Below, piece by piece: positions 1 to 64,000 of a DNA stretch of 64,000 nt. Numbering within the stretch: position 1 is the first letter of the stretch; each line of letters starts with the position of its first letter. The notes beneath the pieces were generated by a model that did no database searches, was not told where the DNA came from, and saw nothing but the letters and a program-made list of their open reading frames with translations. A program made the position numbers and the translations under genes. The DNA is from Pseudanabaena yagii GIHE-NHR1 (lineage in GTDB: Bacteria > Cyanobacteriota > Cyanobacteriia > Pseudanabaenales > Pseudanabaenaceae), in NCBI RefSeq assembly GCF_012863495.1, contig NZ_JAAVJL010000001.1, forward strand, positions 3,405,501 to 3,469,500, in the 5' to 3' direction.

Positions 1-1900
1 TATTCAAACAATATCCATCTGAATATTGAATAATGAGTTCATCTTTATCTACGAGTGATTTTGAAGCTTTTATCAGAGAGATATTTGTAGGACGATCGCA
101 AACAATACATGCATTCTTATAAGGATAAATCCAGCCACAATGCTGAACGACTTCCTGAAACATACTCCATGTTGACCGATCGTAACTACAACCTAAAACA
201 GAAAAACAGAAATCTAAATACATCCCTTCGATTGCCCATAATTCAGGATGATTATGAACCATCAATAAGCGATCATCTCCAGCCCATCTTCGCCAACGAA
301 ATGAGTTTTGACCAAACTCACTGTCCAATGTTATTAATACACCCTCACTATAGGCTTCTATTGCTAAGGATATATCGATATCTTTAAATTTTCTATCTCG
401 ATCTCTGAATTTCATCCGAAGCCGAAACAAGAATTCAGGTTCTAATTGTTTTTTTATTTGCTCCTCTAACGAAGTTATGATTCCTGCCCAAGATATCCAA
501 GGTCTTTGCTGCTTAAATAAATCGCTGCTCCATGCTGCGTGGGGACTGTCACAAAAGATAATATTTGGTTCGGGTTGATTGCTATATTGATATAAGGTTT
601 TGATTGCCTTTGAGGCTTTCAGGTGATCGATGCGTTCGGTAGACAAAGCTATACGATACCACTTTTTTTGATATCTAGAAATCTCAGTTTCTTGCGTAGT
701 TGTTAATTGCGAGATAGGTTGGTCTGATTTTGTATAAGTAGTATGTATCAATATGAGAGATTCTTTTATAACGAGATTAGGTTCTTGATGCAACCAATCT
801 ATCTGCCAATTTTGAGGTAATACCCTACCATACTTCTCTGGCAAAATAGTTCCATGATTAGCGTAGATACTATATCCATCGGCAAACAGCAAAGCAGGTT
901 CTCCTTCTCCATGTAGCCGATCTTGATTGTCTAAAGATAGCTTGGTTGGGCGATCGCACACTAAACAAACGTCTTCGTGGGGAAAGATAAACCCACAATT
1001 TTGTGTTAACGCTTGGAAAACTTCCCAAGTTTGGTGATCGTAATCACAATTTAATTCAGAAATGCAAAAGTCAATAGTTACCCCATCACGATCCCATAAT
1101 TCTGGGCGCATAGATTGAAATAAAGGTGGATGAGAACAGCTAAAATTTTGAGTTAGATTCTGAAGAATACTTCCTGCAAAATCAAACTTTTTTTGCTGCT
1201 TGAATTCTGGACTAACTTGTGTATCTGTTTGTTTCTCTAGTGCTTTCCATAGTATTGTCTCTAGCTCTTCACGAATTTGGTAAACAAGCTGACTTGCGAC
1301 TTGATTCCACAAAAAGCTACTGTACTTGTTTTCCGAAACTGTATAAATTTGACTCCAACTACAGTTTCCCAATATATCTGAAGTGGGATGAAGTAAACTA
1401 TAGGAAATAAGCGTTCGATCTCGAATAATACCTGTCAAAAAATTCGCTTTCATTTCTGGATCGATTGGAACGTTTCCGAAATTAGCTTCACAAATCCTTT
1501 GAAGTAACTCTTCTTCAGGCAAAATCTGATTGGCAATTTGTAACCATAGATCTGCCCAGATAGTATCCTGCATTGCGAGAACACTTTGCTCCCACAAAAT
1601 CTTTTGAAGATTCTCACAGAGTGAAGTCAGTAATTGGCAACGCTGATCTGGAAGAAAATGATCTTTAAGTTTCTCTTTTATGATTTTCCCTCGGCGAAAG
1701 AGAAGATACCGCATGGCACTACGAGGACTAGCGAAAAAAAGAGTTTCTGGTTGCGCTTTTTGTTTAAGTTTGTATAGATCGCGAACTGCTGCTTTGGCTT
1801 TTGTTCTATCTATGCGTTCTGTAGAAAGACTGAGCGATCGCCATTTCTGCCGATAAGCGTTAAGCAGCTTCTCTTGAGTTTCCGTTAGCGTTGTAATCAT
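1..1900 (-). CDS. DUF6745-type protein with two tandem copies of the domain, 3' end outside the window
   Basis: A minus-strand frame without stops runs from about 1960 to the left edge, so the C-terminus lies outside. The protein has two successive copies of the same module. Each begins with the motif STERID (near nt 1825 and nt 640), then an F-x-S-P or C-D-S-P stretch, and later the signature VCDRPT (near nt 955 and nt 95) followed by an aspartate-glycine-tyrosine motif. This layout matches cyanobacterial DUF6745 proteins, whose function is unknown to me. I chose ATG 1900, which gives MITTLTETQEKL like other family members. An in-frame ATG at 1960 would add 20 residues. Neither start has a clear Shine-Dalgarno site. 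The duplication within one chain is the unusual point. Confidence 0.8.
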   Translation of the reverse strand, partial: MITTLTETQEKLLNAYRQKWRSLSLSTERIDRTKAKAAVRDLYKLKQKAQPETLFFASPRSAMRYLLFRRGKIIKEKLKDHFLPDQRCQLLTSLCENLQKILWEQSVLAMQDTIWADLWLQIANQILPEEELLQRICEANFGNVPIDPEMKANFLTGIIRDRTLISYSLLHPTSDILGNCSWSQIYTVSENKYSSFLWNQVASQLVYQIREELETILWKALEKQTDTQVSPEFKQQKKFDFAGSILQNLTQNFSCSHPPLFQSMRPELWDRDGVTIDFCISELNCDYDHQTWEVFQALTQNCGFIFPHEDVCLVCDRPTKLSLDNQDRLHGEGEPALLFADGYSIYANHGTILPEKYGRVLPQNWQIDWLHQEPNLVIKESLILIHTTYTKSDQPISQLTTTQETEISRYQKKWYRIALSTERIDHLKASKAIKTLYQYSNQPEPNIIFCDSPHAAWSSDLFKQQRPWISWAGIITSLEEQIKKQLEPEFLFRLRMKFRDRDRKFKDIDISLAIEAYSEGVLITLDSEFGQNSFRWRRWAGDDRLLMVHNHPELWAIEGMYLDFCFSVLGCSYDRSTWSMFQEVVQHCGWIYPYKNACIVCDRPTNISLIKASKSLVDKDELIIQYSDGYCLN

Positions 1901-2007
1901 ATGATTTACCCAACCACGATCATCTATCAATTTCTCACATTTTGTGATTGCTACTCCCATGAGTCTTAATTTTTATGGTAATCGCATCAACAATCTATCT
2001 TCTAAAG

Positions 2008-2048
2008 GCGATCGCTATTACTATGAGTTGTGAGTTATAGGCGATCGC
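2008..2048. repeat. Short interspersed HIP1-bounded repeat (copy 1)
   Basis: Two GCGATCGC octamers bracket about 25 bases reading TATTACTATGAGTTGTGAG. The same unit, in either orientation, recurs near 4807, 7512, 13780, 13839, 14626, 16189, 16862, 18790 and 19749. The flank TCTATCTTCTAAA also recurs. With its flanks it fills the gene-free stretch 1961-2250. Confidence 0.75.
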
Positions 2049-2250
2049 TTAATAATTGTTTGTCTTTGCGATCTCCAATAACTTCAACAACGAAATCAAC
2101 AATTTTTGATGTCACAATCTCGACTAGAAACAGACAGCCTTAACGGTCGTTTCGCTTCGTTATAACGACTTAATTGAGCGATAAGAAAGCTTTCTCTCTC
2201 AACCAAAATATCACAATTTTGTCCACTCCAATGCCATGTTAGATTGTGAC

Positions 2251-3562
2251 CTGATTGACTGACAAAAGTCTATGAAGCATAGTCGAGAGTAGAAGCATAG
2301 AACTCAATGCGGAATAATTTCTGAAGATGTTTTCGACGAGAAGCAATAGCAGGGTGAGAGTCAAGATAAGAAGTAAAAGAGTAGAAAGGCAAGAAAGCCC
2401 AGTTTTTAGTGATAGCGGTGTGAATCCAGTTCCAGCCAATCTTGAGATAACTAAGCCCACGAAACCAATGAGGATCAACCAAACGACGATAGCCAGAATC
2501 AGCAACCGCCAGTCCTTGAGCCGTTAAAAACAAGGTGGTCAGTGCTATCACAAAACAAAGGCGAGAAATGGCAGGAGCCGAACGTAAACGCGAAGATTCT
2601 AAATCAAAGCCATTAGATTTATCATCCAAGAAATTCTCCTCAATATCGAATCTCAGACCATACTCCCAAAAAGTTTGGAGTGTGGTAGGTTCAGTACTGA
2701 GAATATACCAATACTCTCGGCTCCCAGATTCCCAAGCCGCCGCAATATGCACATCGGTAAGACGCTTGGACTCAGTTTTGTGAACTTTAACATTGTGGAT
2801 CAACTTAGCTTCACCAAGACGAAGATGTAATTGTTTGACTGTTTGCCAGCCATGCTTGGGGGCATATATCCAGAAATTACCCTTGATCCGAATCCGACAT
2901 TGCCATTTTAATTCCCACACATAGCGCACCAGTTCTGGATTAGCAAATGCTCGGTCTGCTAATAAAACTACTTTGACATTCACGGGCAACAGTTTCGATG
3001 CGCGTTTGAGCATGTCTTGATAGCTACTCATCTCCACACTACTACTGCGATGTTTGATTACACGCCAACATAACGGTAAAGCTCTTCCCTGATGAACTAC
3101 ACACAATCGGATCATGCTGTATTCTTCCCACAGTTGACTGGTATCAAAACTCAGATATATTTCTGGCTCTTTCCATTTAGCGATTAACTCTTTGATTACT
3201 GGACTGTATAGCTTAGCTGGATTTATGCGCGGATTGTTCAGCCATCTTGATAGTTGTCTTTGCGTGCTTTGGGCGATCAATGCTTTTGTGTTGATATGGC
3301 TTAACCACTTCGTTAAATTCACACTCCCTGTGGCGATCATTCCCACCATCATCCACGCCATTACTCCCAAATGGCGCACATCTGACCACTGGCTGTATTG
3401 ACTCCCGAATTTTATTAGTTCATTATAGATACGTGAGGCGTTTTGGGTCATTTGTCCTATGCTCCTTTTTCTTCAAAAAACAGCATACGCCTCTTTTTTA
3501 CTCAAATTCAATCTCTGTATACTTTCTCGCAACTTCTCTTACCACTTTTGTCAGTCAATCAG
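2251..3562 (-). mobile_element. IS4-family insertion sequence, intact, copy 1
   Basis: The element is 1312 bp. It is bounded by 19-bp terminal inverted repeats reading CTGATTGACTGACAAAAGT inward from each end, and flanked by the 9-bp direct repeat GATTGTGAC (2242-2250 and 3563-3571), the expected target-site duplication. A second copy with the same ends and an identical transposase is at 37238-38549, so the family was recently active. Confidence 0.93.
2270..3451 (-). CDS. IS4-family DDE transposase
   Basis: This 393-residue protein fills the element and should cut and join its ends. The acidic catalytic residues are visible in the order SFDTS, LLADRAF and the terminal IEENFLDDKSNG block, which fits the Y-R-E-K signature of IS4 transposases (arginine, glutamate, then lysine). 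The start at 3451 gives MTQNASRIY. The protein is identical to the product of 37257-38438. The stop lies inside the IS, about 19 bp from its left end. Confidence 0.93.
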   Translation of the reverse strand: MTQNASRIYNELIKFGSQYSQWSDVRHLGVMAWMMVGMIATGSVNLTKWLSHINTKALIAQSTQRQLSRWLNNPRINPAKLYSPVIKELIAKWKEPEIYLSFDTSQLWEEYSMIRLCVVHQGRALPLCWRVIKHRSSSVEMSSYQDMLKRASKLLPVNVKVVLLADRAFANPELVRYVWELKWQCRIRIKGNFWIYAPKHGWQTVKQLHLRLGEAKLIHNVKVHKTESKRLTDVHIAAAWESGSREYWYILSTEPTTLQTFWEYGLRFDIEENFLDDKSNGFDLESSRLRSAPAISRLCFVIALTTLFLTAQGLAVADSGYRRLVDPHWFRGLSYLKIGWNWIHTAITKNWAFLPFYSFTSYLDSHPAIASRRKHLQKLFRIEFYASTLDYAS

Positions 3563-3614
3563 GATTGTGACTCACAGTTGATTGGACTACTTTACTTGAT
3601 ATACACCTTACAAT

Positions 3615-4046
3615 TTACACAAATCCACGCCTTACAAGAGTCCAATTTCGATCGACTTCTTTCACGATTTTTCCCTCATCTCTATAAGCATCAGCCTTTT
3701 TTGTATCTTCAGGCTGTTTTGTATAGACAAGTACATAGTAAAAATTAACTGGAGAAGCCTCAACTATGAATGGATCGTAAGACACACAAAAACCATCCTT
3801 GGTAATTTCATTCAATTCATTAGGTAAGCAAGATCGATAATTATTTGTCTTTAAACAACTCCTTGATTTTTTATCATCCCAAGCAACTAGTGAGTTAAAA
3901 GAGTTTCTATTTTTAATAAAAACATCGACATTACGATCAATATCCTGTTCACTCCAAAAACAATAACCACAACCTCTGAATAACAGCAATATAAAAAGAA
4001 AAGTTGCGACTAGGAAAAACGGAACTCTCAAAAGCTTAAGATTCAT
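3615..4046 (-). CDS. Hypothetical membrane-anchored protein
   Basis: I do not recognise this 143-residue protein. Residues 9-26 form one hydrophobic segment (FFLVATFLFILLLF), followed by a polar domain with cysteines at about 26, 29, 64, 73 and 87. It looks like an N-terminally anchored protein with the bulk outside the membrane. No lipobox is evident. It lies just past IS4 copy 1, separated by about 50 bp, and may have lost its original context. Coding status rests on open frame and a sensible membrane topology only. Confidence 0.5.
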   Translation of the reverse strand: MNLKLLRVPFFLVATFLFILLLFRGCGYCFWSEQDIDRNVDVFIKNRNSFNSLVAWDDKKSRSCLKTNNYRSCLPNELNEITKDGFCVSYDPFIVEASPVNFYYVLVYTKQPEDTKKADAYRDEGKIVKEVDRNWTLVRRGFV

Positions 4047-4234
4047 GTGTGCAGTAGTAGAAGAAATTAGTGCCTAAATGATCTAATCTTTTGCGGGCTA
4101 ATCATCAATAAAGTCGATGCTAGCAAGCTTGCAAGCTAACAGTTGAACTCACCTACTGTCAATGACATCAGATGATACAGATAGTTTAACCCACAGTCAG
4201 TTGCAGTGATTTGTTATGCATTCATCACTATTGA

Positions 4235-4725
4235 TTAATTGATAGAGGTACACGCATTGATGGTCTGTATAACTGATTGAGATAGACTGTTTAGTTCATA
4301 GCCTCCTTCCAAACCAAAAACAATCTTCGGCGTTATTTCCAAACAAAGTTTTGTAAATACTCCGTAATCTTCAGGTTGAAGTTTTATCCAGCCCAGAGAA
4401 TCCGCTTCATTAGCATCATAACCTGCACTGACTATAATAAGTAAATTGGGTTGAAAGTCAGATAAAAACGGTATTACTTTCTCTTCAAAAATCGGTTTGT
4501 ATTCTTTTATAGAAGACCCTTGCTTGACTCGAATATTTAAAACGTTATTACAAACTCCTCTTTCTTCCTCTCTGCCTGTAAAGGGGAAAATGGAGATTGA
4601 TGAATTGAGCAAAAAAAGCAATTTGAGGATTATTTTCTACCATCTCTTGAGTCCCATTCCCATGATGAACATCCCAATCTAAGATCGCTACTTGGCACTG
4701 GTTAGTTAAAGCGTGATTGGCGTAT
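4235..4725 (-). pseudogene. Partial, frameshifted inverted copy of the deacetylase-like gene
   Basis: The reverse strand is nearly identical in sequence to the C-terminal 60% of the intact gene at 7851-8768, from the metal-binding DWDVHHGNGT motif through the EGGYELN motif. Two extra T residues in a T-run near 4614 break the frame between those motifs, so only a 128-residue fragment remains open. An extra codon (LLIIV instead of LLIV) is also present. The N-terminal 40% is missing. I read this as a dead duplicate. It faces the intact gene across about 3 kb, making an imperfect inverted repeat. Confidence 0.85.
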
Positions 4726-4806
4726 TTGCGTCAATTCGGTCGCCATGAAATGGTCGTTTCAGACCCTATCCCTGCTTAACTGACCAATGCCCGCTCCATT
4801 AATTAT

Positions 4807-4847
4807 GATTGCCTAGAAATCACGACTCACGGTAATAGCGATCGCCT
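4807..4847. repeat. Short interspersed HIP1-bounded repeat (copy 2)
   Basis: It reads GATTGCC, GAAATCACGACTCAC, GGTAATA, GCGATCGCC. This is the forward form of the family described at 2008. It sits just downstream of the RelE-type toxin gene. Confidence 0.75.
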
Positions 4848-4873
4848 TTGCTAGCGCTTTTCAATTCTGAAAT

Positions 4874-5215
4874 TTAATCATCATCTGTATCATTATCTGA
4901 CTCGTCTAGCAGTCCTAATCTCAATAATTTTTTAGCAAGAGCATATACATCCTGTTTACTGCCATCCTTCCGAATTCCCAAAGCTAAAATCATCACAGTG
5001 ACTTGAGCTTGCTCGATCGCGTAAATGATGCGATATCTTTGTCCGACTGCCCGCACACTGTAATAACCATCTAGTTCACCGAGTAATGGTTTGCCTTGTG
5101 TTTCTGGAGATTCTTTGATCTTATCGATGCGATCTCTAATTTTTTGACGGATACGGCGATCGCTGATTTCCTTTAATAATTTTAAAGCTATAGGCTGAAT
5201 GACGATGCGATACAT
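4874..5215 (-). CDS. RelE/ParE-type toxin of a type II toxin-antitoxin pair
   Basis: The 113-residue protein has the RelE/StbE fold pattern: MYRIVIQPIALKLL, the segment KPLLGELDGYYSVRAVGQRYR, then RIIYAI and a final beta strand. Such toxins usually cleave mRNA at the ribosome; that activity is inferred from the family. The start ATG overlaps the antitoxin stop codon by one base (TAATG), which indicates translational coupling. The C-terminus carries an extra acidic tail ending DESDNDTDDD, making the chain somewhat longer than the usual 85-95 residues. Confidence 0.85.
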   Translation of the reverse strand: MYRIVIQPIALKLLKEISDRRIRQKIRDRIDKIKESPETQGKPLLGELDGYYSVRAVGQRYRIIYAIEQAQVTVMILALGIRKDGSKQDVYALAKKLLRLGLLDESDNDTDDD

Positions 5216-5499
5216 TACAAATCCAATTCTCGTTTAGCTGATTCCCAATCTACTCCCTGTTCTGATTTCGCTTCGGTAATGCCTTGACGCAAGTTAGCCA
5301 TGAGGTTTGCGTCACTAAGTATTTCTAAAGTTTCGAGGATTGCTTCGTAATGTTGCCAAGTCATCACCGCTAAGACTGGCTTGCCTCTGCGGGTAATTGC
5401 CAGTGTACCGCCTTGCTGTGTCAGCTTTTCAGGCAATGAGGTTAGCTCATGTCTTGCTTCAGTAATAGGAATATTGGACAGCATTGTTTTAAAATTCAT
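5215..5499 (-). CDS. Phd/YefM-type antitoxin
   Basis: The 94-residue protein starts with the Phd/YefM pattern SNIPITEARHELTSLPEKL and TRRGKPVLAVMTWQHYEAIL. This domain binds DNA, and the C-terminal helix should block the toxin encoded immediately downstream. An in-frame ATG six residues in (MLSNIPITEAR) is an alternative start. Antitoxin first, with a one-base overlap to the toxin, is the usual order. Confidence 0.88.
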   Translation of the reverse strand: MNFKTMLSNIPITEARHELTSLPEKLTQQGGTLAITRRGKPVLAVMTWQHYEAILETLEILSDANLMANLRQGITEAKSEQGVDWESAKRELDL

Positions 5500-5500
5500 C

Positions 5501-5527
5501 TGTACATCTAATTGTACATCTAAATGC
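5501..5527 (-). promoter_or_regulatory. Probable antitoxin operator: two TAGATGTACA-type direct repeats
   Basis: On the minus strand, ATTTAGATGTACA and ATTAGATGTACA follow one another directly before the antitoxin start. Each contains the palindrome TGTACA. Phd/YefM antitoxins typically repress their own promoter through short palindromic repeats, so this is a reasonable operator. Binding is inferred. Confidence 0.5.
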
Positions 5528-5645
5528 TAAACTGCGATCGCCAATCCTTATTTGTTTGGTTGTCAAATATAGCGATTGCAATATCTCAAACCTTTTTGTA
5601 GATAGATAATTGGGGCGATCACAATAAATAATTTAGAGCAAGAAT

Positions 5646-6434
5646 CTATGTTACAAACTGTTTGCGGCAATCCTTACATAGATAACATTGCTTACCTCGC
5701 CTCAGTCCATTTTTTGACACTTGCTTAGAGTAACAATGGGGACATATCATTACTTTCATTACATCGTGAAGTTTATTCCCAACTGTATCGCCAACATAAG
5801 GCTCTAGATAAGCTACAAGCAAATCTTCAATTTCCTGAGCTAGCATTTGTCGGCGTTGTAAATCTGAGTTGCGGAGTGCTGACAAAATTACAGCATTGCT
5901 GCTATGGACACAAACCTCAGATATTAGGCTTAACTGCAAGTCATTTAATAACGGATTTCTATGCTGCAAAATATCTGCCAGAAAGTTGATGGCTTCCTGA
6001 GTCATGCTTTCATCAATGGACTGAAAGACTTGACGGTTCGTATAAAACTGGATAAACATTACTCGCGATACAGGATTCTCAAATAGTTGCGAAATAGCTT
6101 TGACCAGCAAATCGATCATCTGCCGTAGCGGTAGTGAGACTATTGCCTCTACATCCGTCTGCGCCCACATCGCTTTGACCCTCTCCGTATGACGTAATTC
6201 CATTGTGTTGAAAATACTTGCCTTGTCGGGAAAGAATTGGTACAGGGAACCAACGGCTGTGCCTGCTTTGGCGGCGATCTGATGTGTAGTTGCGGCTTCG
6301 TAACCCACCTCATCAAATACAGCAGCAGCGGCTTCTAGGATTTTTTCAACACGATCTTTACCACGTTTTTGGCGCGGTTGGCGGCGTAACCCATCAGTAG
6401 ATTTATTTGTTGACAAATACGAATCATTCGTCAT
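5646..6434 (-). CDS. TetR-family regulator with an IS1 InsA-like zinc-finger tail
   Basis: Residues 20-70 form the TetR helix-turn-helix (KILEAAAAVFDEVGYEAATT, then QIAAKAGTAVGSLYQFFPDK). Residues 75-220 are the helical ligand-binding part. From about residue 229 (nt 5750) the sequence changes to CPHCYSKQVSKNGLRRG and CKDC, the N-terminal zinc finger of IS1-type InsA, and then stops. The tail therefore appears to be transposon DNA captured in frame. The gene is divergent from the Rieske oxygenase at 6500 with a 65-bp gap, so it likely regulates that gene. Confidence 0.85.
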   Translation of the reverse strand: MTNDSYLSTNKSTDGLRRQPRQKRGKDRVEKILEAAAAVFDEVGYEAATTHQIAAKAGTAVGSLYQFFPDKASIFNTMELRHTERVKAMWAQTDVEAIVSLPLRQMIDLLVKAISQLFENPVSRVMFIQFYTNRQVFQSIDESMTQEAINFLADILQHRNPLLNDLQLSLISEVCVHSSNAVILSALRNSDLQRRQMLAQEIEDLLVAYLEPYVGDTVGNKLHDVMKVMICPHCYSKQVSKNGLRRGKQCYLCKDCRKQFVT

Positions 6435-6499
6435 ATATTCAAAAGCGACGGATTGTTCATGATTTTATAAATATTTAACTATATCGAGAGGAGATAGTC

Positions 6500-7492
6500 A
6501 TGGCTTCTATGCTACAAGGAGCGCCTTGGTTGATTGCCCATATCTCTATGTTAGCAACTAATCAGCCTCGCAAAATCTCTGTATATGGTAATGATTATGT
6601 AATGTGGAAAGATTCCAAAGGCAGTATTCATGCTTTGCCGAATGCTTGTCCGCATATGGGCGCGATGTTGTCTGAGGGATGGTGTGAAATAGAAAGTAAT
6701 GGTGAAAGCGCGATCGCTTGTCCGTTTCATGCCTTGCGTTTTGATGCATCGGGTTGCACTGTACTGCCTGATACTCATAAAAAAACTTTGCCACTTTTGA
6801 AACCATTAGAGCTAATAGTGCAGGGTGATTTCATTTGGACTTATGGAGGATGTGAACCAAAGGTAGAGATTCCCAACGTCTTGAATGAAATTGCGTCAAA
6901 CTATCAGTTTATCGGTCATACTGGCGATCGCAGTGTCGAGACAGATTTGTTGACAATGCTAATGAATATGCATGACTACAATCACCAAAATGGAACACAT
7001 CGAGAATTGTTTCGGATTACAGAAGTTCAATTCCATCAATTTATTGATCAAGGACATTTATCTCATGCCTTTTACGAGATGCCCACAGCGCCCTATAGCT
7101 TGATCGAAAAAATCAGAAAGCCCGATTTATTTCTTTTGCCGACTACTTTAAAGGCGCATTTAGAGAATCATTTTCCATCGCTAGTAATCTTTCATGGTGA
7201 AACTGCTCTAGGTAAAGTTGCCCAATGTCATTTTTTTGTGCCAGAAGCTGTAAATCGCACTCGCACCTATATTTTGATGTTTGGTATTCCTAAACATCCA
7301 ATGTTCAAGATTTTTGGTAGCACTTTTTTGAATTTTGCTAAAGTCGTAGTTGATCAGGATGCTGATATTCTCGGTAAGATTTATCCCAATTCACCGCAGA
7401 AAGTGAAGCTCAATAATGAAGTGGGCATGGATTGGGTAAAGAGGAATTTTGCCAGTTTCCCCAATGTCGTTGAGCCTAGTCTATCAAAATAA
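6500..7492 (+). CDS. Rieske non-heme iron oxygenase
   Basis: The 330-residue protein has an N-terminal Rieske [2Fe-2S] domain with ligands C50-P-H52 and C74-P-F-H77. The C-terminal catalytic domain has a plausible mononuclear iron site around H158, D159, H162 and H167 (MHDYNHQNGTH). Such enzymes hydroxylate or demethylate aromatic and tetrapyrrole substrates using an external reductase; the substrate here cannot be read. AGGAGA lies 9 bases before the ATG. The spacing between the Rieske ligand pairs (21 residues) is longer than usual. It is divergent from the TetR regulator. Confidence 0.85.
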   Translation: MASMLQGAPWLIAHISMLATNQPRKISVYGNDYVMWKDSKGSIHALPNACPHMGAMLSEGWCEIESNGESAIACPFHALRFDASGCTVLPDTHKKTLPLLKPLELIVQGDFIWTYGGCEPKVEIPNVLNEIASNYQFIGHTGDRSVETDLLTMLMNMHDYNHQNGTHRELFRITEVQFHQFIDQGHLSHAFYEMPTAPYSLIEKIRKPDLFLLPTTLKAHLENHFPSLVIFHGETALGKVAQCHFFVPEAVNRTRTYILMFGIPKHPMFKIFGSTFLNFAKVVVDQDADILGKIYPNSPQKVKLNNEVGMDWVKRNFASFPNVVEPSLSK

Positions 7493-7511
7493 GTGATCGC
7501 CAATATTGTCG

Positions 7512-7552
7512 GGCGATCACCTAAAAATTACGACTCACAGTAATAGCGATCG
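7512..7552. repeat. Short interspersed HIP1-bounded repeat (copy 3)
   Basis: GCGATCAC, then AAAAATTACGACTCACAG, TAATA and GCGATCG: the forward form of the family seen at 2008. The remaining gene-free bases to 7850 are AT-rich. I see no other clear structure in them. Confidence 0.7.
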
Positions 7553-7850
7553 TAATCCATTAGATCGCAGGGTTTGTTAATACAAGGTGGTAAAGCGCCC
7601 AAACATCACTTAATGCTAATTTTTTGTGAGTTACACTCCTATATGACATGCTACAAGGTCGCATTTGCCAAATAAAACTCTAATTCAGGGATTTGATCCT
7701 GCAAAAACCTTGTTATTACACTTACTTGGTTGTTTTATCTGTCAATTTATGAAATATTTACATTGTGTAAGTATTTGTACTGTAACCTGCTAGACAGTAG
7801 ATAGTTATGCTGAAATATCAATATGCTAAAAGTATCATCATTTATTGTGT

Positions 7851-8768
7851 ATGATTTCAGTGATTTACAGCGATAGGTTCCTCTTACATAAGACTTGCGA
7901 TCGTCATCCAGAAAGACCAGAGAGATTGCAGGCAGTCACACAAGCACTACAGGAACAAGTGGATAATCTACTCATACAATGGGTTGAGCCAACTTATCGA
8001 GATTTACGTCAGTATTTAAGCCGTTTTCATAGCAGTATCTATCTCCAAAAAGTAGAAGATATGGCAAATCAAGGAGGAGGCAACTTCTATGAAGATACGT
8101 TTGTCTCACCCGATAGTTTTGATGTGGCTATGTTGGCTGTTAGTGCTTGGATGGATGGAGTCGATCTAACTTTGAAAACTGGTTGCCCTTCTTTTGCTTT
8201 AACACGTCCTCCTGGACATCATGCCTTAAAAGATACTGGAATGGGCTTTTGCTTATTTGCCAATGCTGCGATCGCTGCCCATTATGCATTGGAACAACCT
8301 AAAGTTGAAAGAGTAGCGATCTTGGATTGGGATGTTCATCATGGGAATGGGACTCAAGAGATGGTAGAAAATAATCCTCAAATTGCTTTTTGCTCAATTC
8401 ATCAATCTCCATTTTTCCCCTTTACAGGCAGAGAGGAAGAAAGAGGAGTTTGTAATAACGTTTTAAATATTCGAGTCAAGCAAGGGTCTTCTATAAAAGA
8501 ATACAAACCGATTTTTGAAGAAAGAGTAATACCATTTTTGTCTAGCTTTCAACCTAACTTACTTATAGTCAGTGCAGGTTATGATGCTAATGAAGCGGAT
8601 TCTCTGGGCTGGATAAAACTTCAACCTGAAGATTACGGAGTATTTACAAAACTTTGTTTGGAAATAACGCCGAAGATTGTTTTTGGTTTGGAAGGAGGCT
8701 ATGAACTAAACAGTCTATCTCAATCAGTTATACAGACCATCAATGCATGTGCGTCTATCTGTCGATGA
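7851..8768 (+). CDS. Histone deacetylase-family amidohydrolase
   Basis: The 305-residue protein has the family's landmarks in order: RHPERPERL (19-26), RPPGHHA with the catalytic histidine pair at 123-124, the zinc ligands D161 and H163 in DWDVHHGNGT, the third ligand D245 in SAGYDAN, and the transition-state tyrosine in EGGY (284). Bacterial members remove acetyl groups from small amines or proteins; the substrate is unknown. I chose ATG 7851, since the longer frame needs a TTG. The 3' end is duplicated, inverted and broken at 4235-4725. Confidence 0.92.
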   Translation: MISVIYSDRFLLHKTCDRHPERPERLQAVTQALQEQVDNLLIQWVEPTYRDLRQYLSRFHSSIYLQKVEDMANQGGGNFYEDTFVSPDSFDVAMLAVSAWMDGVDLTLKTGCPSFALTRPPGHHALKDTGMGFCLFANAAIAAHYALEQPKVERVAILDWDVHHGNGTQEMVENNPQIAFCSIHQSPFFPFTGREEERGVCNNVLNIRVKQGSSIKEYKPIFEERVIPFLSSFQPNLLIVSAGYDANEADSLGWIKLQPEDYGVFTKLCLEITPKIVFGLEGGYELNSLSQSVIQTINACASICR

Positions 8769-8900
8769 TCTGATTAGCATAATAAGTCACTGTACCCGAC
8801 CATAGGTTAAACTTCTTGAAATAATCCAAAGTTATTGGCAGCAGGTGAACTGGGGCGTTATGCTGACGATAAAGTTTAGCATTAGCTTTAACTCCCGAAG

Positions 8901-9473
8901 ATGCAGGGCAATCAGTATATGTCATGGTCAAAATCAAAAGACTTTTCAAAAAAATGGTACAGAATTCGTGAATGTCAAAATGGCGACAAAGAAATTTTAG
9001 AGGCTGATCGTCAGTGGTCTATTGAAAAAGGCTTGGGTGATGATTGGGATACAAAATTTAATCACTATTTCAAAAAAAGCGATCATTGGTATATCCAAAG
9101 AGAAATCAAATATGAATACTTGTTTGTCAATCCTGAAGAGAGAATTCCCTATGGATATAAGATCGAACAACTTGATAGTGAAGAACAGTTAGATAAATTA
9201 TTTGCGGAATTGAAGTCAATTGAAGAATGGGCTCTATATATTGAAGAGCGAATCTTAGACTGCATAATGGCAATTGATTATGCAGAGTCAGGAGTGATTA
9301 AACATCAGGCTAAAATCCAATCTTATCTCAATAAATCTGACGAAAACCATGAGCAAGATATTCGTGAGCATGAAGAATGGATTTCTAAAGAGACCCAAAA
9401 GATTCATAAGTTGAAAATTGAAAAGGAGAATTGGATCGATAAACTCCTCAAGGAAGAAGGGATAGAGTGGTAA
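8901..9473 (+). CDS. Hypothetical charged helical protein
   Basis: I do not recognise this protein of up to 190 residues. It is rich in lysine, glutamate and tryptophan. The second half (from about residue 100) is predominantly helical with heptad-like spacing, suggesting a coiled coil. There is no signal peptide or membrane segment. An in-frame ATG at 8919 (MSWSKSKDF) is an equally good start. No clear operon partner: the deacetylase ends 130 bp upstream and the MarR gene begins 230 bp downstream. Confidence 0.55.
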   Translation: MQGNQYMSWSKSKDFSKKWYRIRECQNGDKEILEADRQWSIEKGLGDDWDTKFNHYFKKSDHWYIQREIKYEYLFVNPEERIPYGYKIEQLDSEEQLDKLFAELKSIEEWALYIEERILDCIMAIDYAESGVIKHQAKIQSYLNKSDENHEQDIREHEEWISKETQKIHKLKIEKENWIDKLLKEEGIEW

Positions 9474-9680
9474 GAGTTGATCGCCTGTGATGAAGAGGAT
9501 ATCTACGACGGGCGATGGGCAACGTTATGTCAAACCTAAAAGCTCGACAAAGATGTGCCGTTATTCTTTAGGCAATAGAAAATAATATTTTGCTAAATTT
9601 GCGAATAACCTCTTCCCCACCCCTCTACATAGCGGTAAAGATAAGGCTGAAAACAAAAAAATTTGCTTGACAACATTTCG

Positions 9681-9700
9681 TTATATGTATATACATATAA
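9681..9700. promoter_or_regulatory. 20-bp perfect palindrome, probable MarR operator
   Basis: TTATATGTATATACATATAA reads the same on both strands and ends one base before the MarR ATG. A TTGACA hexamer sits just upstream at 9667-9672. MarR dimers bind palindromes of about this length over their own promoters, so autoregulation is likely. Binding itself is inferred. Confidence 0.7.
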
Positions 9701-9701
9701 T

Positions 9702-10166
9702 ATGACTAATTCAACTGCAAAGACTAAACTTGCGATCGCGAATCAAGTGCCCATAACCTGTATGGGGCTTCATGTTCGCAGAGCGTCACGGATTATGTCG
9801 CAACTATATGATGCGGCATTTCGCCCAGTTGGCTTAGTGCAAACGCAATTTACCTTATTAGTTGCGATTCACCTGTTAGAGCCTGTAGCGATTACTCAAT
9901 TGGCTCAAGAGTTGTTTACGGATCAAACCACCATCACTCGCAACATCAAGTTGTTAGAGCAGAGGGGATTGGTCGCCTTCAATCTAGGTGAAGATCGGCG
10001 GATCAAGCTAGCATCTTTGACGATTGACGGACAATCGGTTCTGGAGAAAGCCCTGCCTTTATGGGAACAAGCTCAAACCGATGTAAGACAGCACCTTGGA
10101 GAACAGAAGTGGCAAGATTTGCTATCCCTCTTGTCGGAGGTAAAAACTTTGAATCAAAGAAGCTGA
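9702..10166 (+). CDS. MarR-family transcriptional regulator
   Basis: The 154-residue protein has the winged-helix pattern of MarR: LVQTQFTLLVAIHLLEPVAI, then TQLAQELFTDQTTITRNIKLLEQRG as the recognition helix, and the wing LGEDRRIKLASLT. ATG 9702 directly follows a 20-bp palindrome. The TTG at 9663 would place the palindrome inside the gene and is unlikely. It precedes four co-directional genes and probably represses the set in response to a small ligand. Confidence 0.9.
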   Translation: MTNSTAKTKLAIANQVPITCMGLHVRRASRIMSQLYDAAFRPVGLVQTQFTLLVAIHLLEPVAITQLAQELFTDQTTITRNIKLLEQRGLVAFNLGEDRRIKLASLTIDGQSVLEKALPLWEQAQTDVRQHLGEQKWQDLLSLLSEVKTLNQRS

Positions 10167-10241
10167 AATAGCTTGTATGGTCGGTTTTTTCAGTCACCGT
10201 CAAAAAACACATAGCAGTAGTTCATAACTGTGGAGGTTTTA

Positions 10242-11312
10242 ATGGTTCAGGTCAGTCATCGCCCTAAAATCTTAGTCACGGGGGCAACGGGCAAAACAGG
10301 CAGGGCTGTGGTAGCTCAACTGTTGGAGAAAGGTTTTCCCGTGCGAGCGATCGTCCGCTCTCGTGATGCAAGGAGTCAACGACTCGATCGCCTCGGTGCA
10401 GAAACCGTCGTTGCCGATATGTACGATGTGGATCAGATGGCGGCAGCAATGCAAGGAACAGTGCGCGCTTATTATTGCCCACCGATGCATCCCTTAATGA
10501 TCCAGAGTGCAGCGGTGTTTGTCACTGTGGCAAAAGCATTAAAACTGGAAGCGATCGTGGGACTCAGCCAATGGACGGCAAGTGCCAACCATCCTTCCCT
10601 GCATACGCGCCAAGTATGGCTGGTAGAAAAGATGTTGGCGGCGATACCCGATATCGCCTATGTGAATCTCAATCCTGGATACTTTGTCGATAACTATCTG
10701 CGGTTGATTGACTTCGCATCTTTAATGGGGCTTTTTCCCATCTTGACTGGACATAGCCGTAATGCCCCTCCATCTAACGAAGATATCGCTCGCGTTGCCG
10801 TTGCGCTATTGATGAATCCCGATCGCTACGCAGGCAAGCGCTTTCGTCCAACTGGTCCCAAACTCATGTCTGCCTACGATATGGCTGGGGTCATTCGCAA
10901 GGTGCTGGGCAGTCCTGTTTTTGCCTTTGATTTGCCTTGGTGGATGTTTGAACGTGCGGCACGCTTACAGGGTGTTACGGCGTTTGAAGTGGGCAGTTTG
11001 CGTTACTACGTTGAAGACCATAAGCAAGGAGCGTTTGAGTTTGGTGCGCCAAATCATGTTGTCGAGGAAGTCACTGGCAAGCCACCAGAGGATTTTGAAA
11101 CAATCGTTCGTCGCTATGCGGCGATGCCATTTGCTCGTAAGACCCTTGCGAATCGGTTACGCGCTTTTATGCAATTTAATCTCGTTCCCTTTACCCCTGG
11201 GTATAACCTGAATGGGTTTGATCGGCAGCATTTCCTTCCCGTCCTGTCCGATCCGCAGTTCGTGATGAGTAGCGATCGCTGGCAGGCTGAGCACAGTTTC
11301 CAAAATCTCTAG
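10242..11312 (+). CDS. NmrA-like NAD(P)-binding protein (atypical short-chain dehydrogenase)
   Basis: The 356-residue chain begins with a Rossmann strand and the glycine motif GATGKTG (residues 14-20), followed by the NmrA pattern PVRAIVRSRDARSQRL and LGAETVVADMYD. Family members are NAD(P)-dependent reductases or redox sensors; the usual Tyr-x3-Lys active site is not obvious, so catalysis is uncertain. GGAGGT lies 5 bases before ATG 10242, which fixes the start over the upstream GTG. The MarR gene ends 75 bp upstream and the methyltransferase starts 16 bp downstream. Confidence 0.88.
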   Translation: MVQVSHRPKILVTGATGKTGRAVVAQLLEKGFPVRAIVRSRDARSQRLDRLGAETVVADMYDVDQMAAAMQGTVRAYYCPPMHPLMIQSAAVFVTVAKALKLEAIVGLSQWTASANHPSLHTRQVWLVEKMLAAIPDIAYVNLNPGYFVDNYLRLIDFASLMGLFPILTGHSRNAPPSNEDIARVAVALLMNPDRYAGKRFRPTGPKLMSAYDMAGVIRKVLGSPVFAFDLPWWMFERAARLQGVTAFEVGSLRYYVEDHKQGAFEFGAPNHVVEEVTGKPPEDFETIVRRYAAMPFARKTLANRLRAFMQFNLVPFTPGYNLNGFDRQHFLPVLSDPQFVMSSDRWQAEHSFQNL

Positions 11313-11328
11313 AAAGAGGCAACTAACC

Positions 11329-11799
11329 ATGAACGAACAAATTGCAGACAACCCTAGAGTCATCGCCTTTCCACCCGCTCTCTATGGAGTTACATTAGCG
11401 ATCGGAGTTGGACTCAGTTTCTTTTTCCCAGTAAGCTTTTTGCCGCTTTCAATATCTCTGCCTTTGGCAGTGATAGCGATGATTAGTGCGGGATGGTTCT
11501 CGACCTCCGCATTTCAGACGATGACTCGCGCCCAAACAGCGATCGATCCTGCAAAACCTGCTACAGCGATTGTCTCGGATGGAGTTTTTCGCTTCAGTCG
11601 CAATCCGCTCTATCTGTCTCTAACATTGCTCTACATCGGTATCAGTTTACTGCTCAATGCGGTCTGGGCGTTCCCGCTATTATTGCCACTTTTAGCAGTA
11701 GTTCAAATTGGAGTGATTCAGCGAGAGGAGGTTTACCTAGAGCGGAAATTTGGCGATGAGTATCTACGCTATAAAGCCAAAGTACGTCGCTGGTTATAA
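11329..11799 (+). CDS. Isoprenylcysteine carboxyl methyltransferase-family membrane protein
   Basis: The 156-residue protein has three or four hydrophobic segments (about 18-35, 40-60, 92-130). The C-terminal pattern is VSDGVFRFSRNPLYLSL with REEVYLERKFGDEYLRYKAKV. This matches the ICMT/PEMT-like membrane methyltransferase family, in which the RNPLY and E-x-YLxRxFG motifs bind S-adenosylmethionine. The acceptor is unknown. It is the second structural gene of the MarR-led set, with AGAGGC upstream of the ATG. Confidence 0.87.
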   Translation: MNEQIADNPRVIAFPPALYGVTLAIGVGLSFFFPVSFLPLSISLPLAVIAMISAGWFSTSAFQTMTRAQTAIDPAKPATAIVSDGVFRFSRNPLYLSLTLLYIGISLLLNAVWAFPLLLPLLAVVQIGVIQREEVYLERKFGDEYLRYKAKVRRWL

Positions 11800-11824
11800 T
11801 CGAAGACTAACGACTCTCCCATAA

Positions 11825-12322
11825 ATGAATGTTCCTTTTATGATTAGATTGACTACCCCTGATGAGATCGCCGAGGTGATTGCTTTAGCAGAAGCAACGG
11901 GTTTGTTTGAGCCAGAGCAAATCGAATCTCTCGCCCAAATGATACATCAATATTTCAACTGCACAACAGAATCTAGAGGCTTGTGGTTGACCTACTACAG
12001 CGACAAACCTGTCGGAGTTGCTTACGTCGCACCTGAGCGAATGACCGAAGGAACATGGAATTTATATTTGATTGCGGTGCATCCGAATCACCAGAAGAAA
12101 GGATACGGGAAGACCCTGCTACAGCATGTAGAGAAAACTCTAGGCGATCGAGGTGAACGTATTTTATTAGTGGAAACGTCTGGAACCGAAGACTTTGAAT
12201 ACGTTCGCAGGTTTTATCGCAATAACGGATTCGAGGAGGAAGCACGGATTCGAGAGTTTTATGCATCTGGCATTGACAAAATTGTTTTCCGTAAGGTTCT
12301 GCCTCAAAACAAAGCTATGTAA
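11825..12322 (+). CDS. GNAT-family N-acetyltransferase
   Basis: The 165-residue protein shows the GNAT core: LIAVHPNHQKKGYGKTLLQHVE contains the acetyl-CoA loop (Q/R-x2-G-x-G), preceded by a beta strand and followed by FYRNNGFEEEARIREF. The acceptor cannot be told. ATG 11825 was kept. A second in-frame ATG at 11840 (MIRLTTPDE) would match many relatives. It follows the methyltransferase gene by 25 bp and lies in the same direction as the rest of the MarR-led cluster. Confidence 0.88.
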   Translation: MNVPFMIRLTTPDEIAEVIALAEATGLFEPEQIESLAQMIHQYFNCTTESRGLWLTYYSDKPVGVAYVAPERMTEGTWNLYLIAVHPNHQKKGYGKTLLQHVEKTLGDRGERILLVETSGTEDFEYVRRFYRNNGFEEEARIREFYASGIDKIVFRKVLPQNKAM

Positions 12323-12346
12323 ACACTAAATTTTAAGGAAGTTCCC

Positions 12347-13708
12347 ATGACAAAATTTGATGACCATCCCACCGTGAAGCTTTTGCGATCGCAACAAAAA
12401 TCTCAAGAGCAGAATTCTCAAAATAAGATTACATCGCCGCTCGAACATGATTGGTTACGTTCATTCTGCTTAGATTTAGGATTTGATGATGTGGGTTTTG
12501 TGAGTATCAATCAACCCGAAATGGACGATCAACGGGCTAAGCTATTACAGGCTTTTCCGCAGACAAAAAGTTTGATTAGTTTTGTCTGTCGCATGAATCG
12601 AGATAATATTCGCAATCCTGCCCGCTCTGTCGCCAATGTGGAATTTCACCACACGGGGGAGGAAATCAATGCGATCGCTCGCAAAATTGTCAGAGAATTA
12701 GAAGATCGGGGGATTAGGGCTATCAATCCAGCGATGGGATTTCCGATGGAAGCCCAAGACTTTCTCAATGTCGGCAAAAATGTCTGGATGGTTTCTCACA
12801 AACCGATCGCTGTCGCCGCAGGATTGGGACATATGGGCATTCATCGCAATGTGATTCATCCCAAATTTGGCAACTTCATTCTCTTGGGTACAGTGCTGTT
12901 GGATGCTGAGGTGACGGAATACGATCGCCCGATTGATTACAATCCCTGCGTGGAGTGTAAACTCTGTGTAGCTGCCTGTCCTGTGGGGGCGATCGCTACG
13001 GATGGGAACTTCAATTTCTCAGCTTGCTATACCCACAACTATCGTGAATTTTTAGGCGGCTTTACTGATTGGGCGAAGAACGTTGCCGAAAGTAAAACGG
13101 CGAAAGACTACGATCGCAAAGTCGGTGATGCGGATTCGGCAAGTATGTGGCAAAGTTTATCCTTTGGAGCTAATTATAAAGCCGCCTATTGTCTTGCTTC
13201 TTGCCCTGCGGGTGAAGATGTGATGGCTCCCTTTTTGCATAACCGTAAAGAATTTATTCAAGAGGTTGTCAAACCACTGCAAGATAAAGTCGAGACAGTG
13301 TATGTCGTTTCTGGTTCCGATGCGGAAGCTCACGCAGCTAAACGTTTTCCCCACAAGCAGATCAAGTTAGTTCGCAATAGCCTAACTCCCATTTCTATCG
13401 CAGGCTTTAGGAATGGATTGTCATTAACCTTTCAACCAAATCAATCCAAAGGTCTCAACGCGACCTACCATTTCCTATTTACTGGTCAGGAATTTTCCCA
13501 GTTTACGGTCAACATCTCTAATCAAGTTTGTGAAGTTCATGATGGATTGGTGGGTAAACCCGATCTGATCGTCAAAGCAGATAGTAAAACTTGGATCGCT
13601 TTTTTGCGAAAATATCAAAATATTGTTTTGGCAATTCTGACTGGCAAAATCCTCATCAAAGGCGATATTCGTTTACTACTCAAATTCGGAAAATGCTTCC
13701 CATCCTAA
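12347..13708 (+). CDS. QueG-like 4Fe-4S protein fused to an SCP2 sterol-binding domain
   Basis: Residues 35-300 resemble the epoxyqueuosine reductase/reductive dehalogenase-like fold. One iron-sulfur cluster motif is C201-x2-C-x2-C-x3-C211 (CVECKLCVAACPVG), with further cysteines C227, C282 and C286 (CLASCPAG). Residues 350-453 form an SCP2-like lipid-binding domain ending KILIKGDIRLLLKFGKCF. The combination suggests a reductase acting on a hydrophobic substrate; this is inference. AAGGAAG precedes the ATG. It closes the MarR-led gene set, 24 bp after the acetyltransferase. Confidence 0.85.
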   Translation: MTKFDDHPTVKLLRSQQKSQEQNSQNKITSPLEHDWLRSFCLDLGFDDVGFVSINQPEMDDQRAKLLQAFPQTKSLISFVCRMNRDNIRNPARSVANVEFHHTGEEINAIARKIVRELEDRGIRAINPAMGFPMEAQDFLNVGKNVWMVSHKPIAVAAGLGHMGIHRNVIHPKFGNFILLGTVLLDAEVTEYDRPIDYNPCVECKLCVAACPVGAIATDGNFNFSACYTHNYREFLGGFTDWAKNVAESKTAKDYDRKVGDADSASMWQSLSFGANYKAAYCLASCPAGEDVMAPFLHNRKEFIQEVVKPLQDKVETVYVVSGSDAEAHAAKRFPHKQIKLVRNSLTPISIAGFRNGLSLTFQPNQSKGLNATYHFLFTGQEFSQFTVNISNQVCEVHDGLVGKPDLIVKADSKTWIAFLRKYQNIVLAILTGKILIKGDIRLLLKFGKCFPS

Positions 13709-13779
13709 GCCAGCTTGTTCCCAAAGCTTAAAAATGTGACGATACTTTTATGAATTAAGAATCAAATCCTCGGCTTGGA

Positions 13780-13878
13780 GATCGCCTATCACGACTCACA
13801 GTAATAGCGATTGCCTTTAGAAGATAGATTGTTAATCTGATCGCCCAGAAATCACGACTCATAGTAACAGCGATCGCC
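13780..13878. repeat. Two tandem copies of the short HIP1-bounded repeat
   Basis: Copies lie at about 13780-13815 and 13839-13878, each reading ATCACGACTCA then AGTAA, ending in GCGATYGCC. They are separated by TTTAGAAGATAGATTGTTA, and TTTAGGAGATAGATTGTTG follows the second copy. The full unit is thus about 60 bp. It fills most of the gap 13709-13994. Confidence 0.75.
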
Positions 13879-13994
13879 TTTAGGAGATAGATTGTTGAAG
13901 CGATCGCCTTCAGCAATCATTGAGAAGCTAGATTGTCGATGCAAACTCGTTTGACCTAAAGTAGTATCTATTTCCTTAAAAAGGAGCATTTTGC

Positions 13995-14477
13995 ATGAGT
14001 TTACTTTCAGCAACAATTAAAACTACGGTTCGAGCTAGTCAAGTTGAAGTCTTTGAACATATCGCGCCAATAGATCTCACCTCAATATTTAAAGGCTATG
14101 GATTGCTACCCTCTGTCATCGGTACTCAAAATCAGATTGGCTCTTGGGATACAGAAGGTCAAACACGCACTGTGCATTTATCAGATAATAGCTCTGTACA
14201 AGAAATGCTTACAAAATACGAGCATCCACATTATTTCAGTTACACAGTTAGCTCCTTTACTGGTTCGCTTCGATTTCTTGCAACTTCCGCTAATGGTGAG
14301 TGGTGGTTTAGTGGTGGCTCATCGGGGCAGACCAATATCAAGTGGCGTTATACGTTCAATGCACGATCTTTTTTAGCTTTTCCAATACTTTGGTTGATTA
14401 CCAACTTACTATGGCGCAATTACATGTATCAAGCATTGCAATTATCCAAATCACAAATTGAACATGATGTTATCTAG
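13995..14477 (+). CDS. SRPBCC-superfamily (polyketide cyclase/START-like) protein
   Basis: The 160-residue protein begins with LLSATIKTTVRASQVEVFEHI, the typical first strand and helix of SRPBCC ligand-binding proteins, and continues with alternating strands. Residues 125-145 (FLAFPILWLITNLLWRNYMYQ) are hydrophobic and may contact the membrane. Members bind or modify hydrophobic ligands; the specific role is unknown. AAGGAG sits 9 bases before the ATG, a strong ribosome site. Repeats flank it on both sides, so it is probably monocistronic. Confidence 0.78.
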   Translation: MSLLSATIKTTVRASQVEVFEHIAPIDLTSIFKGYGLLPSVIGTQNQIGSWDTEGQTRTVHLSDNSSVQEMLTKYEHPHYFSYTVSSFTGSLRFLATSANGEWWFSGGSSGQTNIKWRYTFNARSFLAFPILWLITNLLWRNYMYQALQLSKSQIEHDVI

Positions 14478-14625
14478 CAAGCATTTACATTTGAAACGAA
14501 TTTCCAAATCCAACAGTTGTGAGTCGAACCTAGTTGCTTAACCATGAAGTTCAAGCCTTAATGATGTAAATTTTAATCCACTTCATAACAAAGTAAAATT
14601 GGTGAAAACAGAAATAATTATGAAT

Positions 14626-14665
14626 GCGATCGCCTAGAAATCACGACTCACAGTAATAGCGATTG
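14626..14665. repeat. Short interspersed HIP1-bounded repeat (copy 6)
   Basis: GCGATCGCC, GAAATCACGACTCACAG, TAATA, GCGATTG: the forward form of the family. Its right end is the point where the IS701-type transposase relic stops, so the two are joined. Confidence 0.75.
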
Positions 14666-14950
14666 TATTGTCTTTGTGCCATCTCAATTTTGGCATGTCG
14701 TTTGTCTAGCACTGTGTCGTCAAACAGCACGTACATGTACTTGGCTTCATCGGTAATGATGGTTGGTTTCTCGTTTTGCCAGACTATTCTTGGAGTCAGT
14801 TTTTCTCCTCTCATATATCGGTTGATTTGGTCGTGACTGTACCCCTCTATATGTTCGGCTAAGTTGGTGATTGTATAGTTGATCTGGCTACTCAGCAGAT
14901 AACTCTTCTTGTTTACTTCTTTTTGTTCACTGCGTAAGTCATAATAAATT
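14660..14950 (-). pseudogene. N-terminal relic of an IS701-type transposase
   Basis: On the minus strand an open stretch encodes the pattern QINYTITNLAEH, SHDQINRYMRGEKLTPRIVWQ and YVLFDDTVLDK, the N-terminal third of IS701/IS4-like transposases with the first catalytic aspartate (FDDT). No start codon is in frame and the frame ends after RQYNRYYCES, inside the HIP1-bounded repeat at 14626-14665. The rest of the gene is absent. This is a dead fragment lying between the SRPBCC and MAPEG genes. Confidence 0.8.
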
Positions 14951-14961
14951 CTGTTTTGAGA

Positions 14962-15351
14962 CTAGATAAACGATCGCCAAACTATAACTAGCAAAGCTCC
15001 CAACGCAACAAAATAAGCCAGCGATCTTAAACCGACAATCCCGAAGATATAAGTCAAGCTATGCAGAATCCGACTGGTTACGATGACTATTGCCGCTATC
15101 CCAGTTATCGCATCTGTCTTTCCCATAACTTGAGCGCTGAGAATGATGATGGCGATCGCTGCTAGGTTATCGTGATGATTTCGTTGTGCGCGATCGGCTC
15201 TTTCTACCCATGCAGGCACATCGGGAGAGGTTTCGCGATTTCCCATTCCCCATGCTACGTTGGAACGAAGGACACGGGCGATCGCAGGGGTGTGATTGAG
15301 AACGATCCCCCAGAGGGCGAGGATTGTTAATGATGTTAAATCCGAGTTCAT
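14962..15351 (-). CDS. MAPEG-family membrane protein
   Basis: The 129-residue protein has four hydrophobic segments and the MAPEG motif pattern around WVERADRAQRNHHDNLAAIA, where the family has E-R-x2-R-A-x2-N-x2-E and interacts with glutathione. Members are membrane enzymes in eicosanoid and glutathione metabolism; bacterial substrates are mostly unknown. It is divergent from the LuxR-type regulator at 15435 with an 83-bp gap, so shared control is possible. Confidence 0.85.
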   Translation of the reverse strand: MNSDLTSLTILALWGIVLNHTPAIARVLRSNVAWGMGNRETSPDVPAWVERADRAQRNHHDNLAAIAIIILSAQVMGKTDAITGIAAIVIVTSRILHSLTYIFGIVGLRSLAYFVALGALLVIVWRSFI

Positions 15352-15434
15352 CGCAAGATCGATCTAAATTGCCAATATTTGGTTTTACAATAAGCTTCTA
15401 AAGAGTTTTAGGGAAGTCCCCATCTGAGTACAAA

Positions 15435-16124
15435 ATGTCGGATTGGCAAGATTTTTTACGGCAAATTGCCACGGCTCGAAGCGAAGTAGAACTGCGCGAT
15501 CGCTTTATCGAGGATGCGGGAAAATTTTTCATGGCAAAGGCTTGGGGCTTCGATCGCCTCGGTGCAAATTTGGAAGTTATTTCTGCGGATTTCCGAGGAT
15601 TATCTCAATCCTTCTGCGATTGCTATCATCAACTTGGTCGTCAGGGCGATCGGATTAGTTTGATTGTCATCCAAGAAAAGACTCCTATACATAACCTATC
15701 CATCCAAACCCAAGAAAGTTGGCAGCGAACTGATATTTACCAAAAAGTTTTTCGCCCCGCAGGAATTGAGAATGGTATGGCATCGGTTCTAGTTGGTAAT
15801 GGAAACCTTGTAGGCGGTATCTATTTCTTGCGCGAGCAAGGCTTGTCACCTTTTGCCGATCAAGATTTACTGCGTATCGGTACACTCTCCTTACATCTTT
15901 CGGTAAGGATGGCAGAATTGAGAAATGCCTATTCAGAGAAGTTGAATTGTCTCACTATGCGTGAACGGGAAGTTGCGGAACTGGTGGCAAAAGGTCTTAA
16001 CAATCGCGAAATCGGCGATCGCATTGGGATATCAAGGGAAGGAGTAAAACAGTCTCTAAAACGAATGTTTCGCAAGTTAGATGTCTCTGCAAGAGCTGAG
16101 ATGGTCGCAATCTTGAAGATTTAG
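15435..16124 (+). CDS. LuxR-type transcriptional regulator
   Basis: Of 229 residues, the first 150 form a GAF/autoinducer-binding-like sensor domain. Residues 165-229 form the LuxR helix-turn-helix (LTMREREVAELVAKGLNNRE, IGDRIGISREGVKQSLKRMF). It should act as a dimeric DNA-binding regulator; the ligand is unknown. It lies divergent from the MAPEG gene. The ATG at 15435 has only a weak upstream site. Confidence 0.87.
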   Translation: MSDWQDFLRQIATARSEVELRDRFIEDAGKFFMAKAWGFDRLGANLEVISADFRGLSQSFCDCYHQLGRQGDRISLIVIQEKTPIHNLSIQTQESWQRTDIYQKVFRPAGIENGMASVLVGNGNLVGGIYFLREQGLSPFADQDLLRIGTLSLHLSVRMAELRNAYSEKLNCLTMREREVAELVAKGLNNREIGDRIGISREGVKQSLKRMFRKLDVSARAEMVAILKI

Positions 16125-16146
16125 ATCTTAATTTCTTAACTAATTA

Positions 16147-16223
16147 GGCGATCGCCTCAATTATTGATCTGCTAAAGGGCTTGGTGTAGGCGATCGCTAT
16201 TACTGGAAATTCTAAGTGATCGC
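16147..16223. repeat. HIP1-bounded repeat, diverged copies
   Basis: GGCGATCGCC at 16147, then TTATTGATCTGCTAAAG and GGCGATCGCTATTACT (16189), ending in GTGATCGC at 16223. The second part is the reverse form of the short repeat with a diverged middle. Confidence 0.55.
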
Positions 16224-16282
16224 TCAATCAATATTTTTCTACAATAGCTAGTATTTAAGAAGGTTTAGCAGTGCTATTGCAA

Positions 16283-16645
16283 TTATTTGAATATATTAGG
16301 ATCTGGATGTGCTGCTGGAATACTTTCTCCCCCAGTACATATTCCGTCGTACTGCATCTTACGGAGAGTATCTATTACCCCCTGCTGCGAAATTGCGTAC
16401 TGAGTGATTTCAGGTCTACTTGTTCCAGTGAGCCTCACTAGCTCAGACCATGAGTTATACCAACAGTATGCCCCTTCTCCATTGGAGTAGTAGACGGCAG
16501 GTCTACTTGAAAGCTTAAACACGCCTTGTGGAATTGTTTGACTTTGAGCTTCTGTCTTACTTGACCAAACTCCTACTCCCAAGAACGCGATCATTGTAGT
16601 TATTAAACAAAAGAAAGTCTTCTTTGGGTTTCTATTTGCTGTCAT
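16283..16645 (-). CDS. Small secreted hypothetical protein
   Basis: The 120-residue protein has a signal peptide: basic start MTANRNPKK, hydrophobic FFCLITTMIAFLGVGVW, and likely cleavage after TEAQS (about residue 35). The mature part contains QGVFKLSSRPAVYYSNGEGA and a C-terminal half with two cysteines (C61 and C98 region). Short secreted proteins with an xFxYSNGxGxYC pattern are common in cyanobacteria and have no known function. It has no operon partner. Confidence 0.7.
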   Translation of the reverse strand: MTANRNPKKTFFCLITTMIAFLGVGVWSSKTEAQSQTIPQGVFKLSSRPAVYYSNGEGAYCWYNSWSELVRLTGTSRPEITQYAISQQGVIDTLRKMQYDGICTGGESIPAAHPDPNIFK

Positions 16646-16861
16646 CTCTATTTCCTTAAAAAGCTAGTTATTTAGGGATCTAATGCTAAGCACTAGTAGC
16701 AATCATACATTATTTAGCTATATAGATCTGAATCACTTATACGAAAATATGCAGGTTGAGCCACAAACTGGCAAGTTTTTAAATTTGATACCTAACTGAA
16801 TTAAAGAGATTATTTTACACTTGGGCTTTGGCTGCGATCGCCCAGTTATCAATCAGCTAAA

Positions 16862-16902
16862 GGCGATCGCTATTACTATGAGTCTTGATTTATAGGTGAT
16901 CG
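16862..16902. repeat. Short interspersed HIP1-bounded repeat (reverse form)
   Basis: GGCGATCGCTATTACTATGA then GTCTTGATTTATAGGTGATCG. It lies directly downstream of the nuclease-like gene at 16914. Confidence 0.7.
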
Positions 16903-16913
16903 AATTTTTATGC

Positions 16914-17666
16914 CTAGTGCCACTTTGGAACAATTAGAACCTTGATCTCAAAATCATCTTCTTTCTTGTTTAAGTCGTTCTCAAGTCCGCGAGGATTTGA
17001 AATCCAACCCTCTGGGTCATATACAAAACACAAGAGTTTCTCACAGTCTGGATGAACTCTGTAGCGCTGTGAATCAATGATCAATTCCTCACCAATATCC
17101 TTAGCTTTCAATTTTTGCCTCGTCTTCTTAACCTCAATGATGATTCTTTCATCCTTGAGTAGAAAGTCCACTCGGGAGCATCCCCCCGCATAACTTGGAG
17201 TCCATTCTTCTGGTCTGATATCGTCGAAGTAGATATGCAAAAGAGAGTGCAGCAGATCTTGAACATCGTACTCGTCGTTAATGTGCAAGGTTTCTCTATC
17301 GTCATGCCTCGCTTTTATCTGTTTTGCAACAAGGTGAAAGCGCGAACAAATCTGTTCTACATGATGGAAGTAGTCAATTTTTATGCTTTCAGCAAGCTTT
17401 GATGCCAATTTAGCCTTGGCTGCTGTCCACGGAAATGAAGAACCACAGTTCTCGCAATGGGTAGGAATTGGAGTGGGAAAGCCTATGGATACGACATTCT
17501 CGACGTGGTAATCACCCAGTATCTCATGGTTGCAGTTAGGACACTTGTATATCGTTTCTGCCCCGCATTTAGAACAAAACTTTCTGCGAAACTCTGGCGA
17601 ACGATGATAATTGTCAGTAATCTGGTGTCCGTTTAAACATACTTGCTGAGTGTCGTGTTGTCCCAC
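16914..17666 (-). CDS. Zinc-ribbon (DUF2321-like) protein with a C-terminal PD-(D/E)XK-type nuclease domain
   Basis: Residues 8-80 hold at least three CxxC knuckles (KFCSKCG, YKCPNCN, THCENCG), and the opening VCLNGHQITDNYHRSPEF resembles DUF2321. Residues 135-250 have SRVDFLLKDERIIIEVKKTR, the D-x(n)-E-x-K signature of PD-(D/E)XK nucleases, followed by HPDCEKLLCFVYDPEG. The same C-terminal block occurs in putative restriction-like proteins. A role in sensing or cutting foreign nucleic acid is plausible but inferred. It is the last of a minus-strand group with two HNH genes. Confidence 0.75.
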   Translation of the reverse strand: MGQHDTQQVCLNGHQITDNYHRSPEFRRKFCSKCGAETIYKCPNCNHEILGDYHVENVVSIGFPTPIPTHCENCGSSFPWTAAKAKLASKLAESIKIDYFHHVEQICSRFHLVAKQIKARHDDRETLHINDEYDVQDLLHSLLHIYFDDIRPEEWTPSYAGGCSRVDFLLKDERIIIEVKKTRQKLKAKDIGEELIIDSQRYRVHPDCEKLLCFVYDPEGWISNPRGLENDLNKKEDDFEIKVLIVPKWH

Positions 17667-17775
17667 TGGGTAACCTTCTTAGAGAGGTATAACGTTATCA
17701 ATTATCGGACGCAAACTTTCGCTTGCACCCAGCATACTTGAAAGTTCTGAAGCATTGCCATTGTAAGATGGAGAT

Positions 17776-18603
17776 TTACCTCAGCTTAGAGGATATCTTA
17801 TTTTTGTCAGAGTATAAAGGACTATCACCATTATTTTCTGATAACCAACGTTGATAGCCCTCAATCTCAGCACCACCGCAGTTGATTACAAGCTCTAAAC
17901 CGAAAATAGCCAAAACGCAAAACCATTCGCCCCAACTTGTCTGAAGAATAACGGATTCATGAACAATTTGGACTTCCGAGCCAAATTCATCGATCCATTT
18001 CTTATTAGACTCATAGATACGACGTAAGTGATATGGCCAATAAGTTGTATCTCCCCGACGAGCGTGGTTCCTAAGAAGATCTAGCTGCGATTCATTGACT
18101 AAGTAGTCGATTCCAGCAGCAGCATTTGAGTCGTCACTCTCTTTACAACTTTCTAAGATACTTAAAGCCATCAATTCGAGAGCTACTTTAGCCAAAAATC
18201 TTGAGACGATTCTGTCTGGCGGAGGCTCATCATGTCCAGAAAAGACTATTTCTCCACCATTTTTTTCAAAAAGAACTTTGATGGCTTCAGGTGGCATATC
18301 AACTAATCCCAATAATGGACTTTCTGAATAGCGATATGCAGTTACTGCAAATTCGGATGAGAATATTCCTTCTAATGGTGGTACTCTTCGCCTTTTATTA
18401 GGAACAACTTGATGAAAGCGAAGAGCTTTCAAAGCTGGAGATTCAAGAAAAGGTTGCTCTACTTTACGCGCAAAATAGTTATTGCATGTATCGCACACAA
18501 TTCCTTTTGGAAGCACTTTTGTTGTGTTACCGAGAGATTCTGGAATAATATGCTCGACACTCTTGGATTTGCTTGAGTCGTTTTTGCAAAAAATACATCG
18601 CAT
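17776..18603 (-). CDS. HNH endonuclease-domain protein
   Basis: I chose ATG 18603, giving 275 residues, because GAGGAGG lies 10 bases upstream and relatives start MRCIFC. The N-terminus has the HNH pattern: CIFCK, then SVEHIIPESLGN with the histidine metal ligand, then CDTCNNYF. The rest (residues 60-275) is not recognised. Metal-dependent DNA or RNA cleavage is expected from the family. It is preceded by a HIP1 repeat cluster and followed by the zinc-ribbon nuclease-like gene 110 bp downstream. Confidence 0.82.
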   Translation of the reverse strand: MRCIFCKNDSSKSKSVEHIIPESLGNTTKVLPKGIVCDTCNNYFARKVEQPFLESPALKALRFHQVVPNKRRRVPPLEGIFSSEFAVTAYRYSESPLLGLVDMPPEAIKVLFEKNGGEIVFSGHDEPPPDRIVSRFLAKVALELMALSILESCKESDDSNAAAGIDYLVNESQLDLLRNHARRGDTTYWPYHLRRIYESNKKWIDEFGSEVQIVHESVILQTSWGEWFCVLAIFGLELVINCGGAEIEGYQRWLSENNGDSPLYSDKNKISSKLR

Positions 18604-18689
18604 ACTCCAAAACCCTCCTCGCACTGCAAAAGCTGTCGTTTTATTTTTCAATAATCTTCTACGTTATAGCATAAGTAGTCGATCGTGAT

Positions 18690-18800
18690 GTTGAGGCACT
18701 GAGGGTGATCACAATTTGATTTTTGATGAAGTTGTGATCGCGATTTTGGGTGTTGAGGGGGCAATCGCTGTTTGATTTTTGTAAATTGGTGATCGCAATT
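18690..18800 (-). repeat. Short HIP1 tandem array related to the 47.3-47.8 kb array
   Basis: Read on the minus strand, this stretch contains AATCAAACAGCGATTGCCCC, then CTCAACACCCAAAATCGCGA, and a second unit AAAAATCAAATTGTGATCAC. The units match those of the long array at 47330-47781. About two units are present. Confidence 0.6.
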
Positions 18801-18830
18801 TCTGTGAGTCATAATTTTTAGGTGATCGCC
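18790..18830. repeat. Short interspersed HIP1-bounded repeat (reverse form)
   Basis: GATCGCAATTTCTGTGAGTC then ATAATTTTTAGGTGATCGCC; a diverged reverse copy of the family. Confidence 0.55.
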
Positions 18831-18890
18831 TCTATTATCTATCTGCTAAAGGTTTGCTGATTGTGATCAATTAGACAAATGTAGAAATAA

Positions 18891-19292
18891 TTATGGAAAC
18901 AAACCCAAACGAATCCATAGTTTTCGAGCAGCTACTTGAGCCGCGCTATTCATCTTTAAATTTTCCACAGTCACCTTTCCAACGGCAGTAATTTCCATAA
19001 CCATGCCAGTCTCCGTATCGATCTGAAAATGTTCATCCCATAAATTCTGTCTTGGATGAAAAAATTGAACTTCACCGTTTGAGTCATTGTCAATACCGCT
19101 AATACGAGTTCCTTTACGAAGATTGCAGGATCGACAGGCAAGAGCTAGATTCGACTCGTCATTTGTCCCTTGCTGAGAGAGAGGGATGATATGTTCAACC
19201 TCAAAAGGGAAGTTAAAAACCAATTCTGGGGCATGGCAGTATTCGCAACGATGATTAGCGCGTTCTGCGATCGCACTGTAATAGGGATTCAT
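18891..19292 (-). CDS. HNH endonuclease
   Basis: The 133-residue protein has a complete HNH core: CEYCHAPE, FEVEHIIPLSQQGTNDESNL with the catalytic histidine, ALACRSCNLRKGTRI. Such stand-alone HNH nucleases are frequent in cyanobacteria, and their targets are unknown. It starts 8 bases after the stop of the 116-residue gene at 19301, so the two are one transcription unit. Confidence 0.85.
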   Translation of the reverse strand: MNPYYSAIAERANHRCEYCHAPELVFNFPFEVEHIIPLSQQGTNDESNLALACRSCNLRKGTRISGIDNDSNGEVQFFHPRQNLWDEHFQIDTETGMVMEITAVGKVTVENLKMNSAAQVAARKLWIRLGLFP

Positions 19293-19300
19293 ATCCTTAG

Positions 19301-19651
19301 TTACTGCATTAAGGCGGTTGTTCGTGCAGTTGCTGCCCTTAGTTCAGCATCAACTAAATTATCTAGCTCTGCTTGTTGTTCCAGTAGCAATGTTTCTCCC
19401 CGATCGCGTGCTACTCGCCATAAATTCATTAACTCCGATAACCGTTTTTGTTGATCGGCGCTAAAAAATAGATCTGGATGAAAACTTTTGATAACAATCA
19501 GCGCACTGAAATCAGCTTCACCTAACTGAGCAGTTAATCCATCTAGAGCTTGCCCCGCAGTTTTACCAACCCACTCCTTATCTCCTGCGATCGCCCGATA
19601 GGATTTTTCACCGCTAACACTAGATATTGGCAAGATTGATACTGTAGTCAT
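19301..19651 (-). CDS. Hypothetical protein co-transcribed with the HNH nuclease
   Basis: The 116-residue protein has a mixed first half (AGDKEWVGKTAGQALDGLTA, ALIVIKSFHPDLFFSADQQK) and a helical second half ending ELRAATARTTALMQ. I do not recognise a domain. Its position immediately upstream of a small HNH gene, with an 8-base gap, recurs in cyanobacterial genomes as far as I recall; a functional pairing is therefore likely, but the role is not known. Confidence 0.7.
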   Translation of the reverse strand: MTTVSILPISSVSGEKSYRAIAGDKEWVGKTAGQALDGLTAQLGEADFSALIVIKSFHPDLFFSADQQKRLSELMNLWRVARDRGETLLLEQQAELDNLVDAELRAATARTTALMQ

Positions 19652-19748
19652 ACCCCTAACCTGAAGATCTTTTACTACATCACATTATAGCTTTGAGAGA
19701 TCTTACGATCTCATCAAGGATCTATCTATTTGCTAAAGGTTTTGTGTA

Positions 19749-19784
19749 GGCGATCGCTATTGCTGTGCATCGTGATTTCTTGGA
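19749..19784. repeat. HIP1-bounded repeat overlapping the end of a gene
   Basis: GGCGATCGCTATTGCTGTG then CATCGTGATTTCTT, the reverse form of the repeat. Bases 19757-19784 also encode the last residues (RNHDAQQ) and the stop of the monooxygenase-like gene, so the repeat supplies its stop codon. Confidence 0.7.
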
Positions 19785-20356
19785 TAGAGCCATTTAGCAA
19801 AAAGCTTAGTAACTCTTGGCATGATAATGTACGTCATCGCAAATACCATCAGTCCTGAAACCAGCAAAGTCGCTAGAGGTGGTGGCAAAAAAGAGAGGTT
19901 TGGGATTACCAATCTATTCATGAAATTTATTAAGATAAAGATAATTCCCCAAGTGAGAAGGAACATCTTATAGCGCGGCGGCGGTAAAATCGCTTTATTG
20001 GTGGATAGAGTAAACCAAGTTTCCAAGCCAGTGAGAACCTGAAACTTGCCTTCATCTACAATCAAGCGATTGAGCTGAGCCAGATAACCTTTGCGAATTT
20101 CCGAACTTTCCCACAGTCGATAATTGCTGAGGCGGTCGAATTTAAATACAATCCGATACTGAAGACTTGATGAGTCATCGGGGCGAAAGACATTCACTCC
20201 CAGATGACCCTCAAACATTTCGGCGGCAGCGATCGTTTCAGCAGCAACTCTTTCAAATTCTTCCCGACAAGATGGCTTCACGTTGAGGATTATGTCAATG
20301 GTTACGGGAGTATCATCTGATTCCATGCGATCGCTTTGGTTCATTTGTTTCGTCAT
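19757..20356 (-). CDS. Antibiotic-biosynthesis-monooxygenase (ABM)-domain protein with two membrane segments
   Basis: Residues 17-110 form an ABM/quinol-monooxygenase-like ferredoxin fold (VTIDIILNVKPSCREEFERV, VFRPDDSSSLQYRIVFKFD). Two hydrophobic segments follow at about 132-150 and 158-178, ending in a basic tail. Membrane-anchored ABM proteins of this layout are known in bacteria; the substrate is unknown. It is the third gene of an operon with the SMP-30-like and VOC genes (16-bp gap). Its last residues come from an interspersed repeat. Confidence 0.82.
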   Translation of the reverse strand: MTKQMNQSDRMESDDTPVTIDIILNVKPSCREEFERVAAETIAAAEMFEGHLGVNVFRPDDSSSLQYRIVFKFDRLSNYRLWESSEIRKGYLAQLNRLIVDEGKFQVLTGLETWFTLSTNKAILPPPRYKMFLLTWGIIFILINFMNRLVIPNLSFLPPPLATLLVSGLMVFAMTYIIMPRVTKLFAKWLYPRNHDAQQ

Positions 20357-20372
20357 TAGTGATTAGCAAGAT

Positions 20373-21260
20373 TTAAACCAATGGCAGTCCAGCAATGCCA
20401 ACCTCAAGTCTTACCACTTTTCCCGATTCAACCCCAGTAGCAGGAGGGAAAGACATGCCGCCGTTAGTTGTGACATAGATGCTAGTGCGATCGCCTTCAG
20501 ATGTGCCGAAAGCTAAAGCCGTGCTGCCTGCCATGCCCTGCTCTAGTTGAGCAATAGTAGTGACAGTGCCATCTGGAGCGATCTTCACCACACTGTTAAA
20601 AACGTGAGTCGTACCATAGAGATTCCCTTCGATATCAAAGGCAAAGTCGTCAATATTAATTCCAGAGAGAAAGATCTCTGGTTCTCCTGCCAAGCGATCG
20701 GCGAGAATGGGAATTTTCACAATCTGCTGCTTTTGTGTATTGGAAGCATAAAGAAAGTTATCGTAGATTTTTAGTCCGTTTACTGCTGGAAAGACTTCTT
20801 CAGGTGAAGTACGCGCAATATCGGCGTGTTCGAGCCAAATGCTAACCGTTTTCGTTGGCACGTTCAACTGCCATATCGCACCACGATAGGAATCAGCAAT
20901 CAAGTAATTATCGCCATCTAATCCAGTCAATCCATTCAAAAATATGGCTTCGGGCAATTCCGTCAAAAGTTCGACCGTTCCATCGCTAGCAATGAGCCAT
21001 ACTACAGAAGTTTCCTTCTCATCCCAACCTGACAGCAGAAGTTCTCCATTTGGTGTCAATGCTAAGCCAGTCGCTTTGCCTGCGATTGTTGCATGGGTTG
21101 CGACAACTCCATCAGTACTGATACGAAAGACCTTGCCTTCGTAATGACTGGTGATAAATAAAGTGTTGTCCGCATCGACAACAATGCTCTCTAGAAATGT
21201 ATTAACAGGAAATTCGGCGATCGCTTGGGCAGGTAATAGGTCAGTTAGGGTTTCAATCAT
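20373..21260 (-). CDS. SMP-30/gluconolactonase-like beta-propeller protein
   Basis: The 295-residue protein shows repeated propeller blades with the pattern D-x-L/F-x-x-T/S and G (ADNTLFITSHYEGKVFRI, SPEEVFPAVNGLKIYDNFLY, DIEGNLYGTTHVFNSVVKI). It has no signal peptide. Family members hydrolyse lactones or act as calcium-binding proteins; which applies here is not clear. It is the middle gene of the VOC, SMP-30, ABM operon, with 12-bp and 16-bp gaps. Confidence 0.82.
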   Translation of the reverse strand: MIETLTDLLPAQAIAEFPVNTFLESIVVDADNTLFITSHYEGKVFRISTDGVVATHATIAGKATGLALTPNGELLLSGWDEKETSVVWLIASDGTVELLTELPEAIFLNGLTGLDGDNYLIADSYRGAIWQLNVPTKTVSIWLEHADIARTSPEEVFPAVNGLKIYDNFLYASNTQKQQIVKIPILADRLAGEPEIFLSGINIDDFAFDIEGNLYGTTHVFNSVVKIAPDGTVTTIAQLEQGMAGSTALAFGTSEGDRTSIYVTTNGGMSFPPATGVESGKVVRLEVGIAGLPLV

Positions 21261-21272
21261 GATTTTTCACCT

Positions 21273-21662
21273 TTAAGAGATAGGAGTACATAGTTCGACA
21301 AGAGTTCCATCTGGGCAGCGAACATAGGAAACAATCTGTCCCCAAGGTTTGGCTTTAGGGGCTGCTATTTCGATCGCACCTGCGGCGATTGCTTTTTGAT
21401 GGGCAGTTTCAATTTCATCGGTTATCAAGGCAATTTCCATGCCTAAAGGCTTTTCTGAGGAATCTGTGGCAACATAACCATCAGGAAGATTGGATTCTCC
21501 CAAGGAATGGGCGGCAAAAGATAAAGTTGTTGCGCCAGTATCGAGTTCGCCGTAGGTTCCCGAATCATCTACAAATTTCTTGTGAAATCCGAAGGCATTT
21601 TCAAAAAAAGCGATCGAACTAGATACATCGGAAACATAAACGATCGTATATCCAAATTTCAT
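21273..21662 (-). CDS. VOC-family (glyoxalase/dioxygenase-like) protein
   Basis: The 129-residue protein has two beta-alpha-beta-beta-beta modules typical of the vicinal-oxygen-chelate fold: MKFGYTIVYVSDVSSSIAFF and, from about residue 72, MEIALITDEIETAHQKAIAA, ending GTLVELCTPIS with the glutamate metal ligand. Substrate unknown. It is first in its operon. Its promoter region was shared with the HxlR-type gene before an IS903-type element inserted between them. Confidence 0.87.
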   Translation of the reverse strand: MKFGYTIVYVSDVSSSIAFFENAFGFHKKFVDDSGTYGELDTGATTLSFAAHSLGESNLPDGYVATDSSEKPLGMEIALITDEIETAHQKAIAAGAIEIAAPKAKPWGQIVSYVRCPDGTLVELCTPIS

Positions 21663-21901
21663 TGGCTTGTCCTATTCTGTAGGCTAATTAGTTTCAAAAT
21701 CAGTAGCCGTCCTTCACAAAAGCTCTGGCTAAGCCCATGCTAACATCTGTTCCAAATCCAGCGATTGCAGATATAGAGTTGGTCATTTTTTAATCATTAT
21801 TTTTCTAATAATTGGGATATACATTATTCTTAATAAGCAATAACATCAAAGGTTATTAGTTACCAAATGGATACTAGTACGATTATTTTTGAGTTTAGAT
21901 C

Positions 21902-22956
21902 GGCGTTGTTGCATAAAAAGGGGAAGAGAAGGTAAATTAGATAAAAATCAGGAGATGGAGTCCCAGCAAATGACACAGAAACATGAGATCCGCAACTGGA
22001 CAGAGTATAACGCAGGGCTAAAACAAAGAGGAAGCCTGACTTTTTGGATGAGCGAAGAAGTAATTGAAGGATGGTTAAATCAAACATTAAGTGGCAAACG
22101 GGGAGCTTCCAAAGATTACAGTGATATAGCAATAGCGACATTTATCACGGTCAAAGCGGTATATCAGCAAGCAGGAAGACAAACGCAAGGACTGTTAGAG
22201 TCAATATTTGCCTTGATGGGAATAGATTTACCAGTACCAGACCACAGCACCGTGTCAAGACGGACAGCAAGTTTAAGTGTGACCTTACCAGTAATCCCGA
22301 AACAGGGAGCAGTGCATGTAGTAGTTGATTCGACAGGGATCAAAGTATACGGCGAAGGGGAATGGAAAACACGGCAGCATGGAATTAGTAAGAGACGGAC
22401 ATGGCGCAAATTACACCTAGGAGCCGATGAATCAACAGGAGAAATACTGGCTGCGGTCGTCACCACGAATGATTGCCACGATGGAGAAGTACTCGCCGAT
22501 ATTCTCGATGCGATTGATGCTGAAATTGCTCAAGTTTCCGCAGATGGAGCTTATGACCATCGTCATTGTTATGACGAGATTGCCCAACATGGTGCTAAAG
22601 CCGTGATTCCTCCGCGCAAAGATGCCAAAATCTGGCAGCATGGCAATACCAATGCTCCACCACATCCGCGTGACCAAAATCTCCGTTATATCCGTAAACA
22701 TGGGCGTAAAAAATGGAAACGTGACTCAGGTTATCATCGGCGCTCTTTGGCAGAAACTACGATGTTTCGTTTCAAAAAAATCTTTGGTGCTACTTTATGT
22801 TCTCGTAAATTTGACAATCAGGCGGTTGAGTTGTTCATCAAATGTGCTGCTCTTAATCGCATGATTCAACTGGCTAAACCTCTCTCCTCTCCTGTTGTTC
22901 GTTAATTTTCTAAGATCCTCCATCTTTTGGCTTCTTTTTATTCATGCAACAAAGCC
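21902..22956 (+). mobile_element. IS5-family (IS903-group) insertion sequence, copy 1
   Basis: The element is 1055 bp. Its ends read GGCGTTGTTGCATAAAAAG and, from the other side, GGCTTTGTTGCATGAATAAA. It is flanked by the 9-bp duplication GTTTAGATC (21893-21901 and 22957-22965), the length expected for the IS903 group. A second copy lies at 61444-62498. Confidence 0.93.
21970..22905 (+). CDS. IS5-family transposase
   Basis: The 311-residue protein starts MTQKHEIRNWTEYNAGLKQR. The DDE residues are seen in VVDSTGIKVYGEGEW (first D), ADGAYDHRH (second D) and RRSLAETTMFRFKK (E, inside the conserved R-x5-E context). I chose ATG 21970 with GGAG nine bases upstream, because the longer frame reads through the IS end and the target DNA. 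Identical in sequence to the copy at 61495-62430. Confidence 0.93.
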   Translation: MTQKHEIRNWTEYNAGLKQRGSLTFWMSEEVIEGWLNQTLSGKRGASKDYSDIAIATFITVKAVYQQAGRQTQGLLESIFALMGIDLPVPDHSTVSRRTASLSVTLPVIPKQGAVHVVVDSTGIKVYGEGEWKTRQHGISKRRTWRKLHLGADESTGEILAAVVTTNDCHDGEVLADILDAIDAEIAQVSADGAYDHRHCYDEIAQHGAKAVIPPRKDAKIWQHGNTNAPPHPRDQNLRYIRKHGRKKWKRDSGYHRRSLAETTMFRFKKIFGATLCSRKFDNQAVELFIKCAALNRMIQLAKPLSSPVVR

Positions 22957-22973
22957 GTTTAGATCTGAAAGTT

Positions 22974-23309
22974 ATGGCTGCAAAAAAATATAGCTGTCCC
23001 GTAGAGTTGACGCTTGATCGCATTGGAGGTAAATGGAAGGTAGTAATCCTATGGTGGCTGAGAGGTGGTAGTAAAAGATTTGGCGAGCTAATGCATTTAA
23101 TGCCAGAGATCAGTCAAAAAGTATTGACTTCACAATTGCGAGAATTAGAATCTGATGGACTGATCGAGCGACAAGTTTTTGCAGAATCACCGCCGCGAGT
23201 GGAATATTCGTTATCGGCTCATGGTGCAACCTTAAAGCCAATTATGGAACTCATGTGCGAATGGGGAAAAGCAAATGCTAAAGAACATCAATTTGACCTT
23301 AGTTTGTAG
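22974..23309 (+). CDS. HxlR-family transcriptional regulator
   Basis: The 111-residue protein has the HxlR/DUF24 winged helix: SCPVELTLDRIGGKWKVVIL, then GELMHLMPEISQKVLTSQLR and the wing RQVFAESPPRVEYSLS. Cysteine 7 lies where redox or electrophile-sensing members carry theirs. The natural start is ATG 22974. The IS903-type element ends 17 bp upstream, which cuts the gene from its native promoter. It was probably the divergent regulator of the VOC operon. Confidence 0.88.
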   Translation: MAAKKYSCPVELTLDRIGGKWKVVILWWLRGGSKRFGELMHLMPEISQKVLTSQLRELESDGLIERQVFAESPPRVEYSLSAHGATLKPIMELMCEWGKANAKEHQFDLSL

Positions 23310-23682
23310 GATCTTCAATACTTTCCATTAACAACATTTCTTCAAATTCTCGTTCCGATTCTTGAATCTCTTGGATTTCTTCAGCAGTAAGAAATTTTGC
23401 TCGGAGATCGTTTAGATTAGGCGCACCTGTCTTCTGGGAAAGAATAGCACCGAGCGAATGAATCCACGCTTGAAGAACAACATCGCGATATCTATATTGA
23501 TCTAATGAGAAGCAAAGAATGAGATGCGCCTCCCGCGCAGCATATTCATCAGATGAGAGACCGCACGACATCATCTCTCGTACAGTATGCTCCATACTAA
23601 CAGTTGCTAATGGCAGATCGAACTCGCTCATATCTAACTGATTAGAATTCATAACGCAACTGAGGTTTAGTTTCGTTAACAA
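23299..23682 (-). CDS. Hypothetical acidic protein
   Basis: This frame gives 127 residues, or 116 from the in-frame ATG at 23649 (MNSNQLDMSEF). It is acidic and largely helical, with no signal peptide, membrane segment or known motif that I can recognise. The C-terminal stretch TAEEIQEIQESEREFEEML is strongly charged. Its 3' end overlaps the HxlR gene by about 11 bp in convergent orientation. Confidence 0.5.
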   Translation of the reverse strand: MLTKLNLSCVMNSNQLDMSEFDLPLATVSMEHTVREMMSCGLSSDEYAAREAHLILCFSLDQYRYRDVVLQAWIHSLGAILSQKTGAPNLNDLRAKFLTAEEIQEIQESEREFEEMLLMESIEDPTN

Positions 23683-23792
23683 AGATAACTTACAAAAGAT
23701 TCTTCGGCAAGCGATCGACCAAATTCAGTGGAACTACCCGTTAATGTCCTACCCTAACATTTTTAGAAGCTGAGAAAAAAGATTTAGTCCAT

Positions 23793-24279
23793 TTACCAAG
23801 GTAAAGCGATCGCACCACCAAACTTCCGCATTTCTGCAAAGAAACCACCTTGAGCGCCACCATCTGGTAAAGTTGCCAAATACACCGCAGTTTCTGCGCC
23901 TTCATCGGCGGTAAATGGCGCATCCGAGCCGCCCATATCTGTTTTCATCCAACCAGGAGAATAGGCATTGATCAAAATGTTACTGCCCTGTAGTTCCTTC
24001 GCAAAGATGGTGGTCAATCCATTTAATCCAACTTTGGATAAACGATAGGAAGGAGCCAAGGGATAATAGTCGCTGCTCATCGAATTGAGAGAAGCCATTT
24101 CTGTAGATACATTCACGATCCGCCCATAATTATTGGCTCTCATCAATGGAATTAATGCTTTGGTAATTCTTACTACTGCTAATACATTAGTGTTGAAAGT
24201 CGTCAGCATCGTTTCTATATCTACTGTGAGCAGACTTGCTTCCTCTTGCTGCATAGTGGGATTGACACCTGCATTATTA
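23793..24279 (-). pseudogene. Short-chain dehydrogenase cut at its 5' end by an IS
   Basis: The frame keeps the middle and end of an SDR: the NNAG motif at the very edge (near 24270), GRIVNVSTE, the active-site Y-x3-K in PSYRLSKVGLNGL, and SPGWMKTDMGG. The coenzyme-binding N-terminus (TGxxxGxG) is missing; an IS end starts at 24280. The remaining open frame from an internal ATG (24254) encodes 153 residues and cannot bind NAD(P) normally. I found no trace of the lost N-terminus beyond the IS, so it was deleted. Confidence 0.87.
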
Positions 24280-25117
24280 ACTGATGTTACGTGGAAGGAA
24301 GAGCCAGTTTTTGAAGAAGAGAGAAACTAGCCCTAATGGCATTGAAGTAGAGTTTAGACTTGAGAGCAAAGTGATTGAGTTTAGTTTTGATCCGAAGGCG
24401 CTCTAGCTTAACAAAGGCAAAAAAGCAAGCAAAGATGTGATTTTTCTGAGTATGAGCAATGCCAGTGGGAGACTTAGCAAGAGCTAGATTAGATTTCAAA
24501 GACTTGTGAAATTCTTCAACTTTCCATCGTTTTTGATAGATTGTGTTGATATCAGGTGCGGTTATGTCGAGATTACTGCAAGCTAAATACAAAATCCCTG
24601 TGGATTGATTTTTGTTTTTAAAAACTTGCTTGGTGATCGAGATAGGAAAATCCAGTCCCTTCAAAAACACCTTGCAACAGGAATCTGGGTTTAACTCAAT
24701 TGACTCAAGATTAACGAAATGTCCCTGACTTTTGTCGTCCGCACAGATGGCTAAACGATTACCCTTCACAGCCATAATGAAGTCTTTTTTGACTCGTTGT
24801 TTAATGTATTCCATATTTTCCTTGCTGCTGAACCAACTATCTGTCAACACATAGCTAAACTTCAAGCGATTCTGACAGCAGACATGGAGCATCTTTCGCA
24901 TCATCTCATTTTTGCTTTCCTCAGATACGAATTTTGCTTTACCTGTTTTTGCATCAGTCACCTCTTGTAGTTTTTGCACAATTTCAAAGGCGACAGGTAA
25001 GCTGATAGCTTCGTTGTGATAGATGCAGTTGAGGATATTTATGCCTTTGACACTACGGTTACTAGTATGGTCAGATACAGGTCGAGTATTGAAGATTAGT
25101 TCCAATACTGTGATCAA
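24280..25117 (-). mobile_element. IS4/IS701-type element, truncated at its 5' end
   Basis: The left end reads ACTGATGTTACGTGGAAGGA, identical for 20 bases to the left end of the MITE at 46275. No matching right end is found near 25117, and the transposase lacks its N-terminus, so the element is incomplete. It adjoins the truncated SDR. Confidence 0.75.
24287..25117 (-). pseudogene. IS4/IS701-type transposase lacking its N-terminus
   Basis: The frame encodes SDHTSNRSVKGINILNCIYH, then LTDSWFSSKENMEYI with the second catalytic aspartate, and IYQKRWKVEEFHKSLKSN with the catalytic glutamate. The first aspartate and the N-terminal domain upstream of it are absent, and the apparent start is a TTG in unrelated sequence. 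It is therefore very unlikely to be active on its own. Its close relatives are IS4-type DDE transposases of cyanobacteria. Confidence 0.82.
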
Positions 25118-25161
25118 ATAACTGTGTTAGATTTACTGATATCGTTTACCAAGTTTTACCC

Positions 25162-25500
25162 ATGCCTAGCAATCTAATTGAGGCTTACAAACAAGGGATG
25201 CGGGCTTACGATCAATGTCATCCACAAACTGTGCGATCGCTTTGGGATGCGTTTCGCTCTGAATTGGATGAGTTCTATGCGGAACCTTCGCAGGATGAGG
25301 CTTGGGATGTTTTACATTCCTTTGGCCGCTTAACTTGGAAGTTAACGGGTATTCCTCTGTTTTGGTTAGCTAACCCAACGGTGGAGAAACATGGGCGGAG
25401 GTTTGCTGAGTCTGGGTGTATTCGTAGTTCGCGTAATTGTTTGGGTAATTGTTGTCAAAAGGATTCTAATAATGTTGGGGTTACTTTTGATGAATTTTAA
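25162..25500 (+). CDS. Hypothetical protein
   Basis: The 112-residue protein begins MPSNLIEAYKQGMRAYDQCH and contains a tryptophan-rich middle (AWDVLHSFGRLTWKLTGIP). The C-terminus is rich in cysteine (three within CLGNCCQKD). I recognise no domain, signal or membrane segment. It lies directly beyond the IS break point. The tail after about residue 75 changes character and may be a frameshifted end. Confidence 0.45.
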   Translation: MPSNLIEAYKQGMRAYDQCHPQTVRSLWDAFRSELDEFYAEPSQDEAWDVLHSFGRLTWKLTGIPLFWLANPTVEKHGRRFAESGCIRSSRNCLGNCCQKDSNNVGVTFDEF

Positions 25501-25914
25501 TGTGGAACTACAAAGAAAATTTTACTGTACGGGAAAATCGCTAATATTACCTTTCAGTAAGAGAGTGTTTGACATGAGTCTCACCACCCTTTAACTCTCT
25601 AGCGATCGACTTCTACAAACTTAAAGCGATCGCCTCACTTTTTGGACTTACCAACTCCTGAGCCAAACTACCCTCAGACAAAGCCAGACTAATAGTAGAG
25701 ATCGGGGACAACCCCAATAACAACGCTAACAAGCCACACGCAAACGATGGCATTAATCATGACGAAAGCGCATCCAATCACCCTCACTCAAGCAACAACT
25801 TGCTTATACATAGATATATCACCCTTGCAGCATATGCAAGATCCAATCAATTCAACTCATGCAAAAACTTTAGTGGAAGTTGACTATAGAAATCATAGGA
25901 AAGTATCAATTCAT

Positions 25915-27465
25915 CTATCCCCGAATGACGATAATCTCTCGACCTGCGGGACTAATGACATTTTCAGTGGTAGTGCGATCACTTAGAGGCGGCAAACCAG
26001 AACGGCGATCAAAGATCACCAACCAACCCGTATCCAAACTCAACCCCGACAAATACTTATCGATCTGCGGCAAACCTTCCTTAAGCGGATCAGGTCTTTT
26101 ATCCGCCCAAACCTTCAACTCCATTGCCAAAGTTTGTTTACCATAGCGCAAACAAATATCCATCTTACCCGAACCGATCGCATATTCCCTTTCCAACGAG
26201 CCGTTAACATTAACCACCCGATGCAAAAATGCCATCATCACCAGATGAGGCGCAATTTCTGGATAATTAGCACTCTTGAACAATGGCTCACCATGTTGTC
26301 TCCAGAACTTGAGAAAAGCTTCAAGCAGGACTTGAGCATTGAGACTTCCATCAGGATTTAACCAACTAGGTTGAATCATCGGTAGACTATCCTGCACCCC
26401 TTGAGATAAACCCCTAGGAATCACTTCTTGATAGATGGGATTCGCAATCTTCAAACCACCTTCCTGACTCCGCACCACTAACCCCAAGTCTAACAAATAG
26501 CGGCGGTCGTCATCTGGGGTATCTCCTAACTCTAAGCCAGATAAAATTGGTTGGATGATCGCTCTGACTCTATCTTCTCTCAATCTTTCAGCAAGACTAT
26601 CCAAATGAGTATCCTGTCTCTTAATCAGAATCTCCTTAGCCTCATTTACCAAATCAGCCGTAATCGGAATTGCAGGATCTTTCGTGATATATTCCACAAT
26701 TTCCTTAGCGATCGCATTCACCAACCAAGGCTGACCCTGAGTCAAATGAAAAGCTAAATCAACAGCTTCAGGAGTAAATATCTGTCCTGTGGCATCCGTA
26801 TGCTGCTGATAAAGATTTCTCACATCTTCAAGCGTAAAGTTACTCAGAGTAAAAGAACGCACTTTGATATTAAAAGGACTAGAAGTATTTAGGCGGTCGC
26901 TTCCTCCTGATGCATACTTATAATCCCGTACATCGCGCATCCCCACTAATGCAACTGACTGCGGAAATCCCTTGGGACGGCGTGGAAATCCAGATCTAAT
27001 TTGCCGAAGTACAGAAACTAGAGTCTCATCACTCAAAGCATCAATTTCATCGAGAAACACCACTAATGGTCGTGACGACTCCTGTGTCCATGCTGCCAAA
27101 AAAGCACCAATGTGACGACCTGATTCTCCTAAAATTCTATGACTGGGGTGCAACTCTGGCGGTAAATAAAACTTAATTGCATCCTGCCACTCATCCAAAA
27201 TTGCTCGACCTGCTAATTTTGGGTCATGGGAAAATACAGCCCCTACTTCCAGTGATAACATAACCGCCGTATATTGACCGCTAGCCGTTAACTCTTGAGC
27301 AAGTGCCAACATAGCTGTAGTCTTACCCACCTGCCTTGGTGCATGGATCACAAAATAGTTTTCCTGAGCAATTAGTTGTTTGATTTCAGGTAAGCGGTCA
27401 GTAGCTGACAACATGTAGTGAATGTCAGGCTTACAAGGACCAGCAGTATTAAACCATTTGGGCAT
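25915..27465 (-). CDS. AAA-type ATPase with a C-terminal PD-(D/E)XK-like domain
   Basis: From ATG 27465 the protein has 516 residues and starts MPKWFNTAGPCKPDIHYML like its relatives. The Walker A motif is HAPRQVGKTT (about 38-47) and Walker B is VVFLDEIDAL. A winged-helix-like region follows. The last 110 residues contain GKMDICLRYGKQTLAMELKV, the D-x(n)-E-x-K pattern of PD-(D/E)XK nucleases. This AAA plus nuclease-like architecture is widespread in cyanobacteria, with no firmly established role. The upstream frame to 27516 has no better start. Confidence 0.82.
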   Translation of the reverse strand: MPKWFNTAGPCKPDIHYMLSATDRLPEIKQLIAQENYFVIHAPRQVGKTTAMLALAQELTASGQYTAVMLSLEVGAVFSHDPKLAGRAILDEWQDAIKFYLPPELHPSHRILGESGRHIGAFLAAWTQESSRPLVVFLDEIDALSDETLVSVLRQIRSGFPRRPKGFPQSVALVGMRDVRDYKYASGGSDRLNTSSPFNIKVRSFTLSNFTLEDVRNLYQQHTDATGQIFTPEAVDLAFHLTQGQPWLVNAIAKEIVEYITKDPAIPITADLVNEAKEILIKRQDTHLDSLAERLREDRVRAIIQPILSGLELGDTPDDDRRYLLDLGLVVRSQEGGLKIANPIYQEVIPRGLSQGVQDSLPMIQPSWLNPDGSLNAQVLLEAFLKFWRQHGEPLFKSANYPEIAPHLVMMAFLHRVVNVNGSLEREYAIGSGKMDICLRYGKQTLAMELKVWADKRPDPLKEGLPQIDKYLSGLSLDTGWLVIFDRRSGLPPLSDRTTTENVISPAGREIIVIRG

Positions 27466-27861
27466 GACGACAACTAAACTAACGGGCAGAGATACCCCTT
27501 CAATATATCGCAACAATCAAAGTAAAGCCCTCAAACCTTGAATTTACGTTGAGCAGTAATGAGTATTTATACTGGTTCGTATAAATTTAACAACAAATTA
27601 TCCTGTGGCTATCTCTCTATCTTTCTGAAGATGTTGCGATCGCTTAAAATTGAAGTTTACAATGAGGCTGATCATATCTATTGGGAAAGAGTTCTATGAT
27701 TGTTTTCCCTGGATCTGCCATCCAAATCAAAATCAATGAAAGATCTAAATCCTAGTATATAGTGGGATTAGGGGCTCAATCTGAATAGCTGTAATTTAGT
27801 CTTACGAAAGCTAGAAATGCCTGATTCTACATGCTTCCTTAAATAGGATTTGCATAGAAAA

Positions 27862-27989
27862 TAGACTTAATCGGAAATAAAATGGCTAAAATGCTATCAA
27901 ACCTTTACCCAACAAGCATTTTATCTATTTTTTGAGCGTTCCTAAAAGCCTTGCTACATAAAGCTTCCAGTTATTTCCGATTAAGTCTA
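27862..27989. mobile_element. 128-bp MITE-like element with perfect terminal inverted repeats
   Basis: The ends are perfect inverted repeats: TAGACTTAATCGGAAATAA (27862-27880) and its complement at 27971-27989. If the outermost TA is the duplicated target, the repeats are 17 bp, as in IS630/mariner-type MITEs. There is no coding frame inside. It lies in the gene-free stretch 27517-28064; the rest of that stretch shows nothing I can name. Confidence 0.8.
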
Positions 27990-28064
27990 GTAGCTAACGT
28001 CATCAGATTGAGGTCGCCCCCCTTTGCTTTCCCTCCCGAAATTCGTAGCTAGATGATATGAATC

Positions 28065-28415
28065 TCAATAAAAAGTATCTTGTGTTATCAACTCTGCCAG
28101 TTGTTGTTCGAGTTCTACTGAATCAATCAGGTTGATTTCTAGCATCACGCGCTCTAGTGCCAAAAGCCAACGCTGATAATAGTTCCAGCTTGGGTCATCG
28201 AGGGCATGTGAGGACTCCCACTCTCCAATTGACGTAATCAATTGCTGTCGAAAGTCTTCCCATTCGTAATGACCTTTTTTGGAGAGGGCGATCGCGATTC
28301 CAAAAGCGCGACCTTCCCAAGAATCTTCAAAAAACAGTTCGCCATCACATCGGGGTGGTGAGTCCTTTCTGCCTAGCATACTAGTCGCGGCAAAATGCTC
28401 AAATTGAGTTTGCAT
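28065..28415 (-). CDS. Nitrile hydratase accessory protein
   Basis: The 116-residue protein, from ATG 28415 with AAAGGAG six bases upstream, resembles the N-terminal part of the beta subunit and the family of small nitrile hydratase accessory proteins (GELFFEDSWEGRAFGIAIAL, YEWEDFRQQLI). Such proteins help insert the metal into the alpha subunit. A longer frame to 28499 lacks a ribosome site. It follows nthA by 173 bp, a gap that holds a 12-bp inverted repeat, and is the last gene of the nitrile hydratase group. Confidence 0.85.
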   Translation of the reverse strand: MQTQFEHFAATSMLGRKDSPPRCDGELFFEDSWEGRAFGIAIALSKKGHYEWEDFRQQLITSIGEWESSHALDDPSWNYYQRWLLALERVMLEINLIDSVELEQQLAELITQDTFY

Positions 28416-28487
28416 TGGTTGCTCCTTTAAGCAATTGAGGGCTTGAAAGATGAACTGTTGATCTTTCGTTGATCGGCTTAGCCATAT

Positions 28488-28535
28488 TCCACAAGTCATC
28501 CGCTTACTTTTTAATGGAAGTGAATGACTTGTGGA
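28488..28535. promoter_or_regulatory. 12-bp inverted repeat between nthA and the accessory gene
   Basis: TCCACAAGTCAT (28488-28499) and ATGACTTGTGGA (28524-28535) form a stem with a 24-base loop. It could be an RNA processing or attenuation site that lowers expression of the accessory gene, or a DNA-binding site. The role is inferred. Confidence 0.45.
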
Positions 28536-28588
28536 GGATAAGTGTTGTGGGTGGGATAAAAAGCGAGCTAATAGGTATTAGGCGATAG

Positions 28589-29212
28589 TTACGCTACCTT
28601 AATTTTGCCAACTCCCATCATTGATTCGGGCGTAACTATTGCCGCTAACTGGCTTTCGCTCATGCCTGCTGTGCCTTCTGGTCTCTCTGGCAATACCGAC
28701 CAACGAATTTGGGCGCTACTATCCCAGACTTTAATTTCGACGGCGGGATCGATCACTAAGCCAAATTCTTTCAGGACGGCACGAGGTTCGCGCACGGCTC
28801 TGGCTCGGAAGGTTGGATCTTTGAACCAGTAGGGTGGTAATCCCAAAGTAGGCCAAGGGTAGCAAGAACATAGGGTACAGACAATCAAGTTATGGACTGT
28901 AGGCGTATTTTCAACAATCTTGAGGTGTTCACCCTCGGCTCCAGACATGCCAGGGGGGAATTTCATCTCAGCGATCGCGGCATTAGCGTCTTTTAACAAG
29001 CGCATTTTAAAGCTCGGATCAACCCAAGCCCGCGCCACAATCTTGGCTCCATTAAACGGTCCCATCTCTGTTTTGAAGTACTTCAAAACCTGATCGACGG
29101 TGGAACCTGTAATCACTCCTTTCTTCACCAGCAGCGCCTCTAAGGCGTGAACGCGTGCCGCACTGTAGGCTTCTCGATCGGTACTGTACTTAAAATGCTC
29201 GTATCCACTCAT
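28589..29212 (-). CDS. nthA: Nitrile hydratase alpha subunit, cobalt type
   Basis: The 207-residue protein carries the metal site C112-T-L-C-S-C117 (VCTLCSC). Threonine at the second position is the known mark of cobalt enzymes, while iron enzymes have serine. With the beta subunit it hydrates nitriles to amides in the cytoplasm; two of the cysteines are expected to be oxidised to sulfenic and sulfinic acids. It starts 12 bp after the beta gene stop, the beta-alpha order found in cobalt nitrile hydratase operons. Confidence 0.95.
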   Translation of the reverse strand: MSGYEHFKYSTDREAYSAARVHALEALLVKKGVITGSTVDQVLKYFKTEMGPFNGAKIVARAWVDPSFKMRLLKDANAAIAEMKFPPGMSGAEGEHLKIVENTPTVHNLIVCTLCSCYPWPTLGLPPYWFKDPTFRARAVREPRAVLKEFGLVIDPAVEIKVWDSSAQIRWSVLPERPEGTAGMSESQLAAIVTPESMMGVGKIKVA

Positions 29213-29224
29213 AAAATGATAACC

Positions 29225-29974
29225 TCAAACGGATTCAAGATAGGTTTCAAACAGATCGTCGTAATAGGTTGAATTTGGATCACTCTTGGCAGTTCCCCAA
29301 ATATCTGCTGGACTAAAGGCAACAAGATAGACAGGCATCGGTTCGCCGATTCCATCTGGACCAGTAGAAAAGAAATAGGTGTAGGCATCTGGATAGACTA
29401 AGTAAACGGTGCCCGTTTTGCCTCGGAGATGGCCCGGTAGGCGAGTGTGATCCACGACAATCGGATCTTTGACCTTAACTTTGCTGCCAACGGCAAATTT
29501 AGGTTTGGTAGTCAATTCTCGCTTGGGTGAATCACCTTCCCGCAGGTAGCGAATCACTTGGGTGTCGATCGCTGGATTACCCCCAGCAGGTGGGGTGAAG
29601 CTAGTAGGCTTTGGGCTAGATAGATAACTAGCAGTAGCAGCGTCGAGTTCGGCCTCGGTGACATAACCCTTCTCGATAAAAAATCCAGAGATTCCACCTA
29701 ACCATTTTTCGTAATAGCGTAGCCGAAAGTAGTCAAAAGGTTGCATGCCTTCGGCTCCTGTACGTAGGTGACCCCAAGTCCAAAAGTCCTTGAATTTGGT
29801 GGGTACCTGCTTAATTGGATACTTGGGAATCGCCTGATCCAAGTGATTACTCAGCGCCATCATAGCGACGTGAATGCCAAAAATACGCTTTTCCCACTCC
29901 TCCACAAATACTTTCTTCTCAACACTCACAGGACCGAGATTCTCGATACCTCCTAAATAATGCTGCAATTTCAT
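29225..29974 (-). CDS. nthB: Nitrile hydratase beta subunit
   Basis: The 249-residue protein starts MKLQHYLGGIENLGPVSVEK, with FVEEWEKRIFGIHVAM, and has the C-terminal SH3-like barrel typical of the subunit (VGSKVKVKDPIVVDHTRLPG, then GKTGTVYLVYPDAYTYF). It forms the heterodimer with nthA and shapes the active site through conserved arginines. It lies 39 bp downstream of the CobW-type gene, in the same direction. Confidence 0.95.
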   Translation of the reverse strand: MKLQHYLGGIENLGPVSVEKKVFVEEWEKRIFGIHVAMMALSNHLDQAIPKYPIKQVPTKFKDFWTWGHLRTGAEGMQPFDYFRLRYYEKWLGGISGFFIEKGYVTEAELDAATASYLSSPKPTSFTPPAGGNPAIDTQVIRYLREGDSPKRELTTKPKFAVGSKVKVKDPIVVDHTRLPGHLRGKTGTVYLVYPDAYTYFFSTGPDGIGEPMPVYLVAFSPADIWGTAKSDPNSTYYDDLFETYLESV

Positions 29975-30013
29975 TCAGTTATCCTCCTCTACTTATTGAG
30001 ATTTAGTTAGATC

Positions 30014-31000
30014 CTAGCCACCGACTTCAACTGGGACTTCTAGGCGACAAGCCTGAAAATCCGCTTTTAAGATCTGTTCATCCAAATTACGACCAATGAA
30101 CACCAGTTCGTTTTGGCGTACTTCCTCAGATCTCCACGGCTTACCGGGTCTACCGTCGAGAGTCATGTGGACACCTTGAAAGACAAAACGCCGATCTGCG
30201 TCATCCAAATTCAAAATGCCCTTCATGCGGAAGATATCTGCACCTTGTTCTTGGACGAGTTGGTAAAGCCAACGGTTAACTTCGGTACTGCTGTAACTAC
30301 CAGTAGTAGTAATGGAGACGGACGATATTGACGAATCATGTACATGGGTATCCTCTGTCAAAAACTGTGGATCGATACTCAGTGCTTGTTTGAGGTCAAA
30401 GGCATTTAAACCGAGTAATTGATCGAGGTCAATGTCACAATTCAGAGTTCTATATAGTTTGGCAATCGCATTCATACCACGCACGCGTTTTTCTAGTTCT
30501 TCCAGAATGGTTGGCGATACCAAATCAATCTTATTTAAAATCACGACATCAGCAAATGCAATTTGCTCCTGAGCTTCACTACTTTCCCAGTGATCCCAGA
30601 TGTGCTTAGCATCGACTACTGTAACTACCGCATCTAGGACTGTTTCTGCATAAAGCACCTCATCGACAAAGAAAGACTGAATAACGGGAGCGGGATCGGC
30701 TAATCCAGTTGTTTCGATTACTAGAACATCAAACTGATCACGACGTTCTAGCAGCTTGCCAATCATTCGGATTAAGTCGCCTCTGACGGTGCAACAAATG
30801 CATCCGTTATTCATCTCAAAGATTTCCTCATCGGTTCCAATCACAAGTTGGTGATCAATTCCGACTTCGCCAAATTCATTCACAATTACAGCAACTTTCT
30901 GACCATGATCAGCTGTCAAAATATGATTCAGTAGAGTGGTTTTTCCAGCCCCAAGATATCCCGTCAATACCGTTATGGGAATTTTACGTAATCCTGACAT
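30014..31000 (-). CDS. CobW/P47K-type metallochaperone GTPase
   Basis: The 328-residue protein has the P-loop GYLGAGKT (14-21), the metal-binding C67-I-C-C70 motif (GCICC), a switch ETTGLADP and the base-recognition motif NKID. The C-terminal CobW domain follows from about residue 215. CobW-type proteins deliver metal to specific targets; P47K relatives activate nitrile hydratases. Position between the FGE-like gene and nthB supports delivery of cobalt to this enzyme. That partner assignment is inference. Confidence 0.93.
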   Translation of the reverse strand: MSGLRKIPITVLTGYLGAGKTTLLNHILTADHGQKVAVIVNEFGEVGIDHQLVIGTDEEIFEMNNGCICCTVRGDLIRMIGKLLERRDQFDVLVIETTGLADPAPVIQSFFVDEVLYAETVLDAVVTVVDAKHIWDHWESSEAQEQIAFADVVILNKIDLVSPTILEELEKRVRGMNAIAKLYRTLNCDIDLDQLLGLNAFDLKQALSIDPQFLTEDTHVHDSSISSVSITTTGSYSSTEVNRWLYQLVQEQGADIFRMKGILNLDDADRRFVFQGVHMTLDGRPGKPWRSEEVRQNELVFIGRNLDEQILKADFQACRLEVPVEVGG

Positions 31001-31017
31001 GTCAAACTTCCTTTAGA

Positions 31018-31974
31018 CTACACATGCACAACTCGAAATCCAATCATGCGATTTAAACCATCCGCAGGATAGCCAGATCGACTAGCTGATCGAACCTGCG
31101 AAGGAGTATCAGCCCAACTACCGCCCCGAAGAGATCGCAAAGCCGACTGTCCGTCCTTGATCCATACCTGACCTTGGGTGGGAGCACCTTTATAGTCGTT
31201 ATGCCAATGGTCGGCGCACCATTCCCATACATTGCCGTGCATGTCGTTTAATCCAAAGGCATTAGAACCGAAATTCCCAACTGGTGTTGTTTCGGGTAGA
31301 TAGGCTGCGGCGGGTTCTGCCGCATAGGCAAATTGGGTATTGTAGTTGGCTAACTCAGAGGTGAGCGTAAGACCTGTTGCAAAAGGGGTGCTCATACCCG
31401 CTCGGCAGGCATATTCCCATTCGGATTCGCTAGGTAGGCGGTAGGTCTTACTGGTGTAATGTGACAGCCGATCACAAAACTCCACTGCCTCTAGCCAAGA
31501 AACGGACTCGACAGGGCGATCAGCCCCAACAAAATGAGCAGGCTGGGCTAGCAACGGTCGATTGATTTGGGGCAGTTGAGCGACTGCCTGCCATTGCGCT
31601 TGGGTGATTGGATACCTAGACATAAAAAAGGGTTTCAGTGCGACCCAGTGAGCAGGTAACTCCTGAGCTGATTTTTGACCATTTGAGGTTTCCCCCATCA
31701 CAAATCTTCCTTCAGGAATCGCCACCATGGTTAGGCTGGATGTTTCCCCTAACTCAGTGCTAAAAAAGTGGGCTTGCCGAGTTTGCCGATCAACTTCCTG
31801 ACCACGACGGTCAACGATCGGCACTTCAAACTCAAAAGAGCTTAGGAGATCCTTCGTGCTTTTGGAATGGCTCTCCGACCGACCTAACGTGGTTGCTAAG
31901 CCCTGAGGCGCTAAGCTACAGACCAAGCCCAAACCACTCAAACTGGCATATTGAATTAACCGTCGTCTTTTCAC
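31018..31974 (-). CDS. Formylglycine-generating-enzyme/SUMF1-like protein with a signal sequence
   Basis: The 318-residue protein begins MKRRRLIQYASLSGLGLVCS, a possible twin-arginine or Sec signal, with cleavage near residue 27. The SUMF1 domain runs from about 85: GRFVMGETS, FFMSRYPITQAQWQAV, RLPSESEWEYACRAG, GNVWEWCADHW, LRGGSWAD and the final IGFRVVHV. SUMF1 domains oxidise cysteine in sulfatases or act as structural folds in other enzymes. Lying 17 bp upstream of the CobW gene, it may belong to the nitrile hydratase operon; its job there is unknown. Confidence 0.87.
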   Translation of the reverse strand: MKRRRLIQYASLSGLGLVCSLAPQGLATTLGRSESHSKSTKDLLSSFEFEVPIVDRRGQEVDRQTRQAHFFSTELGETSSLTMVAIPEGRFVMGETSNGQKSAQELPAHWVALKPFFMSRYPITQAQWQAVAQLPQINRPLLAQPAHFVGADRPVESVSWLEAVEFCDRLSHYTSKTYRLPSESEWEYACRAGMSTPFATGLTLTSELANYNTQFAYAAEPAAAYLPETTPVGNFGSNAFGLNDMHGNVWEWCADHWHNDYKGAPTQGQVWIKDGQSALRSLRGGSWADTPSQVRSASRSGYPADGLNRMIGFRVVHV

Positions 31975-32735
31975 GATGAGCTATCTCCAATCTCTTTAGA
32001 TGATGAAATGGTCAGAAAAACTTACGATCAATGAAAATCAAATCAAAAGCATTACACTAATAGGAAATACTCTTAATTAATGCTGATATAAACCCAAATC
32101 TTATTAAGATAAGAATCAATTAATTATTTTCTGGAAGCGTTTTATGTATCTAAAAAGTCATATGGTTATCATAGTAGAAACAAAAAAGTATTATGTCTTG
32201 AAAGCTACTATTTCACATCAATTATTGCGAAGTTATAGTATGGTGACTTAATAGAATATTTAAAGAATTTTACAATGTCAATTTATACACTATTTGTCTC
32301 TATGAAATACATTTCAACATTTCAAAGAGAGATTAATAGGCAGTATTGGCTGAAAATTTAAAGTTCTAGATATCAGATAATTAAGCATTGTGCTGGAGCA
32401 ATTCTTAGTCTCAAAAACTTAGATCATAAATATTTGTACTTGCGATTTCTCCAAGCTACGGCTCGAGATCTGCTAACTATATCCCTAACAAATTAACTCT
32501 GCAAAAACTCAGTTCAAATAAGATGCTAGAAAGTCTCCGATGATGCACTGTCCTATGTAGCAAAATATCACAAGTGTGGGATATTTTTGTTGCAAGTTCC
32601 TAAGTGCTTTGGTCTTCGGTGATGTGATTCATAAACACTGAAAAGAATTTGTTTAATCCCTTCCTAAAATTTCATGCCAAATGACAAAATGGCGCAGCCA
32701 TTTTGTCATTTTAAAACCCTCACTGGGTTTGTTTT
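31975..32735. other. Gene-free AT-rich spacer
   Basis: No convincing frame is seen on either strand. It should hold the promoter of the nitrile hydratase operon. The only clear structure is a perfect 15-bp stem, AAATGACAAAATGGC with its complement, at 32679-32711, which lies downstream of the DUF1636 gene and could end that transcript. Confidence 0.6.
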
Positions 32736-33170
32736 TTAATTCACCAAATTATCGCAACACCTCGGTGAATTGGTAGTATTTGGGTATGGCGGGATTCGGG
32801 CGATCGCCCCAGATCTTAATTGCTCGGGGCGATTGGCGTAGATTAACAGACCATCTGGCTTAGCGTGATACTGACCAGCACAGGTCAACACAGCTTTGGC
32901 AGTCGCTTCAACATTGGCTAAGTCAGCTATTAACCCTCCAAACAGATAGGTTTGCTTTTTGGGGGAAACGAAAGCGATCGCGCAGGCTTGGTCGCAAACG
33001 CCCATACATTCAACTGGCTGAATCGCGAAATCATCATGCAATGCCCAGTCATCATATAGAGTTTGGAGTTTCTCTAACAGCCACTCACCCTCGCTCTTAG
33101 CCATATATTGTTTGGTTTTATGGCTGCTACCACATCTCGTACAAACAAATAGAATATGTCGATCATTCAT
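32736..33170 (-). CDS. DUF1636 metal-binding (ferredoxin-like) protein
   Basis: The 144-residue protein starts HILFVCTRCGSS and has VECMGVCDQACAIAFVSP, giving the C-x2-C and C-x3-C-x3-C arrangement of DUF1636, a thioredoxin-like [2Fe-2S]-type fold. These genes often neighbour cobalt or cobalamin transport genes. The C-terminus carries extra cysteines (CC near residue 139). It is third in the minus-strand set after the CbtB-like and His-rich membrane genes. Confidence 0.82.
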   Translation of the reverse strand: MNDRHILFVCTRCGSSHKTKQYMAKSEGEWLLEKLQTLYDDWALHDDFAIQPVECMGVCDQACAIAFVSPKKQTYLFGGLIADLANVEATAKAVLTCAGQYHAKPDGLLIYANRPEQLRSGAIARIPPYPNTTNSPRCCDNLVN

Positions 33171-33322
33171 GTGTTTTGGAGTTTGTAATGATTTGCCTGC
33201 AATCCCAAATCACCCTTGCTAGGAGTATCTCAAACCAAACACGAACCAGCTTACATATGACGGGCAAAGAGCCTTGCCCCTCTTCCGATTAATCCATTAG
33301 ACTATTTCTTGCTTTGAGTACT

Positions 33323-34564
33323 CTAGGAAAAGCGACGTTGCCAATCTCGTTTGTTTGCTTGCCGTCGCCACTGCAACCACAGCCCGAGTAGCAAACCAAC
33401 CACGACACAGATGGTCAGGTAAGCGAGCGAAATCAACCGAATCCACAGAGGTGGGGCAACCCCTTCAACATCAATAGTTTGGGTTACTTGGAAGGATTGG
33501 AACTGCCGTTTAGAACCAACTTGAGGGGTCACCTCAACTTCTACAATATGGGGGGCACCATCAAAGAACTGTTCCTGCCAAGTAAATTTTCCGGCACTGT
33601 TGGGCATACCTTGATAGGCAAACGCCACCCATTCATCCTCTTTCGGCTTAGCTTTGATCCGCAAATTTACATCGGTTACAGGTTGCTGGGTTTTGGTATC
33701 GATCAAATCTACTTGGAGGTTAGTAAGTTGACCAACCATGGTCGTTTTAGTGCCCGAAAGTTTCATTTCCAACCCTTGGGATTCCCATTGGGCGGACTGC
33801 TTAGCAGACGGCTCAGAAGTTGTGTGGGAGTGTTCAGTATGAGTGTGATCGGCATGAACATGTTCTGTCTGGGCAGACGCGACGATTGCCCCCTGCGAGG
33901 GCGGCAATTCTGCACTGATATTGACCCAGAGGAGTGCCGCGATCGCGACCACAATCGCGCTATTTAGTAATAAGCGCACCCGTTGCGGGGCAATTTCTCC
34001 AGGTTTTAACGGTTGACCACTGCCAATTATCCACCCACCGACCAGTCCTGCAGCTAGTAGAATGGTCACCAAGATACCGAGGTTACGATATTTCACCCAG
34101 CTTTCTGGCACTGTTAGCGTTAGCGTTTGCTGAATCGGGGCAAAAGAGTTGGGGATAGTCGGTGTAACCTCCACCTGGAGTTGATAGTTGCCGCGAATCG
34201 GTAGCATTTGTTGCCATTCCAACTTTCCGACAGGTGCTACAGCCGTCATGTCGAGCAACGTCGTGCCTTCGACGATCGGGAAATCTGTCGTAAACCAAGG
34301 GGTGGCAGGAGGGGTTAGCAGTTGCAAGTGGATCTGAGTGTTCTTGAGTGCCTGCCCTGCGCTATCCAGAGCTTGCAGGGACAACTGCACAGGATTTTGG
34401 GGATGAATAGCTTCAGCTTCAAAAGGGCGCATCTGGCTGGCGATCGGGCTAGTCGTTAAGCGAATTGAAGGTTGTGGGGCTTGGGCGAACCCTATCCATC
34501 CCCACAAAACCACACCAAACAAACAAATTAAACCAAGCAGCGCTGAGCGCTTAAATTTTGACAT
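33323..34564 (-). CDS. Membrane protein with a histidine-rich loop, probable cobalt-handling protein
   Basis: From ATG 34564 the protein has 413 residues: a signal-like segment ending GFAQA (about 28), an extracytoplasmic beta-rich domain, two membrane segments near 160-182 and 198-215, a His-rich stretch (HVHADHTHTEHSHT), a second beta domain, and a final membrane segment before a basic tail. I do not know the family. The histidine cluster and its place between CbtB and DUF1636 genes suggest periplasmic cobalt binding. The longer frame would need a TTG start. Confidence 0.7.
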   Translation of the reverse strand: MSKFKRSALLGLICLFGVVLWGWIGFAQAPQPSIRLTTSPIASQMRPFEAEAIHPQNPVQLSLQALDSAGQALKNTQIHLQLLTPPATPWFTTDFPIVEGTTLLDMTAVAPVGKLEWQQMLPIRGNYQLQVEVTPTIPNSFAPIQQTLTLTVPESWVKYRNLGILVTILLAAGLVGGWIIGSGQPLKPGEIAPQRVRLLLNSAIVVAIAALLWVNISAELPPSQGAIVASAQTEHVHADHTHTEHSHTTSEPSAKQSAQWESQGLEMKLSGTKTTMVGQLTNLQVDLIDTKTQQPVTDVNLRIKAKPKEDEWVAFAYQGMPNSAGKFTWQEQFFDGAPHIVEVEVTPQVGSKRQFQSFQVTQTIDVEGVAPPLWIRLISLAYLTICVVVGLLLGLWLQWRRQANKRDWQRRFS

Positions 34565-34607
34565 CGCCTTATCCTGCAACTGCTAAACAACTGAGCGGAA
34601 TCTTACC

Positions 34608-34799
34608 CTAGTGGCAATTCACCAACGCTGTGTGGTGGCGAAGTGAATGTACTTTGTCATGAATGGCAGGATGGGTAGTGAAGTAAACTGTCCACAGAGT
34701 CAAGGCTATCAGAGAAACATAAAGCCCTGACTGCACTGGTACTGAGAGGATGCGGCTGGCAACTTTTTGTTGGATTGAACCATAGGTTTGAGTAGTCAT
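34608..34799 (-). CDS. cbtB: CbtB-type cobalt transporter subunit
   Basis: The 63-residue protein has one membrane segment (about 23-42, LYVSLIALTLWTVYFTTHP) followed by the histidine pattern HDKVHSLRHH and a final NCH. This single-helix, His-rich layout is the hallmark of CbtB, a small subunit of predicted cobalt transporters. CbtA, the usual partner, is not recognisable nearby; the next gene, a larger His-rich membrane protein, could take its place. It heads the cobalt set. Confidence 0.8.
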   Translation of the reverse strand: MTTQTYGSIQQKVASRILSVPVQSGLYVSLIALTLWTVYFTTHPAIHDKVHSLRHHTALVNCH

Positions 34800-35100
34800 T
34801 TGAATCTCACAAATAAAATTAGAAAGGTGGATAGAAATGGAAAGGTTAGCTCAAGCAGACCATTGTTAAGGTGGTGCTGTGGTAGGGAATTATAATCGCA
34901 CTGCTCTGTAATTCTTTCCTATGACTGTTGTTCTACGCCAGAACCACGCATGAACTCAGGTACAATCACCAGATTGCAAAGATATTAGAGGGGGTTCCAA
35001 ATATGTTCTGCTACATTTTTTACTTTTGCAGTTTTAGCAGTATTTTTATGACATACTGCTGCTTCTAGTAGACTAAGGCTTTATCTAATCCGTAGACTTA
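34800..35100. other. Gene-free region upstream of the CbtB-like gene
   Basis: I see no coding frame here. I searched for a cobalamin riboswitch on the minus strand and found neither the B12 box nor the conserved core, so control of the cobalt genes is not evident from sequence. Confidence 0.5.
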
Positions 35101-35144
35101 TTTCATAAAAGATGAGGGAAACTGAAACTATGAAGTTCCAGTGC

Positions 35145-35382
35145 ATAGTTTCAGCTAGGGATTGCTACAAGATTTGGCAACTCACTACTGATCGCTAAAG
35201 CCTTTGACAAAACATTAGACGGTATCCAATAAAAACGCACATTATCTTCCTGTAGTTTTACTTGTTTTTTCACCTGCTCATAAAGCTTTTTCATCTGAAT
35301 CTAGACTAATAAAGCACTCAAACACAATTTCTTGAACCATACGCCCATGACCTTCCAGAAAATTTAACAACTTGAGGCGAAT
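35145..35382 (-). pseudogene. cas2: Relic of a CRISPR-associated cas2 gene
   Basis: On the minus strand, RDDKIRLKLLNFLEGHGRMV and QEIVFECFISLD match the first half of Cas2. After one extra T near 35297 the next frame gives MKKLYEQVKKQVKLQ, then DNVRFYWIPSNVLSKALAIS, the second half of Cas2. Removing one base restores a continuous reading. About ten N-terminal residues, including the usual first strand and its aspartate, are missing, with an in-frame stop just upstream. No cas1 or repeat array is visible in the window. It abuts the deleted IS5-type element at 35424. Confidence 0.8.
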
Positions 35383-35423
35383 CTTATCATCTCTCATTCA
35401 AAAACTCGTGCATCATCTGATTA

Positions 35424-35889
35424 GAGAGTGTTTGAGAGGTTTTTGGTGATAAAAAATGGTGTAAAAAAGCTCCCAAAGGTATAGCCTGTCAATATAGAAA
35501 AACAAAGACAGACCTATGGAAGCAACAAAGAAATCATACCCCACAGACTTAACCGATAGCCAATGGGAACTGTTAAAAGACTTGATACCCGCCGCAGGAA
35601 CAGGAGGTCGCAAAAGAACAGTAGATATTAGAGCCGTACTCAATGGCATTTTCTACATCAACGCCGCAGGCTGTGCATGGCGAATGATGCCCCATGACTT
35701 ACCTGTATGGCAAACTGTCTATCATTACTTTCGTTATTGGCGCATTACCAACACATGGCAAGAGATCAACGCTAAACTACAACAGTGGTATCGAGTCAGT
35801 GAAGGAAGAGAAGCAACACCCAGTGGAGGATGTATTGACAGTCAATCAACTTCTCCTTAAACGTCTTGCTTAACTTCTCAAACACTCTC
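35424..35889 (+). mobile_element. Internally deleted IS5-type element (466 bp)
   Basis: The ends are 14-bp inverted repeats GAGAGTGTTTGAGA and TCTCAAACACTCTC, flanked by TA on both sides (35422-35423 and 35890-35891). The transposase is cut short just after the catalytic DSQS, and the right end is retained, so the element is a non-autonomous deletion derivative. Confidence 0.85.
35516..35860 (+). pseudogene. Truncated IS5/IS1031-type transposase
   Basis: The 114-residue frame has the N-terminal domain of IS5-type transposases (YPTDLTDSQWELLKDLIP, AVLNGIFYINAAGCAWRMMP, HDLPVWQTVYHYFRYW) and reaches GGCIDSQST, the first catalytic aspartate, before stopping. The remaining two thirds, with the other catalytic residues, is gone. 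It cannot transpose by itself. Confidence 0.9.
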
Positions 35890-35963
35890 TAATACTAGTA
35901 TTACTTTCGAGATTTATACTTAAATCTGAGTTATTTATGGAATAAAGTAGCTAAGATTAATCT

Positions 35964-36932
35964 ATGCTGACAAATTTTTGGTATGCCGTTGAGTTCTCAG
36001 ATGAAATTACATCTACGCCTAAGCGTATTAAAGTGCTGGATCAAGATTTGGTGATCTATCGCACGGACACTCAGCAGATAGTTGCGATGCAGGATCTATG
36101 CACTCATCGTGGCGCAGCTTTATCTGGCGGGCGGACTAAAGGTGAATGTATTGTTTGTCCTTATCATGGTTGGGAATATCAAGCAGATGGAACCTGTGTA
36201 AATATTCCTGCAAATTCACCTGATACACCTATACCCTATAGAGCGAAGGTTAAGGTTTATGACGCTCAAGAAAAGTATGGATGGGTCTGGTTATTCATGG
36301 GTGATAGACCTGAATCAGAGCGTATCCCAATTCCAGAATTGCCTAACTTTGATGATGCTAAGCTCAAATCTATTCATGGAGATTTTCTTTGGCATACCCA
36401 CTACAGCCGTGTAATTGAGAATCTTTTAGATGTTGCCCATGTCCCTTTTGTTCATGCTGGTGCATTTGGCGATAAAGAGCGTCCACAAATTGCCGAGTTT
36501 ACAGTGGAAAATTATCCGACTGGTGCGGGCGCAACTGTAATGGTCAATGCGTCACCACCTAAAGGAATTTGGGGATTTTTGGCATCGAAGCAACCTTCAG
36601 TAGTAAAAACTCGGACAGCTTTCTTTCTTCCTAATATTACGGTGCTAGAGGTACATTTAGTATTTGGGAGATTGCTCGTTTACAACGCTCATGTTCCCAT
36701 TGATGACCAGACAACCGTAAGTAAATGGATTAATCTGCGGAGCTTTTTTAATGGTAACTGGGCGGATGCAGATGCGCGTAAACGGGTCTTGAAGGTTTTT
36801 AATCAAGATAAAGCGATTGTGGAATCTCAACGTCCCCAGATTGTCCCCTATGACCTTAATGCCGAATTACATGTTCAATCAGATGCTTTACAGGTGGAGT
36901 ATCGCAAAATGCGTCGTCAGTTTTTTGTTTAG
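35964..36932 (+). CDS. Rieske non-heme iron oxygenase (PAO/vanillate demethylase-like)
   Basis: The 322-residue protein has the Rieske ligands C46-T-H48 and C65-P-Y-H68 and the catalytic iron site N153, D156, H159 and H164 (ENLLDVAHVPFVH). This is the classical arrangement of ring-hydroxylating and demethylating oxygenases. The substrate is unknown. Unlike the Rieske protein at 6500, the ligand pairs have the usual 16-residue spacing. It is probably monocistronic and sits between two insertion sequences. Confidence 0.9.
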   Translation: MLTNFWYAVEFSDEITSTPKRIKVLDQDLVIYRTDTQQIVAMQDLCTHRGAALSGGRTKGECIVCPYHGWEYQADGTCVNIPANSPDTPIPYRAKVKVYDAQEKYGWVWLFMGDRPESERIPIPELPNFDDAKLKSIHGDFLWHTHYSRVIENLLDVAHVPFVHAGAFGDKERPQIAEFTVENYPTGAGATVMVNASPPKGIWGFLASKQPSVVKTRTAFFLPNITVLEVHLVFGRLLVYNAHVPIDDQTTVSKWINLRSFFNGNWADADARKRVLKVFNQDKAIVESQRPQIVPYDLNAELHVQSDALQVEYRKMRRQFFV

Positions 36933-37237
36933 AAATTAGTTACTTTGCCATTCACATATCGGTGTGAGACGATCGCGAGGATATGCAGAGTGATATTGCG
37001 GACACAAATCCCTCATGATGAGTTGCACAGACTAGGTAATTGCTATTTGCCTTGTTGAACAAGCGATCGCATAGAAAAGGGCTTAGTATCACTGCCCTAA
37101 TTTTTGGCAATGAGTATATTGATAGCTAGTTGATGGCGATCAGAGCCAAGTTATGAAAAACATATTATGGATTACTACGGTTTTAGCATTAAAAGCTTAT
37201 CTACCTGCTCTAGTGACTGCACAAGTGACTAGAGCAG

Positions 37238-38549
37238 CTGATTGACTGACAAAAGTCTATGAAGCATAGTCGAGAGTAGAAGCATAGAACTCAATGCGGA
37301 ATAATTTCTGAAGATGTTTTCGACGAGAAGCAATAGCAGGGTGAGAGTCAAGATAAGAAGTAAAAGAGTAGAAAGGCAAGAAAGCCCAGTTTTTAGTGAT
37401 AGCGGTGTGAATCCAGTTCCAGCCAATCTTGAGATAACTAAGCCCACGAAACCAATGAGGATCAACCAAACGACGATAGCCAGAATCAGCAACCGCCAGT
37501 CCTTGAGCCGTTAAAAACAAGGTGGTCAGTGCTATCACAAAACAAAGGCGAGAAATGGCAGGAGCCGAACGTAAACGCGAAGATTCTAAATCAAAGCCAT
37601 TAGATTTATCATCCAAGAAATTCTCCTCAATATCGAATCTCAGACCATACTCCCAAAAAGTTTGGAGTGTGGTAGGTTCAGTACTGAGAATATACCAATA
37701 CTCTCGGCTCCCAGATTCCCAAGCCGCCGCAATATGCACATCGGTAAGACGCTTGGACTCAGTTTTGTGAACTTTAACATTGTGGATCAACTTAGCTTCA
37801 CCAAGACGAAGATGTAATTGTTTGACTGTTTGCCAGCCATGCTTGGGGGCATATATCCAGAAATTACCCTTGATCCGAATCCGACATTGCCATTTTAATT
37901 CCCACACATAGCGCACCAGTTCTGGATTAGCAAATGCTCGGTCTGCTAATAAAACTACTTTGACATTCACGGGCAACAGTTTCGATGCGCGTTTGAGCAT
38001 GTCTTGATAGCTACTCATCTCCACACTACTACTGCGATGTTTGATTACACGCCAACATAACGGTAAAGCTCTTCCCTGATGAACTACACACAATCGGATC
38101 ATGCTGTATTCTTCCCACAGTTGACTGGTATCAAAACTCAGATATATTTCTGGCTCTTTCCATTTAGCGATTAACTCTTTGATTACTGGACTGTATAGCT
38201 TAGCTGGATTTATGCGCGGATTGTTCAGCCATCTTGATAGTTGTCTTTGCGTGCTTTGGGCGATCAATGCTTTTGTGTTGATATGGCTTAACCACTTCGT
38301 TAAATTCACACTCCCTGTGGCGATCATTCCCACCATCATCCACGCCATTACTCCCAAATGGCGCACATCTGACCACTGGCTGTATTGACTCCCGAATTTT
38401 ATTAGTTCATTATAGATACGTGAGGCGTTTTGGGTCATTTGTCCTATGCTCCTTTTTCTTCAAAAAACAGCATACGCCTCTTTTTTACTCAAATTCAATC
38501 TCTGTATACTTTCTCGCAACTTCTCTTACCACTTTTGTCAGTCAATCAG
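37238..38549 (-). mobile_element. IS4-family insertion sequence, copy 2
   Basis: It has the same 1312-bp length and 19-bp ends as copy 1 at 2251. The 9-bp duplication is CTAGAGCAG (37229-37237 and 38550-38558). Confidence 0.94.
37257..38438 (-). CDS. IS4-family DDE transposase, copy 2
   Basis: The 393-residue product is identical to that of 2270-3451, with the same catalytic motifs (SFDTS, LLADRAF, EENFLDDKSNG). It is oriented opposite to the secreted-protein gene it interrupts. Confidence 0.94.
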   Translation of the reverse strand: MTQNASRIYNELIKFGSQYSQWSDVRHLGVMAWMMVGMIATGSVNLTKWLSHINTKALIAQSTQRQLSRWLNNPRINPAKLYSPVIKELIAKWKEPEIYLSFDTSQLWEEYSMIRLCVVHQGRALPLCWRVIKHRSSSVEMSSYQDMLKRASKLLPVNVKVVLLADRAFANPELVRYVWELKWQCRIRIKGNFWIYAPKHGWQTVKQLHLRLGEAKLIHNVKVHKTESKRLTDVHIAAAWESGSREYWYILSTEPTTLQTFWEYGLRFDIEENFLDDKSNGFDLESSRLRSAPAISRLCFVIALTTLFLTAQGLAVADSGYRRLVDPHWFRGLSYLKIGWNWIHTAITKNWAFLPFYSFTSYLDSHPAIASRRKHLQKLFRIEFYASTLDYAS

Positions 38550-38805
38550 CTAGAGCAGAGCCAAAAAGCAAAAAGTTTTTGCATTGGTTATACCTCTATA
38601 ACAAACCAATTTCGCCCAAAGGATGTCCTTTGAAACAACCATCTGTTTGCGACTTTGATACTCATTTCTAGTATTTGTCGCACACCATAACTACTGGCTC
38701 TTGTATAGATGTATCTATAGAATATGACTCAGCAATCTGCAAATTCCTGCCATCCCAATTTTCCCAGCCCTTTCACTAATGGTAAGTAGGTAAACCAAAG
38801 AAAAG

Positions 38806-39921
38806 TTAAGATAAAAAAGTTAAGTAACGTCCAAAAAAATGCCAGCCGCCCTCAAAGTAAAACTGAGTATAGAAGAAGACAAAAGACTGCTGGAAATTAG
38901 CCAAAAAGAAGCCACAGGAAAACGAGTAAAACACAGAGCCGAAGCGATACGACTAAGCAGCCATGGGTGGAAAGTCGCCCAAATAGCCGCCTATTTCGAG
39001 TGGCATGAACAAACAGTGCGAGAAATCATCCAAAGATGGAAACAAAATGGCGAACAAGGGTTGTATGACTTGCCCAAAACAGGAAGACCGAAACAATGGC
39101 AGGAAGAAGACCTGAAATATATAGAAACCTGTCTGGAAGAAGATGGTCAGGTATACAACAGTCAGCAATTATCCACCAAGCTACGAGAAGAAAGACAAGT
39201 AAGCCTAAGTAGCGACCGAATTAGGAAACTACTAAAAAAAAGGGATGGGTATGGAAACGAGCGCGAATTTCCCACCAAGACAAACAGGATCAAGAAACTA
39301 AAGCCATAAAACAAGCCGATTTAGATTTCTTAAAGTTAGCGGCAGCAGCAGGCGAGATTTGTTTGAAATATCTAGATGAGACGGGATTTAGTTGTTGGTC
39401 ACCTGTGCCGTATGGTTGGATTCGGCAAGGGCAGAGTAAACGTCTTGAGCAAACAGCATTGCGAGGTAAGCGCGTCAGTTTAATTGGTGTGTTGGAGCCT
39501 GAAGTAAGTTTTGATGCTGCTTATCGCATCGGTAGTATCACCAGCAAAGAATATATTGAAATCATGGATCGACAGGCTGATTTAGCTGCGGATTTATTCC
39601 TGCGTCATCGTGTGATTACTGTCATTGGTCAAGATAATAGCTCTACCCATACCTCTAAGGCGGTACAACTCAAAATTCCTGAGTGGCAGCGTAAGGGCTT
39701 ATTTTTATTTCAGTTACCTCCTTACTGCTCTGAGATGAATCCCATTGAATTGGAATGGTTACATTTAAAGCGTGACCATCTTTCTGGACAAATGTTTGAC
39801 TCTGAGGATTATTTAATGTGGGGTATCGAAGATGCTCTGCTTTCCCGTTACGATTCTCTTGGCTTTGATACTTCTTATTTTGAGTTTTCTTATGCCTAGC
39901 TACTTAAGTTGCTCTTGCGAT
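38806..39921 (+). mobile_element. IS630-family insertion sequence
   Basis: The transposase is bracketed by short imperfect inverted ends, AGTTAAGTAACG on the left and the complement of ACTTAAGTAGCT on the right. The exact borders and TA duplication are not certain, so the coordinates are approximate. Confidence 0.65.
38839..39899 (+). CDS. IS630-family transposase, two frames joined by a -1 frameshift
   Basis: Frame 1 (38839-39309) has the helix-turn-helix part (AEAIRLSSHGWKVAQIAAYF and RIRKLLKK). Frame 2 (from about 39240 to 39899) has the DDE part: YLDETGFSCW, VIGQDNSSTH and PPYCSEMNPIELEW. At 39234-39244 a run of eight A followed by GGG lies where the frames meet; a -1 shift there gives KLLKKKGWVWKR and reads on without a stop to the end. 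Programmed -1 frameshifting at A-runs is known in several IS families, and IS630-type elements often have split frames. Which frame is used normally was not measured. Confidence 0.88.
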
Positions 39922-40007
39922 AAAGCTTTGGAAATTCAAACCGCAAACGCTCTTGGCGATCGCTCAGTCGTACTAGCAATAGTAGATCCATGCGAAGCTC
40001 TCCGTCA

Positions 40008-40232
40008 TCACGCCAGATCAGAGCTTGTGCGTTGGGGCTTACTTAGATTGCTAAAGCATACATCCAGTTTCTGACTGCTAGGTATGTCGCCCCACTCATA
40101 AGAGATCTCCTCTAACACAACATCGAAGGTAACTTCCGAATCGTTTATCAAATAGAAGCTCCAATTATTTTCATCGTTTATCCTTTCTCGGCAAGCTGCC
40201 ACTCGGCAACGAATCCGTTCTGTGTTTTCCAT
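40008..40232 (-). CDS. Hypothetical protein, possibly truncated
   Basis: The 74-residue frame starts MENTERIRCRVAACRERIND and contains FDVVLEEISYEWGDIPSSQ. It is acidic and has no recognised domain. The end (KPQRTSSDLA) lies about 90 bp from the IS630 right end, so the gene may have lost its natural C-terminus. Its relation to the small gene upstream at 40265 is close (32-bp gap) and both could be one unit. Confidence 0.45.
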   Translation of the reverse strand: MENTERIRCRVAACRERINDENNWSFYLINDSEVTFDVVLEEISYEWGDIPSSQKLDVCFSNLSKPQRTSSDLA

Positions 40233-40264
40233 AGGATCAATTTTCTCTGTTGCCTAAACATAAT

Positions 40265-40477
40265 CTAACTATCGCCGTAACTAATAGCTGATGTATAGAT
40301 ATATTCCCAAAATAGAATTACAGTGATCGCAATGCTTACTCCAACAGCCAATCCCCAAAAAATTTGGGGAATCTTGTCCCACATCTTTCCGATCCGCCAA
40401 CCAACATAGCCTCCAATAAACGTACTTGTTCGCTGATCTGGCGATTGATTTGAGCTATAAATCCTGTTCTTGTCCAT
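40265..40477 (-). CDS. Small membrane protein
   Basis: The 70-residue protein has a glycine-rich first hydrophobic stretch (STFIGGYVGWRIGKMW) and a clear membrane helix at about 41-60 (FWGLAVGVSIAITVILFWEY). No family is recognised. Its start lies at the edge of an IS402-type relic, so the 5' context may not be original. Confidence 0.45.
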   Translation of the reverse strand: MDKNRIYSSNQSPDQRTSTFIGGYVGWRIGKMWDKIPQIFWGLAVGVSIAITVILFWEYIYTSAISYGDS

Positions 40478-40689
40478 CTTTGGAATTGGAAGTAAACTGT
40501 CGAATATGGTGGCAAATCATGAGGCAGATTTTGTCATGTACAACCATTCTTGGTTATGTAGAAAATTCCATTCAGCACTTCCCGAAAATCTGTTTTTGGT
40601 GGTCTCCCCAATTTTGATGGTTTTGGCAACATTGGTGCAATTATTTCCCACTCTTCATTTGATAAATCGGTATTATAGGCTTGGCGCAT
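40475..40689 (-). pseudogene. Relic of an IS5/IS402-type transposase
   Basis: The minus strand reads MRQAYNTDLSNEEWEIIAPM, then REVLNGIFYITKNGCT, a TGA stop where relatives have tryptophan, then HDLPPYSTVYFQFQRW. This is the N-terminal domain of IS402-type transposases with a nonsense mutation and no catalytic part. It begins within one arm of the perfect inverted repeat at 40683-40744. Confidence 0.82.
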
Positions 40690-40744
40690 CAAAACAGGTA
40701 TGAATACAGATGAAGTCTAGTATTCATACCTGTTTTGATGCGCC
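40683..40744. repeat. Perfect 25-bp inverted repeat with a 12-base loop
   Basis: GGCGCATCAAAACAGGTATG plus five more bases (40683-40707) is repeated in reverse complement at 40720-40744. The left arm includes the start codon of the transposase relic. It looks like an inverted duplication made during a rearrangement rather than a terminator, since there is no T-run. Confidence 0.8.
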
Positions 40745-40845
40745 CTTACATTCTTAAATGCTTTCTAAACTCCAGTCACTAGACTGATATTTGCTATATT
40801 GACCGTATTACCATCTTGGCGGAAAGCCTTTGAACTCACGTTTTT

Positions 40846-42573
40846 TTAGTAATTACTAGCTGTCTTGCGGTGATGGATTGCTGTTAAGCCGTTAGATTGC
40901 AACAACTTGCCATTTTCAACGATCGCATAGACTAGCCAGTGATCGCCACATTCCATTCTTTGCGCGACACGGCATTCCAAATATGCCAAACCATCGGGCA
41001 GAATCAGACCACCTTCCGTTGCTTCCACTTGCACATCCGCAAAACGATCTTCGCCGGGGGCAAATTTTTTCATGAAGTGTTTACGAAGTTGTTTACCCTG
41101 CTCAAGGATATTCAAGACAAAGCGATCGCCTTCGTACATATATGACTCGATCGCCCGATCCTTCGCTACAGCAACGGTAATTCCGGGGGGATTAAAGGTT
41201 GCCTGAGATACCCATGAAGCAAGCATAGCCGTGGAAATTTCCCCACGCTTGACCGTCAATACACAGAGGGAACCGACAATGCGACCAACCGCTTGCTCAA
41301 CCGTACTTCCGGGGTTTAAGGTAGTGCGAACTTTTTTGGATCGCTTTAGGACTTGAGCAAAATCCGTACCTGTTTCTTCGCAAACTTGTAAAGTAGCTTC
41401 GGTAGGGGTGAACTTGATCCGAATTGGTTCAAAAGCAAGGGTATAGCCTGCGTCCTTAAGTTTGCCAGCAATAATATCTACCGCTTCACCACTCCAACCA
41501 TAGGAACCAAACACACCTGCTTGATAGCTTTTAGTAGCTGTCGAGAGAACGATACCGAGGGCGGTTTGGACTTGGGTGGGCAAATGTCCGCCTAAGGTCG
41601 GTGAACCAATCAGGAAGCCCGATGATTTTTCGATCGCCGCTTTAATTTCCTCTGGTTCTGCACTTTCGCAGTTAATCAACTCAACGGAAACCCCTGCCTT
41701 GGTAATACCCCTTGCCAGAGCATTAGCGATCGTTGTGGTGTTGCCATAGGCGGAGGCAAAGAGAAGGGCTACAGAAATATTTTGTTGCTTTTGATTTTCG
41801 CTCCATTGACGATAGAGATTGACCAGCTCATGTAATCCGTAACGTAGCATGGGACCATGACCGGGGGCATAAAAACTAACGGGTATATCAGTGAGCTTAT
41901 CGAGGGCAGATTCCACCTGACGGACTTGGTTCGCCATCGTGCTATCAAAGTAATAGCGGCGATCGCCTAAGAGTTGACTCCAACCTTCATCAAAGACCTG
42001 ATCGCCACAGACATGAGCGCCAAAAAACTTGTCAGTATATAAAATCTGCGTTTTGGTGTCGTAGGTGCAAAGCTCATCAGGGTGGCGTGGGGTGGAGGTG
42101 GGAATAAATTTCAGAACATGCCCTTTACCAAGATCGAGGACTTCTTCACCACGCACAACTTGAATTTTGAGCTTGTCTCCATAGGTTTCCTCTAGACTCT
42201 GACGCAAGGCGATCGCCCCCGGATTTGTACAGACAAAGGTGAGGCGGTTATTAATTGCTAGTAAAGCCTTAAGGGTTTCAATGCGGTTTTGGTTAACGTG
42301 ACCGAGAACTACATAACTGATATCGAGAATATTAATTCGCTTCCGCAACTCATCTAGATAAATTTCCGTAAATGTGCCTCCGGGCGGATCGATTAGCGCT
42401 TGCAAATTCCCTTGAATTAAGAATGAGTTGGCAGTAGTTCCTTTTTCTAGCGCATATTCGATTTCAAATCTCAGGCGATTCCAACTGCGCGATCGCAGCG
42501 CATAGGTTTCATCAGCAATGTAAATTACCTGTACATCGCGGGGTTTAGTTGTAGTCACGATCGCGGTCTCCAA
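40846..42573 (-). CDS. Flavodiiron protein, class A (Flv1/Flv2-like)
   Basis: The 575-residue protein has the cyanobacterial three-part layout: metallo-beta-lactamase-like domain (1-255), flavodoxin (265-405) and a flavin reductase domain (435-575). The di-iron ligands are altered: GHVNQNR replaces the H-x-E-x-D-H motif, PRHPD replaces the second-sphere histidine, and TDKFFG has lysine at the ligand aspartate; only the last histidine (PGHGP) remains. Such substitutions define the class A partners Flv1 and Flv2, which act as heterodimers with Flv3 or Flv4 in oxygen photoreduction. No class B partner lies in the window. Confidence 0.9.
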   Translation of the reverse strand: METAIVTTTKPRDVQVIYIADETYALRSRSWNRLRFEIEYALEKGTTANSFLIQGNLQALIDPPGGTFTEIYLDELRKRINILDISYVVLGHVNQNRIETLKALLAINNRLTFVCTNPGAIALRQSLEETYGDKLKIQVVRGEEVLDLGKGHVLKFIPTSTPRHPDELCTYDTKTQILYTDKFFGAHVCGDQVFDEGWSQLLGDRRYYFDSTMANQVRQVESALDKLTDIPVSFYAPGHGPMLRYGLHELVNLYRQWSENQKQQNISVALLFASAYGNTTTIANALARGITKAGVSVELINCESAEPEEIKAAIEKSSGFLIGSPTLGGHLPTQVQTALGIVLSTATKSYQAGVFGSYGWSGEAVDIIAGKLKDAGYTLAFEPIRIKFTPTEATLQVCEETGTDFAQVLKRSKKVRTTLNPGSTVEQAVGRIVGSLCVLTVKRGEISTAMLASWVSQATFNPPGITVAVAKDRAIESYMYEGDRFVLNILEQGKQLRKHFMKKFAPGEDRFADVQVEATEGGLILPDGLAYLECRVAQRMECGDHWLVYAIVENGKLLQSNGLTAIHHRKTASNY

Positions 42574-42660
42574 AATTCTAGACTGTTGTTTCTAGTGTAC
42601 TGACAGTTGGGAACTACCAAGCATTACAAAACCCAATTGTTTCAATAAACCTTATTGATG

Positions 42661-42701
42661 AAATGTTTTGTGGCGTGGCGAAGCCACGCCACAAAACATT
42701 T
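42661..42701. repeat. Perfect 19-bp hairpin (interspersed)
   Basis: AAATGTTTTGTGGCGTGGC with its complement around a GAA loop. It lies upstream of both flanking genes, so it is not their terminator. Confidence 0.85.
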
Positions 42702-42819
42702 GGCTGTCCCTAATCATCACTGCCATAAGTCTTTGCCATAAATCGTTACAGTCTTTGGTCTCCAGATCAGGCAAGATCTACTTCTAAAATCCATCAAAAC
42801 TGCTTAGGAAAAATCAACC

Positions 42820-43182
42820 ATGTCAACTCAAGATACAGGTTGCTCCATTGCGCCCTATTTCAAAATTCCTGAAGGTAAGCTAGAAGAGTTTAAGTCAATC
42901 TGCGATCGCTTTACGGCTCAGACCAAAACCGAACCCAAATGTCTGTATTACGGTTTTAGCTTTTATGAAAATATTGCCCATTGCCGTGAAGCCTATGTAG
43001 ATGCTGAGGCTCTATTGTTTCATCTGCAAAATGTAGATAGCATTTTGCAGGAAGCTCTTCAAGTTGCCGAGCTTTTTCGTTTGGAAATTCATGGATGCGA
43101 ATCAGAGTTAGCCAAGCTCCGAGAACCATTAGCTCCTTTTAATGCTCAATTTTTTGTCCTCGAATATGGATTTCGCAACTAA
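42820..43182 (+). CDS. ABM-like (quinol monooxygenase-type) protein
   Basis: The 120-residue protein reads SIAPYFKIPEGKLEEFKSIC then LYYGFSFYENIAHCREAYVD and ALLFHLQNV, the dimeric ferredoxin-like ABM fold. Members oxidise quinols or degrade haem-like or aromatic compounds, or act as sensors; the role here is unknown. It has AGGAAA ahead of the ATG. It stands alone between two hairpin repeats. Confidence 0.78.
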   Translation: MSTQDTGCSIAPYFKIPEGKLEEFKSICDRFTAQTKTEPKCLYYGFSFYENIAHCREAYVDAEALLFHLQNVDSILQEALQVAELFRLEIHGCESELAKLREPLAPFNAQFFVLEYGFRN

Positions 43183-43218
43183 TTAAAACTATAGCTGTCG
43201 CCAAGTGTATCAGGACAT

Positions 43219-43273
43219 AAAACCCAAGAAGAGAAAGGCGGCGCATCGCGCCGCCTTTCTCTTCTTGGGTTTT
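43219..43273. repeat. Perfect 25-bp hairpin of the AAAACCCAA family
   Basis: Arms start AAAACCCAAGAAGAGAAAGG and close on GGCGGCG; flanks read GGACAT before and CTTTTGTCCTAACA after. Two relatives with the same outer bases are at 60232 and 60375. It follows the ABM-like gene and may also terminate it. Confidence 0.85.
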
Positions 43274-43333
43274 GCTTTTGTCCTAACATAAGTGACCGCA
43301 GCTATACAGTGCTTTGCACTTTCTCAAAAAACA

Positions 43334-43380
43334 AGAAATTTTTTAAAAGTGTTGCAAAGCAACACTTTTAAAAAATTTCT
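43334..43380. repeat. Perfect 22-bp hairpin
   Basis: AGAAATTTTTTAAAAGTGTT plus GC, with its complement and a 3-base loop. Different in sequence from the neighbouring hairpin. Confidence 0.85.
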
Positions 43381-43685
43381 TATAGTCCATAAAGATTAAA
43401 GATCCTACAATGAGAATTATCTATAAATATTGCCATTCTCTTCGGTTCAAAATATTAGTTAAACATACGAGCTAATTTATTAAAAAGCCTAGAAGAATCA
43501 ATCATTAATCTCTACTTATTCTAGATCTACTAACTAATGTCAATCTTTGCAAAGCTTGATGAACAAATGTAATGCCGAGTAAATTTGATGCTTCCGTAGT
43601 AGATATAATTAAAAGGTATCGAAGGCTTCAATATAGTCTATACCAAGGTATAAGGTCTTGATTATAGAACTTAACCAATGAGTTG

Positions 43686-43721
43686 TTAATCAAAAGTTTC
43701 TTGATTAAGTTTCTTAATCAA
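43686..43721. promoter_or_regulatory. Palindromic site upstream of ppsA
   Basis: TTGATTAAG (43701-43709) and CTTAATCAA (43713-43721) form a 9-bp inverted repeat, with a further TTAATCAA at 43686. It lies 80 bp before the ppsA start, in a gene-free stretch (43183-43799). It is a candidate operator; the binding protein is unknown. Confidence 0.45.
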
Positions 43722-43799
43722 TATTTAAGGCTTCAAACTTAATCCCTATTGATACAAGAATTGATCTAATCATTAATTTGGTTAGGGAGTTAAATCATT

Positions 43800-46235
43800 A
43801 TGACTAGCTCGACTTTTGCCTCAGAAACATCTAGAAATGTTCCCAAAGAACAAGCATTAGTCCTTTGGTTTGAAGAAGTGGGAATTGCTGATATTCCGCT
43901 TGTGGGTGGGAAAAATGCTTCTCTTGGCGAAATGATTCGTCAACTTCAGCCTAAGGGGGTAAATGTTCCCAATGGGTTTGCGACCACTGCCTATGCTTTC
44001 CGTCATTTCATTGAGAAAGCTGGACTCGAAGCAAAATTGCGTGAACTCTTTGCCGATCTAGACATTGAGGACATGAATAACCTGCGCGATCGCGGTCGTA
44101 TGGCACGCGCTTTAGTCCTCAGCACGCCATTCCCCGACGATCTGCAAATGGCGATCGCCATGTCCTATCAGAAACTATGTGATTGCTATGAATGCGGCAA
44201 GGAATCCGATGTAGCCGTCCGTTCTAGCGCCACTGCCGAAGACTTGCCCGATGCCAGTTTTGCAGGACAACAGGAAACCTATCTCAATGTCTATGGTGCG
44301 AATGAAGTTGTCGATGCTTGCCATCGCTGCTTTGCTTCACTATTTACGGATCGCGCCATTTCCTACCGCACCATCAATGGTTTCGATCATTTCGATATTG
44401 CCCTCTCCGTCGGCGTGCAGAAGATGGTACGTTCCGATCTCGCCTCCTCTGGTGTGATGTTCTCCATCGACACCGAGACAGGCTTTAAAAATGCAGCGTT
44501 AATCACCGCTGCCTATGGTTTAGGTGAAAATGTCGTGCAGGGTGCAGTCAATCCCGATGAGTATTTCGTTTTCAAACCAACTCTCAAACAAGGCTTCCGT
44601 CCCATTCTCGAAAAACGCCTCGGTACAAAAGAAATCAAGATGGTCTATGACATTGGCGGCGGTAAGCTGACCAAGAATATTCCTGTTCCCGTTTCCGAAC
44701 GAGTCAAGTTCGCGATTACCGATGACGAGATTCTCAAACTCGCAGAATGGGCTTGCATCATCGAAGATCACTATTCAGAAGTACGCGGCAAGTTGTCACC
44801 GATGGATATTGAATGGGCAAAAGATGGACGCACAGGAGAACTGTTCATCGTTCAGGCAAGACCTGAAACCGTGCAGTCGCAAAAGTCAGGCAACATTCTT
44901 AGGAACTACAAACTGAATGGTTCTAGCAATGTCTTGATTACAGGTCGTGCTGTGGGCGAGATGATCGGTCAAGGTAAAGCAAATGTGATTTTGGAAGTCC
45001 ATAACATCGAAGATTTCCAAGCAGGACAAGTGCTAGTCACCAACAAGACTGACCCTGACTGGGAACCAATCATGAAAAAGGCTAGTGCGATCGTCACCAA
45101 CCAAGGTGGACGCACCTGCCACGCCGCCATCATTGCGCGAGAAATGGGTATTCCTGCGATCGTTGGTTGCGGCAACGCCACAGGCGTTCTCAAAACTGGT
45201 CAGGAGGTCACGATTTCCTGTGCTGAAGGTGAAGAAGGCAAGGTTTATGAAGGGCTAGTTCCCTTTGAAGTGATCGAGACTTCCCTCGACAATTTGCCTA
45301 AACTCTCTACCAAGATCTTGATGAATGTGGGCAACCCCGAAGAAGCCTTTGGTTTATCTTCCATTCCCTGCGATGGTGTTGGCTTAGCCCGTATGGAGTT
45401 CATCATCGCTAACCACATCAAGGCACATCCTCTTGCCCTGATGAACTTCGACACCCTCGAAGACAAGGCGGCGAAATGGGAAATCTCGCAACTGACAGCC
45501 CGCTATGAAAACAAGGCTGATTTCTTTGTAGACAAGCTGGCTCACGGTATCGGCACGATCGCCGCAGCATTTTATCCCAAGCCTGTCGTAGTAAGAATGT
45601 CCGACTTCAAGAGCAACGAGTATGCCAATCTGCTCGGTGGTCGTGCCTTTGAACCTACTGAAGAAAACCCAATGATTGGCTGGCGTGGGGCATCCCGCTA
45701 CTACGATCCTAAATATCGCGAAGCCTACGGTTTGGAATGTCAAGCCCTCAAGCGTGTCCGCGATGACATGGGCTTAACCAACGTGATTCCGATGATTCCT
45801 TTCTGTCGCACTCCTGAAGAAGGTCGTAAGGTACTTGCAGAAATGGAAAAACATGGCTTGAAGCGTGGCGAAAATGGATTAGAAGTCTATGTGATGTGCG
45901 AAATCCCCAGTAATGTGATCTTGGCGGATGACTTCTCGCAAGTCTTTGATGGCTTCTCGATTGGCTCCAATGACCTCACCCAGTTAACTCTTGGATTAGA
46001 TCGTGATTCTTCCCTCGTTGCTCATATCTTTGATGAACGCAATGAAGCGGTTAAGTCAATGGTTCGCACGGTCATTCAAAAGGCTAAGGCAAACCATCGC
46101 AAGATCGGCATTTGTGGTCAGGCTCCTAGCGATTATCCTGAGTTTGCCAAGTTCCTTGTCGAGCAGGGCATTGACTCAATCAGTCTCAATCCCGATTCTG
46201 TCTTGAAGACAATGCTAGAACTTGCCAAAATGTAG
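43800..46235 (+). CDS. ppsA: Phosphoenolpyruvate synthase (pyruvate, water dikinase)
   Basis: The 811-residue protein has the normal length and domain order: ATP-grasp domain (VGGKNASLGEM at about 38; SSATAEDLPDASFAGQQETY; the VQARPETV end near 360), the swivelling phosphohistidine domain with His441 in GGRTCHAAIIAREMG, and the PEP-binding barrel (GEILGVNDL-like SIGSNDLTQLTLGLD, and GICGQAPSDYPEF). It converts pyruvate and ATP to PEP, AMP and phosphate in gluconeogenesis. A strong terminator follows the stop directly. The start MTSSTFASE has a short leader before VPKEQALVLW. Confidence 0.95.
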   Translation: MTSSTFASETSRNVPKEQALVLWFEEVGIADIPLVGGKNASLGEMIRQLQPKGVNVPNGFATTAYAFRHFIEKAGLEAKLRELFADLDIEDMNNLRDRGRMARALVLSTPFPDDLQMAIAMSYQKLCDCYECGKESDVAVRSSATAEDLPDASFAGQQETYLNVYGANEVVDACHRCFASLFTDRAISYRTINGFDHFDIALSVGVQKMVRSDLASSGVMFSIDTETGFKNAALITAAYGLGENVVQGAVNPDEYFVFKPTLKQGFRPILEKRLGTKEIKMVYDIGGGKLTKNIPVPVSERVKFAITDDEILKLAEWACIIEDHYSEVRGKLSPMDIEWAKDGRTGELFIVQARPETVQSQKSGNILRNYKLNGSSNVLITGRAVGEMIGQGKANVILEVHNIEDFQAGQVLVTNKTDPDWEPIMKKASAIVTNQGGRTCHAAIIAREMGIPAIVGCGNATGVLKTGQEVTISCAEGEEGKVYEGLVPFEVIETSLDNLPKLSTKILMNVGNPEEAFGLSSIPCDGVGLARMEFIIANHIKAHPLALMNFDTLEDKAAKWEISQLTARYENKADFFVDKLAHGIGTIAAAFYPKPVVVRMSDFKSNEYANLLGGRAFEPTEENPMIGWRGASRYYDPKYREAYGLECQALKRVRDDMGLTNVIPMIPFCRTPEEGRKVLAEMEKHGLKRGENGLEVYVMCEIPSNVILADDFSQVFDGFSIGSNDLTQLTLGLDRDSSLVAHIFDERNEAVKSMVRTVIQKAKANHRKIGICGQAPSDYPEFAKFLVEQGIDSISLNPDSVLKTMLELAKM

Positions 46236-46270
46236 ATAAAAAAGAGGCGCTTAGCGCCTCTTTTTTATCT
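46234..46270 (+). terminator. Rho-independent terminator of ppsA
   Basis: AGATAAAAAAGAGGCGC, loop TTA, and its complement ending in TTTTTTATCT, a 17-bp stem starting at the ppsA stop. Confidence 0.9.
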
Positions 46271-46274
46271 AATA

Positions 46275-46442
46275 ACTGATGTTACGTGGAAGGAATTCCT
46301 ACAATATTGAAGGATCGGGGCTGGCACGGGGGCACAGCCCCTACAAAAAATTTAAATTATTCAGGTAGGGGCAACCCCCCCGTGGTTGCCCTGCTTAGCT
46401 AGCAGCAAGAAATTCATGCCCTGAGTTCCACGTAACACCAGT
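46275..46442. mobile_element. 168-bp MITE related to the IS at 24280
   Basis: The ends are inverted repeats ACTGATGTTACGTGGAAGGA and, from the right, ACTGGTGTTACGTGGAACTC. AATA flanks both sides (46271-46274 and 46443-46446), a likely 4-bp target duplication. The left 20 bases equal those of the truncated IS at 24280. The interior holds a GC-rich inverted segment around GGGGCAACCCCCC. Confidence 0.82.
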
Positions 46443-46544
46443 AATAATTTCCCTACTTGAGTTTAGATTCTGTTGAATCGGCTCTATGTTGGGCAAACAA
46501 TATGACTTAAAGGTCTTAAATCAATAGTTCATTTCGTTACCCAT

Positions 46545-46672
46545 AAAACAGATCGCTTATTCCCTATCACCAAACATTGATCGCACCTCACTACTCATAA
46601 ATGCGATCGCCTATTTCCTCACCACCTACAAAACCTGATCGGCTAAATCTCAAAATCAAACAGAGATCGTCA
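46545..46672 (+). repeat. HIP1 tandem array, left part
   Basis: About two units with GATCGC every 25-30 bases (TTGATCGCACC, ATGCGATCGCC, AACCTGATCGG, AAACAGAGATCG). The units match the longer array downstream of the Uma2-type gene. Confidence 0.65.
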
Positions 46673-46719
46673 AATACTATTTCTGATTATAATGAATATA
46701 AAAATTGTGGACAAAACGT

Positions 46720-47313
46720 ATGATTTCCACCACTTTATCGCCTAGCCTATCACCTACGGAATATCTAGAGTGGGAAGTAACACAAGAAGGTAGATATGAG
46801 TATGAGTATGGGGAGGTTATTGAGGTGACAGGTGGAAAGCTTGAAAATAATGAAATTGCTCTTAATTTAATTGTACTAATCCGAAATCATTTACGTGGTA
46901 AAGGTTGTCGTATCCTTGGGGGGGATGCGAAACTCATGACTATTCCGAGCAATGTTTATTACTTTCCTGATGTAGTTGTTAGTTGCGATTCGCGCGATCG
47001 CAATGCTAGGGAATTTTTACAATATCCTTGTTTAATTGCTGAAGTCCTATCCCCTGCTACAGAAAGTCGCGATCGCGGCATTAAGTTACGTAACTATCTA
47101 AAAATAGACTCATTACAAGAATATATGCTCATCAATTCAGATTCTCTAAGTATTGAGTTCTATCGTCGTAGCGATCGTACAGAAGTTTGGGAATATCTAA
47201 CAATCAATAGTTCTGATTTAACTGTTAACGATCCCGAAGTTCAACTAACTAGCATAGATCTTATTCTTTCACTGTCACTTATCTATGAAAATGTTGACTT
47301 TAAGCAATCTTAA
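46720..47313 (+). CDS. Uma2-family (DUF820) putative restriction endonuclease-fold protein
   Basis: From ATG 46720 the protein has 197 residues and starts MISTTLSPSLSPTEYLEWEV. The Uma2/DUF820 pattern is visible: YEYEYGEVIEVTGGKLENNE, FPDVVVSCDSRDRN with the catalytic aspartate, and CLIAEVLSPATESRDRGIKL with E-x-K-like residues. The fold is PD-(D/E)XK, and the function of this very abundant cyanobacterial family is not settled. A TTG at 46705 is a less likely start. HIP1 arrays lie on both sides. Confidence 0.88.
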   Translation: MISTTLSPSLSPTEYLEWEVTQEGRYEYEYGEVIEVTGGKLENNEIALNLIVLIRNHLRGKGCRILGGDAKLMTIPSNVYYFPDVVVSCDSRDRNAREFLQYPCLIAEVLSPATESRDRGIKLRNYLKIDSLQEYMLINSDSLSIEFYRRSDRTEVWEYLTINSSDLTVNDPEVQLTSIDLILSLSLIYENVDFKQS

Positions 47314-47329
47314 TAGCCTATTTCCTGCA

Positions 47330-47781
47330 TCAAGGAGCGATCGCCCCTCATCACCCATAAAACCCGATCGCCAATTCTCAAAAATCAAACAGCGATCGCC
47401 CCTCACCACTCACAAACCTGATCGCCTATTCTCCACATCAAACAGCGATTGCTCCTCAACACAAAAAATGATCGCCTATTCCCTAAACAACAAATAGCGA
47501 TCACCCCTAACCATCCATAAAACCCGATCGCCTTTTCCCTCAAATCAAACAGCGATCGCACCCTCATCACCCACCAACCCGATCGCCTAAATCTCCACAT
47601 CAAGCAGTGATCGCTCCCTTCACCACCCACAAACCCGATCGCCTTTTCCCTCACATCAAAAAGTGATCGCACCCTCAATCAACAACCCTGATCGCCTATT
47701 TTCCAATCAAACAGCGATCGCACCCTCATCACCCACCAACCCGATCGCCTAAATCTCCACATCAGACAGCGATCGCCCCTA
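47330..47781 (+). repeat. HIP1 tandem array, about nine units of 51-56 bp
   Basis: The unit reads approximately AAACAGCGATCGCCCCTCAT then CACCCATAAAACCCGATCGC and CTATTCTCCACATC. Unit starts fall near 47336, 47391, 47443, 47495, 47551, 47605, 47661, 47712 and 47767. Each unit holds two GATCGC cores. It fills the gap between the Uma2-type and helicase genes. Confidence 0.85.
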
Positions 47782-47786
47782 ATTCA

Positions 47787-49949
47787 TCAAACTCGTAGCT
47801 GATCTAGTAATTCTCTAGAAATGCGATCTACTTGTGGATGAGATAAACGAGAACTATTTGGCAAATCCATTTCATCAATGAATGGAGAAATGTTAAGCCT
47901 TTGACCTTGTATACGACCACTGTCGAAAAGTAATAAATTGTTTTTCGTCCGTGTAACTGTCACATAAAAAAGCCTTCTTTCTTCTTCAATCCGTCCAGCA
48001 TCTTTAGCCATCTTATTAGGAAAGATTCCATCATTAACATCAAGGACAATAACTGTATCAAATTCTCTCCCTTTAGTACGCAATGCTGTCATTAATTCAA
48101 CTTTAGCTTCGCGTGAATCATTAGCGGTAGATCTTTCAATTGCCCTGTCTATATCCTGTAAAAATAGCTGAAAATCTTTTTCATAGTTAACAGCTAAATC
48201 AGCAAGATGGCTAAAAGGTGGATCAGAGTAGAAAATATCATCTTTTGATCTCACAAAATCTTTTTGAAAACCAATAAAGACATCACTTGCTACTTTTACA
48301 CACGCAACGACTGAAAACTTTTCAAGGAAAGATTTTAAACGTATTGAAACATCTCTAGGATTAACATAACCTTTTTTGAATTTCCCTAAATAGTCTCCAA
48401 ACATATCTACTGCGGATTGAAGAGATTCTGGTTGATGTTGCATTAACCATTCTTCAATTTCTTGCTTTTCTACCTTACTCAAAGGAGTTCTCTGGACTCG
48501 CTTCAATAAAGCCATCATGTCCCCAACGTTTTCTCTAATAGATCTAGATTTTGTATAAACACTTGGCAAAGACAAAAAACGACGAAAATCTTTGAATGCT
48601 TCTCCTGCAAATACGTTGAGATCGGTATCAATTGAAAATTTGATTTCTCTTTTTGTGAGTAGAATTTGAATTGGGATTAGCTGACATTTTTTCCGTCCTA
48701 CAATAGCAACTGTATGCTTAGGATATTTTTCTACAATATCTGCAATTAACTCATCAACAATATTCAAAGTTATGTAAGCGGCTGGCACTGATACAACGCG
48801 AATGTTTGCACTCTCTGCACTGACAGGAATCATTCTTTTAGGAATGCGGCTAGTGTTGTGGTTGATGAGTTTCTCCGAGTGCGTAACTATATTTTGAGGA
48901 CATCTGTAGTTCTTCTCTAATGTGATAGTCTCAAAAGTATTTCCATGTAAAATCTGTCCAAAACTCATTTCAGGTTTTTGGATAAAAACAGACGTGCATC
49001 CTCGCCACTCATAGATACACTGATCATCATCTCCAACAATTACTAAACTGGCATTTGAAAGATGGACTATTTGAGAAATAAGAAAAAGATCGAGAAGATT
49101 AATATCTTGAAACTCATCCACAAAAACATGAGAAAATTGCTTTATTCTCAACCAGCCTTGAGCCTGAGGACTATTAGCAAGTTGAGTCATTGCCCAGTAT
49201 TTTTGATCTTCAAGTGTGATCAATTTAGATTCCCATAATTTATCACTGAGGTTTTTCCAAAATGGCATCCATAAATTGACAAAAACATTTTTGAAATCAC
49301 CATTGATTCCAATATCCTCTACTAGTTTTTCAATGAGTTGCGACATACCCAACGCTCTAACTAAATCATAATGGCTCTGAAGGTCTTCAACTTCATGTTG
49401 ATGATTAAATCCAAGACTCTTCATCATGTTTGTAAGTTCTAGGATAGGAGAACAAAGCTTTGGATTAACTTTATCCCTCCAAATATTACTTTGTTCCATT
49501 ATTATTTTTATCAAATTCATAGCTCTGCCAAGACCTTTTCCATTGGGAGCAGCTATTTGTAAAGATTGATCTATGGATTTTAGGAGATCATAACCAAAAG
49601 CATTTAATGTTGAAACCTTGATAGAAAGATTAGAAGAGGATGGAATTTTTTTAGCGATACGGTCTTGAATCTCTTTAGCTGCTGCATTTGTGAAGGTCAA
49701 ACATAAAATTCTTGCATTTGGATTATTTGCTAAAACATTTACCGCCTTAGCAGTTAATGTTTGTGTTTTGCCAGAACCAGCAGGAGCGACAACACGCATA
49801 AACTTTGCTTGAGATTCAACAACCTGCTCTTGAGATTCATCTAGAGAAAATTGTGCCTGAACCCTATCCCGATTTTCTGCTATAAGCGTGTTTGTCAAAT
49901 CTTGCATAAAAGCTCTTGCTAGTATGCGTACATCCCCAGTTCTAATCAT
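47787..49949 (-). CDS. UvrD/Rep-type superfamily 1 DNA helicase
   Basis: The 720-residue protein has the SF1A motifs in order: Q-motif-like LDESQEQVV, Walker A APAGSGKTQT (55-64), LCLTFTNAAAKEI, Walker B HVFVDEFQDIN, VGDDDQCIYEWRG, LEKNYRCPQNI and the late motifs TALRTKGREFDTVIV and EERRLFYVTVTRTKNN. It should unwind DNA 3' to 5' in repair or displacement. No nuclease domain is attached. It is longer in its 1B/2B insertions than a minimal UvrD. An ATG at 49910 (MQDLTNTL) is an alternative start. No operon partner is seen. Confidence 0.9.
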   Translation of the reverse strand: MIRTGDVRILARAFMQDLTNTLIAENRDRVQAQFSLDESQEQVVESQAKFMRVVAPAGSGKTQTLTAKAVNVLANNPNARILCLTFTNAAAKEIQDRIAKKIPSSSNLSIKVSTLNAFGYDLLKSIDQSLQIAAPNGKGLGRAMNLIKIIMEQSNIWRDKVNPKLCSPILELTNMMKSLGFNHQHEVEDLQSHYDLVRALGMSQLIEKLVEDIGINGDFKNVFVNLWMPFWKNLSDKLWESKLITLEDQKYWAMTQLANSPQAQGWLRIKQFSHVFVDEFQDINLLDLFLISQIVHLSNASLVIVGDDDQCIYEWRGCTSVFIQKPEMSFGQILHGNTFETITLEKNYRCPQNIVTHSEKLINHNTSRIPKRMIPVSAESANIRVVSVPAAYITLNIVDELIADIVEKYPKHTVAIVGRKKCQLIPIQILLTKREIKFSIDTDLNVFAGEAFKDFRRFLSLPSVYTKSRSIRENVGDMMALLKRVQRTPLSKVEKQEIEEWLMQHQPESLQSAVDMFGDYLGKFKKGYVNPRDVSIRLKSFLEKFSVVACVKVASDVFIGFQKDFVRSKDDIFYSDPPFSHLADLAVNYEKDFQLFLQDIDRAIERSTANDSREAKVELMTALRTKGREFDTVIVLDVNDGIFPNKMAKDAGRIEEERRLFYVTVTRTKNNLLLFDSGRIQGQRLNISPFIDEMDLPNSSRLSHPQVDRISRELLDQLRV

Positions 49950-50169
49950 TGATTTTAGAAATATCTTTGCAAATATCGCATTATTATCTCATATTTATGA
50001 TGATTATAATCATTTCAAGACAATAATCATATTTTTTGCTTGGTCTACAGAGTATTCATGCTTTCAAACTTAAGTGATGGGAATACTGAAAGTGCTGAAA
50101 GCTTTTCCCGCCTTATCCTTTATGATCTTAATTTGATTATGCTAACCTAAAAATACCTTGCATTCAGGC

Positions 50170-50439
50170 ATGATAAAAATGTCAACCAATAGCCCAACAA
50201 TATTTGCAGAAGAATTAGCCAACGAGCTAGACAAAATCCCTGAACAATACTGGTCAAACCTTTTGCAGATTATTCGTTTATTTCGTGAAAGCGTTACACC
50301 AGAATCAGAAAGTCATTCTCAATATCCTGCAATTGTCGAAGCCATTGAAGATTTAGGGCTTGTCAATGCCATGCTAGAAGTTAAGGATGAAAAACCTCTT
50401 AGTCTCCAAGAAGCACTTGCCGAAATGGAAAGAGAATGA
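50170..50439 (+). CDS. Antitoxin-like partner of the RelE-type toxin
   Basis: From ATG 50170 the protein has 89 residues (86 from 50179). It is acidic, mainly helical, with AEELANELDKIPEQYWSNLL and a terminal QEALAEMERE, and lacks an obvious DNA-binding motif. Its stop overlaps the start of the toxin gene (ATGA), so coupling is likely. Small proteins of this type commonly accompany RelE toxins in cyanobacteria. Confidence 0.75.
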   Translation: MIKMSTNSPTIFAEELANELDKIPEQYWSNLLQIIRLFRESVTPESESHSQYPAIVEAIEDLGLVNAMLEVKDEKPLSLQEALAEMERE

Positions 50440-50705
50440 ACGTTAATTATCTTCCTAGCTTTCTTAAAGAACTTAAAGCTCTCAAAAGTACTCCTTACTT
50501 CAAACCCATAAACAGCCTTGTATTTGAGGAGATTCCCAAACTTGCTGGGTTAGCAGATATCAAAAATGTCAAAAAGCTACAGGGGTATGAAAATGCCTAT
50601 CGAATCAAAGTAGGAGATTATCGAATTGGAGTAATCTTTGAAAACGAAACCGTTACATTTTGTAGAGTACTGCATCGCAAAGAAATTTATCGCTATTTCC
50701 CATGA
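50436..50705 (+). CDS. RelE/ParE-type toxin
   Basis: The 89-residue protein has the RelE pattern FLKELKALK, then VKKLQGYENAYRIKVGDYRI and GVIFENETVTFCRVLHRKEI, ending YRYFP. Ribosome-dependent mRNA cleavage is expected from the family. It overlaps its antitoxin by 4 bases (ATGA), and its 3' end overlaps the convergent DUF433 gene by 13 bases. Confidence 0.87.
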   Translation: MNVNYLPSFLKELKALKSTPYFKPINSLVFEEIPKLAGLADIKNVKKLQGYENAYRIKVGDYRIGVIFENETVTFCRVLHRKEIYRYFP

Positions 50706-50908
50706 ACTAATTCTCTTGCTGCAACATATTCAATACAAGCCTTAAAATCTTCCTGCGTTAGATCAGGAAAATCTTCAAGTATTTCTGCTTCGGTCATATC
50801 AGAAGCTAAGTATTCAAGCACTTCATAAACCGTAATTCGCAAACCACGCACACAAGGTTTGCCGCCTCGTTTATTTGGCTCAATCGTGATGTAATTTCGG
50901 TAATTCAT
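50693..50908 (-). CDS. DUF433-family antitoxin-like protein without its usual partner
   Basis: The 71-residue protein has the DUF433 pattern: YITIEPNKRGGKPCVRGLRI, TVYEVLEYLASDMTEAEILE and DFPDLTQEDFKACIEYVA. DUF433 proteins normally precede a DUF5615 PIN-like nuclease gene as a toxin-antitoxin pair. Here the downstream position is taken by the convergent RelE gene and no DUF5615 gene is present, so this is an orphan. Confidence 0.85.
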   Translation of the reverse strand: MNYRNYITIEPNKRGGKPCVRGLRITVYEVLEYLASDMTEAEILEDFPDLTQEDFKACIEYVAARELVHGK

Positions 50909-50927
50909 ATTTGTAGCCTAAAGAATA

Positions 50928-50945
50928 GGGCGGCATAAGCCGCCC
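50928..50945. terminator. Terminator downstream of chlH
   Basis: GGGCGGC, loop ATAA, GCCGCCC, followed on the plus strand by CTTTTTTATTTT and on the minus strand by TATTCTTT. It lies just past the chlH stop. Confidence 0.65.
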
Positions 50946-50955
50946 CTTTTTTATT

Positions 50956-53900
50956 TTACTCTACACCTTCAATTCGGTCTTCGAGTTCTTGATATAGCTC
51001 ACGCAATCTATCCAGATTCTCTTCACTGGTTTCCCAATAGCCGCGACCATTGACTTCTAGAAGCGTACCAACAATCTTACGGAACGAGTTGGGGTTGAGA
51101 TTTTTGAGGCGATCGCACATCTCTTTATCATTCACATAGACATCATTGACATCTTCGTAAACCCAGTTATCCACTGCTCCAGCCGTAGCTGACCAGCCCA
51201 TCGTGTTCACAAGGCGCTTCGAGATTTCGCGCACACCTTCGTAACCACTCTTGAGCATTCCCTCATACCACTTGGGATTGAGAATCTTCGTGCGGGTATC
51301 GAGGCGGACAGTCTCAGTCAGGGTGCGAACTTGAGCATTAGCGGTGGTAGTGTCAGCGATGAAGGAGGCGGGTTTTTTGCCATCTTTGCGGAGACTGCCA
51401 ACGAGTTTGGTAGGGTCAGAGTCGAAGTAGTGGGATACATCGGTGAGACTGATTTCGGAAGAGTCCAAGTTTTGGAAGGTCATGTCAACGGTCTTCAGTG
51501 AGGCTTCATAAAGCTGACGCTGTTGAGTGTTGCTGACCGAACCACCAAAGGCGAAGGACTTGCGCGATAGATACATCTGTTGCAATTCTTCTTCGTTTTC
51601 CCATGTGCTGTTTTCGACAGCGAGGTTAACGTTAGAAGAGTAAGAACCCGATGAGTTGCTGAATACGCGAGTTGCGGCTTGATTGATGGTTAAGCCAAAC
51701 TCTTCTGCTTGGGCGATCGCGTGTTTGCGGACAAAGTTCATTTCCAAAGGCTCATCAGCTTCGGCTGCCATTCTCACGGCGCGATCAATCAAGTCCATTT
51801 GGTTAACGAATAAATCGCGGAATACGCCAGAGCAGTTGACGACCACATCAACGCGAGGACGACCCAACTCTTCGAGGGGAATCAATTCCAAACGGTTGAC
51901 ACGACCGAGGGCATCGGGCATAGGCTTCACGCCGATCATGCAAAGGACTTGAGCGAGGGATTCGCCGTAGGTCTTGATGTTGTCAGTTCCCCAGAGGACG
52001 ACCGCGATCGTTTCGGGATAGACTCCATTGTTGTCTTGACGTTGACGCTCTAAGAGGCGATCAACCACAGTTTTAGCTGCTTGCACTGCCGCACTCGTCG
52101 GAATCGAGTTAGGATCGAGGGCGTGCATATTCTTGCCAGTAGGCAGCACCAAGGGATTACGGATTGGGTCACCACCGGGGCTAGGGGTAATGTAATCACC
52201 TTCGAGAGCTTTGATCAAGCCGCCGAGTTCGTTGTCCGCGACAATTTGCTTGAGACAGAACTCTAGGAATTCAAACAGAGGCTTGATATCATCTTTATTA
52301 ACATTGGGATAGCCATTCTCTTGGAAAACTTCAATCCAAGGCTCAGTTTTACCCATTCTAAAGAAGTTGAGAACGGAGAGCTTGGAAACTCTGCCATCGT
52401 CATCAGCTTTTGCTTTGACCAATGCGCCTACAGCTTTATTGGCGATCGCCCGAATGTTTGCCAAAAGTTCCACATCGGCGTAAATACCCTTGTCGCTGGA
52501 TTTGTAAAGCTGCTCGATATCGCGTCCGATGCTTTCACACATGATCCGTAGTAACGATTTCATGTTGTCTTCGGGGCGATCGAAGCTGGCGATGCTGGTC
52601 AACACGTCGGTGACATCTTCGACTTTGGGCGGTTCGCCAACAACGTGCAGACCACAAGGGAGAACGCGGGACTCAATTTCCATCAGCTTGTTGTAAACCT
52701 GACCGATGATGTTATCGCGTTCCTCAAGGGACATATCCTTGGCATCTTGGTCAGGAAGTTCAACATCCTTATCCAGATTGACTAGGCGCACCTTGTCCAT
52801 GATCGTATTGGTGATTTGGACACCACGACCACCGAGACGCAGATCCTTGTAGGACGCAATCAATTCGCTCAGTTCTTGCAGGTTACGGCTTAAGCCTGCA
52901 TTTTCGGGCGCAGGGGTAATGTAGCTGATGATGGTGGCATAACCGCGACGCTTAGCGATCGTGGCTTCTGAGGGATTGTTTACAGCGTAGTAATAGATGT
53001 TGGGTAGCGCTCCGATCAAGCTATCGGGATAGCAATCGCCAGACATACCCACTTGCTTTCCGGGCATGAATTCCATCGAGCCGTGAGTCCCGAAGTGGAG
53101 GACGGCATCGGCTCCCCAGATATGGTTGAGATAGGTGTAATAAGCTACGAAACCGTGATGGGGTGAAGCGGATTTGCTAAAGAGCAAGCGCATGGGGTCG
53201 CCTTCATAACCGAAGGTGGGCTGTACGCCTACGAAGATGTTGCCATATTGCTTCCCGTAAATGATCAAGTTCTGACCATCGGAATTGAGATGTCCGGGAG
53301 CAGGCCCCCATTGCTCGATAATGCGATCGACGTAGGGAGTATGGGCTTCATACTCAGGCACAGACATCTTATAGGCAACATTCAGTTCAGGACTGCCAAC
53401 CATTGCTTCAGGGTTGTGCAGAATCTCGGACATCATGTCGTGGGATGTCTTGGGTAAGTTCTGAACATCATAGCCATTATTACCAAGAGCTTCTACGACC
53501 TTATGAATGGAAGAGAATACATCTAAATAGGCGGCAGTTCCGATATTGCCTTTATCAGGAGGGAAGCTGAAGATTGTAATCGCCAGTTTCTTCTCATGGC
53601 GAGGCTTGCGGCGGAGGTTTGCCCACTTGATCGCACGGTTGGCGATGGTTTCAAGGCGATCGCCTAAAGCATGGGAACGACCAGTCATGCTATCGCGACC
53701 CGAAAGCACAATCGGATCAAGTCCACCATCAAGTTCTGGCAAAGCAACTTGAAGCGCAACTTGCACAGGATGTAAACCCAGATCGCTATCTTGCCATTCT
53801 TCTGTAGTTTGGAAAACGAGCGGCAAGGCTACCATGTAGGGACGGTTCAACTTTTCGAGAGCTTCGATCGCCTTGGGGTGATCTTGCTTAGCGGGTCCCC

Positions 53901-54960
53901 CAACGAGAGCAAAACCAGTCAATGAAACGACGCTATCAACGATCGCCCGATCCTTTTGCTTAGGATCGTAGAAATATTCTTCAACCGCTTTCGAGAAATC
54001 TAAGCCCCCATTGAATACGGAAATTACTCTAGCGCCGAGGGATTCCAATTCCTGTACCATTGCCACATAATGCGCGTCGTCGCCAGTAACGAGGTGAGTA
54101 CGTGCCATCAGCAACCCTACGCAAGGCGCGAGGGGATCTTTCATGTCATCGGGAATATCGGTACGGGCATTATACCAATCCAGATATTCGGCTGTATTCT
54201 CGAACATTTTCGGTGCGAGAGGATGCCATAGCCCCATGTCTAAATAGGTAACAGGGTCTTTGATAATTAGAGGAGCCGCACCATTTTCTTTTGCTCTTGC
54301 CTTCACGCTAGGCAAATAATTTTGAGCAAGCATCAATAGGAAGTTTTCAATATTTTCTGTCGAACCTCCTAACCAATATTGGAAGCTCAACATGAAGTTA
54401 CGAGCATCCTGCGCCTTATCAATAGGCATATATTTGAGAATCTTCGGCAGAGTTTGCACGACCTTGAGCATACTGTCTTGGAAAGAACTGCCCGATTTCT
54501 CCTTACGCTTCCGCATAAACTGGGCGATCGCACTCTTAGATTGCCCTAGGTTTTCCATACTAAAGCTGCCCATTTTATTGAGTCGCATGACCTCTGGCAT
54601 TGATGGGAATACGACGCAAGCGGATAGGCGATCGCGATGGGGTGCGACTGCTTGAGCAATTTTCGTAGCAAGATCATCAATAAAAATCAAAGACGCGATA
54701 AAAATATCCGCCTCAGCAATATCTTCTTTAAAAACCTCGTAATTTTCTGGACTACGAAGTTCCTCAATTAAATAACCACTTACCTCGATCGCTAGGTTGG
54801 GGTTGTTTTTATTAATGGACTTTACAGCCGCCGACATAGCGCTCTGATATTGAGGTTCAAGCACTACATAGACCAACTTCATTAAGACCCGACCCTGTAG
54901 ATTTTCGGGAATGATACGTCTACTAGATAATGTTGCGATCGGTGGCACAGAAGTGAACAT
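50956..54960 (-). CDS. chlH: Magnesium chelatase subunit H
   Basis: The 1334-residue protein has the normal length of cyanobacterial ChlH. It begins [20 protein letters not shown] and LMKVVYVV-like [20 protein letters not shown]. The CobN/Mg-chelatase block is seen around [33 protein letters not shown] and [20 protein letters not shown]. It binds protoporphyrin IX and, with ChlI and ChlD, inserts magnesium at the first step of chlorophyll synthesis. It is monocistronic here; a large inverted repeat lies in the upstream region. Confidence 0.98.
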
Positions 54961-55148
54961 GCAGTCTCCTTAAATTACTGTCCTGATTTTTTGGGGATTT
55001 TATATATTGCGTTTGGTTATGTGTTGCTCAAACTGTTACATAGTGCAACAATTTGCAATTAAAGATTTATACCTATTCACTATTTAATACCAGACAACCA
55101 TTGCAGTGGTTGATTTTGGGCAATAAATGCAATAATTTGAAATTGATT

Positions 55149-55199
55149 TGTTTACATTTTGTTACATTTCTTAAGCTTAATGACGGCAAAATGTAAACA
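55149..55199. promoter_or_regulatory. 13-bp inverted repeat between chlH and the tic20-like genes
   Basis: TGTTTACATTTTG (55149-55161) and CAAAATGTAAACA (55187-55199) are exact complements around a 25-base centre containing TTAAGCTTAA. Lying between divergent genes, it may be a shared operator or a looping site. Binding protein unknown. Confidence 0.5.
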
Positions 55200-55291
55200 T
55201 TTCTTAAATATCTTATATGTTGCGGGCTCTCATTTGTGAGTCTGTGATCGCTATAATGCCAGTAAATGCCCTGAACTCAAAGGAAATCTTT

Positions 55292-55801
55292 ATGAATTGG
55301 CAGCAAGCTGCAACACCCTTACATCGCTTTTATAGTTGCTTGCCCTATCTCTTGCCCATGTCGGCGGGGGTGATTTATGGAGCCGTTTTATTTCAACAGT
55401 TCCCCTTGCTTATCCTTCCCTTTATTCCTTTCATCTGGATCTACAGCAATGTGCTGTCATTCCCACTAGTGCCTTTTCTGGGATTAACAGGCGAGTTTTT
55501 CTTATTTATGGGCTTATATTTTTTGGTAGTCAGAGATGCCCGTATTCCTCGATTTATTCGCTTTAATACGATGCAAGCATTGTTAATGCAAATCGTCTTG
55601 TTTATCGGTCAAATTCTCTTCCAATTCCTTGAGCAATTATCCAATGCTGCATTGCCATCGGTAATTAGCGCGATATTTGCTAACACAATGTTCATTGGAG
55701 TGATGCTATTAACTGGATATGCAGTTTATCAAAGTATTAAAGGTGAATACTCTGATATTCCTACACTTTCACAAGCTGCATCATTTCAGTGCGAGGTGTA
55801 A
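55292..55801 (+). CDS. Tic20-family membrane protein 1
   Basis: From ATG 55292, with AAAGGAAA upstream, the protein has 169 residues and starts MNWQQAATPLHRFYSCLPYL. Four hydrophobic segments follow, and the conserved stretch RIPRFIRFNTMQALLMQIVL marks the Tic20/YCF60 family. In chloroplasts Tic20 is part of the inner-envelope import channel; the role in cyanobacteria is not established. An ATG at 55217 would add 25 unlikely residues. The stop is followed at once by a second family member. Confidence 0.85.
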   Translation: MNWQQAATPLHRFYSCLPYLLPMSAGVIYGAVLFQQFPLLILPFIPFIWIYSNVLSFPLVPFLGLTGEFFLFMGLYFLVVRDARIPRFIRFNTMQALLMQIVLFIGQILFQFLEQLSNAALPSVISAIFANTMFIGVMLLTGYAVYQSIKGEYSDIPTLSQAASFQCEV

Positions 55802-55803
55802 AA

Positions 55804-56307
55804 ATGGTACGACGTAGTTCAGTCGATTATTTAGATAGGCTTTATGCCAGTTTGCCTTATATATTACCGATTACTGCTGTAGTATTGTTTGGGGCATTTT
55901 TGTTTGAGCAGTTTCCCCCATTAGCAACAATTTTTACCCCTATTTTCTATCTATATAGAATTCTAGCAATTTCAATTATTGATTTTATTTCAATTCGCTT
56001 TGTTGCTTGGTTTTGTGTATTTATTTTTGTAGTTAGAAGCTATAGAGTAAATCATTTTATTCGTTTCAATGCGATGCAAGCGTTACTGCTAGATATTATT
56101 GTTGCTCTTGTAGGGGCATTCACTGAACTTTTAGCACTGATCTTAGGAAAGCTAGCCTTTTTCCCATTCATGCTTCAGATAATTGCTAGTGTTACTTTCT
56201 TAGGGATCACAGCCGCATCTGTATATGGCATCTTTGAATGTATTCGCGGTAAGTACGCTGATAAAATTCCTGTGATTTCTGATGTTGGCTATTCGCAAAT
56301 ACGCTAA
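55804..56307 (+). CDS. Tic20-family membrane protein 2
   Basis: From ATG 55804, with GAGGTG five bases upstream, the protein has 167 residues. It shares the layout of the first copy: YLDRLYASLPYILPITAVVL, four membrane segments and the family stretch RVNHFIRFNAMQALLLDIIV. The two genes are separated by 2 bases and clearly diverged, an old tandem duplication. The 3' end overlaps prmC by 4 bases in convergent orientation. Confidence 0.85.
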   Translation: MVRRSSVDYLDRLYASLPYILPITAVVLFGAFLFEQFPPLATIFTPIFYLYRILAISIIDFISIRFVAWFCVFIFVVRSYRVNHFIRFNAMQALLLDIIVALVGAFTELLALILGKLAFFPFMLQIIASVTFLGITAASVYGIFECIRGKYADKIPVISDVGYSQIR

Positions 56308-57188
56308 TTAATCTGAGCCGATATAAATCTTTCAATACCTGAGTAATCTCGATGGATTTGAATGTTTTTATATTTGCCATTTGTTTGTAAAAGCGATCGC
56401 ACAGTTTCCGCTTGACCTTGCATCATCTCAATCATCCAAAATCCACCAGCAATCAAATATGCTGGTGCAGTATTTACTAATTCCCGAATGTCATCAAGTC
56501 CATCTTTGCCACCATCAAGGGCTGAGTGTGGCTCATGATTGGTCACTTCTGGCTGTAAATTTAAAACTTCATTACTAGGAATGTAGGGAGGATTAGAAAC
56601 AATTCCTACTAATTGGTTTTGGAGATCTAATTTCGCTAATGGCTCAAACCAACTACCATGATGAAATTGAATTATCTGGTTATTTATCTGGTTATTTATA
56701 TTGGCATTGGCATTAATTTTGGCAATTTCTAAAGCAGATTCACTAAAATCAACCGCATGAATTTGTGCTTTTGGGAAATGCTGAGCTAAGGCGATCGCGA
56801 TCGCGCCACTACCAGTTCCTAAATCCACCCAGATCCCATTTTGATAAATCGCATCTTGGCAATGCTCGGCAATAATATCAATGATTAATTCCGTTTCAGG
56901 ACGGGGGATTAAAACGGCGGGAGTAACTTGTAATTCTAAATCACGCCATGTGACTGAGCCTGCTAAATACTGCACAGGTAGGCGATCGCTTAATCTTTTT
57001 TGCCAGAGTTGATCCAGCTTAGTTAATAATTCAGGCGTAATTTTCTGAGCGATATTTGGCGATCGCAATCTCAGGTCTAATTTATCTAAACAAGTCAAAC
57101 GTAAGACTAACCAATCTAATTCATATATGGGTACGTCATGCTTCTTTGCCGCACTAATTTGGCGATCGTACCATTCCCAGAAATTCAT
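56304..57188 (-). CDS. prmC: Release factor glutamine methyltransferase (PrmC/HemK)
   Basis: The 294-residue protein has an N-terminal helical domain (LVLRLTCLDKLDLRLRSPN), the S-adenosylmethionine site (VDLGTGSGAIAIALAQHFP) and the catalytic NPPY motif in GIVSNPPYIPSNEV. LIPRPETELIID also matches the family. It methylates the glutamine of the GGQ motif in release factors. The length is normal. It lies 44 bp downstream of the small gene at 57233, but a hairpin separates them. Confidence 0.95.
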   Translation of the reverse strand: MNFWEWYDRQISAAKKHDVPIYELDWLVLRLTCLDKLDLRLRSPNIAQKITPELLTKLDQLWQKRLSDRLPVQYLAGSVTWRDLELQVTPAVLIPRPETELIIDIIAEHCQDAIYQNGIWVDLGTGSGAIAIALAQHFPKAQIHAVDFSESALEIAKINANANINNQINNQIIQFHHGSWFEPLAKLDLQNQLVGIVSNPPYIPSNEVLNLQPEVTNHEPHSALDGGKDGLDDIRELVNTAPAYLIAGGFWMIEMMQGQAETVRSLLQTNGKYKNIQIHRDYSGIERFISAQIN

Positions 57189-57204
57189 AATTCATCTTCC
57201 CAAG

Positions 57205-57231
57205 CAAAAGGCTCGCATTGCGAGCCTTTTG
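57205..57231. terminator. Hairpin after the 47-residue gene
   Basis: CAAAAGGCTCG, five-base loop, CGAGCCTTTTG, placed between the stop of the small gene and the prmC start. Confidence 0.7.
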
Positions 57232-57232
57232 T

Positions 57233-57376
57233 TTATTTTTTGCGCTTGTTCATTTCTTCGAGATAAGCCTGTTGGTAACTCAGAAAGCGATTATGCCATT
57301 CTTGAAAACGGCGATCGCCATCACGTACCAACATTTGGCGATATTTTTCCGATGGAATAAATTTTGAAGTTGACAT
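57233..57376 (-). CDS. Small conserved-looking protein of 47 residues
   Basis: A minus-strand frame from ATG 57376 to TAA 57233 encodes MSTSKFIPSEKYRQMLVRDG through EEMNKRKK. It is highly charged and probably helical (FQEWHNRFLSYQQAYLEEMN), with no signal or membrane segment. It has its own hairpin terminator and stands between serA and prmC. I do not recognise the family. Sensible composition and the terminator support it as a real gene, but without a comparison it stays tentative. Confidence 0.6.
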   Translation of the reverse strand: MSTSKFIPSEKYRQMLVRDGDRRFQEWHNRFLSYQQAYLEEMNKRKK

Positions 57377-57430
57377 AATACATACCCGCTAGATCTATCT
57401 TATTTAGATTAAATCAAACGCTTTTCAAAG

Positions 57431-57454
57431 AACAAGGGGCTTAAGCCCCTTGTT
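57431..57454. terminator. Terminator of serA
   Basis: AACAAGGGGCTTAAGCCCCT then TGTT, a full 24-base palindrome, immediately after the serA stop on the minus strand. Confidence 0.75.
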
Positions 57455-57462
57455 TGCGGGGT

Positions 57463-59046
57463 TTATAGTTTGACGACAAAGGCATCGGTTACGCCTTGAA
57501 TATGCACGATTTCATCAAGTAGACCACTAGGCAATGGATCATCAATGCTGAGAACCATTACAGCCTCACCTCGTACCATACGACGACCCACCTGCATACT
57601 GGCAATATTGACATTAAAGTTGCCAAGTAATGTACCAATGCGACCGATGATACCAGGCATATCGCGGTGGAGGGTCAGCAACATATAGTGGGTAGGTGCA
57701 ACGTTAATCGGGAATTCATTAATGCTGGTGATACGGATTTCCGACTTACCGAGCAATGCTCCTGTTACCGACTGTTGACCTTGGCTACCATGGGCAGTCA
57801 AATGGATTGAGCCACTGTAATCTTCAACCGAAGGATCACGGGTTTCAGTGACGCGGATACCACGCTCCTTAGCTTCAATGCTGGCGTTGACAAAGTTAAC
57901 GCGCTCACGCAATGCAGGAGATAGCAAGCCCTTGAGAGCTGCTACAACGATGGGTTGACTTTCACTGTTAGCGATTTCACCTTGAAGTTTGACATCTAGG
58001 TTATCCACCCGACCACCTGCCAATTGACCAACCAAGTTGCCCAACATTTCGGCAAGTTGGAGGTAAGGCTTGAGTTTTTGCCATACATCGGGACGAAGGC
58101 CAGGAATATTTACTGCCGATCGCGCAGGTAGACCCAGCAATACATCACGAATTTGTTCGGCAACATCAACAGCAACGTTGGTTTGCGCTTCTTCTGTAGA
58201 TGCACCGAGGTGAGGAGTCAAGATGACATTTGCTCCGAGTTCACGCAAACCAGAATCAGCTTCTAGGGGTTCATTTTCAAATACATCAAGGGCGATCCCT
58301 GCAATTTTGCCGCTCTTGATGGCTTCGGCAACGGCAACTTCATCAATGATCCCACCTCTAGCACAGTTGATGATTCTGACACCATCTTTCATGATGCCAA
58401 TGCGCTCAGCATTGATCAAATGAGCTGTATCTTTAGTTTTAGGCAAGTGCAGCGTAATGTAATCAGCTTCACGTAACAAAATTTCGAGTTCTACAAGATG
58501 TACGCCTAGTTTTTCTGCACGTTCCGTTGTTAAGAATGGATCATATGCAAGAATTCGCATTCCCAAGGATTTGGCGACTGTAGCCACATGGGAACCAATT
58601 TTACCTAAGCCAAGAATACCAAGGGTTTTCTTATAAACTTCAACCCCAGTAAAGCTCTTGCGATCCCACTTGCCACCCTTGAGTGATGCGTTAGCCGCAG
58701 GAATAAACCGCGATAGAGACATCATCATTGCTAAGGTATGCTCAGCAGCAGCGATCGTGTTGCCTTCGGGCGAGTTAACAACCACAATACCCATGCGAGT
58801 AGCGGTGGGAACGTCTACGTTATCGACCCCAACACCAGCGCGACCAATAATTTTGAGGTTTTTGCCAGCTTCGATCGCATCCTTGGTGAGTTTTGTACCA
58901 GAGCGAATCATAATCGCATCATATTCTGGAAGAACTTGGATTAGTTCCTCAGGGCTGAGAGTAGTTTTTACGTCAACGGTGGCAACTTGAGAAAGAATAT
59001 CGATACCAACTTGATCGATGGGGTCAGAAACGAGAACTTTGGGCAT
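57463..59046 (-). CDS. serA: D-3-phosphoglycerate dehydrogenase
   Basis: The 527-residue protein is the long form: substrate and NAD-binding domains (AGVGVDNVDVPTATRMGIVV; LGILGLGKIGSHVATVAKSL; IINCARGGIIDE; and HLGAST with the catalytic histidine), an intervening domain from about 320, and a C-terminal ACT domain (LTLHRDMPGIIGRIGTLLGN). It starts serine synthesis by oxidising 3-phosphoglycerate. The ACT domain suggests feedback by serine. MPKVLVSDPIDQVG is the usual start. Confidence 0.97.
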   Translation of the reverse strand: MPKVLVSDPIDQVGIDILSQVATVDVKTTLSPEELIQVLPEYDAIMIRSGTKLTKDAIEAGKNLKIIGRAGVGVDNVDVPTATRMGIVVVNSPEGNTIAAAEHTLAMMMSLSRFIPAANASLKGGKWDRKSFTGVEVYKKTLGILGLGKIGSHVATVAKSLGMRILAYDPFLTTERAEKLGVHLVELEILLREADYITLHLPKTKDTAHLINAERIGIMKDGVRIINCARGGIIDEVAVAEAIKSGKIAGIALDVFENEPLEADSGLRELGANVILTPHLGASTEEAQTNVAVDVAEQIRDVLLGLPARSAVNIPGLRPDVWQKLKPYLQLAEMLGNLVGQLAGGRVDNLDVKLQGEIANSESQPIVVAALKGLLSPALRERVNFVNASIEAKERGIRVTETRDPSVEDYSGSIHLTAHGSQGQQSVTGALLGKSEIRITSINEFPINVAPTHYMLLTLHRDMPGIIGRIGTLLGNFNVNIASMQVGRRMVRGEAVMVLSIDDPLPSGLLDEIVHIQGVTDAFVVKL

Positions 59047-59244
59047 AACTATTAAAATATGTACCAGTGCCTATAGCGGAAGGGTTGCGACTACGTTTTA
59101 AGCTTTAAACGCACTTAAGAAACGCAAGGTTTGGCGTAACCTAGACACACTAAGACCACAATAATTGCTTACATCATTAATCTTAGGGCAAAATAAGTCA
59201 TCTACAAAAGCATCTACAAAACCATAGCAATTCTCATTACCCCA

Positions 59245-59283
59245 GAAGACGAGTGGCGGTGCTCAGCGCCGCCACTCGTCTTC
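59245..59283. repeat. Perfect 15-bp hairpin (interspersed)
   Basis: GAAGACGAGTGGCGG and its complement around a 9-base centre. A weaker inverted pair, AATTTTGGTGA and TCACCAAAATT, lies at about 59341-59388. These fill much of the gap 59047-59429. Confidence 0.75.
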
Positions 59284-59429
59284 CCTAAAGACTATAACTA
59301 TCGTCAAGTGAAACCAAGGAGAGAGGGGTGGTAGCTATAGCAATTTTGGTGATTCCAGAGCCTTGGGGGCTGGATTCACCAAAATTGGTTTCATAATGAG
59401 AGTAGCTGACAAAACTAGAGCTTTACTTA

Positions 59430-60206
59430 ATGATGATTGAGCAGTACTTACTAATTTTTGTGGCAGCTTTGTTAGCTGGTGGGCTAAATGGAATTGCTGG
59501 GGGAGGAAGTTTTATTTTATTTCCCGCATTGATGTTTGCAGGCATACCCCCTATTCCTGCAAATGCGACTAACTCGATCGCCCTTTTACCAGGGACATTA
59601 GCCAGTGCAGGAGCCTATCGCCATGAATTCACTCAAGACAAGCGATCGCTGATTCAGATATGTATTTTGGGTGCGATCGGGGGATTGGTAGGTGCAATTT
59701 TGCTCTTAAAGACACCACCGACAGTTTTTTTGCGGATTTTGCCTTACTTATTACTGATTGCTACTCTTGCCTTTGCCTACAGTAAAAATTTGACCAGTTG
59801 GGTTGAAAGCAAACAGTCCCAATTTGCAAATCTCAAATTATTAAGATCTGTCTCAATCACACTGTTGCAGTTAATCGTTGCTATATACGGTGGCTTTTTT
59901 GGCGGTGGCATGGGAATTTTATTTCTTGCCTCCTTTGCCTTGATGGGAATGACCAATATCAATCGCATGAATGCCTATAAGGTGATGCTGACTAGTTGTA
60001 TTAATGCAATCACGGTGATCCCCTTTGTAATTGCAGGAGCAATTCTCTGGCAACAGGGTTTTATTGCAGCGATCGGGGCTTCGATTGGTGGTTATATCAG
60101 TGCCTACTATGCTCAAAAAATTGCCCCGATTTTGGTACGGCGCTTTGTCATTGGCGTTGGCACTGCGATGACAATCTACTTTTTTGTTAAAAGCTGGATC
60201 GTATAG
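59430..60206 (+). CDS. TauE/SafE-family (TSUP) membrane permease
   Basis: The 258-residue protein has about eight hydrophobic segments and the two TSUP signature loops: LNGIAGGGSFILFPALMFAG with NATNSIALLPG, and FFGGGMGILFLASFALMGM. Members export or import sulfite, organosulfonates or related anions; the substrate here is unknown. Two ATGs stand at 59430 and 59433. It is monocistronic, with a hairpin repeat just after it. Confidence 0.9.
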   Translation: MMIEQYLLIFVAALLAGGLNGIAGGGSFILFPALMFAGIPPIPANATNSIALLPGTLASAGAYRHEFTQDKRSLIQICILGAIGGLVGAILLLKTPPTVFLRILPYLLLIATLAFAYSKNLTSWVESKQSQFANLKLLRSVSITLLQLIVAIYGGFFGGGMGILFLASFALMGMTNINRMNAYKVMLTSCINAITVIPFVIAGAILWQQGFIAAIGASIGGYISAYYAQKIAPILVRRFVIGVGTAMTIYFFVKSWIV

Positions 60207-60231
60207 TTATCTTTAGTGCTCGCCATGCTTG

Positions 60232-60284
60232 AAACCCAAATAGTGTAAGGCGGCGCGAAGCGCCGCCTTACACTATTTGGGTTT
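60232..60284. repeat. Perfect 25-bp hairpin of the AAAACCCAA family
   Basis: Arms start AAACCCAAATAGTGTAAGGC and close on GGCGC with a GAA loop. After the right arm the sequence continues TTGATTTGTACTGATATAGG, similar to the flank of the copy at 43219. Confidence 0.85.
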
Positions 60285-60374
60285 TGATTTGTACTGATAT
60301 AGGTGACTATAGCTACTTTGACAATCTCTAAAGTTTTTTGGGACTTATAGCAATGTAAGTTTTGGTTAGGACAT

Positions 60375-60429
60375 AAAACCCAAATAAGTGAATGCGTCAC
60401 TTCGTGACGCATTCACTTATTTGGGTTTT
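60375..60429. repeat. Perfect 26-bp hairpin of the AAAACCCAA family
   Basis: Arms start AAAACCCAAATAAGTGAATG and close on CGTCAC with a TTC loop. Flanks AGGACAT and GTTTGTCCTAGC match the copy at 43219. Confidence 0.85.
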
Positions 60430-60576
60430 GGTTTGTCCTAGCTATTTCTTACATTGGTGGGCAATTAGACTGGGAAACTCTATAAAGTCTCTATAGTTAA
60501 GTACAGCCCTTTACGGTCTTACGATATGATCGAGATAGTGATCGCATTGTGTTTCTAACCATAGGCTTTTCTCTAT

Positions 60577-61440
60577 ATGTCTAGTGTCATCATCCAAGGA
60601 GCAAAACACAGCTATAGTCTTACCCCCCCTCCACAATCAGGAGACGACGCATCTTTTCCCATCGTATTTTTGCATGGTTGGATGCTGAGCAAAAACTATT
60701 GGCAGCCCTTGATTAATCAGTTGCAGTCAAGTTTTCAGTGTTTGTCTTACGATTTACGCGGTTTTGGTAACTCAGAAATTGGCGATCGCGATGATTATTC
60801 ACTCGTAAGCTATGCCAAAGATTTAGAAGCATTACTCGATCATTTAGAGATTAAACAAGTTTGGCTAGTGGGACATTCTCTGGGTGGAGCGATCTCGCTT
60901 TGGGCAGCCAAATTACTTAGCGATCGGATTTTAGGCGTGGTATGTCTTAACGCAGGTGGAGGCATTTATATCAAAGAAGAATTTGAGAAGTTTCGTACCG
61001 CAGGCAAAATCATCCTCAAGCTCCGCCCCCAATGGTTACAGAACCTCCCCTTGGTTCATGCTCAATTTGCTAAGGATAGTGTGCAAAATCCCTTAGATAT
61101 TTATTGGGGAAAACAAAGAGCGATCGATTTTGTATCGGCAAAATATGAGGCGGCAAGAGGAACATTACTCGACTCCACTAGCGAGGAAGAGGTTCATAAA
61201 TTGCCTCAAATCGTTTCGCAGCTAAGGCAACCTGTCTATTTTGTGGCTGGTGCAGATGACACAATTATGGAACCTAAATATGTGAGGCATCTTGCCAGTT
61301 TTCATCCTTCCTTTAACGGATATGGAGAGAATGTTTTTGAACTTCCTAATTGCGGGCATATGGCAATGCTGGAGCAGACTAACCTTTTACATAATGTCTT
61401 ATTAGGATTGTTGGTAGAGCCTGTAGCGTCTTGTATCTAA
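60577..61440 (+). CDS. Alpha/beta hydrolase
   Basis: The 287-residue protein has the full fold: oxyanion strand PIVFLHGWMLSKNYW, the nucleophile elbow GHSLGG (about residues 96-101), the acid in VAGADDTIM and the histidine in NCGHMAMLEQ. A helical cap lies at about 130-200. The substrate is unknown. The stop codon falls within the target duplication of IS903 copy 2, so the protein is intact but its 3' flank is disrupted. Confidence 0.9.
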   Translation: MSSVIIQGAKHSYSLTPPPQSGDDASFPIVFLHGWMLSKNYWQPLINQLQSSFQCLSYDLRGFGNSEIGDRDDYSLVSYAKDLEALLDHLEIKQVWLVGHSLGGAISLWAAKLLSDRILGVVCLNAGGGIYIKEEFEKFRTAGKIILKLRPQWLQNLPLVHAQFAKDSVQNPLDIYWGKQRAIDFVSAKYEAARGTLLDSTSEEEVHKLPQIVSQLRQPVYFVAGADDTIMEPKYVRHLASFHPSFNGYGENVFELPNCGHMAMLEQTNLLHNVLLGLLVEPVASCI

Positions 61441-61443
61441 ATT

Positions 61444-62498
61444 GGCTTTGTTGCATGAATAAAAAGAAGCCAAAAGATGGAGGATCTTAGAAAATTAACG
61501 AACAACAGGAGAGGAGAGAGGTTTAGCCAGTTGAATCATGCGATTAAGAGCAGCACATTTGATGAACAACTCAACCGCCTGATTGTCAAATTTACGAGAA
61601 CATAAAGTAGCACCAAAGATTTTTTTGAAACGAAACATCGTAGTTTCTGCCAAAGAGCGCCGATGATAACCTGAGTCACGTTTCCATTTTTTACGCCCAT
61701 GTTTACGGATATAACGGAGATTTTGGTCACGCGGATGTGGTGGAGCATTGGTATTGCCATGCTGCCAGATTTTGGCATCTTTGCGCGGAGGAATCACGGC
61801 TTTAGCACCATGTTGGGCAATCTCGTCATAACAATGACGATGGTCATAAGCTCCATCTGCGGAAACTTGAGCAATTTCAGCATCAATCGCATCGAGAATA
61901 TCGGCGAGTACTTCTCCATCGTGGCAATCATTCGTGGTGACGACCGCAGCCAGTATTTCTCCTGTTGATTCATCGGCTCCTAGGTGTAATTTGCGCCATG
62001 TCCGTCTCTTACTAATTCCATGCTGCCGTGTTTTCCATTCCCCTTCGCCGTATACTTTGATCCCTGTCGAATCAACTACTACATGCACTGCTCCCTGTTT
62101 CGGGATTACTGGTAAGGTCACACTTAAACTTGCTGTCCGTCTTGACACGGTGCTGTGGTCTGGTACTGGTAAATCTATTCCCATCAAGGCAAATATTGAC
62201 TCTAACAGTCCTTGCGTTTGTCTTCCTGCTTGCTGATATACCGCTTTGACCGTGATAAATGTCGCTATTGCTATATCACTGTAATCTTTGGAAGCTCCCC
62301 GTTTGCCACTTAATGTTTGATTTAACCATCCTTCAATTACTTCTTCGCTCATCCAAAAAGTCAGGCTTCCTCTTTGTTTTAGCCCTGCGTTATACTCTGT
62401 CCAGTTGCGGATCTCATGTTTCTGTGTCATTTGCTGGGACTCCATCTCCTGATTTTTATCTAATTTACCTTCTCTTCCCCTTTTTATGCAACAACGCC
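61444..62498 (-). mobile_element. IS5-family (IS903-group) insertion sequence, copy 2
   Basis: It has the same 1055-bp length and ends as copy 1, in the opposite orientation. The 9-bp duplication is ATCTAAATT (61435-61443 and 62499-62507), which includes the stop codon of the upstream hydrolase. Confidence 0.94.
61495..62430 (-). CDS. IS5-family transposase, copy 2
   Basis: The 311-residue protein is identical to that of copy 1 at 21970-22905 from MTQKHEIRNW onward. The longer frame to 62532 reads from flanking DNA through the IS end and is not the natural start. Confidence 0.93.
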   Translation of the reverse strand: MTQKHEIRNWTEYNAGLKQRGSLTFWMSEEVIEGWLNQTLSGKRGASKDYSDIAIATFITVKAVYQQAGRQTQGLLESIFALMGIDLPVPDHSTVSRRTASLSVTLPVIPKQGAVHVVVDSTGIKVYGEGEWKTRQHGISKRRTWRKLHLGADESTGEILAAVVTTNDCHDGEVLADILDAIDAEIAQVSADGAYDHRHCYDEIAQHGAKAVIPPRKDAKIWQHGNTNAPPHPRDQNLRYIRKHGRKKWKRDSGYHRRSLAETTMFRFKKIFGATLCSRKFDNQAVELFIKCAALNRMIQLAKPLSSPVVR

Positions 62499-62637
62499 AT
62501 CTAAATTTATAATTTATAGGAGCAATGCTCAAAAGAATGATCTATCTTTTGAGTAAGTTAAGTGATGTAATTTCGACTGCACCTTGCAAAACAGTTCAAC
62601 CAGAAAGCTTCATCACTTGCTTCCCATGTAGCTTTTA

Positions 62638-62720
62638 AAATGTCAAAAGTAAAAGCGTTGCTTAGCAACGCTTTTACTTTTGACATTTGAGAGAGGGTTT
62701 GCTTAGCAAACCCTCTCTCA
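62638..62720. repeat. Two adjacent perfect hairpins (24-bp and 15-bp arms)
   Basis: First: AAATGTCAAAAGTAAAAGCG plus TTGC with its complement and a TTA loop (62638-62688). Second: TGAGAGAGGGTTTGC with its complement (62688-62720), again with a TTA loop. They share the TTGCTTAGCAA centre and lie in the gene-free stretch 62499-62954. Confidence 0.85.
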
Positions 62721-62918
62721 AAGATCGCTTCAAATTATCCCGAACTAGCGTTTACTAGCTTGAATTATTTAATGTGAGTACGATAGTGCTATTTGCGAGA
62801 TGCTTCGCATCCCTTCATGTTTTCGTTGAACTGACGTTTATTTTAGGAACGCTATATTTCTTTGTATTTATATATACAGAAACTTCCTTTTCACTAACCT
62901 TAAATAGAGGTTAGTCTT

Positions 62919-62933
62919 GTATACAGTATACAT
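62919..62933. promoter_or_regulatory. Palindrome upstream of the substrate-binding lipoprotein
   Basis: TGTATACAGTATACA is a perfect 15-base palindrome, 21 bases before the ATG. Its half-site spacing (GTA-N7-TAC) is one base short of the NtcA consensus, so NtcA is doubtful. It is a candidate operator. Confidence 0.45.
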
Positions 62934-62954
62934 ATTTATCCTTGCAAAGCAATA

Positions 62955-64000
62955 ATGCGTCATATTTTTCAGAAGCAACTAAACAGAATTTTACTTATTG
63001 CCGCCTCGACTACGATTCTTGTAGCTTGTAATTCTGCTCCTCCTAGCAACACAAGCACTAATACAGTTTCTGGAGACAAGACTTCAGCACCAGCTACATC
63101 TCAAGCAGCTACTAGCCCTGACAAGAAAGGGAAGCAAGCCATTCGAGTACAATTGCCTTTTTTGAAACAAAGCCTTGATGCACCGCTAATTGTAGCGATT
63201 GAAAAGGGATACTTTGCGGAAGAAGGTTTAGATGTTAGTTACGAACGTGGGTTTGGGAATGCTGACACAATTAGCAAACTCGGGACTGGTAAGTATGATT
63301 TAGCGTTTAGCGATATGTATAACGCGATGGAGTTCAACGACAAAAATCCTAATGACAAAATTATTGCCGTTGCCATCTATCAAAACAAAGCTCCCTTCTC
63401 AATTGTTACTTTTAAAGCAAATGGTATTAAAAGTCCTGCGGAGTTAGTAGGTAAGAAACTAGGTGCTCCTGCTGGAGATGGTCCTCGCAAACTCTTTCCT
63501 CTTTTTGCTAAGGAAGTAAAAATTGCACCCGATTCGGTAACTTGGGAAACAATGGAACCAAAACTGCGTGAAACTTTTTTACTTCAAGGTAAAGTGGATG
63601 CGGTGAGCGGATTTTATACTTCTGTTGTGCCTTCTTTAATTAAGGGAGGAAAAACGATGGATGATATTCAGATCTTCTTCTACGACGAGTTTGGTTTGGA
63701 TTTCTATGGCAATGGTATTTTAGCGAAGAAAGACTTTGCTGATAAAAACCCTGAAGCAATTAAGTCATTTCTAAAAGCATACTTCCGTGGAATGCAGGAA
63801 GTTATTAAAGATCCTACTGCTGCATTGGATTTAGTTGTTTCTACAGATCAGAGCAAGCTGATGGATCGCGAAGCAGAAAAGCTGCGTTTGAAGCTAGCAA
63901 TCGAGAGGATGTATGTTACCCCAGAAGTAGAAGCTGCTGGTTTTGGAGGTGCTGACATGAAGCGTTTAGAAAAGAGCATCACCCAGACTGTTGAAGGATT
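62955..64000 (+). CDS. ABC transporter substrate-binding lipoprotein, NMT1/SsuA type, 3' end outside the window
   Basis: The frame from ATG 62955 is open to the right edge (348 codons). The N-terminus is a lipoprotein signal: basic and hydrophobic start, then the lipobox LVAC with Cys25, and a Ser/Thr/Ala-rich linker to about residue 60. The binding domain opens IRVQLPFLKQSLDAPLIVAI with EKGYFAEEGLDVSYERG, then LGTGKYDLAFSDM and GKKLGAPAGDGPRKLFPLF, as in NitT/TauT/NMT1-type proteins. These bind sulfonates, nitrate, riboflavin or pyrimidine precursors; the ligand cannot be told. The permease and ATPase genes would lie beyond the window. Confidence 0.9.
   Translation, partial: MRHIFQKQLNRILLIAASTTILVACNSAPPSNTSTNTVSGDKTSAPATSQAATSPDKKGKQAIRVQLPFLKQSLDAPLIVAIEKGYFAEEGLDVSYERGFGNADTISKLGTGKYDLAFSDMYNAMEFNDKNPNDKIIAVAIYQNKAPFSIVTFKANGIKSPAELVGKKLGAPAGDGPRKLFPLFAKEVKIAPDSVTWETMEPKLRETFLLQGKVDAVSGFYTSVVPSLIKGGKTMDDIQIFFYDEFGLDFYGNGILAKKDFADKNPEAIKSFLKAYFRGMQEVIKDPTAALDLVVSTDQSKLMDREAEKLRLKLAIERMYVTPEVEAAGFGGADMKRLEKSITQTVEG

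Follow-up and report, generated by a model that had tools for sequence, protein, structure and literature searches.

Two adjacent open frames on the minus strand of a cyanobacterial chromosome look like parts of a broken cas2 gene. We wondered whether they are what remains of a CRISPR-Cas locus that once stood at this place, as the original prediction proposed, or debris that came from elsewhere. The genome comprises 9 contigs and 5.57 Mb, and the stretch of DNA analysed, called the window below, is the 64 kb at positions 3405501-3469500 of its 3.69-Mb chromosomal contig (G000:C1). Coordinates are those of the window unless a contig or another region is named.

The cas2 fragment

The first frame, at 35278-35397 upstream of the frameshift (MRDDK...DEKAL*), encodes MRDDKIRLKLLNFLEGHGRMVQEIVFECFISLDSDEKAL, and the second, past the frameshift at 35151-35294 (MKKLYEQ...VAIPS), encodes MKKLYEQVKKQVKLQEDNVRFYWIPSNVLSKALAISSELPNLVAIPS*, its final residues coming from DNA that is not cas2. 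Joined across the frameshift, the two match the Cas2 profiles of Pfam (PF09827, E = 1.1e-10, 42 bits against a cut-off of 23.8 bits) and NCBIfam (TIGR01573, E = 9e-9), and the Pfam match covers the ferredoxin-like core of Cas2 (profile positions 10-72 of 74); taken alone, the frames reach Pfam E values of 1.7e-4 (first) and 0.057 (second). The joined-frame protein (its residues 3-76) displays 73% identity to the intact Cas2 encoded on plasmid pPg_04 of Pseudanabaena galeata CCNP1313 (WP_281009962.1), the nearest named relative encountered. A tblastn search of the whole window with this intact protein returned only the same place, as residues 11-45 and 42-82 (E 2.6e-24), and the next best match had an E value of 5, so the similarity is not due to chance. 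These searches confirm that the two frames together hold most of a Cas2 protein. At the DNA level the cas2 fragment occupies 35173-35391 (minus strand), which corresponds to codons ~11-82 in a gene of 91 codons, and is 85.8% identical to the P. galeata plasmid cas2 and 87.6% identical to a second copy on contig C6.

The fragment cannot be read as a single ORF: it has a +1 frameshift at 35298-35299, with GATTCAGATG in place of GAT-CAAATG (C6 copy) and GAG-CAGATG (P. galeata). The extra T is thus real relative to both sequences, although it sits 1-2 bases from position 35297, where it had been placed. The first β-strand with its conserved Asp (LVVYDIADDK) is absent, as had been noticed, residues 1-10 being replaced by DNA from the 3′ end of a hydrolase gene. 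Two points of the earlier description need correction: the C-terminal end of cas2 is also gone, homology ending at 35173, and the upstream DNA at 35392-35423 is hydrolase sequence and not random. A search of the whole window found no cas1 or RT match and no spaced CRISPR repeats, in agreement with the observation that no CRISPR locus lies nearby, and the fragment therefore has neither the cas1 neighbour nor the array of an adaptation module. It descends from Cas2 but lacks the first strand, the open frame and the cas1 partner; it makes no Cas2, is most likely without function, and is an ordinary pseudogene relic.

A hydrolase tail joined to cas2

In place of the cas2 start stand 32 bases (35392-35423, minus strand) that form the 3′ end of an α/β-hydrolase gene. 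The complete hydrolase gene of C6, used as a blastn query against the window, aligns to 35423-35384 (85% over 40 nt, E 6e-7), and the tail gives 31-nt matches of 90-94% to hydrolase 3′ ends in the sister genomes G007, G013 and G014. The hydrolase frame terminates (...NQMMHEFLNER*) exactly at the joint. In full, the fused fragment measures 251 bp (35173-35423), and the only other sequence in the genome that bears the joint is C6:62881-63130, which is 87% identical over these 251 bp. A plasmid collection contained only intact cas2 genes and no second example of the joint, and neither a phage collection nor viral contigs returned a match to the relic, so there is no sign of carriage by phage.

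C6 is a 65-kb contig and, judging by its size alone, presumably a plasmid. Its hydrolase-cas2 region (62057-63130) displays a complete hydrolase of 287 aa (Pfam Abhydrolase_1, 7.9e-33) directly followed by a cas2 that has no start and an in-frame TAG, and next after this broken cas2 comes a 10-copy CRISPR array with a repeat containing CCCATTACCCCGCAAGGGGACGGAAAC. The two copies have the joint in common but differ in what is left around it, C6 still having a full-length hydrolase, the 3′ end of cas2 and the array, and in what disables cas2, a TAG on C6 and a frameshift on the chromosome. An ORF with a Cas6 domain lies close to the end of C6. Also near CRISPR material on this contig is a gene for a 993-aa protein (8702-11683 of region L080) whose N-terminal region looks SpvB/TcB-like by eye.

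The probable source locus in relatives

Among the relatives of the fragment in other cyanobacteria, 47 of 51 have cas1 just upstream and 37 of 51 have RT, which makes an RT-Cas1 adaptation module the most likely source. General background on RT-Cas1 in cyanobacteria can be found in PMC5513706. The closest intact cas2 relatives, on the P. galeata plasmid and in G015, lie directly downstream of RT-cas1, and the neighbours of the P. galeata gene are RT-cas1 and a Csx1-type gene. The relic, unlike that gene, has no start, first strand, cas1 or array, is frameshifted and is cut at its C-terminus. A literature search returned no paper on Pseudanabaena RT-Cas1 loci or on the cas2 relic.

Relatives also show where the hydrolase belongs. 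Contig C53 of sister genome G012 carries, on one strand, the hydrolase (20573-21439), a 616-aa gene, a CARF/HEPN gene (17509-18525), pieces of RT/cas1, cas2 (14599-14874) and an array, which places the hydrolase ~6 kb upstream of the RT/cas1-cas2-array. G015:C16 has pieces of the hydrolase, further gene(s), an intact RT-cas1 (697 aa) and cas2. When the C6 joint is aligned to the separate genes of relatives, the hydrolase match extends to 851-855 and the cas2 match begins at 857. Given the order in G012, a single deletion probably formed the joint.

Divergence of the two copies

Because the joint is common to both copies, the cas2 start and the cas1 neighbour were lost before the copies parted. 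About 13% of sites differ between the chromosomal and the C6 copy, and cas2 is disabled by a different change in each, so the two separated after the joint arose and before the frameshift and the TAG. Counted by codon position (first, second, third), the differences from P. galeata cas2 number 8, 9 and 14 in the chromosomal copy and 5, 2 and 21 in the C6 copy; in the three-way comparison that includes P. galeata, the changes unique to one copy number 4, 7 and 2 (chromosomal) and 1, 0 and 9 (C6). The spread in the chromosomal copy is as expected for free decay.

The C6 pattern, with 9 of 10 unique changes at third positions, does not fit a gene that has been dead since the joint arose, and it thus speaks against the reading favoured below, in which both copies were defunct from then on. 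Mosaic ancestry, chance on as few as ten sites or an episode of selection on a chimeric Cas2 could account for it. A candidate start for such a protein is a GTG inside the hydrolase end, from which VSFWIRDDK... would replace the first strand. If the beheaded cas2 was kept under selection for a while after the joint formed, the third-position excess would be accounted for and the chromosomal copy would be a later casualty of the chimeric gene, but we regard this as highly improbable.

The chromosomal site

An IS5-type element abuts the relic, as predicted. It is a decayed IS5-family element of 474 bp (35420-35893, plus strand) with 22-nt inverted ends (35420-35441 and 35872-35893, 95% complementary) and the N-terminal part of a transposase (114 aa, 35516-35860, plus strand; PF13340, 1.8e-26), which covers positions 1-105 of 258 of profile NF033580 at 6.5e-29, a match below that profile's own cut-off. 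The inverted ends and the transposase N-terminus are those of the IS5 family; unlike a full member, the element is only 474 bp long and the remaining transposase is absent, so it is not autonomous. It is the single copy in the genome, hence its ends have no second insertion to be checked against. A 2-base duplication (TA) at the ends is compatible with IS5-type insertion and too short to count as evidence. The hydrolase tail runs right up to the IS end, and the hydrolase sequence is not taken up again beyond the element, which points to a deletion adjoining it.

On the other side, the junction with the cas2 fragment lies at 35154-35173, where blastn alignments end at 35154 (G021) and at 35173 (C6 and P. 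galeata). The left flank (28078-35154) holds genes for nitrile hydratase and for CobW-like and Cbt-like proteins and shares 94-95% identity with G021. The match breaks off at 35154, beyond which the block in G021 runs on into a TPR gene. The continuation of the block is found here at C1:3548628-3551607, ~108 kb away, which makes 35154 a rearrangement point. The right flank, a Rieske-type oxygenase gene with its leader (35917-36962, plus strand), is 86-88% identical in several sister genomes, with homology beginning at 35917-35937. Cas2 was found beside neither flank in any of the relatives examined, and a comparison with related strains thus gives no support to a lost locus. None of the relatives examined has the two flanks side by side, which leaves no uninterrupted empty site for a comparison, and none was found that shows the site in an intermediate state.

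Origin of the chromosomal fragment

We consider it likely that the relic is a dead 251-bp hydrolase-cas2 fragment, the descendant of an already wrecked RT-Cas1/Cas2 locus, that was moved to the chromosome. In the ancestor, a Pseudanabaena adaptation locus, the hydrolase, a CARF/HEPN (Csx1-like) gene, RT-cas1, cas2 and a CRISPR array would have followed one another in this order, and one deletion from the hydrolase stop to about codon 11 of cas2 would have produced the joint. One descendant of the wrecked locus would have stayed on C6, with its whole hydrolase, a cas2 with a stop and the array, and a second would have come to the chromosome by recombination or IS activity, as opposed to being left there by decay in place. 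It would have been trimmed on both sides, at 35173, where the nitrile-hydratase/Cbt block adjoins it, and at 35423, where the IS5-type element ends, and would have gained its one-base frameshift.

The reading of the original prediction, that a CRISPR-Cas locus broke down at the very place of the relic and left a gap that mobile elements came to fill, is unlikely, as is the variant in which an already joined hydrolase-cas2-array segment decayed here. It would explain why the cas2 fragment adjoins IS elements, and the chromosome does have an array without nearby cas genes at C1:133.8-135.1 kb. That array is, however, ~0.39 Mb off round the circle, if C1 is circular, and the window itself has neither array nor cas1. 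The joint in both copies means that cas1 was already gone, and the flanks of relatives have no cas2. The relic thus probably does not mark a place where a CRISPR locus used to stand. Could it instead be a recent copy of the C6 locus? The common joint and an IS element that is 100% identical between chromosome and C6 would suit such a transfer, but with ~13% of sites differing between the copies and with changes on C6 that are missing from the chromosomal copy, such as GGATAAG for GGATGAG in the hydrolase end, it is very improbable. That the frameshift at 35298-35299 stems from faulty sequencing or assembly and the gene is otherwise functional is scarcely credible: the frames are indeed only one base apart, but even without that base the protein would lack its C-terminal end and its first ~10 residues, which hold strand 1 and its conserved Asp, and of the 13 changes found in the chromosomal copy alone, 11 affect first or second codon positions.

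Descent from a wrecked locus matters little past annotation. It illustrates that an isolated piece of cas2 does not have to stem from a former CRISPR locus at its site and that a shared out-of-place joint can reveal a fragment as debris from before its deposition, and it documents the break-up of RT-Cas1 adaptation loci in Pseudanabaena.

CRISPR-Cas and repeated elements elsewhere in the genome

The suggestion that CRISPR-Cas was lost does not extend to the genome, where arrays are present on C6 and C1 and cas1-cas2 is intact on C6 and broken on C3, the only two contigs with Cas1. C6 carries what resembles a type I-D set (csc2, cas6 and cas4 by Pfam, cas1, cas2 and one large gene whose size suits Cas10d) and, besides the 10-repeat array, a second, long one. 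Repeats matching those of the 10-repeat array occur only on C6 and at C1:133.8-135.1 kb. The chromosomal array there (C1:133812-135073, region L162) has ~12-14 repeats (AACCATTTCCCCGCAAGGGGACGGAAAC), and inspection by eye of the ORFs up to ~7-12 kb away brought up no recognisable cas gene. The genome has no intact RT-Cas1; the nearest match is a cas1 fragment on C3, which belongs to a second wrecked adaptation module (C3:477573-478565, region L082) in which cas1 shares 48% identity with the Cas1 portion of RT-Cas1 and cas2 is split over two frames.

A gene for a ~530-aa ATPase-like protein (MPKWFNTAGPC...) is repeated in the genome, at 25915-27516 of the window, at L080 12386-13990 (C6) and at L082 8813-10477 (C3), the copies being 84-86% identical. 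It is also present in G012:C53 (L151) and G015:C16 (L152), and in several contigs and species it lies beside cas remnants and the hydrolase. An IS with a 393-aa transposase has three copies at 99.7-100% identity, two in the window (2250-3574 and 37238-38549), in the same orientation and 35 kb apart, and one on C6 (L080 5548-6872). A second IS, with a transposase of 338-345 aa, is present at 21889-22905 and 61495-62532 of the window and in part on C3 (L082 1-598). The two window copies are inverted and 40 kb apart, and such a pair would be able to mediate an inversion.
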